Origin: Auricularia sp. M13
Taxonomy: Eukaryota; Basidiomycota; Agaricomycetes; Auriculariales; Auriculariaceae
Length of the DNA: 64,000 bases
Reading direction: 5' to 3'
Assembly: GCA_037042915.1 (NCBI GenBank)
Contig: CM073193.1
Span: forward strand, 9,052,001-9,116,000
The notes beneath the pieces were generated by a model. It made no database searches, was not told the DNA's origin, and saw only the letters and a list, made by a program, of their open reading frames with translations. Of the stretch, positions 1 to 64,000 are shown piece after piece. The stretch's first letter is position 1. Each line of letters begins with the position of its first letter. The position numbers and the translations under genes are program-made.

Positions 1-640
1 CAGCATCAAGCATCATTGCCATTGCCCTCATGCGTTGCGTGGTCGCGCCCGCATACGCTGATGCTTATATCCTGTGGCAGACAGGCTGGCAACGCCATGG
101 GTGTGCTTTCCAGCACTGACGTACGACGGCAGGGTTGAGTAGGTTTCACACATGCCACTGCAACTTACTAATGTCATAATCAGGCTCAACTGTCATTGCA
201 ATGTGGTTGGAAGACCATCACTATTCGACGACCAGCGCTCGCAACCACCACGCGCCACACTTCGTTTTCAGCATGCCCGTGAACAGTGTTGGCCAGTTAT
301 CGTCACTTTCTACTCCACGACCTACGTAATACCGCCAGCAGCTGCTCCAGCCTCCACGTTGAGCGTCCCGATGCTGCGGGCTTGACATGTCGACCACATG
401 CGCTTGCAGCGACATGCTTCATGCTCCCAAGGGTCCCAATGCGCACTGGATGTGGGATGAGTTCTGAAGGTATTGATTTCGTAGCGGCAGCTGCAGTGGC
501 GATAGTGACGGTGGCGACGGTTGGTATCTGGATGATAGATCCCTTACTCGTACATATTTGAGTCCCGCATAAAATACAGGATCATTCCACCTACATTCCG
601 TGTGTGCGATAGAAAATAGGGGTCAAAAATATTTTAAAAG
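1..640. other. No gene recognised
   Basis: I see no coding pattern, RNA gene or clear repeat here. The open frames are short, overlap on both strands and show no recognisable motif. Confidence 0.5.
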
Positions 641-815
641 CAAAGCAGAGCATTTAGGGCGTTCATGACATGTTCCTGTACACTCCGTGAACATGATAGG
701 GTGCTCGTGAGCACTCCATGAACACGGTAAACAAAGAGGCAAGTTCACGCATGTTCATAAACTAGGGGAGTTGTATTCTTGTTCACGCGCTCGTGAACAC
801 CGTGAGTGCTCATGA
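640..815. repeat. Cluster of GTTCACGG / GTGAACAC inverted motifs
   Basis: Short copies of GTTCAC and GTGAAC, plus GTGCTC and GAGCAC, recur many times in both orientations and would form small hairpins. The cluster directly abuts the TTCGCA-rich repeat that starts near 828, so both may belong to one element. No target duplication was found. Confidence 0.45.
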
Positions 816-827
816 GCACCCAGAAAT

Positions 828-1125
828 TTTACAGAAGTCAGAATCGCAGATTCGCAGGTTCGCAAACTCACAGATTCACAGGTTCGCAAACTCGCAGATT
901 CGCAGCTTCGCAACTGTGCAGGTTTGACCAGTGCTTAGAACACCAAGATCCCGGTGGTGTGCATCAGTGTGTACACTTCACTGGTCCAGCCTATGCTGAG
1001 AAAGTGCAGGTTGCAGACTCCCAGCAACTGAGTTTCCACGGAAGTCAGAATCACAGATTCGCAGGTTTGCAAACTCACAGATGCGCAGGTTCGCAAACTC
1101 GCAGATTCGCAGCTTCACGCAGCGG
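828..1125 (+). repeat. TTCGCA-array repeat, copy 1 (two units)
   Basis: Two arrays of an approximately 16-18 bp motif (GCAGATTCGCAGGTTCGCAA and variants) flank a spacer that contains CCAGTGCTTAGAACAC, GATCCCGGTGGTGTGCA and CACGGAAGTCAGAATC. The same spacer and array are found in inverse orientation near 2,650-2,830 and 3,320-3,452, so this is a dispersed repeat family and not a local expansion. No protein is encoded. Confidence 0.7.
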
Positions 1126-1436
1126 CAGCCGGACTGCTGCCCATGGTGCCTCAGTCTGCTCGCATACGAGGTTGACCGTAAACCCGCAACCGTATCCCTA
1201 CTCCAGCGTTCTTCGCGACGATCGTGCTCTACTCGGACGTTCCCCGGCTGCGTGAGCGTCTAGCTTCCAACCAGCGCAGCTGCACGGACCGCATCATAGG
1301 CTGCCGGAATATACAGGCTGCAACCTAACTGACACGCTCGACATGGCTCTTCGAGACGGGCTGTCGTCCATCGATTCACCTGCGTTGCCGCGCGGACACT
1401 GGCCGACAGGGGTCGCTGATCTGTGCCCATGTGGCG

Positions 1437-2172
1437 TCGAGGAGGCCCCCGGAAAGGTCCATGAGATGTCCCATCCGCTGCCAGGCGCGATGTGACGGCG
1501 TTTAGACCTCCCAGAGGGCCCGTTTTGCACGGTGTTTACATGGAGCATCCGCATTTTCCGGTTTCATCCGAAAAAGTTTCCACGCTCCCTCATCGTCGCT
1601 GCACAGGCTATACAGCTCCCTACACTGCAGAAAAAATTGGTTCAAGCGCTAGGGATACGAATATGTGAAATATGCAGCTAAAATGTTACCAAGAATCTGC
1701 AAAAATAGACGCCAGCTAGTCAAACAACTCATCCGACGTATGTTCCTCGTCTTCAACCATCGGCTTAATGACCTACTTAGAGAATCCCCTATTCCAGAGC
1801 CAGAGGGAATGCTGTCTCGACTCAGGAGCAGGCTACCCTACTTTATATGATCAGAACGTGGTTCCGCTGGCTCCACTCCACCACAACACAGAGTGGTGGT
1901 GGTAACTGTTTCCCAGCCAATACAGGCATTAGGTGCACCACGAGTGAATGAGATGTCGATCTCACGACAGTTGATTGCTGAGAGTTTAAATTTTGCGGCC
2001 GGCTTCGCCGGACCGCGGATAAAATCTGACGTCGTTTACCTGGGACGTGGTGGCCTCTCCGACAGTAATGTGACGGCGTTTAGATAGAGCATTCGGCTCC
2101 CTGAGCGGCCAATTTGCACGGCGTTTAGATGGGAGCTCTACCGGAGCTTTCCGGGGGCCTCGTCGAGGATCC
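1437..2172. repeat. Pair of degenerate repeats with GTGACGGCGTTTAGA
   Basis: GTGACGGCGTTTAGA followed by a CACGGYGTTTASATGG segment occurs near 1,492-1,545 and again near 2,068-2,133. A CGAGGMGGCCCCCGGAAAG-like segment lies near 1,437-1,460 and, inverted, near 2,148-2,172. This looks like the remains of one repeat in two copies, or the ends of a decayed element. No gene was recognised between them. Confidence 0.4.
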
Positions 2173-2649
2173 CAAACCCGTTCCGCATGCGTGCCGTCGT
2201 CCTGCCCTCGCGTGCCCACCTCCCCCACCCGGGAGAGGCTCGTCTGGGGTGCCCTGCACTCCTTCCGAGTCAGTCCGCGCTTGCTGTCCTGGCCTATCGT
2301 CAGCGCCGCGCGATAGCCTTCATTGACGGGGCCCTGGAGCTGTTCAACACGCTCCGCGATGCCGCACACGTTCGTCGCGGGGCTGCTCCTGCGCGCCCTC
2401 GAGCTGCACATGCCCGCATATGTCACGGGGGCACAGCGACATGCGCATCGAGACTGTCAACTGGCTGCGCGCTGCGCGAGTCACCCTTCGCCGAGCTCCG
2501 AGTCTGTGGTCATCCGCAATTGCACCTTCCGCTGGTACTGGGCGGCGCGTCGTGCTCTCTTTAGGGCCACTATGAGTGTATCTCTTGAGACACTCAAGAA
2601 GAGTATCTTAGAGACCGATAGAGGGTAGAAGGCAGAGTCTGGATGGGTG

Positions 2650-2830
2650 GGGCTGTAGCCTACAGACAAAGGTGCACACCACCGGGATCTTAGAGTTCTA
2701 AGCACTGGCCACACCGGCACAGTTTCGAGCCTGCGAATCTGCGATTTTGCGAACCTGCCAATCTGCGAGTCTGACTTCCGTGGAACCTCACTTGCTGGGA
2801 GTCTGCAACCTGCACTTTCTCAGCATACTG
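2650..2830 (-). repeat. TTCGCA-array repeat, copy 2
   Basis: Read on the minus strand this has the same order as copy 1: CACGGAAGTCAG, an array of GCAGATTCGCAGG-like motifs, then CCAGTGCTTAGAAC and GATCCCGGTGGTGTGCA. It also carries the CTGAGAAAGTGCAGG segment of copy 1. It is more diverged than copy 3. Confidence 0.65.
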
Positions 2831-3319
2831 TACACACACGCTCTATTACCGGCACCCTGGCCACCGTGACACGGCAGGGCAATTACCATGAGCCATCTGT
2901 GACCCGTGACATAGACCATGATCACTCAGGTTTTAGCTGACCGGCAATGCCTCCAAGCAAGAGAACTCAACCTCTCACTGCTACAGTACATCAGTGCTCC
3001 TGACCGCTCCGCCTGTATAAAGGAGCACTGTAGTAGCGGCTGCGTACCGTAGACTACCTCTCACTGGTCCAGACATCTGAGATGTTACTGAGACGCTTGC
3101 TATATGGTGTTATAAGGTCTAGATGACCGCCGCAAAGCGGCAAAGCTAAAATTGGCTTGCTGGGAGCTCAGGTCAAGCTCAGGTTGTCTGAAACTCCCGT
3201 GACATGTCAATACCGTGGGCAGCTTGTGACCTGTGACAAAACAGGTTTATTACCGCGCCGCGCGACCTCTGTGACGCGCGACATGGTGATAGACCATGTG
3301 CGTACAGTAGGCTGGACCT

Positions 3320-3452
3320 GTGAAGTGTACACACTGATGCACACCACCGGGATCTTAGTGTTCTAAGCACTGGTCAAACCTGCACAGTTGCAAACCTGCG
3401 AATCTGCAAGTTTGCAAACCTGCGAATCTGCGATTCTGACTTCCGTGGAACC
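3320..3452 (-). repeat. TTCGCA-array repeat, copy 3
   Basis: Minus-strand copy with CACGGAAGTCAGAATC, a short array of GCAGATTCGCAGGTTTGCAA, CCAGTGCTTAGAACAC and GATCCCGGTGGTGTGCA. It abuts the first readable residue of the copia remnant at 3,453, so one of the two probably truncated the other. Confidence 0.65.
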
Positions 3453-4285
3453 ACGAGCAGAAGACCATCGCGCTGTCGCAGTGCTCGTATATCAACTCGA
3501 TCCTGGCGCGGTACAACCTGGAGGAGGTGAAGCCGGTCAGCATCCTGATGGACCCGAATGTGCGCCTCTCCACTGTGCAGGGGCCGCACACACCTGCCGA
3601 ATACGCCTTCATGCGTAGCAAGCCGTATAACGAGGCCGTTGGCTCGCTGATGTACGCGATGCTTGTGACACGGCCGGATATTGCATTCACGATCAACGTT
3701 CTGTCTCGTTTCAGTCAGAACCCGGGCATCGCGCACTGGGAGGCCGCCGTATGCGTCTTCAAGTACCTCAAGGGTACGCACAACCTTTGGCTGACGTTTG
3801 GCGCTGTTTCGGGCGACCTGGAGGGCTACGTGGACGCGGACGGCAGCATGGCGGAGGATCGGCGCGCGATCTCTGGCTATGCGTATCTCGTCGACGGCAG
3901 CGCCGTTTCCTGGGCTTTGAAGCACCAGACAATCGTCTCCCTGTCCACTATTGAGAGCGAGTACGTTGCCGCGACGGAGGCTATGAAGGAGGGCCTCTGG
4001 ATTCGGTTGCTGCTTTTGCAGATCTTCGCGCCGATTACCGGCGCCACCACTCTCTTTTCCGACAACCAGTCGGCCATCGCGCTCACACAGGACCACCAGT
4101 ACCACGCGCAGATGAAGCACATTGACATCCGCTTTCATTTTATTTGCTGGGTTGTTGAGGACGGCCGCATGCGACTTGTCTACTGCCCAACCGACGACAT
4201 GGTGGCTGACGCTCTGATGAAGGCCCTACCTTCCGTCAAGGTCAAGCACTTCGCCTCGGCACTCGGGCTACGCTCAGCTTGAGGG
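3453..4285 (+). mobile_element. Ty1/copia remnant: end of reverse transcriptase plus RNase H
   Basis: The frame shows the late reverse-transcriptase connection region (the VGSLMYAMLVTRPDIAF block) and an RNase H domain with YVDADGS, a STIESEYVA block, SDNQSAIAL and KHIDIRFHF, which are Ty1/copia hallmarks. It ends with a purine-rich tract (GAGGGGGAGTG) at about 4,282, typical of the position just before a 3' LTR. Only the C-terminal part of pol is present, so the element is broken and incomplete. Its 5' side is replaced by the TTCGCA repeat. Confidence 0.85.
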
Positions 4286-4289
4286 GGAG

Positions 4290-5085
4290 TGAAGGAATTA
4301 TACCGCGGGCAAGCTGTGCCTACCTGCTGCCTTGGTGCTTTCTCCGTTCCTGATGATGCGTTAATCACCGTCCCTGTAAGTGACTGTGCCCCCCAATTCC
4401 AGGTGGATTCCAGGTGGAAAAATGCAACTATGCAAAAAAAGTGTCAGAACGTCAAATCCATCATATTGTGATGGTATACCCCCTCAGGTGGAATTTGGGT
4501 GGAATTCCACTGGACCGTTGGATCGGATGGGCCAGAATGGCCGAATTCCGGTGGAATTCCACTGGAAACAATGTGGAAATTCATCAAAAACTGTGATTAA
4601 GTGTTAGGTTAGGTTAGGTTAGGTTAGGTTAGGTTAGGTTAGGAGTTAGGTTAGGTTAGGTTAGGTTAGGTGTTAGGTTAGGTTAGGTTACTAGAACAGT
4701 TTCACGTTTCCTGAGGCAGCTGTGCATCTCTGAACCTTATTTGTGATGTCTAACATAATTTTTTACCCCTTAGAAAATATTTTGTCTGGAGCAGGTTTTC
4801 CACCGGAATTCCACCTGGAAGCCTCCTGGAACCAGGGGGCAGTGTCAGGTTCTCCACCGTCCATATGCTCACTCTCATTATCATAGTTCTTTACCTCTGT
4901 TTGCTGTGCCCCAGCATGATGAGTATATATTCTCGAGTCCCACACTCGGCGGTCCTCACCGTGTCTCTTGTGTACACTGAGAGCCGGCGAGGTACGCTAC
5001 CGTTTTGCCTACCTATTCCCGCATGTAGCTCACATTCATTTAGCTTACTGTTGTCCTCGCTCGACTAGGTTAGCAATATACCCTG
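4290..5085 (+). mobile_element. Probable copia 3' LTR with nested MITE
   Basis: The sequence after the purine tract reads like an LTR: a TG start near 4,291, a TATATA box near 4,925 and a CCGTGTCTCTTGTGTACACT segment downstream. The hAT-like MITE at 4,374-4,854 is inserted in it, with its target duplication intact, so the LTR is older than the MITE. No 5' LTR partner is visible in the window, so the outer limits are approximate. It is a fossil. Confidence 0.45.
4374..4854. mobile_element. hAT-like MITE with (TTAGGT)n core, copy A
   Basis: A 481-bp element with no coding capacity. It is flanked by perfect 8-bp direct repeats CACCGTCC at 4,366-4,373 and 4,855-4,862. The left end is CTGTAAGTGACTGTGCCCCC. 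The right end, read inverted, is GAGAACCTGACACTGCCCCC, so the termini are imperfect inverted repeats sharing TGAC..TGCCCCC. An 8-bp duplication is the hAT signature. Inside are TTCCACYTGGAA-like palindromic pieces and a (TTAGGT)n tract at 4,603-4,690. Copy B at 21,517-21,997 has the same length and differs at about ten positions. Confidence 0.85.
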
Positions 5086-5449
5086 TCTCTTGTGTACACT
5101 GAGTGAGTGATATTAACGCTCCAGAGCAGTAGCCCTTCTTGCACCGCCAAGGTGAAGACGGAGAAGAGAGCTGGCCAGCGCGGCATTGGCGAGAACGCCT
5201 CTGCGTAGTCAAATCCAGGTTGCTGAGCATCTCCGCGAGCAACGAGACGAGCTTTGTAGTATTCCACGTTACTGTTCTCATCATGCTTGACCTTGAACAC
5301 CCACTTGCAGCCAATGGTGCGCGCTCCTTCGGGCAGTTGGACCATCTTGACAACGTTCATGCGCACGAGGTTCTCCTGCTTGCAATGCGCGGCATCACGC
5401 CAGGCATCGTGCTCCATTGGCCGGCACATGGCTTCAGCGCAGGTGCGCC
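5070..5449 (-). mobile_element. Ty1/copia reverse-transcriptase remnant, opposite orientation
   Basis: Minus-strand frame with the opening blocks of a copia reverse transcriptase: GARTIGCKWVFKVKHD, YKARLVARGDAQQPG and DYAEAFSPM. It stops before the catalytic YVDD region and is cut at 5,450 by the GCGCAC-array element, so it is a broken fragment. It faces the remnant at 3,453-4,285, so these are either two insertions or one rearranged element. Confidence 0.8.
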
Positions 5450-5945
5450 CTGTAAGTGACTGTCCCCCACTATTGGGTCACGAGAAAACCGTGCGCACGT
5501 GCGCGAGGTCCGTGCGCAGCAGTAATCCTGCCCTAGAAGACTGTTCAGACATCCTAGAATGATTGTTGAAGGTCATTCCAGTAGCTTACACCTACCCGCA
5601 CATGTCTGTGTGCACAAACCTATCAAACCTTAAAAACTGGCCAAGATATTGTCAAATTACTGGTTTCAAGTTCCGCGCGCATGTTGCGCACGTTACGCAC
5701 GGATGCGCACGGACTGCGCACGGATTTTTCACACTGCGCACGAAAGTTGAAATCATGCGCACGGATTGTAAATCTGTGCGCACGGATGAAGGAGGACTGC
5801 GCACGGATTGTGATTTTGTGCGCACGACATTTTGGACCCTGCGCACGGATGTTAGAATCATGCGCACGGACATGGTAGACATGCGCACGGACATGCTTAC
5901 ACTGCGCACAGATTTTGTGTGTTGCGCGCGGATTCTGTATAAAGC
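5450..5945. repeat. MITE-like repeat with GCGCACGGA array, copy 1
   Basis: The left end CTGTAAGTGACTGTCCCCCA closely matches the terminus of the 481-bp hAT-like MITEs. The interior, from about 5,505 and densest at 5,690-5,935, is an irregular array of TGCGCACGGA and TGCGCACGAA spaced 15-25 bp apart. The open frames across it are by-products of the repeat. The right end and a target duplication were not identified. It interrupts the copia remnant. Confidence 0.6.
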
Positions 5946-6117
5946 ACAACTGCATTATTTTTTTTCACTTTGGCACATTTAGGCGACTTGATTGAACTCA
6001 TTGAAGTTCATTAACAAACACCAACAATTTCCATAAGTCTTGTTGCAATTGACTGCTCAAGTACAGTTTGTTAATACACTACAGAATGTAGTAAACACAG
6101 GTAGAGTGCCACAAAAT

Positions 6118-6200
6118 GGATGTCTATGACTGGATTTGAACTGAGGGTGTTTCGAATCCATTAAGAACATGTACATGTTAACCACTAGTCCAAACTACAG
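6118..6200 (-). ncRNA. tRNA-like / SINE-like sequence
   Basis: On the minus strand GGACTAGTGGTTAACATG resembles an A box and AGTTCAAATCC resembles a B box about 45 bp downstream, the internal RNA polymerase III promoter of tRNAs. I could not draw a convincing acceptor stem, so I take it as a tRNA-derived SINE or decayed tRNA and not a working tRNA gene. Confidence 0.35.
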
Positions 6201-6553
6201 AAAATACATGTTAGCAACTTGAGTATAATATGGTGTGGGCGTGCAAGTCCCTCTGTGAGATGGCATGGTGAGGATGAGGTTGGAACCCATCTAATCAACA
6301 AGAAGATCTGAAGGGACGGGATGGTGGTGTGATGCAGGAGAGTGAGCACCTCTGTGGTACAGAGGTGGTGGAGCAGACACAGCAAACTTTGGCTTGTTCC
6401 AGGTCCACTCCACGGCCCAAAACACGTGTCTCATCTCTCCTTGACCCAGACAATTCATTTGAGATTTCTTGACCAAACTGGGATCAGGGCTTAGAATCTA
6501 TTAGTAGATGAGTGAATCATGGTTACTCAGGCTGCAAAGAATATTACTCCTGA

Positions 6554-7399
6554 TATGGCTTACAGAGTGGCCAAAAAATAAACCGCTGTATGTAAATCCG
6601 AATCCTGTATCTATCGCGCCAAACACCGCTGTATATCAGCTCCGATACCGCTGTATGTTTCACCTTCTGCAAGGGACCACCTCCTATTGTGCTTCTTATG
6701 GCATGGGAGGCTTCCACTCCACTCTGTGCACGTAATGGTCATGCTCTCAGGCCAGCATCGTGTCTGACTGGTGTCCAGGAGCAAGTGCAATCCGGCGCGG
6801 AGATAATCCGGATATGTCCGAGATTATCGCCGACCCTTGATCCGCGGCCGTCTGCAAGGCTCCATCTTCCTTGAAAGCTCAGGAGTACGTCTCAGCTCTT
6901 GTAATGAATCTCAAAAAGGCTAGAGAGACCCCACAACGCAAGCCGAAATTTATTCTCATTCCATGACGAGGCAAAGCCTCTACAAGGCCTCTTGTGAACC
7001 ACGAGACAGATTTGAGCTCCTCAGGGACTCAATTATTAACAAGAAAAACTACTCAGAGCATTTCCCACCAATATCACGACTACAGTCGGCCTCAGGCTCC
7101 GTCATTGCTTGCCAAGCGACTCAGGCAGCAGGTTCTGCATGAAATTAACCATGTTCATCTCTCACTGCATCTCATTGCTCCTCCACATGCCCCTCAGGAA
7201 TTTTAATCAACCATCTGAGCCTGCAACATGGACGAGACGCTGACGAGACGGGCGTTCGGGAGGTCATGGCCGGAACCATCCGGACCCAAATGAATACAGC
7301 GGATCATGTGCGAATACAGCGGAAACGTGCTCACTCTGATATATACAGGTCAACCAGATATTTACAGCGGGATCATTAGATGGCCAACCTAATGGACGT
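6554..7399. mobile_element. Non-autonomous derivative of the 8.7-kb transposon family
   Basis: Element of about 845 bp with target duplication ACTCCTGA (9 bp with the preceding T) at 6,546-6,553 and 7,400-7,407. The left end TATGGCTTACAGAGTGGCCA nearly equals the left end of the large element at 7,648. The right end GGCCAACCTAATGGACGT matches its right end. Both subterminal zones carry CCGCTGTAT motifs in inverted orientation: three near 6,583-6,655 and three, as ACAGCGG, near 7,295-7,370. No transposase or other long gene is inside, so it would depend on an autonomous relative. Confidence 0.75.
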
Positions 7400-7407
7400 A
7401 CTCCTGA

Positions 7408-7640
7408 ATTCATGAACCAAAATAACATAAGTTCTGACCTTAGCAAGCTTAATCTAACCTAACATAACATAACTGTATGAGGGTAACATCTTTTGAGTTA
7501 TGAGTACCTACTTAGAGCCTCTTCAGGAAATCAGCTTAGAACACAAACCAACATGCTGGCTGAATATTTCTGGTCCTGTACTAACGTGGAAGTAAAATTT
7601 CGAACAAATCATGTAGCACAGTAGTTTATCTAAAATAGTT
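7408..7640. other. Short spacer between two related transposons
   Basis: No gene seen. A CTAACCTAACATAACATAAC stretch near 7,449-7,470 resembles a decayed (TTAGGT)n tract on the minus strand. Confidence 0.4.
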
Positions 7641-7724
7641 GACACTATATGGCTTACAGACTGGCCAAAAAATAAACCCGTAATATATATATTAGTACCC
7701 CGTCCTGTATTGATTCTACTGCTG

Positions 7725-7910
7725 TATCAATCGCGAACCCCGCTGTTTCAATCGCAAATCCCGCTGTTTCAATCGCGAAACCCGCTGTTTCAATCCCGAA
7801 CCCCGCTGTTTCAATCGCGGGTCCCGCTGTATAAATCGCGAGTCCCGCTGTATAAATCGCAAACCCAGCTGTTTCAATCGCGAGTCCCGCTGTTTCAATC
7901 GCGAATCCTG
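7725..7910. repeat. Left subterminal array, 21-bp period
   Basis: About nine head-to-tail copies of CCGCTGTTTCAATCGCGAAAC with a 21-bp period; two copies read CTGTATAAATCG. The array begins roughly 75 bp inside the left end of the large transposon. Its CCGCTGTWT core is shared with the right array, which makes it a candidate transposase-binding array. Confidence 0.8.
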
Positions 7911-8188
7911 ATGTTCGAACTACAAATGCAAGGACTTCTGACTGACGAGTCTGGCTCTGCAAAGGGTGACATTATCGCTGTGGCAACCGTAAAAACATGT
8001 GAGCTCACAACGAGTGGAGGGGTCTAGATTGATGATGTGGGAGATGGACGATGGGGGGTCGGGCAGGATTAGAAACTGGCATGTACAGGCAATTCACGGC
8101 TATGCGACTTAGGGCATATGTACGGCAATGGATTGTGGACATGGTGAAGGGGATAGGGTATGACAGAGAGGGCAAGGACAGAACATAG

Positions 8189-9884
8189 CTAGAGGAAGTC
8201 GTTCTTCCAGTCAGGCTTGACTTTCTTGGGCGAGTCGGGGTGCTGTACTGCAACAAAACCACGAAGGTTGGGGGGTGTAGACGCACGATTTTGCTGGCCC
8301 TGGTCCGACTCGTTATCGGAATCTGGGATGAAATTCGAAGCACTGGCACTCGTGGCCTCATCGCTACTACCGTGGATGAAGAGTGGGTCGTCGGGTGCCG
8401 ATCCTGATGCAGAGTTAATACCTGGGCGACTCGCGATGGGATAGATGCCTACCTGCACTTTGCTGCGAGCTCCTCTTCAGGCGCTTTGAGCGACGGGGCT
8501 CTGGGCTACCAGAGTGCTGTCGCGATTTGTGCCCGACCACACGAATCTCGTCGTCGTCCTCATCGTCCAGTGCCAGCGTAGTTGAGCCAGTCGCTTCGTT
8601 CGTTGCGTCGTCTGGCCATGTATCGTCGAAGAAGGGGTTGGGAGAGGGCAGGCGATGAATGGAGGACCTCAAGGGCGAGCCCTCCGAGTCAGAGCCTGGG
8701 ATAGGCAACGAAAATGCTGCAAAAAAAAAAAAAAACTGTGAGCCGACTGCTAGCCTGCATGTGAAGATATGAAATACCCATATATATTCCATTCCTGTAC
8801 CAGGCTTGGTCGGCACCTGCTATGACCATGTTAAGGTGCGACCCAGCAGGGTAAGGCTCGCGGAAGAGCACGAGCTTCTGTCGGTTCTTCTGCAGCAGGA
8901 CAAGTGGCGAGCGATCCACCGAGAACTCCTGAATACGATCGAGGAAGGCGCGGTGGACAGCAGGCAGGAGCTCCCAGACCCAGTCGACCAGCTCGTTCGA
9001 CGACATGCTGGGGCGAAATGTAATACCGTTGCTGGTGTCGATGACAGCAAATCCCTGGTTCGCCAACGTCTGGATTTCGGCAGCTGTGATTTTGGGTACG
9101 ACTGTGGGTACAGGAAGGCTTGTATCGTTGATGTCCCACTGCAGCGATTAGGTTCATCTGGCATCGTAACATAAATCAAACTAACCTCGACACCAGGCTG
9201 GGTAAAAACGACAAGAAAGCCAGATTTGCGAACCCTCTCGCGCTAGACAGACATGTTTAGCACATCGGCAAACTATATTGGTGGCCAGCGACAAACCTCC
9301 TTGCCCTTATTGCTGCCAGAGCTCTTGCCCTTCGTACGACTTGCAGCGGCAGAACTGCTGGTGCCCGAGTCAGCAGCTGCCTTGCGATCGCGCCAGCCTT
9401 TCAGGGCTTCCGAAGCTGCAGTGACTGGCAAGGCCTGGCCTGCAGTTGTCGGAAGAACCAGTGCATTCGAGCGACTTGTCGAGGAAGTTGGGGGAGGAGC
9501 GAGCGACGAGACAAGCGACGAGGATGGACCAGCACCAGCACCAGGCCAGTAACGACCGAGGATTGAAGCCACCACTGGTGCAGATCGCTGAGTGGCAGGC
9601 TAGACGAACGGCTTGACAGAGGCACTACCCCGGCCGATATTAGCGGCGAGGGCGAGCTTCTTCGCTGTGTTGTTGTTAGAGCCTGTGTCGTAAACAGAGC
9701 AAGTTAAACATACCAGCCACAGGTGTATCCTCCTCCCCGAGTCGTCCTCTGAGCTTGGCTCGGGCTCTGGTTGGTTGTGGAAGTTCTTCAGGTGCTGGCA
9801 GTTCGTGCATCGGCGAGCAGTGCCAGACTTTCGCTTTTTCTTTCTGAAGTAGTAAGGGCACTCGCACTTGGAGCAAGCACCCAT
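8189..9884 (-). CDS. Cys-rich (zinc-ribbon-like) protein of basidiomycete multicopy type
   Basis: I chose the ATG at 9,884 because it opens a frame with CSKCECPYYFRKKKRK and, 20 residues on, CTNCQHLKNFH, a CxxCxC...CxxC...H pattern that probably binds zinc. A Ser/Pro/Ala-rich linker follows. A more conserved block encoded near 9,120-8,800 has TVVPKITAAEIQTLANQG, WVWELLPAVHRAFLD and LVLLQKNRQKLVLFREP, and an acidic tail ends at 8,189. I believe similar proteins are common and uncharacterised in mushrooms, but I cannot name a family. Introns are evident near 9,710, 9,180-9,270, 8,730 and 8,450. The join near 9,600 shows an in-frame stop I could not explain by splicing, so the model may be wrong there or the gene damaged. 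Confidence 0.55.
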
Positions 9885-10133
9885 CGAGAACCAAGTGGGG
9901 GTAAGAATACGAGTAACGACAGTGGCTGCTGTTGGGCGACGAGAAAAAAGTCGGGAAGGGAGCGAGTGTCGGACTTTTTGGACTTTGCACATTTGGGCGA
10001 GCTCGCAATGGCTCACATATAAGTAAATGCATAGTTTGGCCGGGAAAATAATCACCCCACTTGGGAATGAATACCACTTCAAAAAAGAAGATTTAATGTC
10101 CATGAAAGTGGTACTGGAGAGCTCGAAAAAAGA

Positions 10134-10204
10134 AAGCCACTGGCACGAGTTGAACTCACAGCCAGCAGCAAGCAAGTTCAAGCACCTGAGCCAACTGCTC
10201 CATA
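10134..10204 (-). ncRNA. tRNA-like fragment inside the transposon
   Basis: On the minus strand GGAGCAGTTGGCTCAGGTGC resembles a D-arm/A box and GAGTTCAACTC a T-arm/B box. No full cloverleaf could be drawn. It is probably a tRNA-derived SINE or a chance match. Confidence 0.28.
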
Positions 10205-10361
10205 CTGACTTACTTTGCTCTCTGCATTAATCATTTACATATCGTAATCTCCGGTGGGAGAAGCGAAAATAAGAATTGCTTTACTCCAGGCAGCAATGAC
10301 CCACATGCCTAGGAGAGCAAATGACCCAGGGTGGTGACCCTTCCAGTCCAAGGGCCTGGGA

Positions 10362-10457
10362 CTCTGGAGGGCACTGCTACTGCCACCATGCCCTGCAGTC
10401 ATGCAGCAATGCTAGCATAAGATTCGGGTTATAGTGGCAGTACAGTGCCCTCCAGAG
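10362..10457. repeat. Long hairpin, 24-25 nt arms
   Basis: The arm CTCTGGAGGGCACTGCTACTGCCAC is, apart from one bulged base, the reverse complement of 10,434-10,457, with a loop of about 47 nt. It sits in the gap between the Cys-rich gene (-) and the oxygenase gene (+). It could be a structured RNA, a regulatory element or the remains of a small foldback repeat. Confidence 0.6.
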
Positions 10458-10610
10458 GCATGCCATGGCTGGGGGGTGGGGGTGCATGGTGGGGCTCTGA
10501 TAGGCATGTGGGTGGGCGAGCTGGGCCCGGCTGGGTGTGTGGGGGTGGGGGGAGACAGCTGAGTTGGCTGGGTCCGAAATTTGTCCCCTTCCAGCACTCG
10601 CACACAGCAT
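10458..10610. promoter_or_regulatory. G-rich upstream region of the oxygenase gene
   Basis: A strongly G-rich plus strand (runs such as GGGGGGTGGGGGTG and GGGGGTGGGGGGAG near 10,475-10,555) lies directly upstream of the oxygenase gene and between divergently transcribed genes. It has G-quadruplex potential. A promoter role is inferred from position only. Confidence 0.35.
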
Positions 10611-12321
10611 GCCACCGAAGACCAAACAAATGGCAAGCTGTCAGTACCGGGTGCACTCAACCCCATGTGTTCTAATGCCATTTGTCAGTTCTTCGTGCCA
10701 TTGTTCACACAGATAGCCTGGTTGCACGCCTCGCAGGCAACGAAGACATCTATGAAGATCTGCAGTCCATCGCAGCACTTTACGGCCTGGAAGCAAATCC
10801 TGAGGTAAAGTCCTGGGCAATTATCACCTGGATATGTAGGCTAATCAGTGCTCAGCTGTCTGATATATCTTCAGCTCTTGGACGTGCCCCACGGCCCTTG
10901 GACGCCCATCTGCAGGTACTCAGTGACGCACTGGCCGCACGTAAAGCCCTGCGTGACGCCGTAAGTGCTTCGTTGCGCCGAATTAAGCAGCGTGTTGTGC
11001 GTCGTTGCATAGTTTCGCACGCTGGTACATTCTGACACAGTTCAAGGTCGATACCTTCGGGCTTCGTCGTTTGCCACTCCACACGGCACGCGAGTGGGTT
11101 GCGGCTACGAATGCAGTCTGCATTGAGCTGGGCCCTGTGCCAGTTATCCCGGCTAAACGGCGCACACCTCTCCTCGATGCTGAGTGCCAGACGTATGCTG
11201 GCGCCCCAAGCAATGCTTGTCTTCTGCCTACTACGACTGCGGGTCCAATCACCGTTCTCCCTGCCAATCGCAACCTGGCAGTCTTCGACCGCGATGGTGT
11301 GTAACAACACCACTAGCTGGGGCTAGGTGCTGACTTATACTGCAGGGCAGGTTCACATGCTTGTTGTGCGTAATGCCAGCGGTGCTGACTCGCTGTCGGA
11401 CCTGGTTCAAGTCGTCAATGAAGCTGTGGCTGACCGCAACAACGTCCGGGTATGTGGTACATGGTGTGCACAGACACATATACTCATACTACTCTCTAAG
11501 CCGACACACCCTGGAACGATGGTGCAGTTTGGCCAGAACGCTGGCCAGCGCAATGTCTGGGTCAACGGCTGCCGCGTTTTTGGCGATGTCAAGAACATCT
11601 CACAGTCCAAGCTGTCGCGCCTTTTCTGACTCACAGGTTGAGGCAAAGAACCGGCGCATTCTCGGTGTCATTGGCCTGATGTGGAACATGGCATGTGCTG
11701 CAGTCCCTGCAGATGTTATGGCTGTCCTTCACGACGAGATTGCGGCTGCCGGTCTGCCACCAATGTCTGCTGCTGGTGATCGTGCAGGTATGCTGTTGGT
11801 TGCATATGCTCCACCCTACATTTACCAGAAAACTACAGACAAAGGCTATACGCTCACTATTGATGGCCAGGAGTTACACTTTCCAACTGGCAGGCGGCCT
11901 CCATGTGAGGCATATATGTCTAAAAACTACACCGCGTGCGCATTTCCTGGGTCCGCCTTGATCAGTGTACTAACCAGTGGATAGGCCTGTCCACATGGAC
12001 AAAACCTGGGCAACATATACGCTGACATGGAACTTGGGCAGAGATATTCGTGACACGGATAGCGCATCTGGTGGGGGCCACTTCGTCGACTGCGCGGCTG
12101 GAGTCAAGGTCGTCGCCGCACCTGACACGCTTATCATCTTCCGCGCCAATCGTCCCCACGGCACAACACAGTCCTGGAACCTGGACCAGTACTACCTAAC
12201 CCAGACATTTTCGGTTCACATCAAGAAGTCATTTGACCAGGCACAGTCAGATGCACTGCTGTGTGGCAAGCCAGATAGACGTGCTGTGGATGGGCTTCCA
12301 GAGGAAAGTGATGCAGTATAA
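10611..12321 (+). CDS. TET/JBP-like 2-oxoglutarate/Fe(II)-dependent oxygenase
   Basis: Multi-exon gene. Near the C-terminus (12,000-12,170) the frame gives VHMDKTW, an HxD iron-binding motif; then GGGHFVD, the strand that often reads GGxF/L in this fold; then a glycine turn and RPHGTT, the distal histidine, in the order and spacing of the double-stranded beta-helix oxygenases. TET/JBP members of this superfamily oxidise 5-methylcytosine or thymine in DNA and are known to be expanded in mushrooms and linked to transposons. The upstream part has blocks such as RRILGVIGLMWNMACAAVP and DGQELHFPTGRRPPCEAYM without a known function. Introns that keep the frame lie near 10,805, 10,960, 11,297, 11,450, 11,590 and 11,957. 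The start is uncertain. It ends 21 bp from the end of the convergent transposase gene. Substrate is inference. Confidence 0.6.
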
Positions 12322-12342
12322 ATCTTGTATATAGCCACATGC

Positions 12343-14604
12343 CTATAGTGCAAGTAAGGTATTCATCAATTCCAGAGCACATGCCCAGCGCAATGCACGT
12401 GGATACCAAACTGGAATTGGCAACTCAATCTCAGCCAGCTTCCTCCCACGTCCAATGGCTAGCGTCTCAGCCAATGGGTACCCAGCAGCGCCCAGCTCTT
12501 CCGCTGTAAAACCCAAGCCAGCCGGAATGTGCGATGCCATATCGGGATCTGCAAGACAAGCAAAGAATGCTGCAGCCTTTGCATCGTCAAATGGGCAAGA
12601 TGCCGCAGGGGTCTCGACAGCATCGTGGCGAATGTTTGGCTCCTGGTCTGCAGCAACCCGCTGCTCCAGGTCGTCAAGGTCAAGACCATCGGGAAGGACC
12701 TGAGTTAAGACATCAGCATCGACATTGGAGAGACCTACATCTGCGATGTGGTCCTCAATGTCGTCGATGTCCGAGTATTCGTCGCTGTCGCTGTCTGCCG
12801 AATCAACCTCTGTAAGAAAATCAGCATCGGATTGTAATGACATGTAAATAAATACCATGCTGCGCAGTCGTATCATCCACACCATAATAGCGGCGGATGA
12901 GCGAAAGATCCAAACCCTGACAGTCATCAGGATCATAAATCCCATGCTGTGTCTGACGAAGGAAGCGCATGTCCTAGTAAATGTCAGCTAGGTGCGCACC
13001 TCATAAATTGTTCCCAGAATTACTACACCTTTGGCGACTGAAAATGAGTGTGGGGGCCAGAAATAGGCTTTCTGGACCATTCCTCCTGGAAGTGCTCAAC
13101 GTCGAGGTTGATCTCGTCCAGGAAAAGCGTATGCAGAAGCCAGAGATGGTGGGGATCGTCAATGTTGAGACCATGGAGACGCTCTAGCCGCGAGAAAATG
13201 CGCGCCAGAGTCGAGCAAATCTCTGACCCACTTCAAGCCAAAGACGCTCAATGCGCGTGTTGCGGGTTGACCTGCCACCCTAATTTCAGCAGCAGAAATC
13301 AGGGCGGCACTGGCTACTCACGATCCCCACATAAAGGAGCCACGGTTCACACCGCAGAAGCAGATCATCCAGATAGCGACCAAGAGGTTCTCTCCACCCC
13401 GGTCACCCCGCATGCGAGATGGGACACCAAAACGATCCACTGCTTCACGGAATAACCGCAGGACAGTCTCTGCGCGGTTGTTGGTATGCGCGCGCATCCC
13501 AGTTATCTAAACATGTGAGACAACTAGCCAGTCGCAAGTCAAAGCCACATACCGTCCTGCAGTAACCATCAACGAAGCCGTGTATCACGATGCCATACCG
13601 GATCAACTTGTGGTGCCCATCCATGTGCCAGACTTTGTTGGGACGTGAGACCTCGTAGATACGCTGGGTAGGGAACGCAGTGCGACGGAGCTCCTCCTCC
13701 AATGGATCGACACGGCGCATCGCAGCAGTAATGCGGTTGCGCTGTACGCGTAAATTGTTGTCGCGCAGAAAGCCCAGAAAATATTCGAGGCCGCCAGCAG
13801 GATTACGCAGCCGGAAGACACGGAAGAGATCATCGAGATCGTCATCACTGACATTACTGAAGTCGTGGGCGATGCCCTGGCGCCGCATTTCCTTGCGGAC
13901 TGTTTTCCGGTTGACACCAAGAACACGTGCAAGGAGCGAGATGGAGATATTGCGATCTGCCGACATAGCCTCGGCGAGGTACGAAGGATCGATCTGCTTT
14001 TTCGGACGGCCTTGGCCACCAGTGTGCACAGATGCAAGAGGTGCCAAGTGTAGAATTTTCTTGTCTTCCCTAAAAAGGTGTAATTATCTCGGTTTTAGGT
14101 ATTGAAATTAAGTCAAGGGGCATACGATTGAGCAGCAGCATCGAGGGCCTCGTCGAGGGCATGCATAAGTTTACCGAACGAGTGAGAGGCAGCAACCAGC
14201 CATTCTTCGTCCAGCTGGTTGGATTTCTCTACTGCCTCGAGGAGAGGAACCAGCTCGAGGGCAAACCTGTTTCGCAGAGAACGAATGCGAACAGGATCGT
14301 GGTCATCCTGGGTAAGGGTGCCCAGGATCGAGTTGAAGCCATCAGACAGCTTATCGTGTGCACGAATGAGAGTAAGTGGCCATTGGAACCCTTGAGGAGG
14401 GTCAGGGAGAGCTGGAAAGGAGAGGACAGACAGAGGCTGCATGCGAGCGACGGCGAACAGGTTTGTATTTGTCACTCTGTTTGTACCTCGGTCTACGAGC
14501 CAGCCATCGGCCAGTGCAACGAAGCTTCGGGGACCCAGTGCATTCTGTCCACTTCGAAACTGTGCATAGAGGAGCAATGCCTCTGCGAACGCGCCACGAG
14601 ACAC
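12343..14604 (-). CDS. Integrase-core (rve-like) DDE transposase
   Basis: An N-terminal helical region is followed by GRPKKQIDPSYLAEAM and a helix-turn-helix (LLARVLGVNRKTVRKEM). The catalytic core has WHMDGHHKLIRYGIVIHG (first Asp), RMRGDRGGENLLVA (second Asp) and RNTRIERLW (Glu), then HHLWLLHTLFLDEIN and a RFLRQTQHGIYDPDDC block near the C-terminus. Introns that join these blocks in frame lie near 14,052-14,119, 13,507-13,553, 13,278-13,322 and 12,973-13,026. Near 13,196 one T appears to be missing from a T run between LWRA and RLERLHG, a -1 frameshift that would inactivate the enzyme unless it is a sequencing error. The family is common in mushrooms and resembles retroviral-type integrases. 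I found no KDZ or hAT motifs. It probably moves the enclosing element. Confidence 0.82.
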
Positions 14605-15587
14605 TTTACAAGGCTTGGGGCGATATAATCCTTGCAGTATGTGTCCGAATTTTGCAACTGCACACAGTCCTGACTTACGAACACCTGGCTCTTCAGGCCG
14701 AAGATGTGCTTTTCAGGGTGCACAGTGGCTTCTTGAAGAGCGAATCAAAGCTCTTCGAGACTTTGCTCCAGATGCCACCGCCCAAAACTGGGGTCGAGGG
14801 TGCGAGCGACGAACTGCCTATCGTCCTGCCTGTCCCTGCTGCACACCTGGCACTTCTCCTGAAGTGTGTCGTCCACAGGTTCGTTCTATTACTAGGCCCA
14901 CTGAAACCCAGCTGACAACAGATTGCACGAAGGGATGTTGTTCTTACGACCGACGAGAAGCTCATCGTGCTCGACCTGTCAAGCTTCCTACTGATGCACG
15001 ACATGCGAGCTTGGATTCTTCGCGAACTCAGCCATGCTTCGCCTGCCCCTACTGCTCTGCAGCAGATTGCCTATGGGGTCCGTGCACAGCTACCCGACTG
15101 GATTGCTTCAGGCTTCTATGGCCTCGTCGAATTCCCAAGTACCCAGCTCTCGCAGATCTCGGGCGATGCATCCAACATCGTGGGCTTTACCGTCTATAAG
15201 CTCCTCTTCGATACGATCCAGAAGATTTCGCGCATTCGTCTGTACATCGCCCACACTGTTGGCGACTTCAAGGCCGGCAAAACCTGCAAGAATCCAGGGC
15301 AATGCAAGGCGCTATGGCTCGCACATGCCTACGCTCCATTTGCACAGCGCTACCTCCACCCGACATCTCCGCTCAAGGCTTCGAAGGCACAGTTCTGGCT
15401 CGCTGGCTGCCGCATGCCCCACCTCTGCAACAGCTGCCTGACGGACAACATGGAGCGTCTCGACGATCAGGAGATGTGGTTTCTTGAGGAGCTGACGATG
15501 ATCAACGCTGAAGACACCCTGCAGGCGATGATTTCTCCCTTCCCAGCCCCAGCCCCTGCCGAAAATGTTGCTATGTCAACCGAGTAG
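14577..15587 (+). CDS. BTB/POZ domain protein
   Basis: The first exon (14,577-14,636) encodes 20 residues ending WGDIILA. After a 60-nt intron with GTATGT and CTTCAG ends the frame continues AEDVLFRVHSGFLKSESK, the classic start of a fungal BTB/POZ fold, followed by LPIVLPVPAAHLALLLK. A second intron near 14,870-14,930 leads to the long last exon with LDLSSFLLMHDMRAWIL and a C-terminal part with several cysteines (CRMPHLCNSC). BTB domains mediate protein-protein contact, for example with Cul3 ligases, but no partner is visible here. Its start overlaps the head of the divergent transposase gene by 28 bp. It lies inside the large transposon, so it may be cargo or part of the element. Confidence 0.8.
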
Positions 15588-16080
15588 ACCTTCGCATGCT
15601 CACAATTTGTAGTCTCGTATTTTTCCTCCATGTTTTTCTTGATATGGAGTATGCTCACTGCAAAGGTGGATTTGTGCACAAGTAGGCTGCAAGCGAAGTT
15701 CGAACTGATTTTACATCTGCATAAGCCATTCGTACTGGTCAATTTACTCTAGGTAGTGTTCCAGTGCATGAAAAGGTTAACTGATTAGCCAAAGCATAGA
15801 GTACAACCCAGCCAGCTGCCTGGTTGAATCGTACCTCAAAACTCGGCCACGAGTGGTACTCACTCGCAAAGCTCTGAAGCCCCTAGGCTAAGCATACCTA
15901 TACTGCAGACTCTCCGACAAGCAACAACTGCCACACCAAGCGACGAGGTTAGGCAAGTTGTCGAGTCGTGGCCGAATTGCTCTAGCAATTTTAAAAGTCT
16001 CCCTAGCCAGCTCTGGAGCTCGCAGCGAGTCGAACCCCATGCCAAAGGGGTACGAGGTTGCTTTGTGTGGGCTCTAATGT
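15588..16080. other. Transposon interior without recognised gene
   Basis: AT-richer spacer between the BTB stop and the right subterminal array. A GGGGTTCGACTC segment near 16,035 on the minus strand resembles a B box, but I could not build a tRNA. No coding region is supported. Confidence 0.4.
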
Positions 16081-16099
16081 AGTATATAGGGTTGCAACG

Positions 16100-16232
16100 A
16101 TACACAGCGGCATTCGTTGGAATACAGCGGCATTCGTTGGAATACAGCGGCATTCGTTGGAATACAGCGGCATTCGTCGGAATACAGCGGCATTCGTCGG
16201 AATACAGCATGCAGTTCGGGAATACAGCGGCC
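16100..16232. repeat. Right subterminal array, 20-bp period
   Basis: Five near-perfect copies of ATACAGCGGCATTCGTTGGA plus two degenerate ones. On the minus strand each reads CCGCTGTAT, the core of the left array of the large transposon, so the two arrays are inverted with respect to each other. The period is 20 bp here and 21 bp on the left, so the arrays were amplified independently around one core. Confidence 0.8.
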
Positions 16233-16389
16233 GTGTCCAGTTATTACAAATAAACAGATACACTCTATTCACAGATAAAAAGTTATTAAATGGCCACCCT
16301 GGTGGACGTAGACACTAGAGATGTGCACCTCTATTAATGCACACAGTGCCATAAATACATCTATGATATACATCTTCAAAACATTTTTG

Positions 16390-16680
16390 ATGTTTTTCAC
16401 ACTGCGCACGGATTTTGTACTTTGCGCACGGATTGTGAAAACTGCGCACGGATATCAGGAGCCTGCGCACGGATTGTGAAAATTGCGCACGAAAGCACAT
16501 TTCATGCGCACGGATGACCAGGACCCTGCGCACGGATTTTGAAAAGTGTGCACGGACATTTGGACCCTGCGCACGAAAGTGAAACTCATGCGCATGAAAG
16601 TTCTAACCCTGCGCACGGAAGTTCTGCGCACGGATATTCTTGCGCACGGATGCGCACGGACCCTGCGCACGGTTTTCTAG
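16390..16680. repeat. GCGCACGGA array, copy 2
   Basis: Irregular array of TGCGCACGGA / TGCGCACGAA with 10-25 bp spacing, ending GCGCACGGTTTTCTAG. The inverse of this end (GAAAACCGTGCGCA) matches the inner left end of copy 1 near 5,480. It starts about 75 bp outside the right end of the large transposon. It encodes nothing credible. Confidence 0.65.
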
Positions 16681-16683
16681 GGG

Positions 16684-17132
16684 TCCCCCACTATTCCACG
16701 TGTAATTCCACCTCAAAAATGAAAGTTTTCAGAAATAAAGTGTAACACCTAAATATGAAAAGTTTCTGAGATGGAATAGGTGGGATTTCACGTGGAGATT
16801 CCGGCACTTTATTCCACCTAGTTCCACCTATTCCACGTGGAGTAAATGCAAATAGTGCCATGGCATGCGCATCAAGGTTAGGTTAGGAGTTAGGTCAGGT
16901 GTTAGGTTAGGTTAAGTTAAGTTAGGTTAGGTTAGGGAACATTTTCTTCCCAAATTCAACGTGGAATGCAGACTGATTGAGTTTTCACACAGGCAGTGAG
17001 GTTAGGTTAGGTTAGGTTAGTGTGCAGATGGGTTAGGGGTTAGGTTAGGTTAATTTAGGTTAGATCAAATTCTCTTAATTTGGAGGTCAATCTACCTGGA
17101 ATTCCTCCTGGAAAGGTGGGGGAGAGTAAGGT
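16684..17132. mobile_element. Diverged MITE with (TTAGGT)n core, copy C
   Basis: The start (TCCCCCACTATTCCACGTG) and end (GGTGGGGGAGAGTAAGGTTC) correspond to the ends of copies A and B. Between them are TTCCACCTATTCCACG pieces and two (TTAGGT)n tracts at about 16,876-16,937 and 17,000-17,066. It is much more diverged than A and B, and no clean target duplication was found. It abuts the GCGCAC array, and the two may form one composite repeat. Confidence 0.5.
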
Positions 17133-18540
17133 TCTGTCTGAACACCCGATCTGACTGTGTCTGCTGTTTTGACACTGCTGATCGGATAGCCGGATGCTCG
17201 ATGAATCTTAGCCAGATCCTCCACAGCTCTCGATGATGTTGCGATCCCCCGAATTGGATTTGAGTTCATAGAGCCGTGGGTAGGATTTTTGGAGAATGTC
17301 TGCTGTCAGGAGTGTGAGGAGGCTTGGAGCTCATGATCAGAGAATGAAGATATATCCCCTCCGGAATCAATAGTAAGGGGGCTTGAGCAGTTCTATTGTC
17401 TTATAAGTGGTCAGGAGCAGAGAATGTGAGCATAGACACAGCTTGATCTGGGACCCGGTTTGGACCAGCAGAAGATCCTTTGGAATTTCTTGTAATGCCC
17501 ACTTCCTGAGGTGTAGCCTCAGATTCCGTGGCAGATATGGTGCTTCAATGGGGAATTTTATCCACAGTCAATCCAACTTGGTCTATCAAGAAACCCATCC
17601 GACCGTCGCTTGCTATTGAACTATCCTTGTGACAGGCAGCAGGGTCTTGAACCAAGTTCCCTTCCTGATGTCCAGCCGTATCCCTTCTCATTTTGGCCAT
17701 ATTGGAGGCGGCCCCTGATGGTGGGACATTCTTTAAATCACGCTCATCCACCCCTAATAAAGTCAGCATTATGACCAGTGAGAAGCGCTTTCCACAGACC
17801 CGAAATTAAATGGGAGGAAGTGCTCTCTGCTCGAAATCCCTTTCTTTCTGGGGGTCCACCAAATACTGCGATTTGACCATATTTGAGTGACTTGTCTCCT
17901 GGAGCAGGATTGTTTTGCTGCTCTGTGACCTTATCCCCATGGCTGAGCCTGGATACTGGTGTCTTTTCTTGAAGGAAGGGCTCAAGCTCAGTGGCATCAA
18001 TTGATGCATCTCCGGGTTGTACTGCAACAGGATGGTCTTTGTGCATTTTCCCTTTGGAATCATGTGCGCAATCTGGATGGTCTGCACAATGCCTAACACC
18101 GATGGTTTGTCCTCCCGTAGATTCTGCAGTAAAGATGGCCTTTGACGAAGATGACCTTGTAGCTGATGGAAATGAGATATTTCATATTTTTTGAAATAGC
18201 CCACTGACTGGATGGTAGAATATGAGCTTGATGGATGAAATTCCGATTCCCTCTGCTACGAGTCAGTCCTTCGTCTTGTCCAAGCGGAGTCTTGTCAGAA
18301 TTCTCAGAAAAATCCTGATAAAGTCCATCTTGAGGGCCATTCTCTTGCACTGTGGGAGGGTAGGAGCAGCATCTTTTCATTCATCAGCAGGACCTGCTGT
18401 CTGAGAGACCAGGGTGGGCTGGATTTGTGGCAGCTCTCCATCACCTCCGGTTGCCGAACTGGATACTCCAGCCCACCCCAGACAGCTGCCTCAGAAGAAA
18501 AATTTAGTTCTGTAGGGGGTTTCTTACATACAGAGAAAAC
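17133..18540 (-). other. Unassigned region with a possible decayed coding sequence
   Basis: On the minus strand three overlapping frames between about 18,380 and 17,545 each have protein-like composition over 60-130 residues and hand over from one frame to the next, as a decayed or intron-containing gene would. I do not recognise any domain. An inverted pair, CAGGGTGGGCTGGA near 18,409 and TCCAGCCCACCCCAG near 18,470, marks a small hairpin on its upstream side. Confidence 0.3.
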
Positions 18541-18554
18541 CCCCTAGGATATGG

Positions 18555-19300
18555 CCGGCATCGAGATTCGTCGGCACCTATGAACAGATTTGTCGGCTGC
18601 TGCCAAATGTTCGTCGGCTGCTGCCACGCTCATCGGCCACTGCCCTCTCCTCGTCGGCAGCCACCCCTGCTCATGGGCAGCCACCAGTGCGTCTGGCAAA
18701 TCCCGAAGGGGGCGCTGGAGCCCTGGGTCCAGCCAGAAAGATCTGAAAATGATGTGTCAGGCTGCTTAATGCTTCACCGGCAGTCTTGCAGACTGGCGCT
18801 TAATTTCTTTTTGTCAGCAGAACCTTCACCGGCTCTTAATTTGCTTCGCCAGCAGCCGGTCGGAAATAGCTGACTGCGGTTTCAATGCTTCGCCATCAGT
18901 CTTGCAGTCTCGCACGTAATGGATCATTCACTGGTAGGTGTTTGACAGCCAGCAAATTAGCGTTGGGCAGTCTGCACCACCGTTAAGACTCGTCTGCCGA
19001 CAAACAAACACTTGCTGCCAGCAAACCAACATTCTGCTGCCGGGCAACGAGCAATCCGGCAAACTAATGTCCTGCTGCTGGCCAACGAACGTTCTGCTGC
19101 TGGCCAACAGACATTCTGCTGCCGGCCAACAAGCAATCTGGCAAACGAGTGTCCTGCTGCTGGCCAATAAATGTTCCGCTGCCTGACAAACATTCCGCTG
19201 CTGGCGAACAGACGTTCTGCCGGCTAATGAAAGTTCTGCTGCCGGCCAACTAACGGTCTGCTGCCGGCGAAGCGTTCTGCCACTGGCAAAGCGTTCAGTG
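18555..19300. repeat. Degenerate array of GCTGCTGGCCAAC-type motifs
   Basis: A 20-25 bp motif around CTGCTGCYGGCCAACAR is repeated about 15 times, most regularly at 19,000-19,290. Two blocks near 19,030-19,110 and 19,112-19,195 repeat each other as a higher-order unit of about 82 bp. A related TGCTTCRCCRKCAGTCTTGCAG motif appears at 18,770-18,910. Open frames across it are repeat artefacts. Confidence 0.65.
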
Positions 19301-19589
19301 GTGGATGGAGGAAAGACACTACTGAAATGAATCTCTTTGGAACTTTGGCTGTATGAATCCATATACACTCACATTGTTCCAGCAAATTATTATACTCCCA
19401 GATGGTCTGGATAGACTGCTATTCATGCTTCAAGTGAGGAATCACAACAGACCAACCACTGCTCCAATCTTCAAGCTCAAATGGTGCAAGTGTGCTGTTT
19501 GACGTCCCTGAAGGCGATTGAAGTTGCAAATCGTTAGTAGGTTCAATAATTGGTCTTCAATGCAAATGGCCACTTTTTGCTCAACAGTG

Positions 19590-20035
19590 ATGAGTTCACC
19601 CAGGGAGGGTTTGTTAATTATATCCTTAGTACCTCTTGCTGTCGGTTGCAGGACACCATAGAAGATTTTCGAGATAGTGTGCAGGTCTGTATATTTTGAA
19701 ATGATGGTGCAGTGTGCGATTTTGCTGGCCGGCCTTCCAAGGCCAACAGACCTCATAATCTGAGGTCAGACATTGCTCCAAGCATATGGATTTGTTGGAA
19801 TACATTTATAACACTCTATACCAGAGTTTGGTTGCAGGGGATGCAGAATTGGTGGAGGAATTGCATTTGCAATTCTGACCCTCAGTCAGAAGGACTTTCA
19901 CCCAGAGCACATTTCTTAATTATATCCTTAGCAACTTAGGGTGCATATGCCAGGACCTCATACAAGATTTTCGAGATAGTTTGCAGGGCTGTATATTTTG
20001 AAACGATGATGGGGTGAGCGATTTATTGCTCCCAG
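19590..20035. repeat. Diverged direct repeat pair flanking nothing recognised
   Basis: A block of about 145 bp near 19,590-19,735 returns in the same orientation near 19,893-20,035. Shared segments include TTAATTATATCCTTAG, AAGATTTTCGAGATAGT and CTGTATATTTTGAAA. It lies just upstream of the Tc1 remnant and may belong to its flank. Confidence 0.55.
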
Positions 20036-20114
20036 CATTCTCACCCTCCTAGAGCGCAGTACCCGAGCTTAGTACATACTCCAAGCGCGTAGAATTATTG
20101 TATTATATGCCTAC

Positions 20115-21011
20115 ATGGAGATGCTCAAGACGGGTGACCCGTATGCCCCCAGGTCGTATCCGGGCCGAAAGCTCATCATGACGCCACACAAAGTGCGTCG
20201 TGCAAAGCAGGCAATCCTCAGCAGCTCCGCCCGGGATGCAACAGACTGCCAGCGACAGCTGTTCCCGTACGTCTCAGCTCGCTGCGTCTGCAAGGTGCTT
20301 TCCAGCATCAGTCTCAAGGGCAGGGTGCGATGAAAGAAGCATCTCTTGACCTTGACGCACGTCAGGCGGCGCAGAACGTGGGCATTGCGGCATTCGGAAT
20401 GGACCGACTGGGACTGGCGCACCGTCGTCTACTCTGATGAGACCAAAATCAACCTTTTTGGCTCAGATGGGCGTCAGTGGTGCCGTCGCTACCCTGGGCA
20501 GGCCTTTCTTCGGCGAAACGTCCAACAGACGGCGAAGCACGGCTGCGGCAATATTATGGTGTGGGGCTGTGTCACCTGGAACGGCGTCGGGCGCATTCAC
20601 CGCATCGAGGGTCGCATGAATTCCGTCCAATACTGCAGTATTCTGGACGAGTCCCTTCAGGGCTCCATGGCGGACCAGGGATTGGACTGGGAGCACTTCA
20701 TTTTCCAGCAGGATAATGATCCCAAGCACACGTCCCGCTACACTCGGGCCCACATCACCTCCCTCGGCATCGAAGTCCTTGACTGGCCGGCCAACTCACC
20801 GGATCAAAACATCATAGAGCACGTCTGGGACATACTCAAGCGCCGTATACGAGCCAGGAACCCTCTGCCTCGCAATTTGGACCAGTTGTGGCAGGCAGTA
20901 CAGGAGGAATGGTACAGCATCCCCGTTGAGCAAATCCGGAAGCTCTACAACTCGGTACCCCGTAGAATTGATGCCTTAGTAGCTGCCAGGGGATGGTTTA
21001 CAAAGTACTAG
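20115..21011 (+). mobile_element. Tc1/mariner-family transposase, 5'-truncated with one in-frame stop
   Basis: The DD34E catalytic core is complete: VVYSDETKINLFG (first Asp), FQQDNDPKHTS (second Asp) and SPDQNIIEHVWD (Glu), then the typical basic C-terminus. Upstream, in the same frame, SARCVCKVLSSISLKGRVR is the second helix-turn-helix. A TGA at 20,331-20,333 interrupts the frame exactly at the DNA-binding/catalytic junction, and the first helix-turn-helix is missing. It is therefore an inactive copy. Terminal inverted repeats and a TA duplication were not identified, so element limits are unknown. Confidence 0.88.
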
Positions 21012-21199
21012 TCTGAATGTATTTTTTTGCTGCTTCAATTCACGGTTCTTGGTTCTGGGGTGGTAGGTTGTGCATTGGCTCAAGCACTGCATGCACCATT
21101 TCTCCTCAGGATCCCAATGTATTGTCTCCAAATTTCATATTAGTATTCTACACATCATTTTGGACCAATTCACTATTGAGACGTCTTGGGATAAGCAGC

Positions 21200-21420
21200 C
21201 GTTCTCGAGCAATAGCATGTCGGCTTGGACCGACATTTTCAAGTTCCGTAACTGTACGGTCGTGGCGATGAGCGGGTCATCGTGCCCATCTTTGTCGACG
21301 ACATGACCCTCGCAGGGCATAAAAACGTTGGAAGCCAATTTTCAATAGTGTGCCTACAGAAATGGGAAATCCTCAAAGAAGCGGTCTGACAGCAGCCACT
21401 TGCCATATTTGGGCATGTCA
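21200..21420 (+). mobile_element. Ty1/copia reverse-transcriptase fragment
   Basis: A short frame contains VPIFVDDMTLAGHKN, the catalytic VDD motif of copia reverse transcriptases. Only this region is recognisable, so the element is a broken, old fragment. It lies between the Tc1 remnant and MITE copy B. Confidence 0.5.
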
Positions 21421-21516
21421 TGCAGGTTGGCAGGGTTTCCGTGTTGTCTATCTTATGGCTTCGTGGTGCACGGCGTTTTGGATGGGCATGAGAGGATTGA
21501 GGTTGAGCCCAATGCT

Positions 21517-21997
21517 CTGTAAGTGACTGTGCCCCCCAATTCCAGGTGGATTCCAGGTGGAAAAATGCAACTATGCAAAAAAAGTGTCAGAATGTCAAAT
21601 CCATCATATTTTGATGGTATACACCCTCAGGTGGAATTTGGGTGGAATTCCACTGGACCATTGGATTGGATGGGCCAGAATGGCCGAATTCCGATGGAAT
21701 TCCACTGGAAACAATGTGAAAATTCATCAAAAACTGTGATTAAGTGTTAGGTTAGGTTAGGTTAGGTTAGGTTAGGTTAGCTTAGGAGTTAGGTTAGGTT
21801 AGGTTAGGTTAGGTGTTAGGTTAGGTTAGGTTACTAGAACAGTTTCACGTTTCCTGAGGCGGCTGTGCATCTCTGAACCTTATTTGTGATGTCTAACATA
21901 ATTTTTTACCCCTTAGAAAATATTTTGTCTGGAGCAGGTTTTCCACCGGAATTCCACCTGGAATCCTCCTGGAACCAGGGGGCAGTGTCAGGTTCTC
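21517..21997. mobile_element. hAT-like MITE with (TTAGGT)n core, copy B
   Basis: 481 bp, the same length as copy A and differing at about ten positions by eye. It is flanked by the perfect 8-bp duplication CCAATGCT at 21,509-21,516 and 21,998-22,005. The ends are CTGTAAGTGACTGTGCCCCC and, inverted, GAGAACCTGACACTGCCCCC. The (TTAGGT)n tract is at 21,745-21,833 and is interrupted at the same two places as in copy A. The small divergence and clean duplications suggest recent movement. Confidence 0.87.
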
Positions 21998-22005
21998 CCA
22001 ATGCT

Positions 22006-22574
22006 CAGACAGTTTGGACAGCAGTTTCTCTTGGCATCAGTTCATGATTGATCAAGTGGCGGAGCCGCGAGATCAGGCTGAGATTGCGAGAGAGAACAAG
22101 TATGAAAAGCAAAAGAACATGAGGGAATGAGCAACATGGAGCAATCATATATAAAGGCCATGTGCCATGCAGTGCACAAGACAGTGGAAGAAACAGAAAC
22201 AAAAGGATGGTGGTCAGTGCGCACGATGCGCAGCGCCTGACCACGTGGGAGGAGGGCGCTCCTTGACCACAGATCGCTGGTAGTGGTCCACTACCCTCTC
22301 AGTATTAGCTGTACATTTTAGCCAAGCACATGTCCTGTGTGCAGCGCAGCCTTATCAACAAAACACATAATTATGGTGGGCTAGTGAATACCTTCAGTGA
22401 TTGCAGAGAAAACGAACATATACCATCTGTGTTAACAATGAACTCATACGATACATCTAGCAGTCACAAGCCACAAATCCTGGTCCAGTACAGAAGTCGA
22501 TACCATAATGTCCGCGCGTGCACGAGGGGTATGTACAGCACAAGCCGCAGGAATCCTAAGTCCTACCTCTTGCT
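22006..22574. other. Intergenic region downstream of the myosin gene
   Basis: No coding region supported. It should contain the 3' untranslated region of the myosin gene, which reads towards it, but no clear polyadenylation signal stands out. Confidence 0.4.
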
Positions 22575-25500
22575 CTACTCATGCTCTGTCGCTCGTTGTG
22601 CGCGTTTTGCCAGCTGTGAAACACAAGTTAGTAGTCAACAACGGCACACATCGCAAATGGAAGAAGACTCACAGCCGCAGCAAGGTCCATCTGGCCAACC
22701 GCACCCGGCGCGCGCACCGCAGAGGGCTTCGGCGCAGACGAAGGCACAGGCCGCGCCGTCGACGGTACAGGCGGCTTGCCGCCCACGCCGGGCGGTTTGG
22801 GCGCGAGCGGCGGCTTTGCGCCAACAGCTGGCTTCGCGCCGACAGGCGGCGCAGCCGGCTTGGGCTTATTGGCGACGGGCGGCGTGGGCCGCGCAGCGGC
22901 GGACTTCAGGCCGTTCGCGGCGGCGGCGGCAGCGGCAGCCACCGGGGTCGATGCTGCGGGCTTCGGCGCTGGCGGGGGCGCTCGGCGAACGGGCGGCGGC
23001 GGGGGCGCGACCGCCTTGGGTTTCGGCGGGATGAGCTCGAGGTAGTTGTGTGGCGCCCAGCCCTCCTCCGTCCCGCGGCGCACTCGCCACCATCCTAAAC
23101 ACACATCATGAGTTCACGAGCGGCCATCACAACGCTGCAACGCACCGTTGTCCTCCTTCTCGAGCAGTTCGACGACATCGTCCTTGGACAGGTTCAGCTC
23201 GCCTTCCTGCCCCTGGAAATCGTACAGAGCGCGATATTGCGGCACATCAGGCTCTGCAGACGCAGCGGGCGGCGGGGGCGGAGGCGGCGGCGGGACTCCA
23301 CGCCCGGCGGGCTTCGCGGTACTCGTGGCCGTGGCCGTGGCGGTGGGCTTGAGCGATGGCGCACCCAAGTTGGACGTCTGGCCTCCAGGCAGCGCCTGCG
23401 CCTTCGGCTTGGGCTTAGGCGCGGGCTTCGGTGCCTGCATAAACAATAAATCGTATTCAGCATGTGCGCAGAAGACACAGCAGAATCCACTGACATTCGA
23501 GTTGCCTGGTCCACCCGGACGCAGCAGTTTGCCCGCCGTAATCGGCCGCACGACGCCCGCCTTGCGCTTGGCAGCCGGGCGTGAGACGCTCGTCGCCGGC
23601 TCGCCGGTGGGCACATGGACCGTCGAGCTCTTGTACACATCGTCGCGCGGGACAGTCTCGTCCCTGACGAACGTCACCGTCGCCTTCTTGTCCTTCTTCT
23701 TCAGGTACTCGATGCTATTGATTCAACATCAGCGGAAGCGGAGAAACAACGAAGAGCGATGAAATGCGTACGTTGGCCCGATGAGCACCTGGATGCTCGC
23801 CTGCGTCAGCGTGAGGAGGTTGGCCGTAAACTCCGTCTTGAAGTAGCACGAGAAGACGGGGTCGCCTTCCTCGGACGGCGGGAGGTTGAGTGCCTGAAAA
23901 CGGGTTTGAATGAATGGGCCGCGCGCTGCGAGCGAGATGACTTACCACCCAGTCGTCGCGCAAGTTCGACATGGCGATGCTCTTGATCGTCACGAGCGGG
24001 ATCTTGCGCTCGAGCGTCGTGCCCGTCTTGGCCGTCGTCACGACAAAGTGAACAGCCTTCTCGGTCTACAACGCGCCGGCTGAGCAAAGCAGGCATGACA
24101 CCTGGACAGTACGTACCACGACGAGGTAGCGCGGACTCGGCTTACTCGACCGGCCGAACTTGTGCACGAGCAGTTGCACGCGCGAGCTGAACGTAACCTT
24201 CTCCTCTGCAAGCCCCATCATCAGCGAAAACCACATAGGAAAAAAGGCCACACGCACTGCCAATACCACACGCCTCGCGAATCGTCTCGCCCAGCGGATC
24301 CTTCCCGCCCACATCCAAATAATCGCCCGCAAAGCGTCTATAGCTCAACAAACTATACCTCCTGCGCTCCTTCCTTTGCGCCAGCACCGCATGGCCGTAG
24401 TCCCGAATCTGGGCGTACACCAGCGCCTCCTTGTTGTTCTTCCAGAAGCGCTGGATGCGGCGCGCGCACTCGTTCTTGTAGCGCCAGTAGTTGCGCCACG
24501 CGCGCTGGATGCGCGCGGCCATGTTGTGGAAGTAGCGGTCGCGCATCGTCTCGAGCGCGAACAGCGTCTCGGGATTCTTGATGAACGCCTTCGTCACGCC
24601 CAGCTGCCACTCCTCCTTGGCAATCCCGCTGTCCTTCAGGATCCGCGCGCACCCCGTCTTCACGTCGCCCTGCCAGATGTACTCGCCCGCGTAGCCCGTC
24701 GCGGGCGAGAGCAGGTAGAATCTGCCGTTCGGCCCATTCAGCTACGAAGCAGGGAAAAATAAGGCAGAACGGAACGACGCACCGCTCGATCATCTTCTCG
24801 AATGTATTGCGATACGCAAAGCCCGCGCGGCGCACACGAATGTTCTCCTGCAAGCCCAGATACTTAATCTGATGCAAAATCGCCTTCGAGTCGTACTCCG
24901 TGGCACTGCGATGCTCGTTCGGCTTGATCGTGCGGATATAGCTCGGCTGCGCGCGCATGAGGTTCTCGACGAGCGCGCCCGCGCTCGCCTTGATCTTGTC
25001 GCCCGCCGTCGGCGGCCGCTTCTTGCTGTTCGGGTCCGGGCGGTCGGGGAAGAGCGCCTGGAGGAACGCATTGCCGGACCCGGCGACGAGGTCGAGCAGG
25101 TCCTTGACGAGCGCGTCCTTGTTCTTGTCCGTCATGCCCGCGACGCTGTACATCACGTCGCCCGCGTAGTGCTTCACGAGGAACTGCGCGCCGCGCGGCT
25201 CGAAGTGCGCGTTCGACAGCCCGCCGAGCCGCTGCACGAACGAGTTGTCCGCCGCCGCGGGATCCGCGTGCGCCGTCGCGCACGCGTCGTTCAAAGCCGC
25301 GAAGATGCCCGGCGGCCGCCGCTCCTCGATGAGGTCGCACACGACCTTGTTGTTGAAGTACTTGATCGGCTCCCACTTGATCTGCTCGCGCACGTACTCC
25401 TCCTGCTCGGCCTTGAGCGTCAGCTCTATGAAGATCTGCTGCAGCTTCTCGTTGACGTAGTTGATGCACAGCTGCTCGAACGAGTTTTCCTATAGCGCAG

Positions 25501-26962
25501 CAGTCAGCAGCGCGCGGGTGGCAACGAGAACGTGAGCCGACGCATACCTGGAAGATCTCAAAGCCGTAAATGTCGAGGACGCCGATGATGGTGGCGTGCG
25601 CGGTGCGCGGCTTCATGGATACGTTCACGCGGCTCACGATCCACTCGAAGAGGTTGTTGTAGATCGCCTTGGCGAGCGCGTCGCGCCCTGCGGCGGCCTG
25701 GGCGGGGTTGAGCGGCACGTCGTACACGGAGCCGCGCCGGCCGCCGCGCTGGGTCTCGACGACCTTGGAGACCATGACCTTCTCGACGAGGGCCGCGTCG
25801 CACTCCATCAGGTACGCGACGAACTCGGTCACGGACGTGTCGGCGACGCGCGCGTTGCCGTCGTCTGCCTCCTCGAACTGGATGTTGCCCAGCCAGAGGA
25901 TGGTGGCGAGCATGCGCAGGATGTCGTTCTGCTCGCCGTCCGAGAGACCGATAATCTGCATGGCTTTCTGGAACACGATGAGTTGGCTGTTTCCAAGCGA
26001 ATTACGGGGCACGCACAAGCGTTTCCGCGAAATCCTCGACGTCGTCGATGCCGGGGACCTCGAGACAGTTGCTGCGGCTGGTGTAGGCGTAGCTCTCGGG
26101 GCCCTGTAGACCAAACGCCTCGCGCTGCTCGTCGCTGGCGCCTTTGGTGAACTGGTAGAAGATGTGAAAGTCGCGCTCATCGGTGATCTGACCGACGACG
26201 CGGCCCTTCTCGAGCAGGTAGTTGGTGATCTGAGCGCCGACAGGCTCGCCGTTGGCGTTGAACATGATCTCGAGATACTTGCCGTGGCGCGAGGAGTTGT
26301 TGTTGCGCAGGGTCTTGGCGCAGCCAAAGGACTCGAGCAGCGGGTTGGTGGCGAGGACCATGTCCTTGATCTCCTGGATGCTCGAGTCTGTGCCGGAGCC
26401 GGAGACGGCGGCGATGTACTGCATGATGCGCTTGGCCGCCTCCGTCTTGCCCGCGCCGGACTCGCCAGAAATAATGACGCACTGGTTGTCCTTGTAGGCC
26501 TGCATGTTGTAGTAGGCGCCCTCGGCGATGCTGAAGACGTGCGGCGGGACCTCGAGGCGGTTGCGGCCCTTGTAGCGGGCGACGACGTCGTCGGTGTAGA
26601 TGCCCAGATCGCGGAAGGGGTTGACGGAGATGAGGACGGGGCCGATGTAGGTGTAGATCTCGCCGTTCGTCCAGCGCTTCTGGAGGTTGTCGTTGATGCT
26701 CTCGTTGCTGATCGTGCTCAGCAGCGTCATGTCCGACACCCCCACCTGCTTCTTCTTGAACCCCTCCTTCCAGTCCGCCTAAACCCGACAGGAGGTAAGC
26801 GTCGGCGCCGTCGGCCGCAGCAGCGAGCAAGCAAGAACGCACCTTGGCGAACGCCGCCTTGCCGCCCTTGGACGACGGCGCGGCCGCAGCGCCCTTCTGC
26901 GCCTTGCCCTTCCCAGCCTTTTTCGACGGCGCCTGCTCGACCAGTGAGTTCTCCGCGCCCAT
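22575..26962 (-). CDS. myo1: Class I myosin (endocytic, SH3-containing)
   Basis: Actin-based motor of cortical patches, used in endocytosis and polarised growth. The start at 26,962 gives a short basic N-terminus before the motor; an in-frame ATG at 26,992 is possible. In order: the [12 protein letters not shown] block; P-loop GESGAGKT (about residue 145); switch [11 protein letters not shown]; the TEDS-site serine in [11 protein letters not shown] (about residue 375), the position phosphorylated by PAK kinases in fungal myosin [11 protein letters not shown]; two IQ motifs ([14 protein letters not shown] and [10 protein letters not shown]); a TH1 membrane-binding domain; a Pro-rich segment; an SH3 domain ([20 protein letters not shown]...[11 protein letters not shown]); and a long Pro/Ala tail ending MDLAAALAKRAQ. 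At least eight introns, the last splitting the tail (final 39-nt exon 22,575-22,613). The usual acidic Arp2/3-binding end is very short (ATEHE). Confidence 0.95.
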
Positions 26963-27271
26963 CGCGACAGTAAAGAGCAAGACGCGCACCATGTGTTCTA
27001 GCTAGACACGACTCGCTCGCGCCGGTGCAGCGTGTGCAGTGTGCGCGAATTACAGGAATTACGTCTGTCCTTGAATTCTGCCTCCGGGCTTGTGCCTCCT
27101 CTCGGATTTCAATCGCACGTTGAATAAGGCAGTCAACCTCGTAACTGCGGTCTATATGGACTGTGGGAATTCATTGTACATCTAATATCTAAGATATTCC
27201 TGACACCCCGCAATTGTCACATTGATATTGTACAGTAGAAGGTTACAAGCTAAGGCGTCTAACGACCAGAT
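26963..27271. promoter_or_regulatory. Gap between UCS chaperone and myosin genes
   Basis: A gap of about 310 bp between two genes on the same strand. It should hold the 3' end of the chaperone gene and the myosin promoter. No TATA box stands out near the myosin start. Confidence 0.4.
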
Positions 27272-29173
27272 CTACTTACCAATTCCATGGCTATGAAGCG
27301 ATTTCAGTAACTCTATCGCAGGCTCGAGCAACGGTCCGCTTTGAGGGCCTCGCTTCACGATAGCCACCAACTTCTGCGTGACGCCTTCGCCATCCAGTGT
27401 CCGCGCAAACTTCGCCTGCTCTTCAGGTCCCAGCCCCTCAAGCGCTCCCAAAGCAATAACAACACCGCGATGCGCAAGCCCGTCCTCCTCAGAAGTAATC
27501 AACCGCGAGACATTAGCCGCCTTATCCAGCACAGCGCGCGCCGCACGGGGGTCATGCGCAACACACGCAAGGGCACCAGCACACGCACTGCGCGTCGGGC
27601 CGTCGTCAGCATCCGCCAGCGCCAGCAGCACGTCAAGCCGATTCCGTGCGCCCACAACGCGCTCGCACGCGGCGGGCGACCCGCCGAGGAGGTTGCACGT
27701 GAGCTCGGCCGCGGCGCGCCGCACGAGGTCGTGGTCGTCCAGCAGCAGCGTCTCGAGGCGGCCCGCAAGGCCGGGCACCGCGACGATGCGCTCCGCCAGC
27801 TGCGGGCCCGCGGACGCCAGGTTCGTCAGCGCCATCAGGCCCTCGAACGTCTGCAGGCGCGTGGCGCTCGGGTGCAGCAGCAGCGCGGCGAGCGGGCGCA
27901 GCGCGTCCAGCGCGCCGGCGTCGCCCGGCCCGAAGACGCTGAGCGGCGGGGACGTGATGGCCAGCTTCGCGAGGGCCTGAGCGGCCACTAGATCCGCGGG
28001 GTCGACGTTGAGCAGCGCCCTCGATGGAGATTCTCCAGTCCCAGATGTCGATACGCCCGCAAAGGCCACGCGGGTGAGCGCAAGAAGCGTCTTCGCGCCG
28101 CCGCCCTGTAGGACCTTCCCGCGATCGGCCTTGTCCTCCACGAAAGCGAGCAGCGTCTCCGCCACAAGCCGTCCAATGCGCGGGCTCTCGCGCGTATACC
28201 GCGACAGCGTCGCCAGCGCCGACACCGCGCCGGCATCGATTAACCGTCGACATCGCGCGCGCACAGCAGGCGCGTCCTCGCGCGGGTCTGGCGCCTGCTC
28301 GCGCATCCGTCCCTCGGGCGTCAGCGCAGCACCTTCGCGCGTCATACGCCGCAGCTTGGCAATCTGCTCCTCCTCGTCCGTCGCCTGCGGCCTATACGCC
28401 GCCATATTCCTCAACGCCACCGCAACGCCGTACAAAATCGGCTGGGCCGGCGCAGCCTCGCCCTTCCTCGCGGGCACAAACGCAATAATCCGCGCGAGAG
28501 CCTCGACGTCGCGCGCAAAGGCCTCCTTGGCGAGCGGCTCGGCCGTGATGTACGCGAGCGCCTCGACGGTGTCCGACACCGCGCCCTCGTCGCCGGCGGG
28601 CACGACGGCCAGCAGGCCTTTGATGAGCGCGACGAGCGCGTCAGCCTGCCCCTCCTGCACGCGCTGGTCGCCCGGGTTCGCATCGCGCGCGCCGATGTAC
28701 AGCTTCGTCAGCGCGCAGACGGCGGCGGCGCGCAACCGCGGATCCGTCGTCTGCTGCGCGCTTTCCTGCAGCCAGGAAAGCCACGCAGCAGCTATGGGCT
28801 CGCGACACGCTTTGTGCGCGCTGGCCTGGGAGAGCAGCGAGGCCACTGAGTGGCGGATGTCTGGCGATGAAGGGTACAGCTCGAGCACTTCGGCCACAGA
28901 GTCAAAGATGCCCTCGTCGAGAAGAACAGCAGATGCAGAAACGTTGTCCGTTTGGAAGAGCGCAGCAAGAAAGGTCAGCGCCGAGAGTGCGTCGTCGGCT
29001 GTCGCTGCACGGAAGGCGTCCTCGACGAGAGGCTTAGCATGGGCGCCTAGTTGACCAGGTTGCTTTTCTACGAGCACTGATAGATCCCGGTACCCATTTG
29101 ACCTGGTTTCTAGCGAGGCCGAGGGTACAAAAGAATGCAAGATAGAGCGCAGTGAATCCCGAGTGGACGTCAT
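27272..29173 (-). CDS. she4: UCS-domain myosin chaperone (She4/Rng3/UNC-45 family)
   Basis: A single long exon of 633 codons made of armadillo-like helical repeats. The C-terminal third has the UCS hallmark: FEGLMALTNLASAGPQ, LETLLLDDHDLVRRAAAE and LTCNLLGG, close to the UNC-45/She4 signature. UCS proteins fold and stabilise myosin motor domains; yeast She4 acts on myosin I and V. Like other fungal UCS proteins it lacks the TPR domain of animal UNC-45. It lies directly upstream of the class I myosin gene on the same strand, about 310 bp away, its probable client. The stop at 27,272 lies within GGTAAGTAG, which also reads as a splice donor; a 65-nt intron to 27,217 would change only the last residues. 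Confidence 0.85.
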   Translation of the reverse strand: MTSTRDSLRSILHSFVPSASLETRSNGYRDLSVLVEKQPGQLGAHAKPLVEDAFRAATADDALSALTFLAALFQTDNVSASAVLLDEGIFDSVAEVLELYPSSPDIRHSVASLLSQASAHKACREPIAAAWLSWLQESAQQTTDPRLRAAAVCALTKLYIGARDANPGDQRVQEGQADALVALIKGLLAVVPAGDEGAVSDTVEALAYITAEPLAKEAFARDVEALARIIAFVPARKGEAAPAQPILYGVAVALRNMAAYRPQATDEEEQIAKLRRMTREGAALTPEGRMREQAPDPREDAPAVRARCRRLIDAGAVSALATLSRYTRESPRIGRLVAETLLAFVEDKADRGKVLQGGGAKTLLALTRVAFAGVSTSGTGESPSRALLNVDPADLVAAQALAKLAITSPPLSVFGPGDAGALDALRPLAALLLHPSATRLQTFEGLMALTNLASAGPQLAERIVAVPGLAGRLETLLLDDHDLVRRAAAELTCNLLGGSPAACERVVGARNRLDVLLALADADDGPTRSACAGALACVAHDPRAARAVLDKAANVSRLITSEEDGLAHRGVVIALGALEGLGPEEQAKFARTLDGEGVTQKLVAIVKRGPQSGPLLEPAIELLKSLHSHGIGK

Positions 29174-29583
29174 GGTTCAAGTTGCGGTGCTTGCCGACGT
29201 TCGCGACTTGATTTGCACCTGCGTGTCATAGATTCACATAACATATCGGCCATCGTTCAGCGCTCAGCGTTCGACACTCGTGTGATTTTTCTGCTAAACT
29301 TTTGGCATACATCAATGTAATTTTTCAGATGTTCCTTTTACCGAGCGACGCCTGCCGGCCCAATTGAATGTACAATACGTCGAACCGTTAACATTGATTT
29401 CCTTGTTTTTCAAAGTGATGACGAGCGGTGAGCAAAAAATAATAATTGCTGGCCTTCGAAGGAGGCGTAATTCTAGGAAACAGTCTTCAACCGATTGATT
29501 GCTGATGATCGACATGAATCGTCAGTTGCAAGATCGGGAATGCATCCGTCGGTGTCGGCTGCTTGCGGCTCTTGTCTCAGACC
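29174..29583. promoter_or_regulatory. Divergent promoter region, UCS gene (-) and F-box gene (+)
   Basis: A gap of about 410 bp between head-to-head genes. No canonical TATA box was seen; an AT-rich stretch lies near 29,280-29,460. A shared regulatory role is inferred from the divergent arrangement. Confidence 0.4.
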
Positions 29584-31177
29584 ATGGTGCGCAGGCTGCT
29601 GGACCTGCCCGAGGAGCTGCTCCTCTTTATCGCTCGCCATCTGTTTGTCTACGAGGCGCTGTGTTTTACGTCTGTGAGTAGCTTGCGCGCGCGCCGCTGC
29701 TGCCGCGACTAAAAGTTTATTCGCAGTCTTGCCGGCGTCTGCGCCATTTGGGACTGAACAGCACTAGCCTCTGGACAACGGTCCTGCGCAGTGTACCCAT
29801 ACCCCTGACACCGGGCCTCACGTTGGACAAAGCAACTGGCGCGCAGTTGCAGCAGGCAGCTGTCGCCGCTGCGGCGATGCACGTCCGCTGGTGCCGCTCG
29901 TCGCCCATACCATTTCGCAAGCAGGTCCGGCTTATGAGCTCTACGCCAGGAGACGCGAGCATGGTTGTGCTACTTCATTTGATCCGCGGCGGACGCTGGG
30001 CAGTGACTTGCACCACCAGCGGTCGCGTTGTCGTTTGGGACTTGAGCGAGAACGCACCGCGCGCGCGGCACCAGATCGCGTGCACAGCATACAGCCTCGA
30101 CGATCGCAGTACGGCGCTTGACGAGCATGCGGATGGCACCAGCGCCGTGCTCGCTGTTTCGTTCGCCGTCTCCGGGTGATTTAATTTCTCATTACCCGAA
30201 CCCTGCGAGTAAACTCATTGACGACTCGCAGGAAGCGTTTCCTTCGTGTTCTCCGGCTGAAATTTCCAACCGAAGGCGCGCCGACGATTGAAGAGGCTGG
30301 GACGAAAGAAATGTCGAATGCCCGCATCTCGTTCGCATTGGCTGCCTGCGGCGTAGGGTCGCGTGTCGCAGTCGCACGCATGGACGCCTCGACTCACAAG
30401 ATCGACCTCTTTGTATGGGACTACGCGGCCGATGTCGACCTGCGCCTTGCGACTTCGCTCGTGTATCTAATTAATGTGCGCTCAACCCGATGTCTCGTCT
30501 GACGCCCGCTAACCTCGCGACAGCTGTCGGCGTGCCAGATCCGCATCACCGAAAACATGTTGCTCATCTACGGCGAGTCCGCATCGAATGCACTGTCCAT
30601 CTCGCTCGTCTCGTTGCCGCAGCGCGCGCTGTACGACATCAAGCTGCGCAAGGAGGACCGCTATGTGCACAGCGCATTCCAGGCGCCGCTCACGCTCGCC
30701 GGCGTCTCCGGCCTGGGGCGCATGCCCGTCGCGCTGAACGCGACCGCAGACGAACTCGCGCTTTTCTTGCCTACGCGCCAGGGCGCGTCCTTCGCGCACC
30801 ACGTCATCCACATTTCCCCGCCGCCCGTCGCGATGAAGTACGACGACGAAGACACGAAGGAGGCTGTACAGAGCCCGGTGCGCCCCATCCCATTTACGCT
30901 GGTGCACAGCGCGCGCGTGGGCGTGCCGAGCGCGCCCGCGTCGCACAAGGCGTCGCCCATCCTCGGCGCCGGCGCCAAGCGTGCACTCTGGGTTTCTGCT
31001 TCGCGCCTGTACGGTGCAGCGCTGTGCGCACCCGACTCGCCCGCTCCGCGCGAGCTCGAGCTTCCCGCGGACGTGGCACGCTCTATCGGATCTGCCGAGC
31101 GCATCGCGCTTGACGAAGCATGGTCCGTCGTTGCGATCGCCAACGACTCGGGCCAGATCTGGGCGCTGTACTACTAG
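29584..31177 (+). CDS. F-box protein with C-terminal beta-propeller-like region
   Basis: The ATG at 29,584 opens MVRRLLDLPEELLLFIARHL, a typical F-box start (LPxELL). An intron of about 55 nt (29,672-29,726) leads to CRRLRHLGLNSTSLWTTVL, the end of the F-box. Later segments show WD-like strands: RGGRWAVTCTTSGRVVVWDL near 30,000, KIDLFVWDYA near 30,400 and VVAIANDSGQIWALYY at the C-terminus. Further introns lie near 30,170-30,240 and 30,465-30,521. F-box proteins bring substrates to SCF ubiquitin ligases through Skp1, and a propeller would be the substrate-binding part. The family is large and divergent in mushrooms, and the target is unknown. It is transcribed away from the UCS gene. Confidence 0.75.
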
Positions 31178-31737
31178 CCTGTCTGGGGATCAGCTCAGCC
31201 GCTTCTTGCTCCTTGCTCTCTGGCGTCAGCTGCTTTTTTGTTTCCATTCCCGAGTCGCCGAAGGCTTAGGTTTTCGAATTTTGGGTCTTGGGTCCTGATT
31301 CTGAATCTGAATCCGGTCGCCGTTGTCGTACTGTATTGTCTTTGGTAATGCGCTGCGAGCGCCCGGCGCTTTCTTGTAGCCCCACGCCACCGCTGTCTTT
31401 GTCATTCACAAGCTGTACACTAGCTTCGGAAGAATGCACGCCGGTCTCTTCCTGCAACCAAGCGACTATGGGGCTGGCCAGTGACAGCAACTCTTCCGAA
31501 GTTGTACTGACTGATGTCCGTGCCACGCAACCATCTTTGCCAATTGCGTCGATTCGACCGCGCCTTTGTTTTCAATGCTTGACGACGACCGCGACGACAA
31601 TGAAGTCCGGACAGCAATCTTTCGTCCTGTTCACGCAGTGTGGCACAAGACATTTGGATTCGGATTTTGTGGTCGTCCCGGTGCCACACTCGATATAAAA
31701 CGTTGCATGACCCGTGGACTTTTCCGCCTCAATTACA
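31178..31737. promoter_or_regulatory. Intergenic region with TATA box for the next gene
   Basis: No gene supported. TATAAAA at 31,694-31,700 lies about 40 bp upstream of the ATG at 31,738 and is a good core promoter candidate. Confidence 0.5.
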
Positions 31738-32577
31738 ATGTCTCACTGGTCCTACCCGCACGTTGTTCTCCACGCTCTGCCCCAGGGTCGCATATACGTC
31801 GAGCTGCATGCCGGGCATAGCTGGAAGCTCAATGTCTCGGTGAACGCTGACGCCGCGGGTAATCTCACTCCAGTGCGTCCCTATTTCCAATCTTCATTCT
31901 CTTATTACCTCCCCCTTCCATCCTTGCCCTCACCTTTTCACCTCGCTTATGAAAACTGATACTGCACTTCAGACGTTGATAGCCACCTCCGTTCCATCCT
32001 CCCCGCTCCCCGCGCCAGCTGGCCTGGTCGCCGGGTGCACGGGTTACGTCCGCATACCGTTCAACACCCCCGTCGAGACTTTCCTCGCCGGCGGCCTCGG
32101 CTGGATTGTGTCTGTCAAGATGATGTACCAGTGTGTGGATCTCGGGACAGGACCACGGGAATACTCTGCCGTATGTCTCAAAATTTACCAGTATCCCTTC
32201 TGTCTGCCTGACGGTGACTTGCACAGCTGCTGGAAGCTCGCGTAGTCGCAGCCAAGCATCCCGACATGTTGGAGGCCCCGGGCACGTCGCCCCCCAGCGC
32301 GACTGCACCCGTATCGGAGCAAGACCAATGGGTGCGGGATTCCGGCGATTTCAACGCCCTGCTTTCTCGTTTCCAGTACCTACTAGAGCGCGTGCATGCG
32401 CGGAAGAGCGTCGCCGACATCTTGCTCAAGCAGAACATCAGCAAGGCGCGGGAGACCATACGGTGCTTGCAGCTACTTGTTGGCGACAACAACGCGCCGT
32501 CGATGGACTACTCCGAAGGGGCTGGCAGCGACTCGCATCCGCGCCATCAGGGCGATACCGACTCTCATTCCGTCTAA
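31738..32577 (+). CDS. Hypothetical protein, three exons
   Basis: The ATG at 31,738 follows a TATAAAA box. Exon 1 gives a compact beta-rich stretch (HVVLHALPQGRIYVELHAG). An intron of about 110 nt ending near 31,972 leads to an exon with VAGCTGYVRIPFNTPVETFL and GLGWIVSVKMMYQCVDLG. An intron near 32,170-32,226 leads to the last exon, which has a helical segment with coiled-coil character (SRFQYLLERVHARKSVADIL) and an acidic Ser-rich end. Coding character and splice signals are good, but I do not recognise the family and propose no function. Confidence 0.6.
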
Positions 32578-33089
32578 TGTTATTCTTCAGTGCGAGTCCC
32601 GAGGTTATGTAATGCTGTATTTCTTGTGGTTTGTAGGTTCGTGACTTCAAAATGTCCTTGGAACGTCCGCTGTATGTTAGTCTGATATTGAAATAATGAA
32701 GGTAAGCTGACAAGGAGGCTTCAAGGTCGGAAGTGCTCTTTCAGTGTGGTGTCTTCAGGGCAATGTAGCACATGTACAGTTTTCTGAGGAGCGATGCGTA
32801 GCGAATTTTTGATGAGCTGAAGTTCAGTTGAAATTCAAGCCGGGGTCCAAACATCTGCTAGTCAAGTCAAATTGTCATACCTGTGGGCGTGGAGCTGATC
32901 GTACTACAATTCGTACGCAGACCGGAACAGGAAAGTTAGGAAACAATGGAACTACATCTGAATGCCTTCCGATTCGACGTATGCGGATGGCCAGCGCACG
33001 AGCTGCTCCAAATTGTCGCAAGCAATCTCATCTTCGTAGCGAGTTTAGCGTGCGGAATGAGATTCTCGAGGTCGGCCATCCCGGGTTAG
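32578..33089. other. Intergenic, no gene seen
   Basis: No coding region or repeat supported. It separates the hypothetical gene from the F-box pseudogene cluster. Confidence 0.4.
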
Positions 33090-33690
33090 GCAAGCTCCCA
33101 GCCCTACAGCGCGACCTTCGTGAGGGTTATAGGTTTGAAATTGCGGTTGCAACATCTGCAGCCTTGATGGTGGGAAGGCACAGAGATCCGTTCGCACTGG
33201 GGTCAGGATGCAGGAGGATGCACACAGAGTGCAGGACCGTGAGCACCCATCGAGTGCGTTTGCTCGAGGGCTGTTTGAAAGGCCACCAGTCGAGCATATG
33301 ACACAGGTGCACGGTAAGCTCCTTCAGATGCTGCATCTCGGCGTCCATGAATTCGTCCCAGATCCCTTTGTGAAGCACGAGGCACTCGAGATGGAAGAGT
33401 GGGAGCGTCGTTGCAAAGAGACGCGTTTGACGGATCCAATCGACGTCAATTGCGATTTATTTGCCGTTCGCCTCGACCGTCATACGGAGGCTTAGGCCGT
33501 GCGTCCTATACCGCCCAGTGCGACGGTAATCCGAGTCCACAAGTCGGGGCAGTTTGACGGCAGAGACCGCCGCACAAGTGCGGCTCTGAAGAGTATCTTG
33601 ATGGGAAGGAAGTTTGCGATGTGATAGGTGAGCTCAGGTGGTGGAAGCTTCAGAATGGACGTCAGTCTAGTCGGGCCGCCCCTGCTGATC
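33090..33690 (-). pseudogene. Decayed F-box/leucine-rich-type gene
   Basis: On the minus strand LPPPELTYHIANFLPIKI followed by RAALVRRS and CPDLWTRITVAL is a clear F-box. The frame then shifts near 33,500, meets a stop near 33,450 and continues with ATTLPLFHLECLVLHKGIWD and MQHLKELTVHLCHMLDW, which resembles leucine-rich repeats. At least one frameshift and one stop break it, and no intact reading frame or splicing path joins the parts. Confidence 0.6.
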
Positions 33691-33949
33691 CATTTATGTC
33701 AGATAGTCGATGACGCGACGGTAAAGGCGTACGTTTCATATGCAAGCGCTGGGTGCGACATGACGGGTCAGACGTTGGTCGAGGTCCGAGCGGGAACGGG
33801 CAGGGAAAGAGCAGGGGAAGGTTGGAGCCCAGCCGGATTTGGGACGCATCTGCGAGTTAAAATTTCAAACGTGCATAAATAAGGATCCGCGAGGCCGTCA
33901 CAGGTAGAATGCCTAAAATATCTGTCAAAGCCGACTACGGAAACGAGAG

Positions 33950-34430
33950 TAGGATTCGGAACTCGGCTGAAAATCTACGTAGATGGCAAAGTCCACTGTG
34001 ACTACAGCGACCGAGGCAGGTGAATGTACGTGGACGGCGACCAGACCTGCACAGCCTCCGTCCATATGTCCGTGCCTGCCCATGCGTCCGAGGCGGCGTA
34101 ACGTGCCTCTGTTTTCCACGACCGCAATTCCCGGGTGTCGTGCCAGGCAAGGACCCGAACATCCTGAAGCTTGATCGCAAGCGCACTGATAGCAGGCCAA
34201 TGGGGAAGCCACATCGGGGAAAACCGCCGGAGATGGCACCGAATGATCAGCAATTGCAACCGGGCCCATCGACTCCTGATGGTGTCGCGATGGCCATCGC
34301 TGACAATCCGATTATGCTGCGCCAACGAATTTCACCATCCACGCCATCTACATACCAAGTGGCGGGGCCCTGGCCACACTCCCGCATTATGGCGGGCTGT
34401 CTGTCTTCTAAAGGCCATACATAGGCCATG
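33950..34430 (-). pseudogene. F-box-like paralogue, 3' fragment
   Basis: LAIKLQDVRVLAWHDTREL and DIWTEAVQVWSPS match the C-terminus of the intact gene at 54,667-55,548 (LRDVRVLAWHDTRKI and DMWTQALQVWSPS). The upstream part is out of frame and unalignable by eye, and no F-box is left. This is a decayed copy of the same family. Confidence 0.65.
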
Positions 34431-34568
34431 TGCCAGCCGCCTGAGCTGTACTGGTCATGTCTTGTTCATCTGATAGTGCTGTTGCCCTGCAATAACTTGC
34501 TGGCTGCTTCATGGGGCTCGACAGACTCGGGCGGTGGAACGGCAAATGAAAGCAACGAAGTATATAGA

Positions 34569-36342
34569 TTATGAACACGATGGTCTACTCGCCGCCCGCT
34601 GCATCGCCTGCTGCGCCGCCCACTGCACCGCCCGCTCCACCGCTTGCTGTGCCGCGCTCGTCGACATCCGACTCGTCGCCGGTCGGGCGTCGAAACCCTC
34701 GCCGCACCCGTCGCCGTCGTCGTCGTCATCCTGGTCACCTGCGTCGAGCATTTCCTGCGCGTAGGGAAGCACGCCGTCGGGAAGCTCAGTCGTCGGGTTG
34801 ATATCATCGGGGAAGACCTCCCTGAGCTGGATGTCAGCAGAGCGCATGGAGCAGACACACAACGTACCTGTTCCACCATGTCAGGACGATGCTGCGCTGG
34901 CGCGCGTTGAGGGCCTCGAGGTGATCCAACAGGCCCTTGTAAAACTGCCGATACTTGAAGCCCGTCTTGCCTTCGGGGTCGAACTTCTCGTCCGACGAGA
35001 GTGCAAAGTGATACTGCGGGATTCGAGCAATTGTCAGCTATCGGAATGACCAGCAGGGAGGGTGGGACGTACTATCATGCAGGTGTACGCGATGGCAGGC
35101 ATGTTCATCTCCGTCATGTCGTATTGCTTCGCGACGGATGATGCCTGCGGCGAGCCGCCGTTCATCGTGTTTGGGCCCGTGAAGAGCATGCGGCCCACCT
35201 GTAGCAGTGCATTAGAGTCTGCTAATGACGCGCATGTCGACAACGTACCTTGCCAAGTCCTTTGCTCTTCGTGAACCCCCGGAATTTATTCTTGTGAATC
35301 TTCTCGTCCCTGTAGAGAAATGGTGCATACAGTGTCGGACTCGGGCGGAGCACACGGTGCTTGAGCTTGTGTTGAACCCTGCAACACGTTAGAATTGGAA
35401 ACGGGTGCTGGCAGTCAACTAACTCGGGATCCGAAAAATCATACTCGACAGGGCACAACATACGGCCAATCTGTGGGTGGTTCCACCCACGGGCCTTCTT
35501 GTCCTTGGGCTCGGGCAGCGGCGGGTCCCACTCGCGGAAACGAGGGAAAGTGATGTTGTCCTTGATCTTCTTCAAATCTTCGCCGCGAGCGTTGCGGCGC
35601 GCGGTGTTCATCTACATATTTCGCGTGTAAGGTGATGAAGGAATGAAAAAAAGCCGCGGGCGCACCATCATGATGACGGCCTTGGCGCCCAGCTCCGAAA
35701 TGTGCTGCTCGAGGTTTGGCTCGATCTCCATGGCGCGCTCAAAGGCAGCGATGTGCCGCGCCTCACTGACGATTATTAGCATGCAACTCAAGGGGAAAAG
35801 AAGGCACACATACACTATGCCATACTCTTCCTCCTCATCGTCATCCTCGACATCAGCACCGTCGACAGACTGCGCCTCGGCAATCTTTTTGCGACGTTCA
35901 AAGCCGAGCTTGAGCATCAACTTGATCTTGGCGTAGCAGTCGCCCGTACGCCCCCAGTGCCGTCCAAGGCGAACAATTGGATGCATTCTACAAAAATGGT
36001 GTGAACCAACCTCATATCAAGACAGTAGAATTGGGCGTACTCCTCATTGTCGTCCTCATCATCAGGATGCGACCGCTTCACACCGGCATTGGCAGCGTCG
36101 TCGCCATCGGTCGTGGTGGTGCTGGCATTGGGTGTGGAGGCAGGTGGAGTGGGGGACTGCGAGGGGGGCGACGTCGGGGGAGCATGTTGAGTTTGGATGG
36201 CGGAGTTTGATTGCTGGACCGGTGAACTTGTTGCCGACGGGCCGGCAGACCCGCCCGGGGACTTGTTGGTCGTCCGCGCTTGTTTACGTGCAGCGGGTGT
36301 ATTGCTTGCCTGTACAGCGATGCGACGCCTAATTGAGCTCAT
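34569..36342 (-). CDS. DUF6698-type protein of basidiomycetes
   Basis: The start at 36,342 opens MSSIRRRIAVQASN, followed by a long Ser/Thr/Pro-rich low-complexity segment and acidic stretches. The conserved block is KARGWNHPQIGRMLCPVEYD, which matches the RGxNHPxxARLLCP core I associate with DUF6698. After further introns come GRMLFTGPNTM, AIAYTCMI and RFALSS-like YHFALSSDE, the usual second half of that domain. The C-terminus is acidic and Ala-rich. Introns of about 50-60 nt interrupt it at least six times. Function is unknown. I recall the family as multicopy in mushrooms and often beside transposases. Here it is head-to-head with the Plavaka gene, 275 bp away, and may be part of that element. 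Confidence 0.6.
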
Positions 36343-36617
36343 GGTGTGTTGAGGGAATATGGGCAAAATGCGACAAAACCGGCTGTCTTTTATAGGTGAG
36401 TGGGGTCGGTGATCCCCGTTGCTGGTCTGTGCGCTTTCAGCACGTGCAGTCGTGGGAATAGGTGAATTCAAGCTGAGATTATACTTTGTCGGTGAATCCC
36501 GCATTGGCGTGATCTGACTAAGCACGCTTAACTGCTCCCCATCGCTTCACGCTTGCTCCGCCGCTGTCATTTCGGGCACTGAAGTGTAACGCCTATCTGG
36601 TGTTTGGCAACAGGTCC
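36343..36617. promoter_or_regulatory. Bidirectional promoter between DUF6698 and Plavaka genes
   Basis: A 275-bp gap between divergent starts. A TTTATAGG segment near 36,387 suits the minus-strand gene as a weak TATA-like box. The short distance suggests joint control, which is inference. Confidence 0.45.
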
Positions 36618-39600
36618 ATGAGTGCAGAAGAGCTTTGCTGCCAGGGCTGTGACCGAATCTTTGAACGCGATGCCGATCTTACGCGACACGAGCGCAAGTG
36701 CAAGCAAGCGCACGAGGATGTCTCGAGTATTGATAGTCTTGTGGCTACTAGTAGCCACAAGCGCAGTGCTCCTGATCCTGGGGTGGCCGCAACCCTCAAT
36801 CCAGCCAAGCGTCCAAAGGTTTATGCCCAAGGGGTGAGTAGTGTTGAAAAAAAGTGTGTCTACATCTATTCTCATGCATGATGGATACCAGAATTTCCCT
36901 CTCAAGCGCCGAGGAATTTCCCACCGCGGATCTACAGCTTCGGGCTCTGTTAGGCGTCCAGCTCCTGCATCGTCCACTGCTCCTGAAGCCTGCAAAGGCG
37001 ATGACATCAATCCGGACGCATTTCCGGCGGACAATCAGCAAGACAACTCTGTCCCACTCTTTGACCTCTTTCAACAGATTGAGGCACAGGCAGAAGCTGC
37101 AGTGGAGCAAAATGGTGAGATTTCTCAGAGGTTACAATTAGGCTCAAGTCTCACATTATTATAGTTGACGAACCCATCTTGCCGCCGCGGCAGCGCCGTT
37201 TGCCCACCCGATACATACAGGACGACCTTCCTGAGCCTGACGAAGCTGCAGCACAGTCTCACGAGCCTCTGCAGGACTCAGATGACCCCGCTCCAGTGGC
37301 CTTCTTACCCCGTGTTATTGGGTCTTTCCTGCACCTTGCAGGCAACGTCAGGCTTCGATTCAACGCCCTGCGGACTAAGGCCAATGTTTTTGGACTTTCC
37401 CGTCTCTATTACGGCCAGCCTGACGACACCACTGTGTTGCATACCAATGAGAACCCTGTTTCGACCGCAAAGTCTGACGCGACGAGTAACGCACCATCTT
37501 ACGATCCGTATCCCAACTGGTCTTCGTGGCAGCTTGGGCGCTGGTTTAATCTGTCGCGGGACAAGTCGAAGACCGACTTTCAGGCGCTTCTCTCGATTCT
37601 GTTGGCTCCCGAATTCCGGGCCGACGATCTGCGCGGTGTTCCCTGGGACAGCATCAACGACGTACTCGCACTTGACGGCGAGCTTGGAAACAGCCTTGGC
37701 CGTGGCTGGAAGCGCTCTACCGTTCAGATCAAGGTGCCAACAGGGCAGAAACCAGGTGCCAATGCTGCGAGACCGCGCGCTGAGGCTGGGAGACCTCCTG
37801 ATGCTGCTGGCCTCCCGTTTGACGTCCCGGGCGTGCTACATCGGTCTATTGTCTCGGTCATCAAGTCGGTCTTTGGCAGCGACCCAGTAGCTGCGTTCTT
37901 CCACCATATCCCATTCAAACAGACCTGGACACCGCCAATGCCAGGCTGGCTGAAGGAGAATGTATTTGGTGAGCTATATAGCTCCTCTGCTTTCCGGGCC
38001 GCACACGACGCTCTCCAGGCTCTTGCACCAGAGCCTGGGTGCAAGCTACCTCGTGTCATTGCTGCTATCATGCTCGGATCGGACGAGACGCACCTTACGC
38101 AGTTCGGGAACGCGAAACTCTGGCCGCTTTACCTCTGGTTCGGAAACCAGTCCAAATATGAGCGTTCCATGCCTTCGAAGGGTGCCTTGCACCCGATCGC
38201 GTTTTTTCAGAAGGTAATTCGTTCAATAGACACTGAGAAATAGTCGGGCTAACTTGGCCTAGCTGCCAGAAACACTGGCAGACTTCATTCGGGCACATAC
38301 GACAACGCACGGCAAGAGCAAGAATAACCCGCTTCATACGCATTGCAAGCGCGAGCTCTATCACGCCATTCTCAAACTCATACTCGATGATGAGTTTTGG
38401 CACGCATACGAGCACGGGATTGTGATCACCGGGCCCGACGGCATTACTCGTCGTCACTACCCGCGACTTTTCACGTACTCGGCGGACTATCCTGAGAAGT
38501 AAGTCCTTTTCAGCCATCTCCATGTAGTCTGATGGGGTAAAGGGTTCTTCTTGCAACGATCCGCGATATGGGTAACTGCCCGTGCCCGCGATGTTTGGTT
38601 CGGAAAGAGGATGTCCATCGCATGGGTCAACCGGCCGACATGAAACAGCGCGCCGATGCGGAACGCAAGCGGAAGGACGACGAAGACCGTAGGAACCGCG
38701 TAGATGAAGCTAGGCACATTATCTACGAGCTCGGGTACGTGATCGGGAGTGACAAGGTCGAGGAGTTGCTCAAGGATCGCTCGTGGGTTCCCACCGAGGT
38801 AAGTGGGCTGGCATACTCTCGAAACAAGCATCTCAACGTGTTCAAATTTCAGAATGCGTTCTCCAAGCACTTGGAGAACATTGATATCGATGTATTCGAG
38901 CTCCTGGTGCTCGACCTAATGCACGAGTTCGAACTCGGAGTGTGGAAAGCGCTCTTCGCGCATCTGATTCGAATTCTACATACGCTCGGCGAAGAGTTCA
39001 TCATCGAACTGAATCGCAGGTGAGTGAGCTCGAAGGATGCAACTGTACGGATACATTCATAACCATTCTCAGGTACCGCGAGATGTCTACTTTCGGACGC
39101 GACACAATTCGCCGTTTCCCCACGAACGTTTCGGACCTCTCCAAGCTGACTGCTCACGACTACGAGGAGATGCTCCTCTGCGCTATCCCGGCTTTTGAAC
39201 GTCTCTTCCCCGAGCAATGCGATTCAGCCATCCACGATGTGCTCATCACGATGCTGAAATGGCATGGATTGGCAAAGTCGCGGATGCACACCGATTCGTC
39301 GCTGCACATCTTTCATAACGTTACCCGCCAACTTGGACGTCTAATGCGCAGCTTCTCAGCAAATATATGCTCGCAGTTTCAGACGATGGAGACGAAGGAA
39401 GAATTCGCCAAGCGGCAGCGTGCCGCAGCGGCGCGCGCTGCAAAGAACGGCGAGCCCGTTCCGTCCCTAACGCGAAAAGCAAAAACATTTAACCTTACGA
39501 CGTACAAGTGGCACTCTCTTGGGGACTATCCGTCTGAGATCCCGCGTGTGGGAACGACTGATTCGTGGACTAGCCAGCACGTGAGTTTGTATGCCTCGTT

Positions 39601-40795
39601 TGTCTTCTCCCACTCACACTCTGCAGACCGAGCTGGGCCACCGCCAGCGCAAGACGGACTTCTCAGGGACCAACAAAAACAACTTCGAGCCGCAGCTTAT
39701 CAAGATCTCAAACCGGCGTGAGAATCTGCGAGGGATGGACTTTGCGCACGGCTTGCGCGTCGCGGAGGATCCTGGCATGCACGATGAATCGGCTACCACT
39801 GGAGATCCCAAGGTGCATCACAACATCGCGCCCGACACGTCGAACCGCATTATTTACGGGCCGTGGATAACGTCTCACGCCGGAGACCAGGCTTTCGAGG
39901 TTCGTGTCGCGCGCCGTTTCCCTCCGCTGCATATCGCGATTGACGTCCTCATCCGCTCAAGGATTTCCTTCCAAATCTCCTCGAGCATTTTTATGACCGC
40001 CTGCTCAAGACTGCGCCAGCAGGCATTGCGCTGGGCGCGCGAGAAGACGAGTTGCGGCGCATCGAGCTCTCAAACTACAGCATATATCAGCACGCGCGCG
40101 CATCGTTCAATTATACGACTTACGATGTGCGCCGTGGGCAGGATATCATCAACTCCAACACTGAGAAGCGCGATATCATGCTGCTCGCAGACACGGACGA
40201 TCCGTCCGTCCACCCGTTCCAGTATGCTCGCGTGCATGGGATCTTCCATGCCAACGTCAGCCACCCGGTTCTCAGCCCGAAGCCTACGAAGATGGAGTTC
40301 CTATGGGTGCGACGGTTGGAATGTATAACGAACGAGGAGGACCCGTGGACCATCACTCGCTTGCCGAGAGTGCGCTTCACGCATGTTACGGACAACGCTT
40401 TCGGCTTTGTCGATCCCAACCAAGTCCTTCGCGCCTGTCACCTCATGCCGCGGTTCGCGTTGGAGCGCACCACAGACTATATTGCGCGCTCTGTCGTGCG
40501 CGACCCCGCTGGCGACTGGACCGAGCTCTATGTTAACATGTAAGCACAGTGCAAGCGTCGCCTTCTTCGCTGACGGGCGCACAGCTTCGTCGACCGCGAC
40601 ATGCTCTACCGGTACCTCGGGCTGGGCGTCGGGCATATCAAGAATATGCCTGCAGCATTTCTAGCTCGAACTCAACGGCCAGAGGTAGAGGCGGATGTGG
40701 AGGAGGATTCGGAAGACGACGCTCCCCCGGGTGGCGAGGACGAGGATGAGAGCGAGGATGAGAGTGAGTCGGAGAGCGATGATGAGGAACGATAG
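36618..40795 (+). CDS. Plavaka-family DDE transposase
   Basis: The start at 36,618 precedes a Cys2-His-Cys finger (CCQGCDRIFERDADLTRHER). Blocks typical of Plavaka follow: WKRSTVQIKVP; SDETHLTQFGNAKLWPLYLW (first catalytic Asp), YSADYPEK, a CPCPRC knuckle, then VLDLMHEFELGVWK, a strongly conserved signature with catalytic Asp and Glu candidates. The end is highly acidic (DEDESEDESESE). Introns near 36,835, 37,095-37,163, 38,215-38,260, 38,500-38,550, 38,800-38,850, 39,020-39,072, 39,580-39,625, 39,900-39,955 and 40,540-40,583 join the blocks in frame, and I saw no disabling change, so it looks intact. Plavaka elements are fungal cut-and-paste transposons related to the CACTA group. Terminal repeats were not found by eye. 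Confidence 0.85.
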
Positions 40796-41559
40796 CACGG
40801 GATGAATGGATATTATCCAAAAGAACGACGCGCCGTGTGTGGGGGATCGCGCATGCTTGTAGCGGGAGCGAGCAGACGCGCGCCGAAATCTGAAATGCCG
40901 ACGCCAGCATCGAGCGCAACGTCAGCACTCGGGCGTCGAACTGACACCGAGTACAGACGCCGCGCACGGATCCTGGCGCTCGAGCGGTGCTGAACATGAT
41001 CTGCGGCAGCGACAGCAATGTGAGTGAGCGGTGAGCAGCAGCGATAAATCCGGCCCAGATGCGACTCCAGTGGGCGTTGCGTGAGCTGCGCGATACGAGA
41101 GAGCATGCATCTGGAGGCGACCCTCGTGCACGGTAGATCCCTCGGTCTGCAACGCGCCAGAGCGCGTTCGGACGCGTTCGGACGCGTCCAACCGCGTCAC
41201 ATCGCGCTGAGTCGCCGCTGACCATGCATAGCAGCGCCCAAAGATGTGTCTAAAGACGGGCACTGCCCTGGGGAGGCCTGCACTCTCCGCGCGTAGGTCC
41301 TGCGATTACATAAGTAATTGCTTGTGGCAACAGAGCTGAACGTACCAACGAAGAGCATACCAAGGAGCAGTAAGGACATTACTTGTATCTTGTAAGCCAG
41401 GCTGCTCAAGAGATATGGAGTAAGCTGGGCTCAATAGCTGGCCGTGCACTTACCGTGGTCGTGCCACTGGGCCGCCGGGTGGATGAATGATGACGAACAG
41501 CCTGCAATCTAGTGAGCAGCAGAAGACAAGCTGGCAGGGAGTTGGCCATGAGCGTACCA
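40796..41559. other. No gene recognised
   Basis: Sequence between the Plavaka stop and the F-box pseudogene. It should contain the right end of the Plavaka element, but I could not identify it. Confidence 0.35.
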
Positions 41560-42880
41560 CTACATGGCAACTGCACTACCAGACGGCGGTAGCGTGGTCT
41601 GCCACGGCAAGCAGCGCGCCAGATGATGCCGAGATGGCCTGCGCTGGAGCGCGATGGCCATCGTTCGCCAACCGTGGCCGCGGATCCAACCGGCATCATC
41701 CCGGTACCAGCTCCCGCGGATTTCCCCGATGCAATCGCCAGCGACCCTCATCGCCACAGCCTCTATGCGCGAATGCTGCAGCACGGTGCACAGGGCTTGT
41801 CCAAAGTCCTCCAGGTCAAGCGGGTCAATTGAATCTTCATCAGGCGACTCGTCTTCGTCGAAGAATCTGTGCAGATCCAGGACGTCAAAACCAATATGCG
41901 TCAGCGCGGGCATGGCTGCCAGTATGGTTTGAATGCGCTCCGGTGTGATGCGCATGGGCTGGCCAGCGTTAGGAAAGTATCCACTAAGGTGCGTGACAGA
42001 TGCGAGTGTCGCCAACGGTAGTTCACGTGTAAATGTTGCCAACCAGCAGTAGCGTACAGCCAGCGACCGGGGATGGAATTCTGGGGATTCGGACAGTGTA
42101 ACGATGAGATTCAGGGATGCGTCGATGGAGGTGACCCCGGAGAACAGGCGACGCAAAAGGTCGTCATCCCACGTATCCAGCAGCTTGTCCGCAAGAAGGC
42201 GCCGGACAACCTGAAATATGTGCCTGCTTGAGTCATCAAGAGCGAGATCTTTGAGCCGACTTATGTTGTCGTCAGTTACAACCATGTTGCGATAAAGCAC
42301 AGGGTGAACCAGATTCACTGCTGGGAACCATGATTTTTCCGAGCTCATGGAATAGGTCAAATTTTGCAAGGCTTGGAAAACTCTGTTCAAGATTCCACAT
42401 TTTGCGAAGCCACAACCATTTGGGCCCTTACCGATGGCAAAAGTTCAAAATTTCCGAAACTCGGAGAATTGACCCGGATTGTCCGAATCAGGCACAACAT
42501 TGAATTTTGCGAACCGTAAAAGCCGCCTGAGCCGGAATTTTGCGAACACAAACATTCTGTTATGTCCGTCGCCGGGAAAATCCCGCGGGCTTCTCCGAGT
42601 TTCGGAAAATTTGAACTTCTGCCATCAGTAAGGGCCCAAATGGTTGTGGCTTCGCAAAATGTGGAATCTTGAACAGAGTTTTCCAAGCCTTGCAAAATTT
42701 GACCTATTCCATGAGCTCGGAAAAATCATGGTTTCCAGCAGTGATTGTAAACGAGGCGGGACACGAGCGCCAGCTGGACAACCCAGTGCCGATCGACATG
42801 CACAAACTCCGATGCAGCACAGTGCAGTATGTGTATGACCAGTTCCAACGGTAGCTGATCCAGCTGTCGGCCCAAGTCTG
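41560..42880 (-). pseudogene. F-box-like paralogue split by a foldback MITE
   Basis: The 5' part (42,880-42,744) encodes DQLPLELVIHILHCAA and HWVVQLALVSRLVYN, and the 3' part (42,315-41,600) continues LVHPVLYRNMVVTDDN, all closely matching the intact gene at 54,667. The 428-bp element at 42,316-42,743 sits between VYN and LVHP. The start codon reads CTG instead of ATG. After VAMRVAGD the C-terminal quarter of the family is replaced by unrelated sequence. It is a pseudogene with at least three independent lesions. Confidence 0.85.
42316..42743. mobile_element. CACTA-like foldback MITE
   Basis: 428-bp element with 153-bp inverted arms (42,316-42,468 and 42,591-42,743) that differ at only about four positions, around a 122-bp centre. 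It begins CACTGCTGG, ends CCAGCAGTG, and is flanked by the 3-bp duplication ATT, the pattern of the CACTA superfamily (CACTR ends, 3-bp duplication). The uninterrupted paralogue at 54,667 shows the empty site. It has no coding capacity. A Plavaka transposase, of a CACTA-related group, lies 1.5 kb away and is a plausible but untested driver. Confidence 0.88.
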
Positions 42881-45800
42881 TGGCAACAGTAGCCATAGTG
42901 GTACCTAAGCACGAGGGTCTGGAAGGCAGTATAGAGCGCGTAAGTTGACCAAAGTAATTGGAGCGCGGGTTTGGAAGGGCGCCGTACGAAACGTGGAGCG
43001 TGCAAGGCAGCGTGGGAGCTGGTTCGGCCTAAGGAGGATGTCGGCCTTTGAAAACTTTTCATCCTTCTCAGCCACGCATCACGATCAGGGGCCAAAGACT
43101 CTATCTTGCTGAGGCTCTCTCTGTCTAGGCTACAGATCGTAAGTGAGCTTGGAATGTGGAATTAGGTTTTCGAGTCGACGGATCCAGAAACAGGCAGGGA
43201 AACTGTAGCCAAGGCTGTAACAGGCGCGCCGCACGACGCGACCTATCCTAAGGCTGACAGCGGGACGGTTCGTTGCATCTCACGCGGCTACGCGGATGGA
43301 CCCCGACTGCGGTAGGCCAAACAGCACCAGGGTCGCCACTTGTTCTCCCATCAGCAGTGCACGCTTTCAGATTTTGCGGAGCTGCATCGTACTGACGTTA
43401 GCTTTCGTAACCTCATAGATTGCGAGGACCAGTTTCCGATTGCGACGTGGACCTCTAGTCCAACTCTGCCCTTGGACGTCTTCTGTGTGCCTCTTCTCTG
43501 TTCTCGAACAAGAACTTCCAACGAGCTGCTACGCTGCCTTACGGTACTCGCTGGGGTAAACGTACCGCGAAGCGTGCATTAGCCATATTCGACGAGCACG
43601 ATGGCGCGCGGAGTGCCGCCGGTGAGCCATTCTTGGCTTCCTGGTCAAGTACAGGAGACGTTGGCCCTGACGTCTACGCTGTCAGTGGACGACCTATACG
43701 AGCCGCGAACCGCGCTACAGCAGCAATCGACGGGCGCGATGCGCGCTGAGCGCCACTGGCAGCCCTTCCTGGCTCTTGTTGTCTCCCACCGGACTGGTAT
43801 TGGCTGCTATCCCTGGCGTCTGCGCTATACTGCTTCTGAATATGCGTACTCATCTCACTGGACGCGCACACAGTATCCGACAGGCGCTGCAGAGCATTGT
43901 ACCGGACGCGCAGCACAGGAATTGCTCAGATCGCCCTTTCGAGGAGTGCATTGTGCACCAAGTTCGTGATAGTTCTGTACTACCCTTGATGGACCGCGAC
44001 TACGCTCGATACTTGCTCAGTTGCTGTTGAAGCCCGGCCAATGACGACCTTCTGCAATATCAGATTAGCAGGTTTCGGTATTCACCAAGTTTGCGCGCTC
44101 ATATTTGACATATACTGATCACCAACCGCTAATAGCAGTGGCACAAACACTTCCGTAGGCAGGCCTAGCCTTCCACCCGCAGACAGGCGCCGTCCCTTCT
44201 GTCTTCTCTCATTCCGACGCTCGATTCAACAGTTACAAGGCACGCATATGCATTCAGTTCTATCATTGCATTTGCCACCCTGCACGACGCCATCAGGACC
44301 TGTGCCAGCGTGCCTCATACTGGCCCCGGTCCCGTTTTCCCAGCTGGCTCCGAGTCGTGCTTCGTAACGCTAGCGCTCCCGTTGGCCATAGCGCTCTGGC
44401 TCGTCTCCCCTATCAACCTCGCAACGCCAACGCCGTTTCTGACCTCGTCATTGAACGTCTGCCCAGTTCATCGGAAGTCGGGCAGCAGCACGTCCGACCC
44501 GGCACCATTCGACTGACTGATTACAGTACCTTGGATCCCACGCGGATGCTCGCAACAGTTCACTGTTGAAGCGACAGAGACAGATCGCACAGCACCCGCG
44601 ACGCGCCTATTCCTATTCCTGTCCGAGTATCCCATCTCGTCCATCTTGCCCTGATACCTCGCCCTTCGCGCCCGATTAGGCATCGAACCCAACTGGCGAT
44701 TGCAACTGCTCGCGATGAATGATGGAACGACGAAGGTGTACACGCTGGCAGGGCAGAGCTAGCTTCAACGCAAAAACACGCTTCATGCTTTGTGTACTGT
44801 GTGTGCTCGACGTCGTGGGGTGATGCGCGGCCTTTCCGCCATCCTCAACATCCAGCACTCCATTTTCCCGCGCACGTTCAGGAAACAAGCTCGCCGCGCG
44901 CACAGCATTCCTGTCATGGCGCTAGCGCGATCACGACCAATGCACCCTGGGCCTGGGATGCCATCTCTCATCCCGCGCCTTCTCTATGTATTCTCTCAAC
45001 TCATCCCGCCTGCCACCCGGCCGCCCGAGCCAATCGTCCCGCGCGCCCGATCACCGCGCGGACAGCAGCCGTCGCTGGCCCTCACTCCCGCCGTCATTCA
45101 CCATCACTGGACTGGCAGCTGCAATTGCAACAGGGAATTCGAAGTCGTACCGATTCCGACGTCCGGCCCTGACTCCGAACCGCTCCCCTGCACCGTGCAG
45201 GCGCATAGTTATCTGATCTGATAACCAGATCAGTCTCATGCAATCGCTCATCCAGAGTTGAGTGACATGCACATCGAATCGTCCGTTCCCGAGCAACCTG
45301 ACAAACTCCCGATGCCTGCAGGATACTTACCGGTACATAGCCACCCCCGCCGGCATCCATACAGTATAAGTAAAGGCATTACTCATAACCCATCTCATCT
45401 CATCTCGGCCCGCGTCAAGTATGATTACTGTATGTATCACACACGACGTAAAGATAAGATGTCTGGTTCAGCGCTCGCGAATGATGCTGGCACAATCGCG
45501 CCGTCGTTCGGCACCCGGGATCCAGAGCGCATCCATGGCCAGACCTCTCCACCGCCAGGTGGCAGGTATCAGGGCCGTGGTCGGGCTGATCAGTGATCAC
45601 GAGCATCAGCAGCACTCGTCATCGTCATCATGCCGGCGCCGAGCAGCGAGGATCGATATCATCGTCACCAGTCCCAGTCATCGTCCGCGGTCCCTGACAG
45701 AAACCATGCCCCGCTCCTTCCCCAAGACAGTGAAGAAATTGAAAATTGAAACACCAAACCCACAAAAAAGTTCAGCATTCCAAAAACGCGGTACATCGCA

Positions 45801-46618
45801 CTCCACCTCCTCCAAGTAAGTACAAATGAAACAAAACGTTACAAATCGAAAAGGCGAAAAGGCGAAAAAGGAAAAACGAGCGCAAGGGGCGTGACAACAC
45901 GAGACTCTCATGAAGCCTTGAGATGAGACGGGACAGACAAAACTCTAGAGATGACGGGAGGATGGGGAGAGATGCAGCGATGAATGTGTGCGGGCTGGCA
46001 GATGAGGGATGAGGATGGAGCGCGCGGCGGGATGGGTGGGGAGACGGATTTTTGTACAAGCGGGTATGAACGGGGAGGACAGGGGGCATGGATGGATGGA
46101 TGGGGGTTGTGTATGTATGTATGTATGTACGCGAGGTTGTGTGAGCGGGCGCAGGAGCTGTTGGTACACATCGTCAACGGCAAGGGGCAGTCAGTCAGAA
46201 GTCTAGGCTCAGAGAAAAAAAAGACGAATAAGCACAACAACAAAAAAAACGCAGATGTGGCCACGTTTTTTTCTTTCAAAAGCAAGTGTCCCATATTGGA
46301 TGCTGATGCACGGAAAGACGAGGCAGCGGCGAGGCGTACCGGCGCAGACCCCTTTTTGAGCTCAAACCGGAGGGAGGCGAGAGGAAGGGAGGGATCTGCG
46401 ACGGCAGCGACGCGGTCGTTATACACACACACGGCGGGGAACCTACAACAACAGCGCGGTCAGCTATAGTAGCAGAAGGCCTCATACGCACACGCACATC
46501 ACGAGCAGCACGCAGGGCAAGGGCATACGCACGGCCGCCCCACACCTACACACCTACACATCCCCATCAGCCTCGCGCACGACGACCGACCGACCGACCG
46601 ACTGACGCACCTCCCAAC
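42881..46618. other. Gene-poor region, two microsatellites
   Basis: No coding region is supported over about 3.7 kb; the frames are short and mixed on both strands. Near 46,088-46,105 (GGAT)n and 46,110-46,130 (GTAT)n form short microsatellites. The last few hundred bases may be the 3' untranslated region of the next gene, which reads towards it. Confidence 0.4.
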
Positions 46619-48446
46619 CTACGCCATCTCCCCAACCCCGACCAGCCGCCCGCCGCCCATACCCATCCACTCGGGCGCACTGGCACTCTTCCCGTGCCCA
46701 CTGCCGGGTGCGGTCGCAGCGCTCGACCCGCCGCCAAAACACCACTGCCGCACAAGCGCCTCGTAGCTCGCGCTCGTCCCCGGGCTCCCAATCGGCGAGC
46801 CCATCGGATTCGCATTCGGTCCCATCGAGGGTGAACTCGTCGTCGAGGAAGGAAACATCACCGAGTTCGCCTGCTGCTGGGACTGGGTGTTATTAAAGTC
46901 CAGCGCGCCCAGGCCCAGCGCGGGGGGCGCCGGCGTCGGGGGGCTCTTCGGGCTCGGGGGGACATAATTCCTCAAACTGAGTCCCTTGACCGGACTGACC
47001 GGTCCAAGCGGCACCGCCGTCTTGTTCGCCGCGGGCTGCGCACCGAAGCTCAAGCTAGTCGTCAACGTCGGGCGCGCTTTCGTGCGGAGCTGCAGCGGCG
47101 GCAGCCCGCCGGCGCTGCTGCGGATCTCTTTGGCGAGCGCTTTCGAGGTGGACGGGGAGGACTGGGAAGAAGGGCGGGGTGGCGGCGCGGGCTCCTTGCG
47201 GAAGACGACGCGGTAGTTCGCGCCGGCGTTGTTGTCCCACCACTCGCCGCCGCCGTCGCCGTGCGCGGTGTAGCGCACGACGCACCACAGCGTCTTTTCC
47301 GCGAGCTTGCGCTCCACGTCGTCGAGCCGTATCTACGTCGCAGTAGACACATCAGCAAGCATGACCGCGCAAAACAATAGGACACGCGCTTACCTGGAAC
47401 GAAAAGCGATCCCAGCCGACGCCCGCATGGCTCAGCGCGGTCAGGGCGTCGCCGACGAGCGGGCTGCGGTGGCTCTCCGGGCGGAACGGCGGCGGGAGGG
47501 CGGGGAGCGAGGTGACGTAGTGCGCGGCGACCTCGCTCGTCGTCTGCCAGTCGTCGAGCGTGAAGCGCACGGCGACGCTCTTGGAGAAGGCGACGTTGCG
47601 CACGAGCACCGAGCCGCAGAGCGTGTACGGCCGCGTGCGCGGGAGCTGCAGCGTCTCGAGGTGCACGTTGGCGTATCTGCCCAGCCAAATCAGCGCTCAG
47701 TGCGAACATAGGATGGGTACGCACGTGGGCGGCGACGGCGCGGGCACGGGCGAGGTGAGGTCCGGGTGGAGGCCGACGACGGTCTCCTGCACGATGGGGA
47801 ACGGGTACCCAGCGCCGGCGGCATTCAGCGCGCTCGAGTCGTAGCCCTCCGTCTCGGTCTCGGTGTCGTTGTCCATCAGGCCCGTGAAGCTGACCGCGGC
47901 GGGCCTGCCCGCGGGGCGGAACAGGCGCACGGTCTGCAGGTCCTCGCCGCGCTCGGGGAAGTGGACGTTTTTCGGCAGGTTGGGCGTGGAGGGCGCGGAC
48001 TGCGAGCGCAGGTGGGCGGACGAGGCCGGCGGGAGGTGCGGCGCGGAGAGCGAGGACTTGAGCGACGGCTTGAGCGGCTTGCCGTTGGGCAGGATGACGG
48101 GCGTGCTGGGCGTGCGCGGGAGCACGCTGGGCGACGGCGGGCCGGACGCGGCGAGCGAGGGGAAGGGGATCGCGTCGAGGCTGAGCTTGAGCGCGGGCGC
48201 CGGCGCGGGCGACGGCGTCGGCGTCGTCGGCTGCTCCGCCGGCGAGTCGGCGGCGTGCTCGTTCTCGTTCTCGTCCTCGGAGCTCGAGCTGGACGAGCTG
48301 CTCGCGCTGGGGCTCGGGCTCTTGCGCGCCCCGCTCGGCGACGGCAGCGGGCCGAAGTTGAAGAGCGAGCGGCGGCGGACGGGCACCTGCAGCGGTGCGC
48401 CGGCGCTGTTGCTCGCGTTCTGGGCGGACGCGGAGACGTAGGGCAT
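46619..48446 (-). CDS. Protein phosphatase 1 regulatory subunit with CBM21 domain
   Basis: Glycogen-targeting subunit type (yeast Gac1/Pig family). A Ser/Pro-rich N-terminus leads to LPKNVHFPERGEDL; KNVHF fits the RVxF motif that docks on PP1. After an intron near 47,670-47,730 the CBM21 domain follows: VLVRNVAFSKSVAVRFTLDD, WQTTSEVAAHY, and after a second intron near 47,331-47,395 WCVVRYTAHGDGGGEWWDNN with YRVVF, the sugar-binding end. The C-terminal 200 residues are low-complexity with a YEALVRQWCF block before the stop. In this family PP1 is brought to glycogen synthase on glycogen particles. The upstream region is CT-rich on the coding strand (48,577-48,640), common in fungal promoters. 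No functional link to neighbours is seen. Confidence 0.88.
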
Positions 48447-49560
48447 GAGAAGAGGACTGGAGGGACGGGAGGGACGGGAGCAGTGACGTCAGACACAGTT
48501 TCGAGACTCGACGCAAAACGCACAAACGAACACACACAAGCAGGGGGACAATCCACGCAGAGGGGGAGAGGGTTGCGGGAGGAGGAGGGCGGGGAGGGGG
48601 GGGAATAAGAGGAAGAGGAGGTGGAGCAACGAAGACGTGCCTAGTCGGACCCAGCCAGTGCGCCTCCGAACATTCATCGCTGCGAAAGAAAAATTCTTCA
48701 CATCCTCGGCGGAACTTGCCGGCGGCACCCTCGAATCGCCATGAGCAAGCACCCCCGGTCCGATCCGTCCGACTCTGCAAAGCAATCTTGGGAATGCGAT
48801 GGCGAAGACGAAGCAAGCTGCTTTGCACGCGTGTGCCTTCCTTCTGAATCTTCCTGCTTACTGTAGCGACGCCCGACGACGCTTTGACTCATGCAATGGC
48901 CGGCGCTCCTCGCGTGCTTATCGCGACATCCCATTCCCAGCCTGCAATCGTCCAATCTGCATCCCAGACAGACGCCGGTGTCATCCCTCTAGCGCCCGTT
49001 CCTCATAAACCGTACCTCATTCACGCTGCGGCTGCAACATCCATCTTGACTCTTCCTGTCATTGTCAAAGTTGTGGAGTGGGAGAATCCCGACCGACGCA
49101 GGACGCTAAACCGCAAACCGCAAACGCCCTCCATTTCGCTTGGACGTCTCCGAACAAAGCAAAGCAGCCAATCATACTACGCCATAAACCGGCACCTAAT
49201 CGCCCTGCCCCTATCTATCCTCTCGTCCGCCCAGTCCTTCGGCATCGCGGCCGCCGCCCACGTCCACGTCGCTCTTGACCTCCACGTCGCTGCATCTGGA
49301 GCCTCGGCCTGCAGTCCGACGTCCGACGTGGAATGGGCCCTGGATAGTGCACGCTTGCGCAACCGCGGTGTGAATGGAATGCGAGCGGGCACAGTGCAAA
49401 CTGGAATCAAGCGTGGAGGCGATGCTCCGCGGCCGCGGCCTTGTCCCGATCCGTCACTGCGCGCCCAAGCACATTCGGATGGGGATTCTATGCCCAGCTT
49501 CCAGAGCCGGGCAATTCTCACTGTCAGGAGCCGATCCCACCGCCCTTTTCCCAAAGTATA
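48447..49560. promoter_or_regulatory. Upstream region of the PP1 regulatory subunit gene
   Basis: A long pyrimidine-rich run on the minus strand at about 48,577-48,640 is the only notable feature and may mark the transcription start region. Further out no gene is supported. Confidence 0.4.
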
Positions 49561-51250
49561 AAGTAGTCAGTCAGTGTCCAGTGTCTGTGCACATGCGCGC
49601 TCGGACCATCCCGCTGCTCACTGCTTATCGGACATGACTAGAATTGCCACGAGCCGCCGATCCGCGGTCGTCTAATTCTCTACCCTGCGCGCTCTGACTG
49701 GCTTTGGGATTCGCGGGTTCCGGCGGTTTCGTCCTGCATCGGGTTGGGCTCCGGCTCGAGAGGTCTGGACGTCGGCGCTCCGCGTTTTCCTTGCTCAATG
49801 CTCTTGATTTTCTGGGACTGTACGGGCTTCCTCCCTGCACTCGGCGCTTCCACCCAAGCTCAACTGTAATTCGGAGCGGCCTTCCCGCGAGTGCTGCGCA
49901 GCGCCTTCTGCCCTTTCGTCGGCGCTTCCGCCCAGTCCCCGATTGCGTCGCCGTCGCCCGTCCTGCTGACCCGCGTCGTCATCCCTGCGTTATCATAATC
50001 CCAGTCACCTTCTCCAACTCCAATCTCCAATCTCCTGACTGGAACCCGTGGCTACTGGACACACCGGGCATCGACCAACGGCGTTGCTCAGAAACTGTTC
50101 TACCTTAGGCTTCGTGGATTCGGAAACCCCTGCCCCTTGAAGTCGCTTCAACTTGCCCGCCACACCTTTTCCAGGTGTTAGATCGACCGTCCCTTGCCCG
50201 ACGACGTTTGCCATACTCAAGAACCCGGACGTCGGCGCTTCGCTTCCTTCCCGCGAGACTCAGCCTCAGTGTCTGCGCTTACGTTCTTTCCTTCTTCGCC
50301 CGTCCCGCGCCTGCAGCGCAGCCCCGCCAGCGTCGACGCCGCTGTGATGGCTGGCCGGTGACCGCGACGTCATGAACACGTCATCATAAGTAATCCCAGG
50401 CTTCTTCCCAGTCGATCCCCCGACCGACTGACTTGGAGAGCTCGTGGTCGGATAAGACGGCCAGTACGATCGCCGCGTACTGTATTCGCAGACCGACCAG
50501 TTGCTCAACCTCCTGTATGCATAATTTCCCTTTTGTCGCTGGCACGTAACCCAGAGGTCGCAGGGACGGCGTTTGTCTTGGTATGTATGTCAGCGAATTC
50601 GCAAGAGGTGCGCCGTGGTCTCCAGACACGTCCAGGGCTTGATGCACAGTGATTCCACTTGACTGGCTGTATCTCTCCACTGTCCGCCTGGCTTCTTACG
50701 CTCACCAACACATCTGGCTTTCTAAGTAAACGGTTCGCTCTCCTGGCAGCTGGGCGCACATTCGAATCGTCTATCGGCATGACGCCGATACCTGTTGTAG
50801 TCGAGCTCCCGTGGCCTATAGCTATGCAAGTACATTTCGGTCCGCGCTCCGGTTTTGAGGGCATTCTCGTCTGTCCCAATGAAGATATCCATTTCTCGCG
50901 CTGCTCGACGCTCTGATCTCGGGCTCGTCATTTCGAGGCCTGCGTCCCGGCTACAGTACTACCACTAGTGTACTGTACACACCTCTCCTGCCTCAGGCTT
51001 TCCAAACCTCTTTCACATTTGTGGTTCACCAATTCAATTCGCAAATGATGACGGGCGACTTCTGCTGTACCGTGTACGCCCTCCGAGTCGTTCGGCGGCG
51101 CACACTCACTCACACTGTCTCTTCTGTCCGCGCTGGCCGTCATCTCTGCTTCGCTACCTACGTGACGCCATCCGCACCCGCCTGCATATACACAGCTTGT
51201 TTGCAGCATACGCAGAGCTTGTTAGCAGCATCGCAGCGCGGGGAAGTTGT
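49561..51250. other. Gene-poor region with weak dispersed repeat
   Basis: A GTCGGCGCTTC(C/G) motif recurs at about 49,770, 49,845, 49,920 and 50,230 with similar flanks, suggesting an old duplication. No coding region supported. Confidence 0.35.
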
Positions 51251-51254
51251 TTCT

Positions 51255-51345
51255 CGACGGTCACTTGCCATCTGCCCGCGGTCACTTGCCATCTGCCCGC
51301 GGTCACTTGCCATCTGCCCGCGGTCACTTGCCATCTGCCTGCGCC
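51255..51345 (+). repeat. 21-bp tandem repeat, about four copies
   Basis: GGTCACTTGCCATCTGCCCGC repeats with a 21-bp period, nearly perfect. The period is a multiple of three, so the frame repeats GHLPSAR, but no gene is recognised around it. Confidence 0.8.
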
Positions 51346-54300
51346 GGTCTGACGTCGAGGGCGCGTCTGACTATATGTATGGCGTACGCGTATGCGTACG
51401 CCGGCTCTCCCGCGGCTGCATACCTCTTACCATCCGGCCTCAGAGAGTGTTTGGCTCGACGACGTCAACCCCGGCACGACCCAACTACTAACTAGAATAC
51501 AGCGCGTTCATGTACCAGCCTCGCGCGCAGCCAACTGTTACTGTTATGGTATTCAAAGTACAGAATGGGCCCCGGGTCGACGGCCAACTTGGACAGTTAC
51601 ATACAGGCCGGCTCCACCTTCCATTTCCTGCTCTTTGCAGTCGCCGCTCGCCCCATATATATCTTATCTGTGCGGTGGTAATGTACTGCGTAAGAGAACC
51701 CTCTGCGAGACCGAACGTTTGCGCGATGTCGTTTCCGTATAGGTTGCTGCCTCTTTCAATGCTTTGTGTCGATGGCCTCAGCATTGACGATGGCGGCCGT
51801 CTTTTACATGCAGCGTAACGCTTGCGATTCGGATATCTCTCCAGCGAGCCAACCGTGCGCTGGATGAAAGTTCCTCAGCCAAGAGAGTCGAGACTTGCTT
51901 CACGCGACTCACCTGGGCGAACAGTGAACTGACAACATCGACCAGCGAAGGGCGCAGGAAGATGAACCGCGTCCGATCCTCCGATATCTGATTATGCCAT
52001 CATCTATTTTGGTCGTTTCGAATCGCAATCTTAGCGTGCCCACCTGACCCTCCGCCGGCGCTGACGTGCTTGAAGCTTCCAGATCGACAGCGACCCCGCA
52101 AATGCTGCAACTTGCAATTGAATGTGGACTCCCGATGCATGCGCACCGGACGAAGGCGCCCCAGCTCGCCATCGATCATATTCCCAGTTGCAGCTCGCGT
52201 GGTGAGTGCGATTCCGGAAGCGCAAGCGGACCCTACGGGCGGGGAACTGTTTGCGGCGTTGGACATCTTTACTCGGTACTGCAACGAAGGCGCCCCAGAA
52301 GTCAACACACTGTCCAGATCTCGCAGCACTCCATCACTGCAATGTTTCCTCCTCCGTACGCGTGTGGCAGGAGGTTCCGGAAGCGCAGGCGGTGAACTGT
52401 TTATGGGCGCGTTCATATGCATAGTCGTGGCGAAGCATGCCAGGTGGCAGGTATGTATGTTTCAAAGCAGAAGCACAGAAGCCTGCGCTCGCATCCGTCC
52501 GACAGCTGAGCAAAGCAGGGTCTGCGCGTGTGGCTGCGCGGCTTCTTGCCAGCGATGGTGATTACTGCTTCCGGAACCCGGACAATTGTGTCGCGGCCAT
52601 GGTCGAAATTGGGCAGAATACAGGGCAGATCGATCAGAGACGCAGAGGAGAGGGGCAGGAAGCGCTGTCCAAATGGTGCAGGAACGGCCCATCTGCCAGC
52701 CAGTGGCATATACCTAGTTGACATGGACAATGGATAGCAGGACGTCGCTTGCTCAGCCGGAGGAAGTATACAACAGGAGATTGCATTGTTTGCGCAGAAG
52801 ATGCACTGGCAGGCGCTCGACCCCGAGACCATAGTGGCATGCGTGTCCAGCTTCAGGTTACACTTTAGCAGCGTAAGTAGCTTCTGCCAGAAGGCGCGCG
52901 ATATCGGAGGCACTAGGTATACTAGTAGAGTACGGCGTTGACAGCACACAAGCCGGCCACGCGCACTGACAGAAATAAGCATCCAGATTCAAGGCAGGCA
53001 CGGAGGCCAACAGGCGGTCGTTTCGGATGGAGTAGACAGCGCAGAGCCCGCCCACGCGCAAGAATAAGCATTTGGATCTGGGTTAGACGTGCAAGCACCG
53101 GCGTCGGATGAAGTCGATCTTATGGCATAAGCAGCGTATTTCTCCGGCGTTCAAGGCATGGGAAAGGAAAATGCTGTCTGCTGAAGTATGGCTGCAGTAT
53201 CGGGCTTCAAGGCGCCACGCAGTCCAGCCATGGTGTGTCGTACGACCGACATCGACGTGTCTCGATCGCCAAGGCCATCCCAGCTTTCACAGTCGTGGGA
53301 TTCAGAATTCGACATCGAAAGGACGATAGCGCGCACAGCTGCCGACGGTGGATTGAGAGCCGACCGAGACTTTTGCACTGTGAGCTGGCCGCGAATGGAA
53401 CGAGAACAAGAGGCGGTCGGCTTTCGAAGCCCGCCGGGCCGTCGGAAGTCTGTAGGTTCTCCCGGCGCAAATGGCAGGAGGCAGCTACGCAATCCTCCAC
53501 CACAGGCTCTCTCTCTGTTGTGCTGCGACTGGAGTACTTTTTAACTTATCATTCCGAACCTCAAGTTCTTTCCACAGAAACCTGATCTGCACGGTCCAGG
53601 ATGGTCTTTCCCTCCTCGATGCGTAGCCTCAATCTTGAGATTTCATGGTAGAAACCCTCCGTGAGCTCGTGATGCACTCCATAAGATTTCCGCAGAGGAG
53701 CACGATACCCGACGTGTTGCGCTGCCAATCTATGCGATGACGAATGCATGTCGGTGCCGAACTCCGGCACGCCCAGTGGCAAGATAGATGACGAGAACGG
53801 GGTCGATGCGCGGCGGCCGTCCATCGTTCCTGCAGGGCTAGATGCTCTGGCCATTGACCGCAACATTTGGATATGCATGCGCACGTCCCTGGAATACTCA
53901 GGACCGCTCTGCGCATCTAGATACTCATGCTTATCGTGACGTACCTACCGATGTTGCACTATCTTGCATGATTGTGTGGCCATGTCCTGAGTAATGATGA
54001 TGTTTGCACTCGGCGAGCATCACTTTGCATTTGATCATATGATCACGAACCTCAGGGTCGGATGAGATCGCCGCCTTGTTCACTGCGTGCATGCAGAACG
54101 ATTGGGTCGGCGCGCTATCGGTGAGGAGACCGGGAAGTCTCAGAGAACGTCATTTGGAAAGGCGGGAAAGATGTGTTGCGAGGGAGGGAATTGTTGGCTG
54201 CCTTGGCGAGTCTGATGCGAGCGCGGGAATGTAGAATGAGTTGCAGAGAAAACTATACAGTACGCCCCTCCTTGTTTGCCTTAACTGTCTTAGTGATTTG

Positions 54301-54480
54301 GACTCATTAATAACAAGGTAGACCGCAGGGAGTTCGAGAGATTTGAGTGGAGCGTCGCAATCGCAACAGTAACGCAGCATATCAGTAGCAGGTCACTTCT
54401 CGAGGACTCCTCGACACAGCGCAGTACCAAATGTCAATTTCAGACTTTCCCGTTACCTTGGATGAAGTAGCCAGTAAATA
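51346..54480. other. Gene-poor region
   Basis: About 3.1 kb without a supported gene. A GAAGGCGCCCCAG segment appears twice (near 52,153 and 52,288) with partly similar flanks including TCCGGAAGCGCARGCGG, pointing to a decayed local duplication. Confidence 0.35.
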
Positions 54481-54666
54481 TCAACATGCCAAATAATTTT
54501 AAAGACCGACGTCAGCTTCTGAACCTGATCCACGTCGTATCTGCCTGCTCGCGGACCGGCGGACACCTCCTAACACTATCTGTTCATTATATTGCCATTG
54601 GCGCGCTGCGACACTCTGTCTACATCTACGCGCGCTCCAGTGCGTACTTACTACCATCGTCCGACC

Positions 54667-55548
54667 ATGGATCAGCTTCCATCAGAGCTAGTCATACAGA
54701 TTATGCACAGCGCTGCAGATCAGTTTCTGTATGTAGATCGCCACTGGGTTGTCCAGCTGGCGCTCGTCTCCCGCTTCGTTTACAATCTTGTTCGCCCGGT
54801 GCTCTATCGCAACATGGTCGTAACGGAAGAAAATAAAACCAAACTCGAAGCGCTCGCTCTCGAAGCCTCCAGCATGCACGTATTTCAGGCTGTCCGGCGT
54901 TTACGCGCCCGCAATCTGCTGGACACATGGGACGGCGATCTGCTACGCCGACTGCTGTCTGGTGTTATTTCCATCGATGCATCGCTGGTTCTCATCACTA
55001 CATTGTCCAAATCCCCGGAATTCAAGCCCCGGTTTCTGGCCCTCCGCTACAGCTGGCTTGCAACCTTCACACGCGACGTACCATTAACGACACGCGCGTC
55101 CGTAACGCATCTCGTTGGATATTTCCAAAACACCTACCAGCCACCGCTCATTACGCCAGAGCGTATTGCAGAAATCTTGTCAGACATGCCCGCGTTGACG
55201 CATATAGGCTTCGATGTCATGGATGCGCGGTTCTACTACGGAGATGGGTCGTCTGGTGACGAATCAGAGAACCCTCTCGATCTCGCGGACCTGGACCAGG
55301 CTCTGCGTGCAGTGCTCCAGCACTCCCGTATCGAGGCTGTGGCGATGCGCGTCGCTGGTGATTGGAGCTCTTATTGGCCTGCCATACGCGCGCTTGCGGT
55401 CGAGCTTCGGGATGTACGCGTCCTCGCCTGGCATGACACACGGAAGATACGGTCCTGGGATGCAGAAGGAAAGTGCACGGATTCGCACGCATGGGAGGGA
55501 AAGGACATGTGGACACAGGCTTTGCAGGTCTGGTCGCCATCTGCTTGA
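54667..55548 (+). CDS. F-box-like protein, intact family member
   Basis: Single-exon gene of 293 codons. The ATG at 54,667 opens MDQLPSELVIQIMHSAADQF, and HWVVQLALVSRFVYNLVRPV completes an F-box-like helical bundle. The rest is a divergent helical/leucine-rich region with YRNMVVTEEN, LTHIGFDVMD and a C-terminal VRVLAWHDTRKI. Upstream in-frame ATGs (54,592) are less likely because the paralogue alignment begins at 54,667. F-box proteins of this kind are lineage-specific in mushrooms and probably recruit unknown targets to SCF ligases. Broken copies of the same gene lie at 33,950, 41,560 and 62,950, and a diverged intact one at 61,920. Confidence 0.78.
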   Translation: MDQLPSELVIQIMHSAADQFLYVDRHWVVQLALVSRFVYNLVRPVLYRNMVVTEENKTKLEALALEASSMHVFQAVRRLRARNLLDTWDGDLLRRLLSGVISIDASLVLITTLSKSPEFKPRFLALRYSWLATFTRDVPLTTRASVTHLVGYFQNTYQPPLITPERIAEILSDMPALTHIGFDVMDARFYYGDGSSGDESENPLDLADLDQALRAVLQHSRIEAVAMRVAGDWSSYWPAIRALAVELRDVRVLAWHDTRKIRSWDAEGKCTDSHAWEGKDMWTQALQVWSPSA

Positions 55549-56331
55549 AATCGCCCGCTTTAGTGGAGGCAGATATCACCCTACTCGTCCCGCCGCATCT
55601 TTACCATTCGCAACGATCAACTTCGGACCACCCATTGCGCCTGGATCGCCTCATTCATGAGGATGGTTCGTAATTGTGCTGCGTATGAATTGTTATTATG
55701 CTTCATCTCCTCTTATGCAACCACTCGTCCATCCCGTCTATGCACATGACATGTAGTGGCTAATTTGTCACGAAGAAAGATGCACGACAGACCAAAGAAC
55801 AAGCGAAGAGGGTCAAACGCAAAACGCTCTCAATTCTCCATGTTCCCCGCTCTCCGAGGCTCTTTCCCCCACGGGAAATCTCTTATGTTGAATGTCTGAG
55901 ATGTTTCTATCATTTACCGAACGACTCTCAACTTGTAAAACTCAAGCTAGATATCGATAATCATGAAAGGTCGAAGGAATCAGCAGTCCTGACAGAAGGG
56001 GGCTATTTGGTCAGAGGCGTAGCAGCTCGTGATCTCGCACTCGAGAGCGGATTCCGAGCCACTCTGACTGGTTCATTTTTCCCGAGGCACACAAGCGCAC
56101 TAGAAACCATCCAAGCACCAATGTGCCAGCTTAGATTCGCGCTAGCTGCGAAGCGCGACGAGTAATTCACCGACTGTAAGCAGTGGCATTGACTCAATTT
56201 GCGTGCGCTCGACGCTCATGAGGATTGAGCGCAAAATTCGCGATTCCCGCCGGCCAAACAGCAAGGTTTGACCAAACGCTGAATCGAGAAAGATTATCCC
56301 CGGCATTGGTGGCCTTCTACCATATAGTACA
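55549..56331. other. Intergenic between convergent genes
   Basis: 3' regions of the F-box gene (+) and the epimerase gene (-). No other feature supported. Confidence 0.4.
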
Positions 56332-58040
56332 TCATGAATCTGCTGGCGGCTGAACACTGAAGATACATCTGGTCTTCCAGACCATTTCCTCGCCCTTTCC
56401 ATCTTTAAACATCATTAACATCCGAGACGAAGACGAAGATTGAAGAATACAACTCACAAACAACTTTCTCGCCCCATTCAGGGCGATTGACGGCGTCAGG
56501 CCGCGCCTGCTGCTCGACAGCGACGCCGGACGATGGACCGTACACCCCGCCGCGTTTGCGCTGGACGTCCTGCAGGTATCCTCCCGTGTAGAGCACCACG
56601 GACGATTGGTTTGTTGCGACGTCGAGCCGGATGCCGGACTTTGTGCTCCACATGGAGAACACGGGCGTGGATTCGTCATGTGCGTCGTACACCCATGCTT
56701 CAAGAAGCGGTCATTACGAGACCTCAGAGATAGCTGAGACGTACTGTCGTTGTACCCGTTCGCGCCTGCTTCAATATGAGTACTGAGAAGCGACGAGCAC
56801 GCGGCGGAACGCGCACCATCTTTGGTGAGCTCGCCCCACTTTGAGCCGAGCGTACGCGGCTCACGGAAGTCATGAACGCTGTCTTCGACGGGCACGTGGT
56901 TTCCCGTCGGGACATAGAGCCCGCCGAGCTCGAGCCTACGTTCCGCCGCGATGTGCACGACGTGATCATGCACTGTCGTCTGCTCTGGCTCCGCATCCAG
57001 GTTCCTATTGAGAACCTCAGCTCTGAGAGATATCGAGAGACCAGCGGATATGTCTGGTCAAGAACAACAAAACAAACCAGTACACGTGCGACGTAGCCAC
57101 TATGGGAGTCGCCTCACTTGCTGTGCAACGAATGGTAGTACGTAGCTCCGGTCCAGATAGCAGCTCGTACGTGACCTGTACAGAGGTGCGCAGACGCGAA
57201 GGCGAGAAGGTCAGCACATCTCCTGCTACTGTGTCCACAAAGCAAGAGGAGGTCGGCGTACCCGCGCAGTAACCGTCCCTGGAAAGCCCTCCGACGCGCG
57301 GTCCACGAGTTCATATGTCACGCTGTGCTTCGACGCCTCTACGCGCGACCACGCGCGGCGGTCCCAGCCAACCAGTCCACCGTGGATGGTCGACGTCCCT
57401 GTAACGCCGAAGATGAGCGCGCTTGACGCGAGGTTGATACGGGTCGACCTGCCATCATTCTGCGCCAGTTTGAACGTCTTGCCATCCAACGTGAACGCGC
57501 CTGCACAGTGCAAACCAAGGTTAAACTCAAAGCACGCATCACTTTCCTTGCCTGACCTTTTGATATCCGTCCGGCATATCGACCTGCGGGATTGTCAGAG
57601 GTGCCGACAGATCCTAGATCTCGGCGCACCGACTATTGCTCCTGTCGTTGGTTCAGGAACCGGATTGCGCAATTGAAACTGCATGAGCATGCGCACCGAA
57701 GACAGGATGCGCTGGGTCTTTGAGATATAATCTCTGTATGAAAAATAAATGTCAAAATGCGCCACACCCAAACATTACGCACTCTATCATCATAGCCAAG
57801 GACGACATCGCGTAGAGTGCCATTCGCGTCGGGTACCCAGAGCTCGACGAGCGTCGCCCCGAGCCCAATGAAAATTGCGCGTGCCTTGCCGTCGGGCGAC
57901 TCGATTACCGTCTCCTCGAACTGCAGAGGATGCAGCGTCAGAGAGCGCTCGAGCAGGCGCATTGAACATACCGGGTCTTTGAGGCCGACAAGGGCGTAGA
58001 ACCAGGCAAAGAGCCTGCGCAGGGCGTCGAGGACGGCCAT
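56332..58040 (-). CDS. Aldose 1-epimerase (galactose mutarotase)
   Basis: Interconverts alpha and beta anomers of aldoses, typically in the Leloir pathway or sugar uptake. The start at 58,040 gives a hydrophobic first 20 residues, possibly a signal anchor. Key blocks: IGLGATLVELWVPD, VVLGYDD, KDPAHPVFG-AIVG-RYAGRIS, TIHGGLVGWDRRAW, and near the end VAVEQQARPDAVNRPEW, whose Glu aligns with the catalytic base of the family; the last exon gives MVWKTRCIFSVQ. The HPVFGAIVGRYAGR stretch is assembled from exons of 37, 12 and 27 nt (57,697-57,733; 57,630-57,641; 57,557-57,583), all with GT...AG introns of 46-55 nt and in frame. Further introns lie near 57,410-57,455, 57,215-57,265 and 56,410-56,450. 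It is convergent with the F-box gene. Confidence 0.9.
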
Positions 58041-59310
58041 CGCGTGGGTCAGGGATTCGCACGCTTGCTCTTATACTCGCTGCGTCCCAGGCGGGCGAAA
58101 CCTCGGGGCTGATGCCCGTGCATCCGACGTATTTCCCCGGCGCGCCGCGCCCGGGCCACGAGCCACGATGCACGGGCCCGTCACTGGTCGCTGCCTGTGC
58201 GCTGGCGGACGTTGCGGACGCGCTGCTACAACTAACTGTGAGCCCGTCGGAGTTTTCACGGCCGGCAACAAATCTGCGAAATTCGCTTCTGGGATCATCA
58301 AATCCTTGGCAAGGGATGTGGGGAAGAAGACGCTTCGAAATGACGAGCGCGTACTTGTAATTGTTCCAGTCGTCACAGCAGGTTGCGCAAAGCCTGCTTG
58401 CTCGCCCATCGCCCGTTCTCAAGGCCTCCCAGAAGGCAGTCGCGTTTCAGCAATCATTGCTGCCTGGAGAGACGGGATCGTCAGAACGGCGCCCAAACGA
58501 AACCGCTTCCGCTTCGCGTATTCCGAGTTCTTCCGCTCAACAAATATGCAACGGCTCGGTCAAACGCAAACGGATGCACTGTCACCCTCATCATCGTTGC
58601 GTCCACTGAGGCGATAATTTCTCCGACGTTCTGCGCTGCGCGATAGCGCACTGCAGCCTTCAGCACCCCCAGAGCTTATACTCTATACTTCCAACTGATC
58701 GTGACGATGTCGACGCTTTGAACGCACCCTGTATACCGCATTTGGTGGCGGAGCGCACACGAAGCGCCTGGCACTGCAGCCGGATGCATTCTTGTCCTGA
58801 GAGCCAGCACGGTGACATTAATGGAACCTGGTGAGAGTCGAATTTGGATGATAACGTTGGAATGGGACTCTGGGAGATCCGAAGTCACAGCGTTTGCCAC
58901 ACTTGGAGAAAGCCCAGTCGCGGGCAAAGGAACCAAGCGCAACTCGAACACGGTGTCATGGTCGGAAGTTACTGCAGATGCTGAGATGAGGGCGAGCCCG
59001 TGCGATATGAGGCGGAAAGGAAGCTTAGAGACGAGGTGTTGAAGGCCGCCAGTCGTCTGATGGAGGACCGAAGTGGGGTGCGCTTGCCTGCTGAGTAGCG
59101 GAGCTTCAGGCCATCTAAGACCAGAACCGTGCGACGTAGGCCACAGCTGCAGGCCTGCCCGAGTACAGACTTGTACAGAGTCCTGACACCTGACTGCAGT
59201 CGTGCGAGCCTTGCCTATCCGTGTCATTGACGACACATGCCTGCGCCCGGGTTTCCATATGACATCTCCGGCGCACCTGTACGCAACTCTTCATCGATGC
59301 GCCTTCGGTC
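58041..59310. other. Intergenic, no gene recognised
   Basis: Between the divergently transcribed epimerase and MYND genes. Frames on both strands (for example 58,071-58,409 and 58,676-59,236 on the minus strand) carry no recognisable motif. Confidence 0.4.
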
Positions 59311-59466
59311 ATGGTGCGAGTTGAAGCAGGACGTGAGTCGCTGGCCAACCTAAAATTGTGCGGGATCGGATTCTTCCGTTGCCGCCGCTTTTCTTTCCCT
59401 TTCATCCAAGTATCGCTCGCAATATTTGATGCAGGCTGGGAGCCCGATTCTCGACAGGCCTTCGAA

Positions 59467-60922
59467 ATGCCTGCGGAGTCTGCGCAGCTAGAATTGGCGG
59501 AGTCGTACGCCAAAAACTTGCTCCCCGTCGGAGCGCCTTCCCTTTGTCCCCGCTGCTTCGCACAGTTTGCAGACCCCTTAAAAACCGACACTGCACCTAT
59601 GCCACTGCTTCAAACCCAATGCCATGCTTTCTGGGATGCTCTGATGACGTTCGTCACTATGGCCTGGACGGCAGATTCCCGTGACGCCGTCTCACGGAAG
59701 CTGCGTTCCACCTATTTGCGTTGCCGAAAGTGCATAACCAGTCGAGAAGCGCTACGCAGAGCGCTCGACTGGGATACACCGCTTTTCGACATCGTCTTTG
59801 ACGTGTGCTGCATGACTTTGTTCAAATGTCTCGACCGCGACGAGCGCGCCACTGGCCGGCGCGAGAAGGGCTTTACGAGCAAGCGCGGGCGTTGGCCAGC
59901 GCGGACAGAGCAGCTCTTCCCCTACGGCCCCGAACGAACCGTCAGCGCCTTGATGGACTCTATCGAGACTCGCGGCATCCGCCCACAGGCTATCCTAATG
60001 AAGCTGCTCGCGTTCCATCGCCCTCTGGCCTTCCCGCTCGTTCTGGCGTACCGCGCCCGTCTCATCGCTTACACAATCGAAAAGTTGAACACGACCGCTC
60101 AGGCCGCGCAACAGCAGACGCAGATACCTTCTTCCAGTAAAGAGGAAGACGAGCTTCTGCTACCCCACCTCACAGATGGTCTCGCAGCCATGATATTCCT
60201 AGAGCAGGTCTGCTACGGTCCAGACTGCGTAAAGCTGGAAGACGTACGATTCCTGTGCGGGTACGAGGCAGATCTGTTCAACGCGATGCACTCGGTCATA
60301 CGATTACTTTACGATCCGTAGAAGCTATTGAAACCCCTCGTCAATCTCTCAGGCTTCCTATGGGGAGTGTATCGCGAGAGATGGCCCAGTCTTTCTGTGG
60401 GGCCGCCACCGGAATACGTGCGCCTCTGGGAGGAGGCCATGAAGAACCGTTTCGCCGACCCATATGCCGCATTGCGCCACTACCTCATGTTCCCAATGGG
60501 TAACCGCGACTGCCATGGCCCTGGGTGTGGCAAACGCGTGCACGACAACGGAACTGCGCGCCCCTTCCAGCAATGTGCGCGCTGCCGCATGGTCCAGTAC
60601 TGCTGCAAAGAGTGTCAGAGGGCCGACTGGACGGCTGGCGTCACGCTGCCGCATAAGCAGGTCTGCGATATGCTGCAGGAGCTGTTCGCGTTTACCAATC
60701 TTGATGTGTCCTTCGAGGCGTTCTCTGCGGCGTGCAGAGATAGGAGCTACCCGCTTGACCGCGTCGATGCGCTCATTTATTGGTGCACCAAAGGCCAAGT
60801 GCAGCTGGAATATGCGCGCAGTGGGAGACTGTTAAATCCTGACATTGCAGAGGGTAAGTGAAGCGCCTGACTGTCTTTCTTGGTGTGCTGATCTCAACTC
60901 AGAGCTGTTTAATATGTTTTAG
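59467..60922 (+). CDS. MYND zinc-finger protein with an in-frame stop
   Basis: The start is taken at 59,467 (MPAESAQLELAESYAKNLLP); an upstream in-frame ATG at 59,311 is also possible. A helical region follows (LFDIVFDVCCMTLFKCLD). The MYND finger is CHGPGCGKRVHD, then CARCRMVQYCCKECQRADW and HKQVC, with all seven Cys and the His in place. MYND fingers bind Pro-rich partners, and many fungal members are uncharacterised. A TAG at 60,319-60,321 (YDP stop KLLKPLV) lies in the same frame as both halves. No intron with proper ends and the right phase removes it, so the gene is either recently inactivated or carries an error here. The 49-nt intron 60,854-60,902 gives the end EELFNMF at 60,922. Confidence 0.75.
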
Positions 60923-61052
60923 CTATCACGCGAGTACGGTTTGCTTGCAATCATCCGATTCAGGGTTTGGCGCTAGGCATTGATAATGCTGCGCGATGCG
61001 GCCTTCCCACGCCACGCAATGCCAGCATTCACACTGATTATTTCTGTTATTA

Positions 61053-61625
61053 CAGTGTAGGCCCATTCCGTGATACACTTTTCTGCACCGGGCCCACAGA
61101 AGCCGTTGCTTACCTCCCCTTTTGGTGAAACTTTTTTTGCGGATACCTGTAAGTTGGAACTACTTGAGAAAAAAGTTTCAGAGTAGACCGATGAGCCTTG
61201 CGGCGGCGGTGAATTATGCCGCAGATCTGTCCAAATAGCTGATCCCGGTCCTTGATACACTTCTTCTAGGGACTTTTGGGGATCTAACATTGCTTTTGGG
61301 CCATAGCAGGTGTGATAATATACTGTACTTAGGCCCAGACTATCTCCCAAAATCGAAATCCCGGCAAGGGGAAGCCCATTGCTGACGTAGAACAGGTTGC
61401 AAAATCGTGGTGCACCGGCGGCAACTCCGCTCGGCAATGGCTTTGGACCGTCGAAACAGGCCGAACGGGTAGGATTCGTCCTAAAATCACAGATATATTC
61501 AGGGTGATGCCTGATGACACCAAATGATTTATCATATTTATTTCCAAACCATCCTGGGCACCATGAGGTAGAAAAAGGGAAGTGTATCAAGGAGTGGGGT
61601 TGTATCAAGGAGTGGGCCTACACTG
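61053..61625. mobile_element. Mariner-like MITE with internal open frame
   Basis: 573-bp element starting CAGTGTAGGCCCATTCC and ending with its inverse (GGAGTGGGCCTACACTG), flanked by TA on both sides. CAGTG ends and a TA duplication are typical of the Tc1/mariner group. CCTTGATACA follows the terminal repeat once on the left and twice on the right. A minus-strand frame of 211 codons (60,973-61,608) spans nearly the whole element. It is not a transposase, and I do not recognise it; it may be chance or captured sequence. Confidence 0.75.
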
Positions 61626-61919
61626 TACAAGTTAGCCATCTAATACGAGCTTTTGCCCACATGACGGCCAGACGGCGGGTGAGCCGGAGACTTTGGGATA
61701 GACGGCAAAGCCACGGTGAGTAGTAAAGCGGATGAGCGCGACGAACAGACGCGCGCCTTCGGTGACACTTCATGGACATTTTACTTAGGCTGTTGAACCA
61801 GCATGCCCTTGGTCGGACCTGCGCGCTCCGGTGGTAGGCGCGGAATATGTAAGCGCCAACGGTGGATTGGACGATGCGGCTATCGACGTTGATCGCAGCC
61901 TGCTTCGCCTCAAACAGCC

Positions 61920-62807
61920 ATGTCGTCCTCACCCACGTTCGCCCAACTGCCTCTGGAGCTTGTCTATGGAATTATACAACACGCAGCGCGCGATGCCATG
62001 TCATACAAGCGCAGTTGGCTTGCCGAGGTTGCACTCACGTCGCGTGGCGTTTACACTCTCGTCATCCCGATTCTCTACCACACCCTCTTCCTCAATCCGA
62101 GGACCAGTGACGCGCTCACAGCGAGCCTGATGCCACCCAAGCGCTGTTTTAACCCGCTGCATGCCGTTCAACGCGTCTGGGTCGATAAGATGCTTGACGA
62201 CTTCGACGAGGTGCTGCGTGTGCTCGCCGAATGCCCAAATCTCCGCACGTTGGACTCAAAGGCAGAAGTGGTGCTAGCACTTCGACCAGAAATGCGCCCT
62301 CCTCGGTTGGTCCTGCGCTTCCAGGCCCTGCGCTCAATCACCCGCCTTCCGCCGCACATCGGCGCTACGCTCACCCACCTCGAGGCCTATCACTTTGCTT
62401 CAACCATCCCTGATGGTTGTGTATGGCTGAGAGAGCTCCTCTCCATGCTCCCCGTGCTGTCGCATGTTGTACTGAACATTGCGCAGCCCGGAAACCCTGG
62501 CAGCGGCCCGACAACTGTGCTTTGGGACGAGCAGTTGGATGATATAGCGACATGTATGGGTGTTATTCTGGAACACCCTCCGATTTCACGCGTAGTCTGT
62601 CACGTCTCGGGCGCGTGCACCATAGACTGGTTGCAGATTGAGGAGAGGCTGCAGAACTTGCACGACCCGAGGCTCTTTGGATGGAATGATAGACGGTACT
62701 ATCTCAACTGGAATGAGGAGGAACGACTATGCGCTGTGGACGCGGTGCGCGGATTGGATGTCTGGAGCCAGGGTGTGTCCATGTGGAGGGGCGAAGATAA
62801 TGTGTAG
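61920..62807 (+). CDS. F-box-like protein, diverged paralogue
   Basis: Single exon of 295 codons. MSSSPTFAQLPLELVYGIIQ and WLAEVALTSRGVYTLVIPIL form the F-box-like start in the same layout as the gene at 54,667 (LPSELV, VVQLALVSRFVYNLVRPVL). Later blocks LSHVVLNIAQPG and VWSQGVSMWRGE match the family C-terminus in position. Identity is low, so this is an older duplicate. The frame is intact, with a clean ATG after a short AT-poor leader. Confidence 0.72.
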   Translation: MSSSPTFAQLPLELVYGIIQHAARDAMSYKRSWLAEVALTSRGVYTLVIPILYHTLFLNPRTSDALTASLMPPKRCFNPLHAVQRVWVDKMLDDFDEVLRVLAECPNLRTLDSKAEVVLALRPEMRPPRLVLRFQALRSITRLPPHIGATLTHLEAYHFASTIPDGCVWLRELLSMLPVLSHVVLNIAQPGNPGSGPTTVLWDEQLDDIATCMGVILEHPPISRVVCHVSGACTIDWLQIEERLQNLHDPRLFGWNDRRYYLNWNEEERLCAVDAVRGLDVWSQGVSMWRGEDNV

Positions 62808-62949
62808 AGGCGCCTATTCATCGTTGTACAGGTAGTGGAATATTCTGATCCAAGAATTAATGGGAAATGGTGTCCTTCACGGCCTCCTCTATGCCCCATT
62901 GACTCACACGAACGCACAAGGTCACGAATCCAGGCGGACGGTGACCAAA

Positions 62950-63720
62950 CCTGCCGGGTTTCAGTCCATCCTGCCAACCATCATCGGCACCGCGCATGAC
63001 CTTTGCCTTCACGGCCCGCATGTCCCGTGTAGCCATGCGAAGACGCGAGCATCCTGGAGTTTGACAGCCATCCATTGCGGTAGCCAGTCTCATGGGCAAT
63101 GCATACTACGTAGCGATGCGAGAATGCATCAGTGCCGCATGCCGCATGCATCACACCTTCAAGCGCATCAAAGTCGAGGCCGCAGCGCAGGCAACTCGCC
63201 GAGTTGGTCTGGCCAGTATCGTTAGCCCACGTCTCGTCGGCGGCCTCGTCGTCCTCGAGCTGACAGATGTCCAACACATCAAGGCCCAGATGTGTCAGTT
63301 CGGGCATTGCAGCGAGGATGTGATCGATGTGTGCAGGAGTGGGAGACCTGTTGGAGCCATCCTCGCGGGGAAAGTAGCCGACAGGCGCGTTGCGGACGCT
63401 AGCGTCGCTGCGGACATGGTACAACTGCTTGCCGCGGCACCGGCCTGACAGCCGGCGCATGGTGCAGGCATTGGCAAAGCGGCTCTGCGCCCCCCGCCCG
63501 GCGAAAGCACCGTGTGACGACGCTCTCGTAGTCGTACCCTCTCCGCAAAGAAGCAATCGCGACCCATGTACGGCACGCCGAAGTCCAGCGTCAAGTCTAA
63601 GGCGAGGCCGCTGCTGCCCGTGAAGCAGCTTGCGGATTTGGTTTTGAAGCTTGACGTTGAACCAGGTACGCGTCAAGCTCTGCCAGACGCTGCTTTCTCT
63701 CAGGCAGATACGGCTCACCG
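62950..63720 (-). pseudogene. F-box-like paralogue, decayed
   Basis: On the minus strand HIDHILAAMPELTHLGLDVL is close to the family block MPALTHIGFDVMD of the gene at 54,667, and GWTETRQVWSPSA near 62,960 matches the family C-terminus. Blocks lie in different frames, and no start or F-box is left. It faces the intact gene at 61,920, tail to tail. Confidence 0.6.
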
Positions 63721-64000
63721 AGCTAAGTCGCTGGCTAACATGAAAGCAGGGCGCAGGCCGGTGGCACAGAAAATGCGGAGAGGCGCGAAGCTGGCGCTCA
63801 GGCTCGCCCTCGAGCTCGAGCTGGCATACGCCCGCTTGGGATTTTGCGGCGGCCTTGGCTCAGATGGAGGGCGTCTAGACACTCGGCGGGGAGTAGTATG
63901 CTGAGCCTGGCACATAGAACACAAACTCGAGCAGCACCGCGGGGGCGACGCAGGCCCAGCATAGTCTGTCAGAACAGACATGCACGGGGTAGTCACGGCC
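63721..64000. other. Window end, no gene recognised
   Basis: No coding region supported in the last 280 bases. Confidence 0.4.

Follow-up and report, generated by a model that had tools for sequence, protein, structure and literature searches.

The locus examined here, within the 64-kb stretch of DNA that makes up the whole analysed window, holds four closely packed genes between a pair of matching ends. It raises the question of whether these genes move together as a single transposon, to which kind such a transposon would belong, and what the three genes beside its transposase contribute. The first part has a direct answer, as positions 7648-16310 are a real, complete and inserted DNA transposon, while the role of the additional genes can be approached through their family matches and through the base composition of the element.

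Ends, target-site duplications and subterminal arrays

The large element and a small neighbour to its left define the following features:

7641-7647, no strand: left copy of the 7-bp target-site duplication GACACTA
7648-16310, no strand: complete IS3EU/GingerRoot-like DNA transposon, 8,663 bp, termini TATGG...CGTA
7648-7675, plus strand: left terminal repeat, identical to the right repeat at 18 of 28 positions
7721-7915, plus strand: left subterminal array, 21-bp period, all GCTGTWT forward, CpG observed/expected 1.75
16104-16231, minus strand: right subterminal array, 20-bp period, all GCTGTWT reverse, CpG observed/expected 1.58
16283-16310, minus strand: right terminal repeat
16311-16317, no strand: right copy of the 7-bp duplication GACACTA
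6547-6553, no strand: left CTCCTGA copy of the 7-bp duplication around the small element
6554-7400, no strand: 847-bp non-autonomous relative, left end alike over 31 bp (30/31), right end related (23/28), termini likewise TATGG...CGTA
7401-7407, no strand: right copy of the 7-bp duplication CTCCTGA

End patterns were built from both copies and searched across the 64 kb with up to three mismatches, using 100 shuffles as a control. The left-end pattern has exactly two matches, at 6554 and 7648, and so does the right-end pattern, at 7376-7398 and 16286-16308, against a mean of 0.00 in the shuffled sequence. The 7-bp repeats that flank each element are exact. At the spacing of the large and the small element, respectively, a 7-bp match is found at 4 of 55,323 and 8 of 63,139 window positions, the real ones counted. 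When the right ends are moved two bases shorter, the repeat becomes 9/9 in the small copy and 8/9 in the large copy; TA..TA termini with a 7-bp duplication were therefore chosen as the solution that suits both elements. The first-pass annotation had described a DNA transposon at 7648-16309 with GACACTA at both outer flanks, next to a small element with the same ends and a perfect duplication. The ends and exact duplications confirm this description, with the right end corrected to 16310, and the duplications of 8-9 bp that it gave are really 7 bp, the earlier count having taken in the terminal TA of the element.

In the large element, the two terminal repeats agree at 18 of 28 ungapped positions, which none of 20,000 shuffles reached, and in the small element at 16 of 28, a figure that comes without a shuffle control. 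Two unrelated sites in the window also reach 18/28 against the left repeat of the large element, so the terminal repeat by itself could not define the element. Compared by blastn, the two elements share no interior, and their common part is the terminal 31 bp only, besides the related right ends and a short motif; the small element carries inverted CCGCTGTAT motifs. As the two elements fix the exact ends and the 7-bp duplication, further copies and empty sites become searchable in the assembly.

Inverted CCGCTGTWT arrays had been noted inside both ends, and the counts bear this out. The shorter form GCTGTWT occurs nine times forward and never in reverse at the left end of the large element, six times in reverse and never forward at the right end, and in neither orientation in the middle 8,089 bp. 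Thus, the motifs face inward at each end and are absent between. The small element has three forward and none reverse on the left, and none forward and two reverse on the right, while the 47 kb outside the elements (17000-64000) contains 12 forward and 7 reverse. The full CCGCTGTWT is present 18 times in the window where 0.84 are expected, and 17 of the 18 lie inside the two elements. These patterns also bear on the reading in which the locus is simply four host genes, bracketed by chance or by the ends of separate small elements. The small element does consist of such ends without genes, but the outer pair is flanked by its own exact 7-bp duplication, the inward-facing motifs stop short of the gene region, and the transposase is one of the four genes, leaving this reading strongly disfavoured and very improbable.

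The transposase and its placement near IS3EU/GingerRoot

Within the transposon, hand-built spliced models agree with the four genes proposed earlier and place them in the order Cys-rich (minus), oxygenase (plus), transposase (minus) and BTB-like (plus):

8192-9884, minus strand: gene whose product begins with a Cys-rich part (CxxCxC...CxxC), six-exon model, in-frame stop at ~9600-9602
10299-10513, no strand: palindromic stretch separating the Cys-rich gene from the oxygenase gene, with complementarity of 90% over the 20-bp arms and 100% over inner arms of 15 bp
10609-12321, plus strand: putative 2-oxoglutarate/Fe(II) (TET/JBP-like) oxygenase, nine-exon model, 419 amino acids, no in-frame stop
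12343-14442, minus strand: transposase with an integrase core (rva_4/rve), DD(56)D(34)E, with the frame broken near 13185-13200
14577-15587, plus strand: possible BTB protein, three-exon model, 298 amino acids, no in-frame stop

The earlier call of an integrase-core transposase is borne out by Pfam matches to rva_4 (E = 2.9e-44) and rve (E = 5.4e-8) and by the DD34E catalytic triad. NCBIfam adds matches to IS481 (1.2e-12) and IS3 (3.2e-11), both under the full-length cut-offs of those models. No cysteine precedes the first catalytic aspartate, so the transposase has no HHCC finger. Pfam includes a KDZ-type transposase family, and the scan of the transposase returned rva_4/rve only, with no match to it.

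Elements of this kind are related to bacterial insertion sequences. The IS3EU group is described as having TA..TA ends, target-site duplications that are usually, but not invariably, 6 bp, and no HHCC finger (PMC10045372). Because it combines an integrase-type, IS481/IS3-like transposase with TA..TA ends, the element fits IS3EU/GingerRoot, in or adjoining that group. The likeness to the published elements covers the IS3/IS481-related DDE integrase-like transposase, the missing HHCC finger and the termini, while the 7-bp duplication and three cargo genes set the present element apart (PMC10045372). An IS3EU family, MarorIS3EU-2, has been named in the mushroom Marasmius oreades (PMC9674265).

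The first-pass annotation had called this a different transposon type, distinct from KDZ. This stands insofar as the transposase and the TA..TA ends are not KDZ-like, but the type is not an unnamed one, as it fits IS3EU/GingerRoot. Among KDZ transposons, Kyakuja is described with 7-bp duplications and CA..TG ends, and Dileera and Zisupton with 8-bp duplications; the 7-bp length alone would suit Kyakuja, whereas the TA..TA ends here do not (PMC12730594).

TET/JBP genes have been reported in several fungal DNA transposon superfamilies, IS3EU among them (Kojima, 2025; PMC12730594). In that account, the TET-carrying IS3EU elements of rusts have 6-bp duplications, terminal repeats longer than 30 bp ending in TAYGG..CCRTA and a PU-type TET, those of Tuber indicum have a PE-type TET, and all such families carry an alpha-kinase gene on the far side of the TET gene. 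The present element resembles both in being of IS3EU type with an oxygenase gene beside the transposase. It differs from the rust elements in its 7-bp duplication and its short, imperfect repeats (18/28), although its left terminus, TATGG, fits TAYGG and its right terminus, TACGT, fits in part. It also differs from the published TET-carrying IS3EU elements in its Cys-rich and BTB-like genes, in an HxD oxygenase that lacks the AG- and PE-type hallmarks and in its host, probably an agaricomycete (PMC12730594). An alpha-kinase match was absent among the six gene pieces scanned with Pfam. The TET-carrying Kyakuja, Zisupton, Plavaka, EnSpm and Helitron2 transposons of Agaricomycotina likewise combine a mushroom-type fungal host with a putative TET-like oxygenase, but have other transposases, and the text of PMC12730594 names no TET-carrying IS3EU element from Agaricomycotina.

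These differences could mean that the element belongs to an integrase-type superfamily of its own, one with 7-bp duplications and subterminal arrays, and not to IS3EU proper. The 7-bp duplication in both elements, the imperfect repeats combined with 20/21-bp arrays, the missing alpha-kinase match and a cargo set that the text of PMC12730594 does not describe for IS3EU all point in this direction. Nevertheless, we consider it unlikely in view of the TA..TA termini, the full and partial agreement of TATGG and TACGT with the rust consensus, and an integrase core similar to both IS3 and IS481. With the element placed in or next to IS3EU, oxygenase-carrying fungal transposons are already known, IS3EU included (PMC12730594), and what is new is an IS3EU-type element, probably of an agaricomycete, that combines Cys-rich and BTB-like cargo with CpG-rich arrays at its ends. 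If true, this would extend such transposons to a mushroom IS3EU-type element with two more accessory genes.

A closer look at the transposase gene shows that its frame break falls ~20 residues past the catalytic glutamate, where the first profile match stops at 116 and the second starts at 132, of 194. To see whether splicing could rescue the frame, a single additional GT-AG intron of 34-119 nt was allowed in the interval 13268-13181 while all other splices stayed as modelled. Four such introns restore the frame, and two of them keep both flanking motifs at the cost of 44 or 50 nt. Because the residues lost in this way lie inside the stretch covered by the profile, we favour a frame break. A splice with its acceptor at 13223 was ruled out by 16 stops. 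With this frame break and the in-frame stop of the Cys-rich gene, the present copy of the large element has probably lost its autonomy.

The putative oxygenase and the other cargo genes

The HxD motif of the putative oxygenase is HMD, with the distal histidine 55 residues on (RPHGTT), and tryptophan and threonine occupy positions His+5 and His+11. Pfam includes a Tet_JBP family, and the protein has no family match in Pfam or NCBIfam. A PDB sequence search returned an unrelated adenylyltransferase (E = 0.5) as the sole match, with none to CcTet. The fold of the core exon, predicted without relatives, shows strands but, at a pLDDT of 39, is too uncertain for comparison with known folds. An alignment of the core to TET2 (GVxV...H.TT), suggestive by eye, was rejected as evidence, its score being equalled or exceeded by 196 of 2,000 shuffles and that of the whole protein by 125 of 300. 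The BTB-like protein, put through this control, beat all but 2 of 300 shuffles, which is taken as chance among the six proteins tried and marks the test as weak. The protein has HxD...H spacing, but the family searches, the low pLDDT and the TET2 alignment leave the TET/JBP-like identity proposed in the first-pass annotation an inference.

TET/JBP dioxygenases are characterized by an HxD...H facial triad set in a double-stranded beta-helix. AG-type TETs, such as those of Kyakuja, are marked by Gly/Ser at His+5 and Asp at His+11, and PE-type TETs by HxE in place of HxD (PMC12730594). Neither hallmark is present here, with Trp and Thr in place of Gly/Ser and Asp, and HMD instead of HxE. The metal site of CcTet from Coprinopsis cinerea (His326/Asp328/His376) has the same HxD and distal histidine at a spacing of 50, while its Gly331 and Asp337 are Trp and Thr in our protein (PMC11040006). 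It is quite possible that the protein is a 2-oxoglutarate/Fe(II) enzyme outside the TET/JBP family of DNA-base oxidases, such as an AlkB-like enzyme or some unrelated hydroxylase; the missing Pfam match, the residues at His+5 and His+11, the HxD where PE-type enzymes have HxE and the non-significant TET2 alignment would all agree with this. Against it, the metal-site spacing of 55 is near that of CcTet, the transposon-borne oxygenases described in PMC12730594 are TET/JBP, and PE-type proteins are themselves almost undetectable by sequence methods, with HHpred E values of 1.4 to CMD1 and 19 to NgTET (PMC12730594).

The Cys-rich protein has no convincing family match, and its central exon, folded without relatives, has a pLDDT of 41, likewise too low for a fold comparison. 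Its splice model is less certain, and the in-frame stop hinges on that model. The fourth protein, which had been called BTB, is a possible BTB protein, as its match to Pfam BTB scores 16.6 bits under a cut-off of 20.5 (E = 0.0092); it has no match in the PDB sequence search. The literature searched held nothing pertinent on BTB genes in transposons of this type, and "BTB" is absent from the main text of PMC12730594. The palindromic stretch at 10299-10513 is probably a nested insertion. At a relaxed threshold, Rfam gave four matches, three of them within the palindrome and all under gathering scores, and ARAGORN found no tRNA. By tblastn, each of the four genes occurs only once in the window. 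The N-terminal transposase piece has no relative in viral, prokaryotic or plasmid collections, and the oxygenase and BTB-like protein none in viral contigs, results that are uninformative on rarity among fungi.

It had also been proposed that the transposon took up a DNA-modifying oxygenase and possibly a BTB adaptor; extra genes are indeed carried, and their TET/JBP and BTB identities are putative. The three genes could instead be passive hitch-hikers in an IS3EU-type transposon, copied from the host or left over from nested insertions, and play no part in transposition or silencing. Disruption of two of the four genes (transposase and Cys-rich), the palindromic insertion between two of them, a region crowded with nested repeats and transposons, and the missing firm family match of the oxygenase and BTB-like protein favour this view. 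The oxygenase and BTB-like models, however, are long and spliced and contain no in-frame stop, and TET genes are reported to recur across many transposon lineages with mostly undisrupted coding regions (PMC12730594), so that passive carriage appears possible but somewhat unlikely.

CpG composition and a proposed mechanism

The subterminal arrays and the interior of the element differ in CpG content. The interior has a median CpG observed/expected of 0.8, and of its overlapping windows 0 of 395 reach the 1.75 of the left array and 1 of 398 the 1.58 of the right. Overall, the interior of the large element has a CpG ratio of 0.79 with TpG at 1.29 and CpA at 1.27, compared to 1.09-1.28, 0.98-1.19 and 1.06-1.15 in five stretches to the right (22600-64000). 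One of these stretches is a Plavaka transposon (CpG 1.19), and a copia stretch has a ratio of 1.11, so CpG loss is not general among transposons here. Low CpG with raised TpG and CpA is the pattern expected if the element had been CpG-methylated in the past. The arrays may be CpG-rich simply because they repeat a CpG-containing motif, and in the small element the right array is less enriched, with an observed/expected ratio of 1.19.

Taken as a whole, the locus is probably a cut-and-paste transposon of the IS3EU/GingerRoot type in a basidiomycete host, likely an agaricomycete, with an oxygenase that would keep the end arrays open for the transposase. The transposase would bind the CCGCTGTWT arrays and pair the ends, then excise the element and insert it through cuts staggered by 7 bp; intact copies elsewhere would mobilise the 0.85-kb derivative as well. 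The HxD...H protein, probably an Fe(II)/2-oxoglutarate oxygenase, would oxidise methylcytosine on the element and in this way keep the CpG-rich end arrays accessible, with the Cys-rich and BTB-like proteins as presumed accessories. A transposon that counteracts its own methylation would be testable at defined sites, as the end arrays are CpG-rich and the interior has the CpG loss expected of methylated DNA.

A more far-reaching proposal joins all parts into one system, a new agaricomycete IS3EU-type lineage with a fourth, hitherto undescribed TET/JBP-like type that is partnered by a DNA-binding Cys-rich protein and a BTB adaptor, which we regard as distinctly unlikely in its entirety. Here, the Cys-rich protein would recognise the CpG-rich CCGCTGTWT arrays and recruit the oxygenase, so that only the transposase sites would be kept clear of methylcytosine as the remainder of the element decays; the BTB protein would remove or redirect a host silencing factor.

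Ends, flanking duplications and a proposed cycle

The DNA at 7648-16310 is a complete inserted element of 8,663 bp. Left and right end patterns, derived from this large element and its small neighbour (6554-7400) and searched with up to 3 mismatches, each occur twice in the window, once in either element, and never in 100 shuffled windows, which upholds the earlier view that matching ends mark a transposon. The duplications are 7 bp long rather than the 8-9 bp first proposed: the termini TATGG...CGTA leave exact flanking repeats in both elements, GACACTA (large) and CTCCTGA (small), while right ends 2 bases shorter give 9 bp for the small element and only 8/9 for the large one. Counting the real ones, 7-base matches at the two element spacings occur at 4 of 55,323 and 8 of 63,139 window positions. 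In the large element the two terminal repeats agree at 18 of 28 positions (as good in 0 of 20,000 shuffles), and two unrelated window sites also score 18/28 against its left terminal repeat. Just inside the ends, GCTGTWT occurs nine times forward on the left and six times in reverse on the right, forming inverted arrays, and is absent from the 8,089 bp between them; the small element carries three and two motifs. We infer a cycle in which the transposase would bind the inverted end arrays, the bound ends would pair before excision, and insertion would follow with a 7-bp stagger.

Coding capacity and IS3EU-like classification

Splice-site listing and models built by hand gave four genes between the ends, the number claimed by the first-pass annotation; the list also places a palindromic stretch among them:

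minus strand, protein with a Cys-rich start, hand-built model
10299-10513, palindromic stretch between the Cys-rich and oxygenase genes
plus strand, oxygenase-like protein, nine exons, introns of 49-80 nt, hand-built model
minus strand, transposase, hand-built model
plus strand, BTB-like protein, hand-built model

An integrase core is confirmed for the transposase by its Pfam matches, rva_4 (E 2.9e-44) and rve (5.4e-8), and by a DD34E acidic triad; its NCBIfam matches, IS481 (1.2e-12) and IS3 (3.2e-11), lie under those models' full-length cut-offs. No Cys was found upstream of the first catalytic Asp. The reading frame is broken ∼20 residues past the catalytic Glu, with the profile match reaching position 116 of 194 before the break and resuming from 132 after it. 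When one extra GT-AG intron of 34-119 nt was allowed and the remaining splices were fixed, four introns restored the frame, two of them retaining both flanking motifs; a frame break is preferred to an extra intron, as the candidates delete residues from a part still covered by the profile. In-frame stops are absent from the models of the oxygenase and the BTB-like protein, and the Cys-rich model contains one. Because of the frame break and this stop, the copy is probably not autonomous.

Complete IS3EU families are said always to have TA..TA ends and usually 6-bp duplications, their transposase is close to IS3/IS481 without an HHCC finger, and IS3EU and GingerRoot are described as one lineage (PMC10045372). 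Compared by description, the large element fits in its TA..TA ends, IS3/IS481-like transposase and lack of an HHCC finger, and its sole misfit is the 7-bp duplication. An IS3EU family has been named in the mushroom Marasmius oreades (PMC9674265).

The oxygenase and BTB-like proteins

The last oxygenase exon reads HMD...GGGHF...DTLIIFRANRPHGTT, an HxD followed by a His 55 residues on. This resembles the metal site of CcTet (His326, Asp328 and His376; PMC11040006), and this resemblance is the sole basis for calling the protein a putative TET/JBP oxygenase. Profiles and alignment lend the label nothing, with no match in Pfam or NCBIfam and a similarity to TET2 within shuffle range (196 of 2,000 shuffles reach the score). 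The single match among PDB sequences was to an unrelated protein (E 0.5), and the fold predicted from the single sequence was unusable (pLDDT 39). The BTB label is tentative, taken from a Pfam BTB match under threshold.

TET/JBP genes are reported in 11 lineages of fungal transposons, IS3EU included (Kojima, 2025; PMC12730594). The TET+ IS3EU hosts given there are rusts and Tuber indicum, every TET+ IS3EU family carries an alpha-kinase gene, and the Agaricomycotina TET+ transposons named in the text are Kyakuja, Zisupton, EnSpm, Plavaka and Helitron2, IS3EU not among them. Plavaka was reconstructed from Agaricomycotina and not found as TET+ in Pucciniomycotina (PMC12730594). The Plavaka transposase of the window (37119-38240), together with an F-box-like protein under the Pfam cut-off, points to an agaricomycete as the probable host. 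Kojima's AG type (PMC12730594) has Gly/Ser at His+5 and Asp at His+11, where our oxygenase has Trp and Thr, and the PE type has HxE in place of HxD, so the protein is neither. The earlier idea that the oxygenase modulates silencing of the transposon's own copies is already in print in general form, since Kojima proposes escape from methylation (PMC12730594). The combination of an IS3EU-type element in a probable agaricomycete, Cys-rich and BTB-like cargo, an HxD oxygenase without AG or PE hallmarks and a 7-bp duplication was not found in the literature searched, which covered the Results of PMC12730594. Viral, prokaryotic and plasmid collections yielded no relatives of the N-terminal transposase piece, and the viral one none of the oxygenase or the BTB-like protein.

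CpG pattern and surroundings

In the part of the window before 22 kb, repeats and mobile elements lie nested together. Features around the two IS3EU-like elements and further right are:

831-1116 and 2673-3452, CAGATTCG/CGAATCTG unit arrays, inverted orientation, stretches 87-94% identical
4374-4854 and 21517-21997, two MITE copies, 98% identical over 482 bp
5685-5909 and 16401-16651, TGCGCACGGA repeat arrays, direct orientation, bracketing both IS3EU-like elements
20334-21008, fragment of a transposase matching Pfam DDE_3 (2.5e-14)
24356-25489 and 27275-29176, a myosin motor domain and an UNC45-central protein (Pfam), both host genes
37119-40543, Plavaka transposase, its first open stretch (37119-38240) matching Pfam at 5.3e-11
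41732-42862 and 54668-55364, paralogous stretches in inverted orientation (73-83% identity)

The end arrays of the large element are CpG-rich (o/e 1.75 and 1.58) and its interior CpG-poor (median 0.8), the array values being reached by 0 of 395 and 1 of 398 interior windows, which overlap and are not independent. The small-element arrays give 1.80 and 1.19, and the intergenic region around the palindromic stretch (9885-10608) gives 0.43. Interior TpG (1.29) and CpA (1.27) exceed those of five stretches within 22600-64000 (0.98-1.19 and 1.06-1.15), and such an excess is the usual trace left by methylation and then deamination. CpG-rich arrays and a CpG-poor interior are consistent with a model in which the ends would be kept unmethylated; the same figures are expected if array richness is a product of the repeated CpG-containing motif. 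A further caveat is that the other transposons of the window differ in CpG o/e: depletion is much stronger in the two MITEs (0.30 and 0.23), whereas the copia stretch (1.11) is not depleted, and neither, in contrast to the IS3EU-like element, is the Plavaka region (37100-40550; 1.19).

The two TGCGCACGGA arrays probably belong to a single older element that was divided by both IS3EU-like insertions; its right end was not found. The MITE copies start with CTGTAAGTGACTGTG, contain GTTAGG runs and have 8-bp flanking duplications (CACCGTCC; CCAATGCT). Position 5450 begins with CTGTAAGTGAC, as do both MITEs. The CAGATTCG/CGAATCTG arrays may be another element's ends or a palindromic array. The DDE_3 fragment we take to be Tc1/mariner-type, a label that does not come from the Pfam match itself. 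Further Plavaka open stretches (38541-39020 and 39944-40540) had no Pfam match. Of the paralogous stretches, 54668-55364 lies within an F-box-like gene (Pfam, under cut-off), and 41732-42862 is interrupted by a 430-bp segment (42315-42744) that is self-complementary at 85.5%. The myosin gene lies close to a homologue of a myosin chaperone, the UNC45-central protein.
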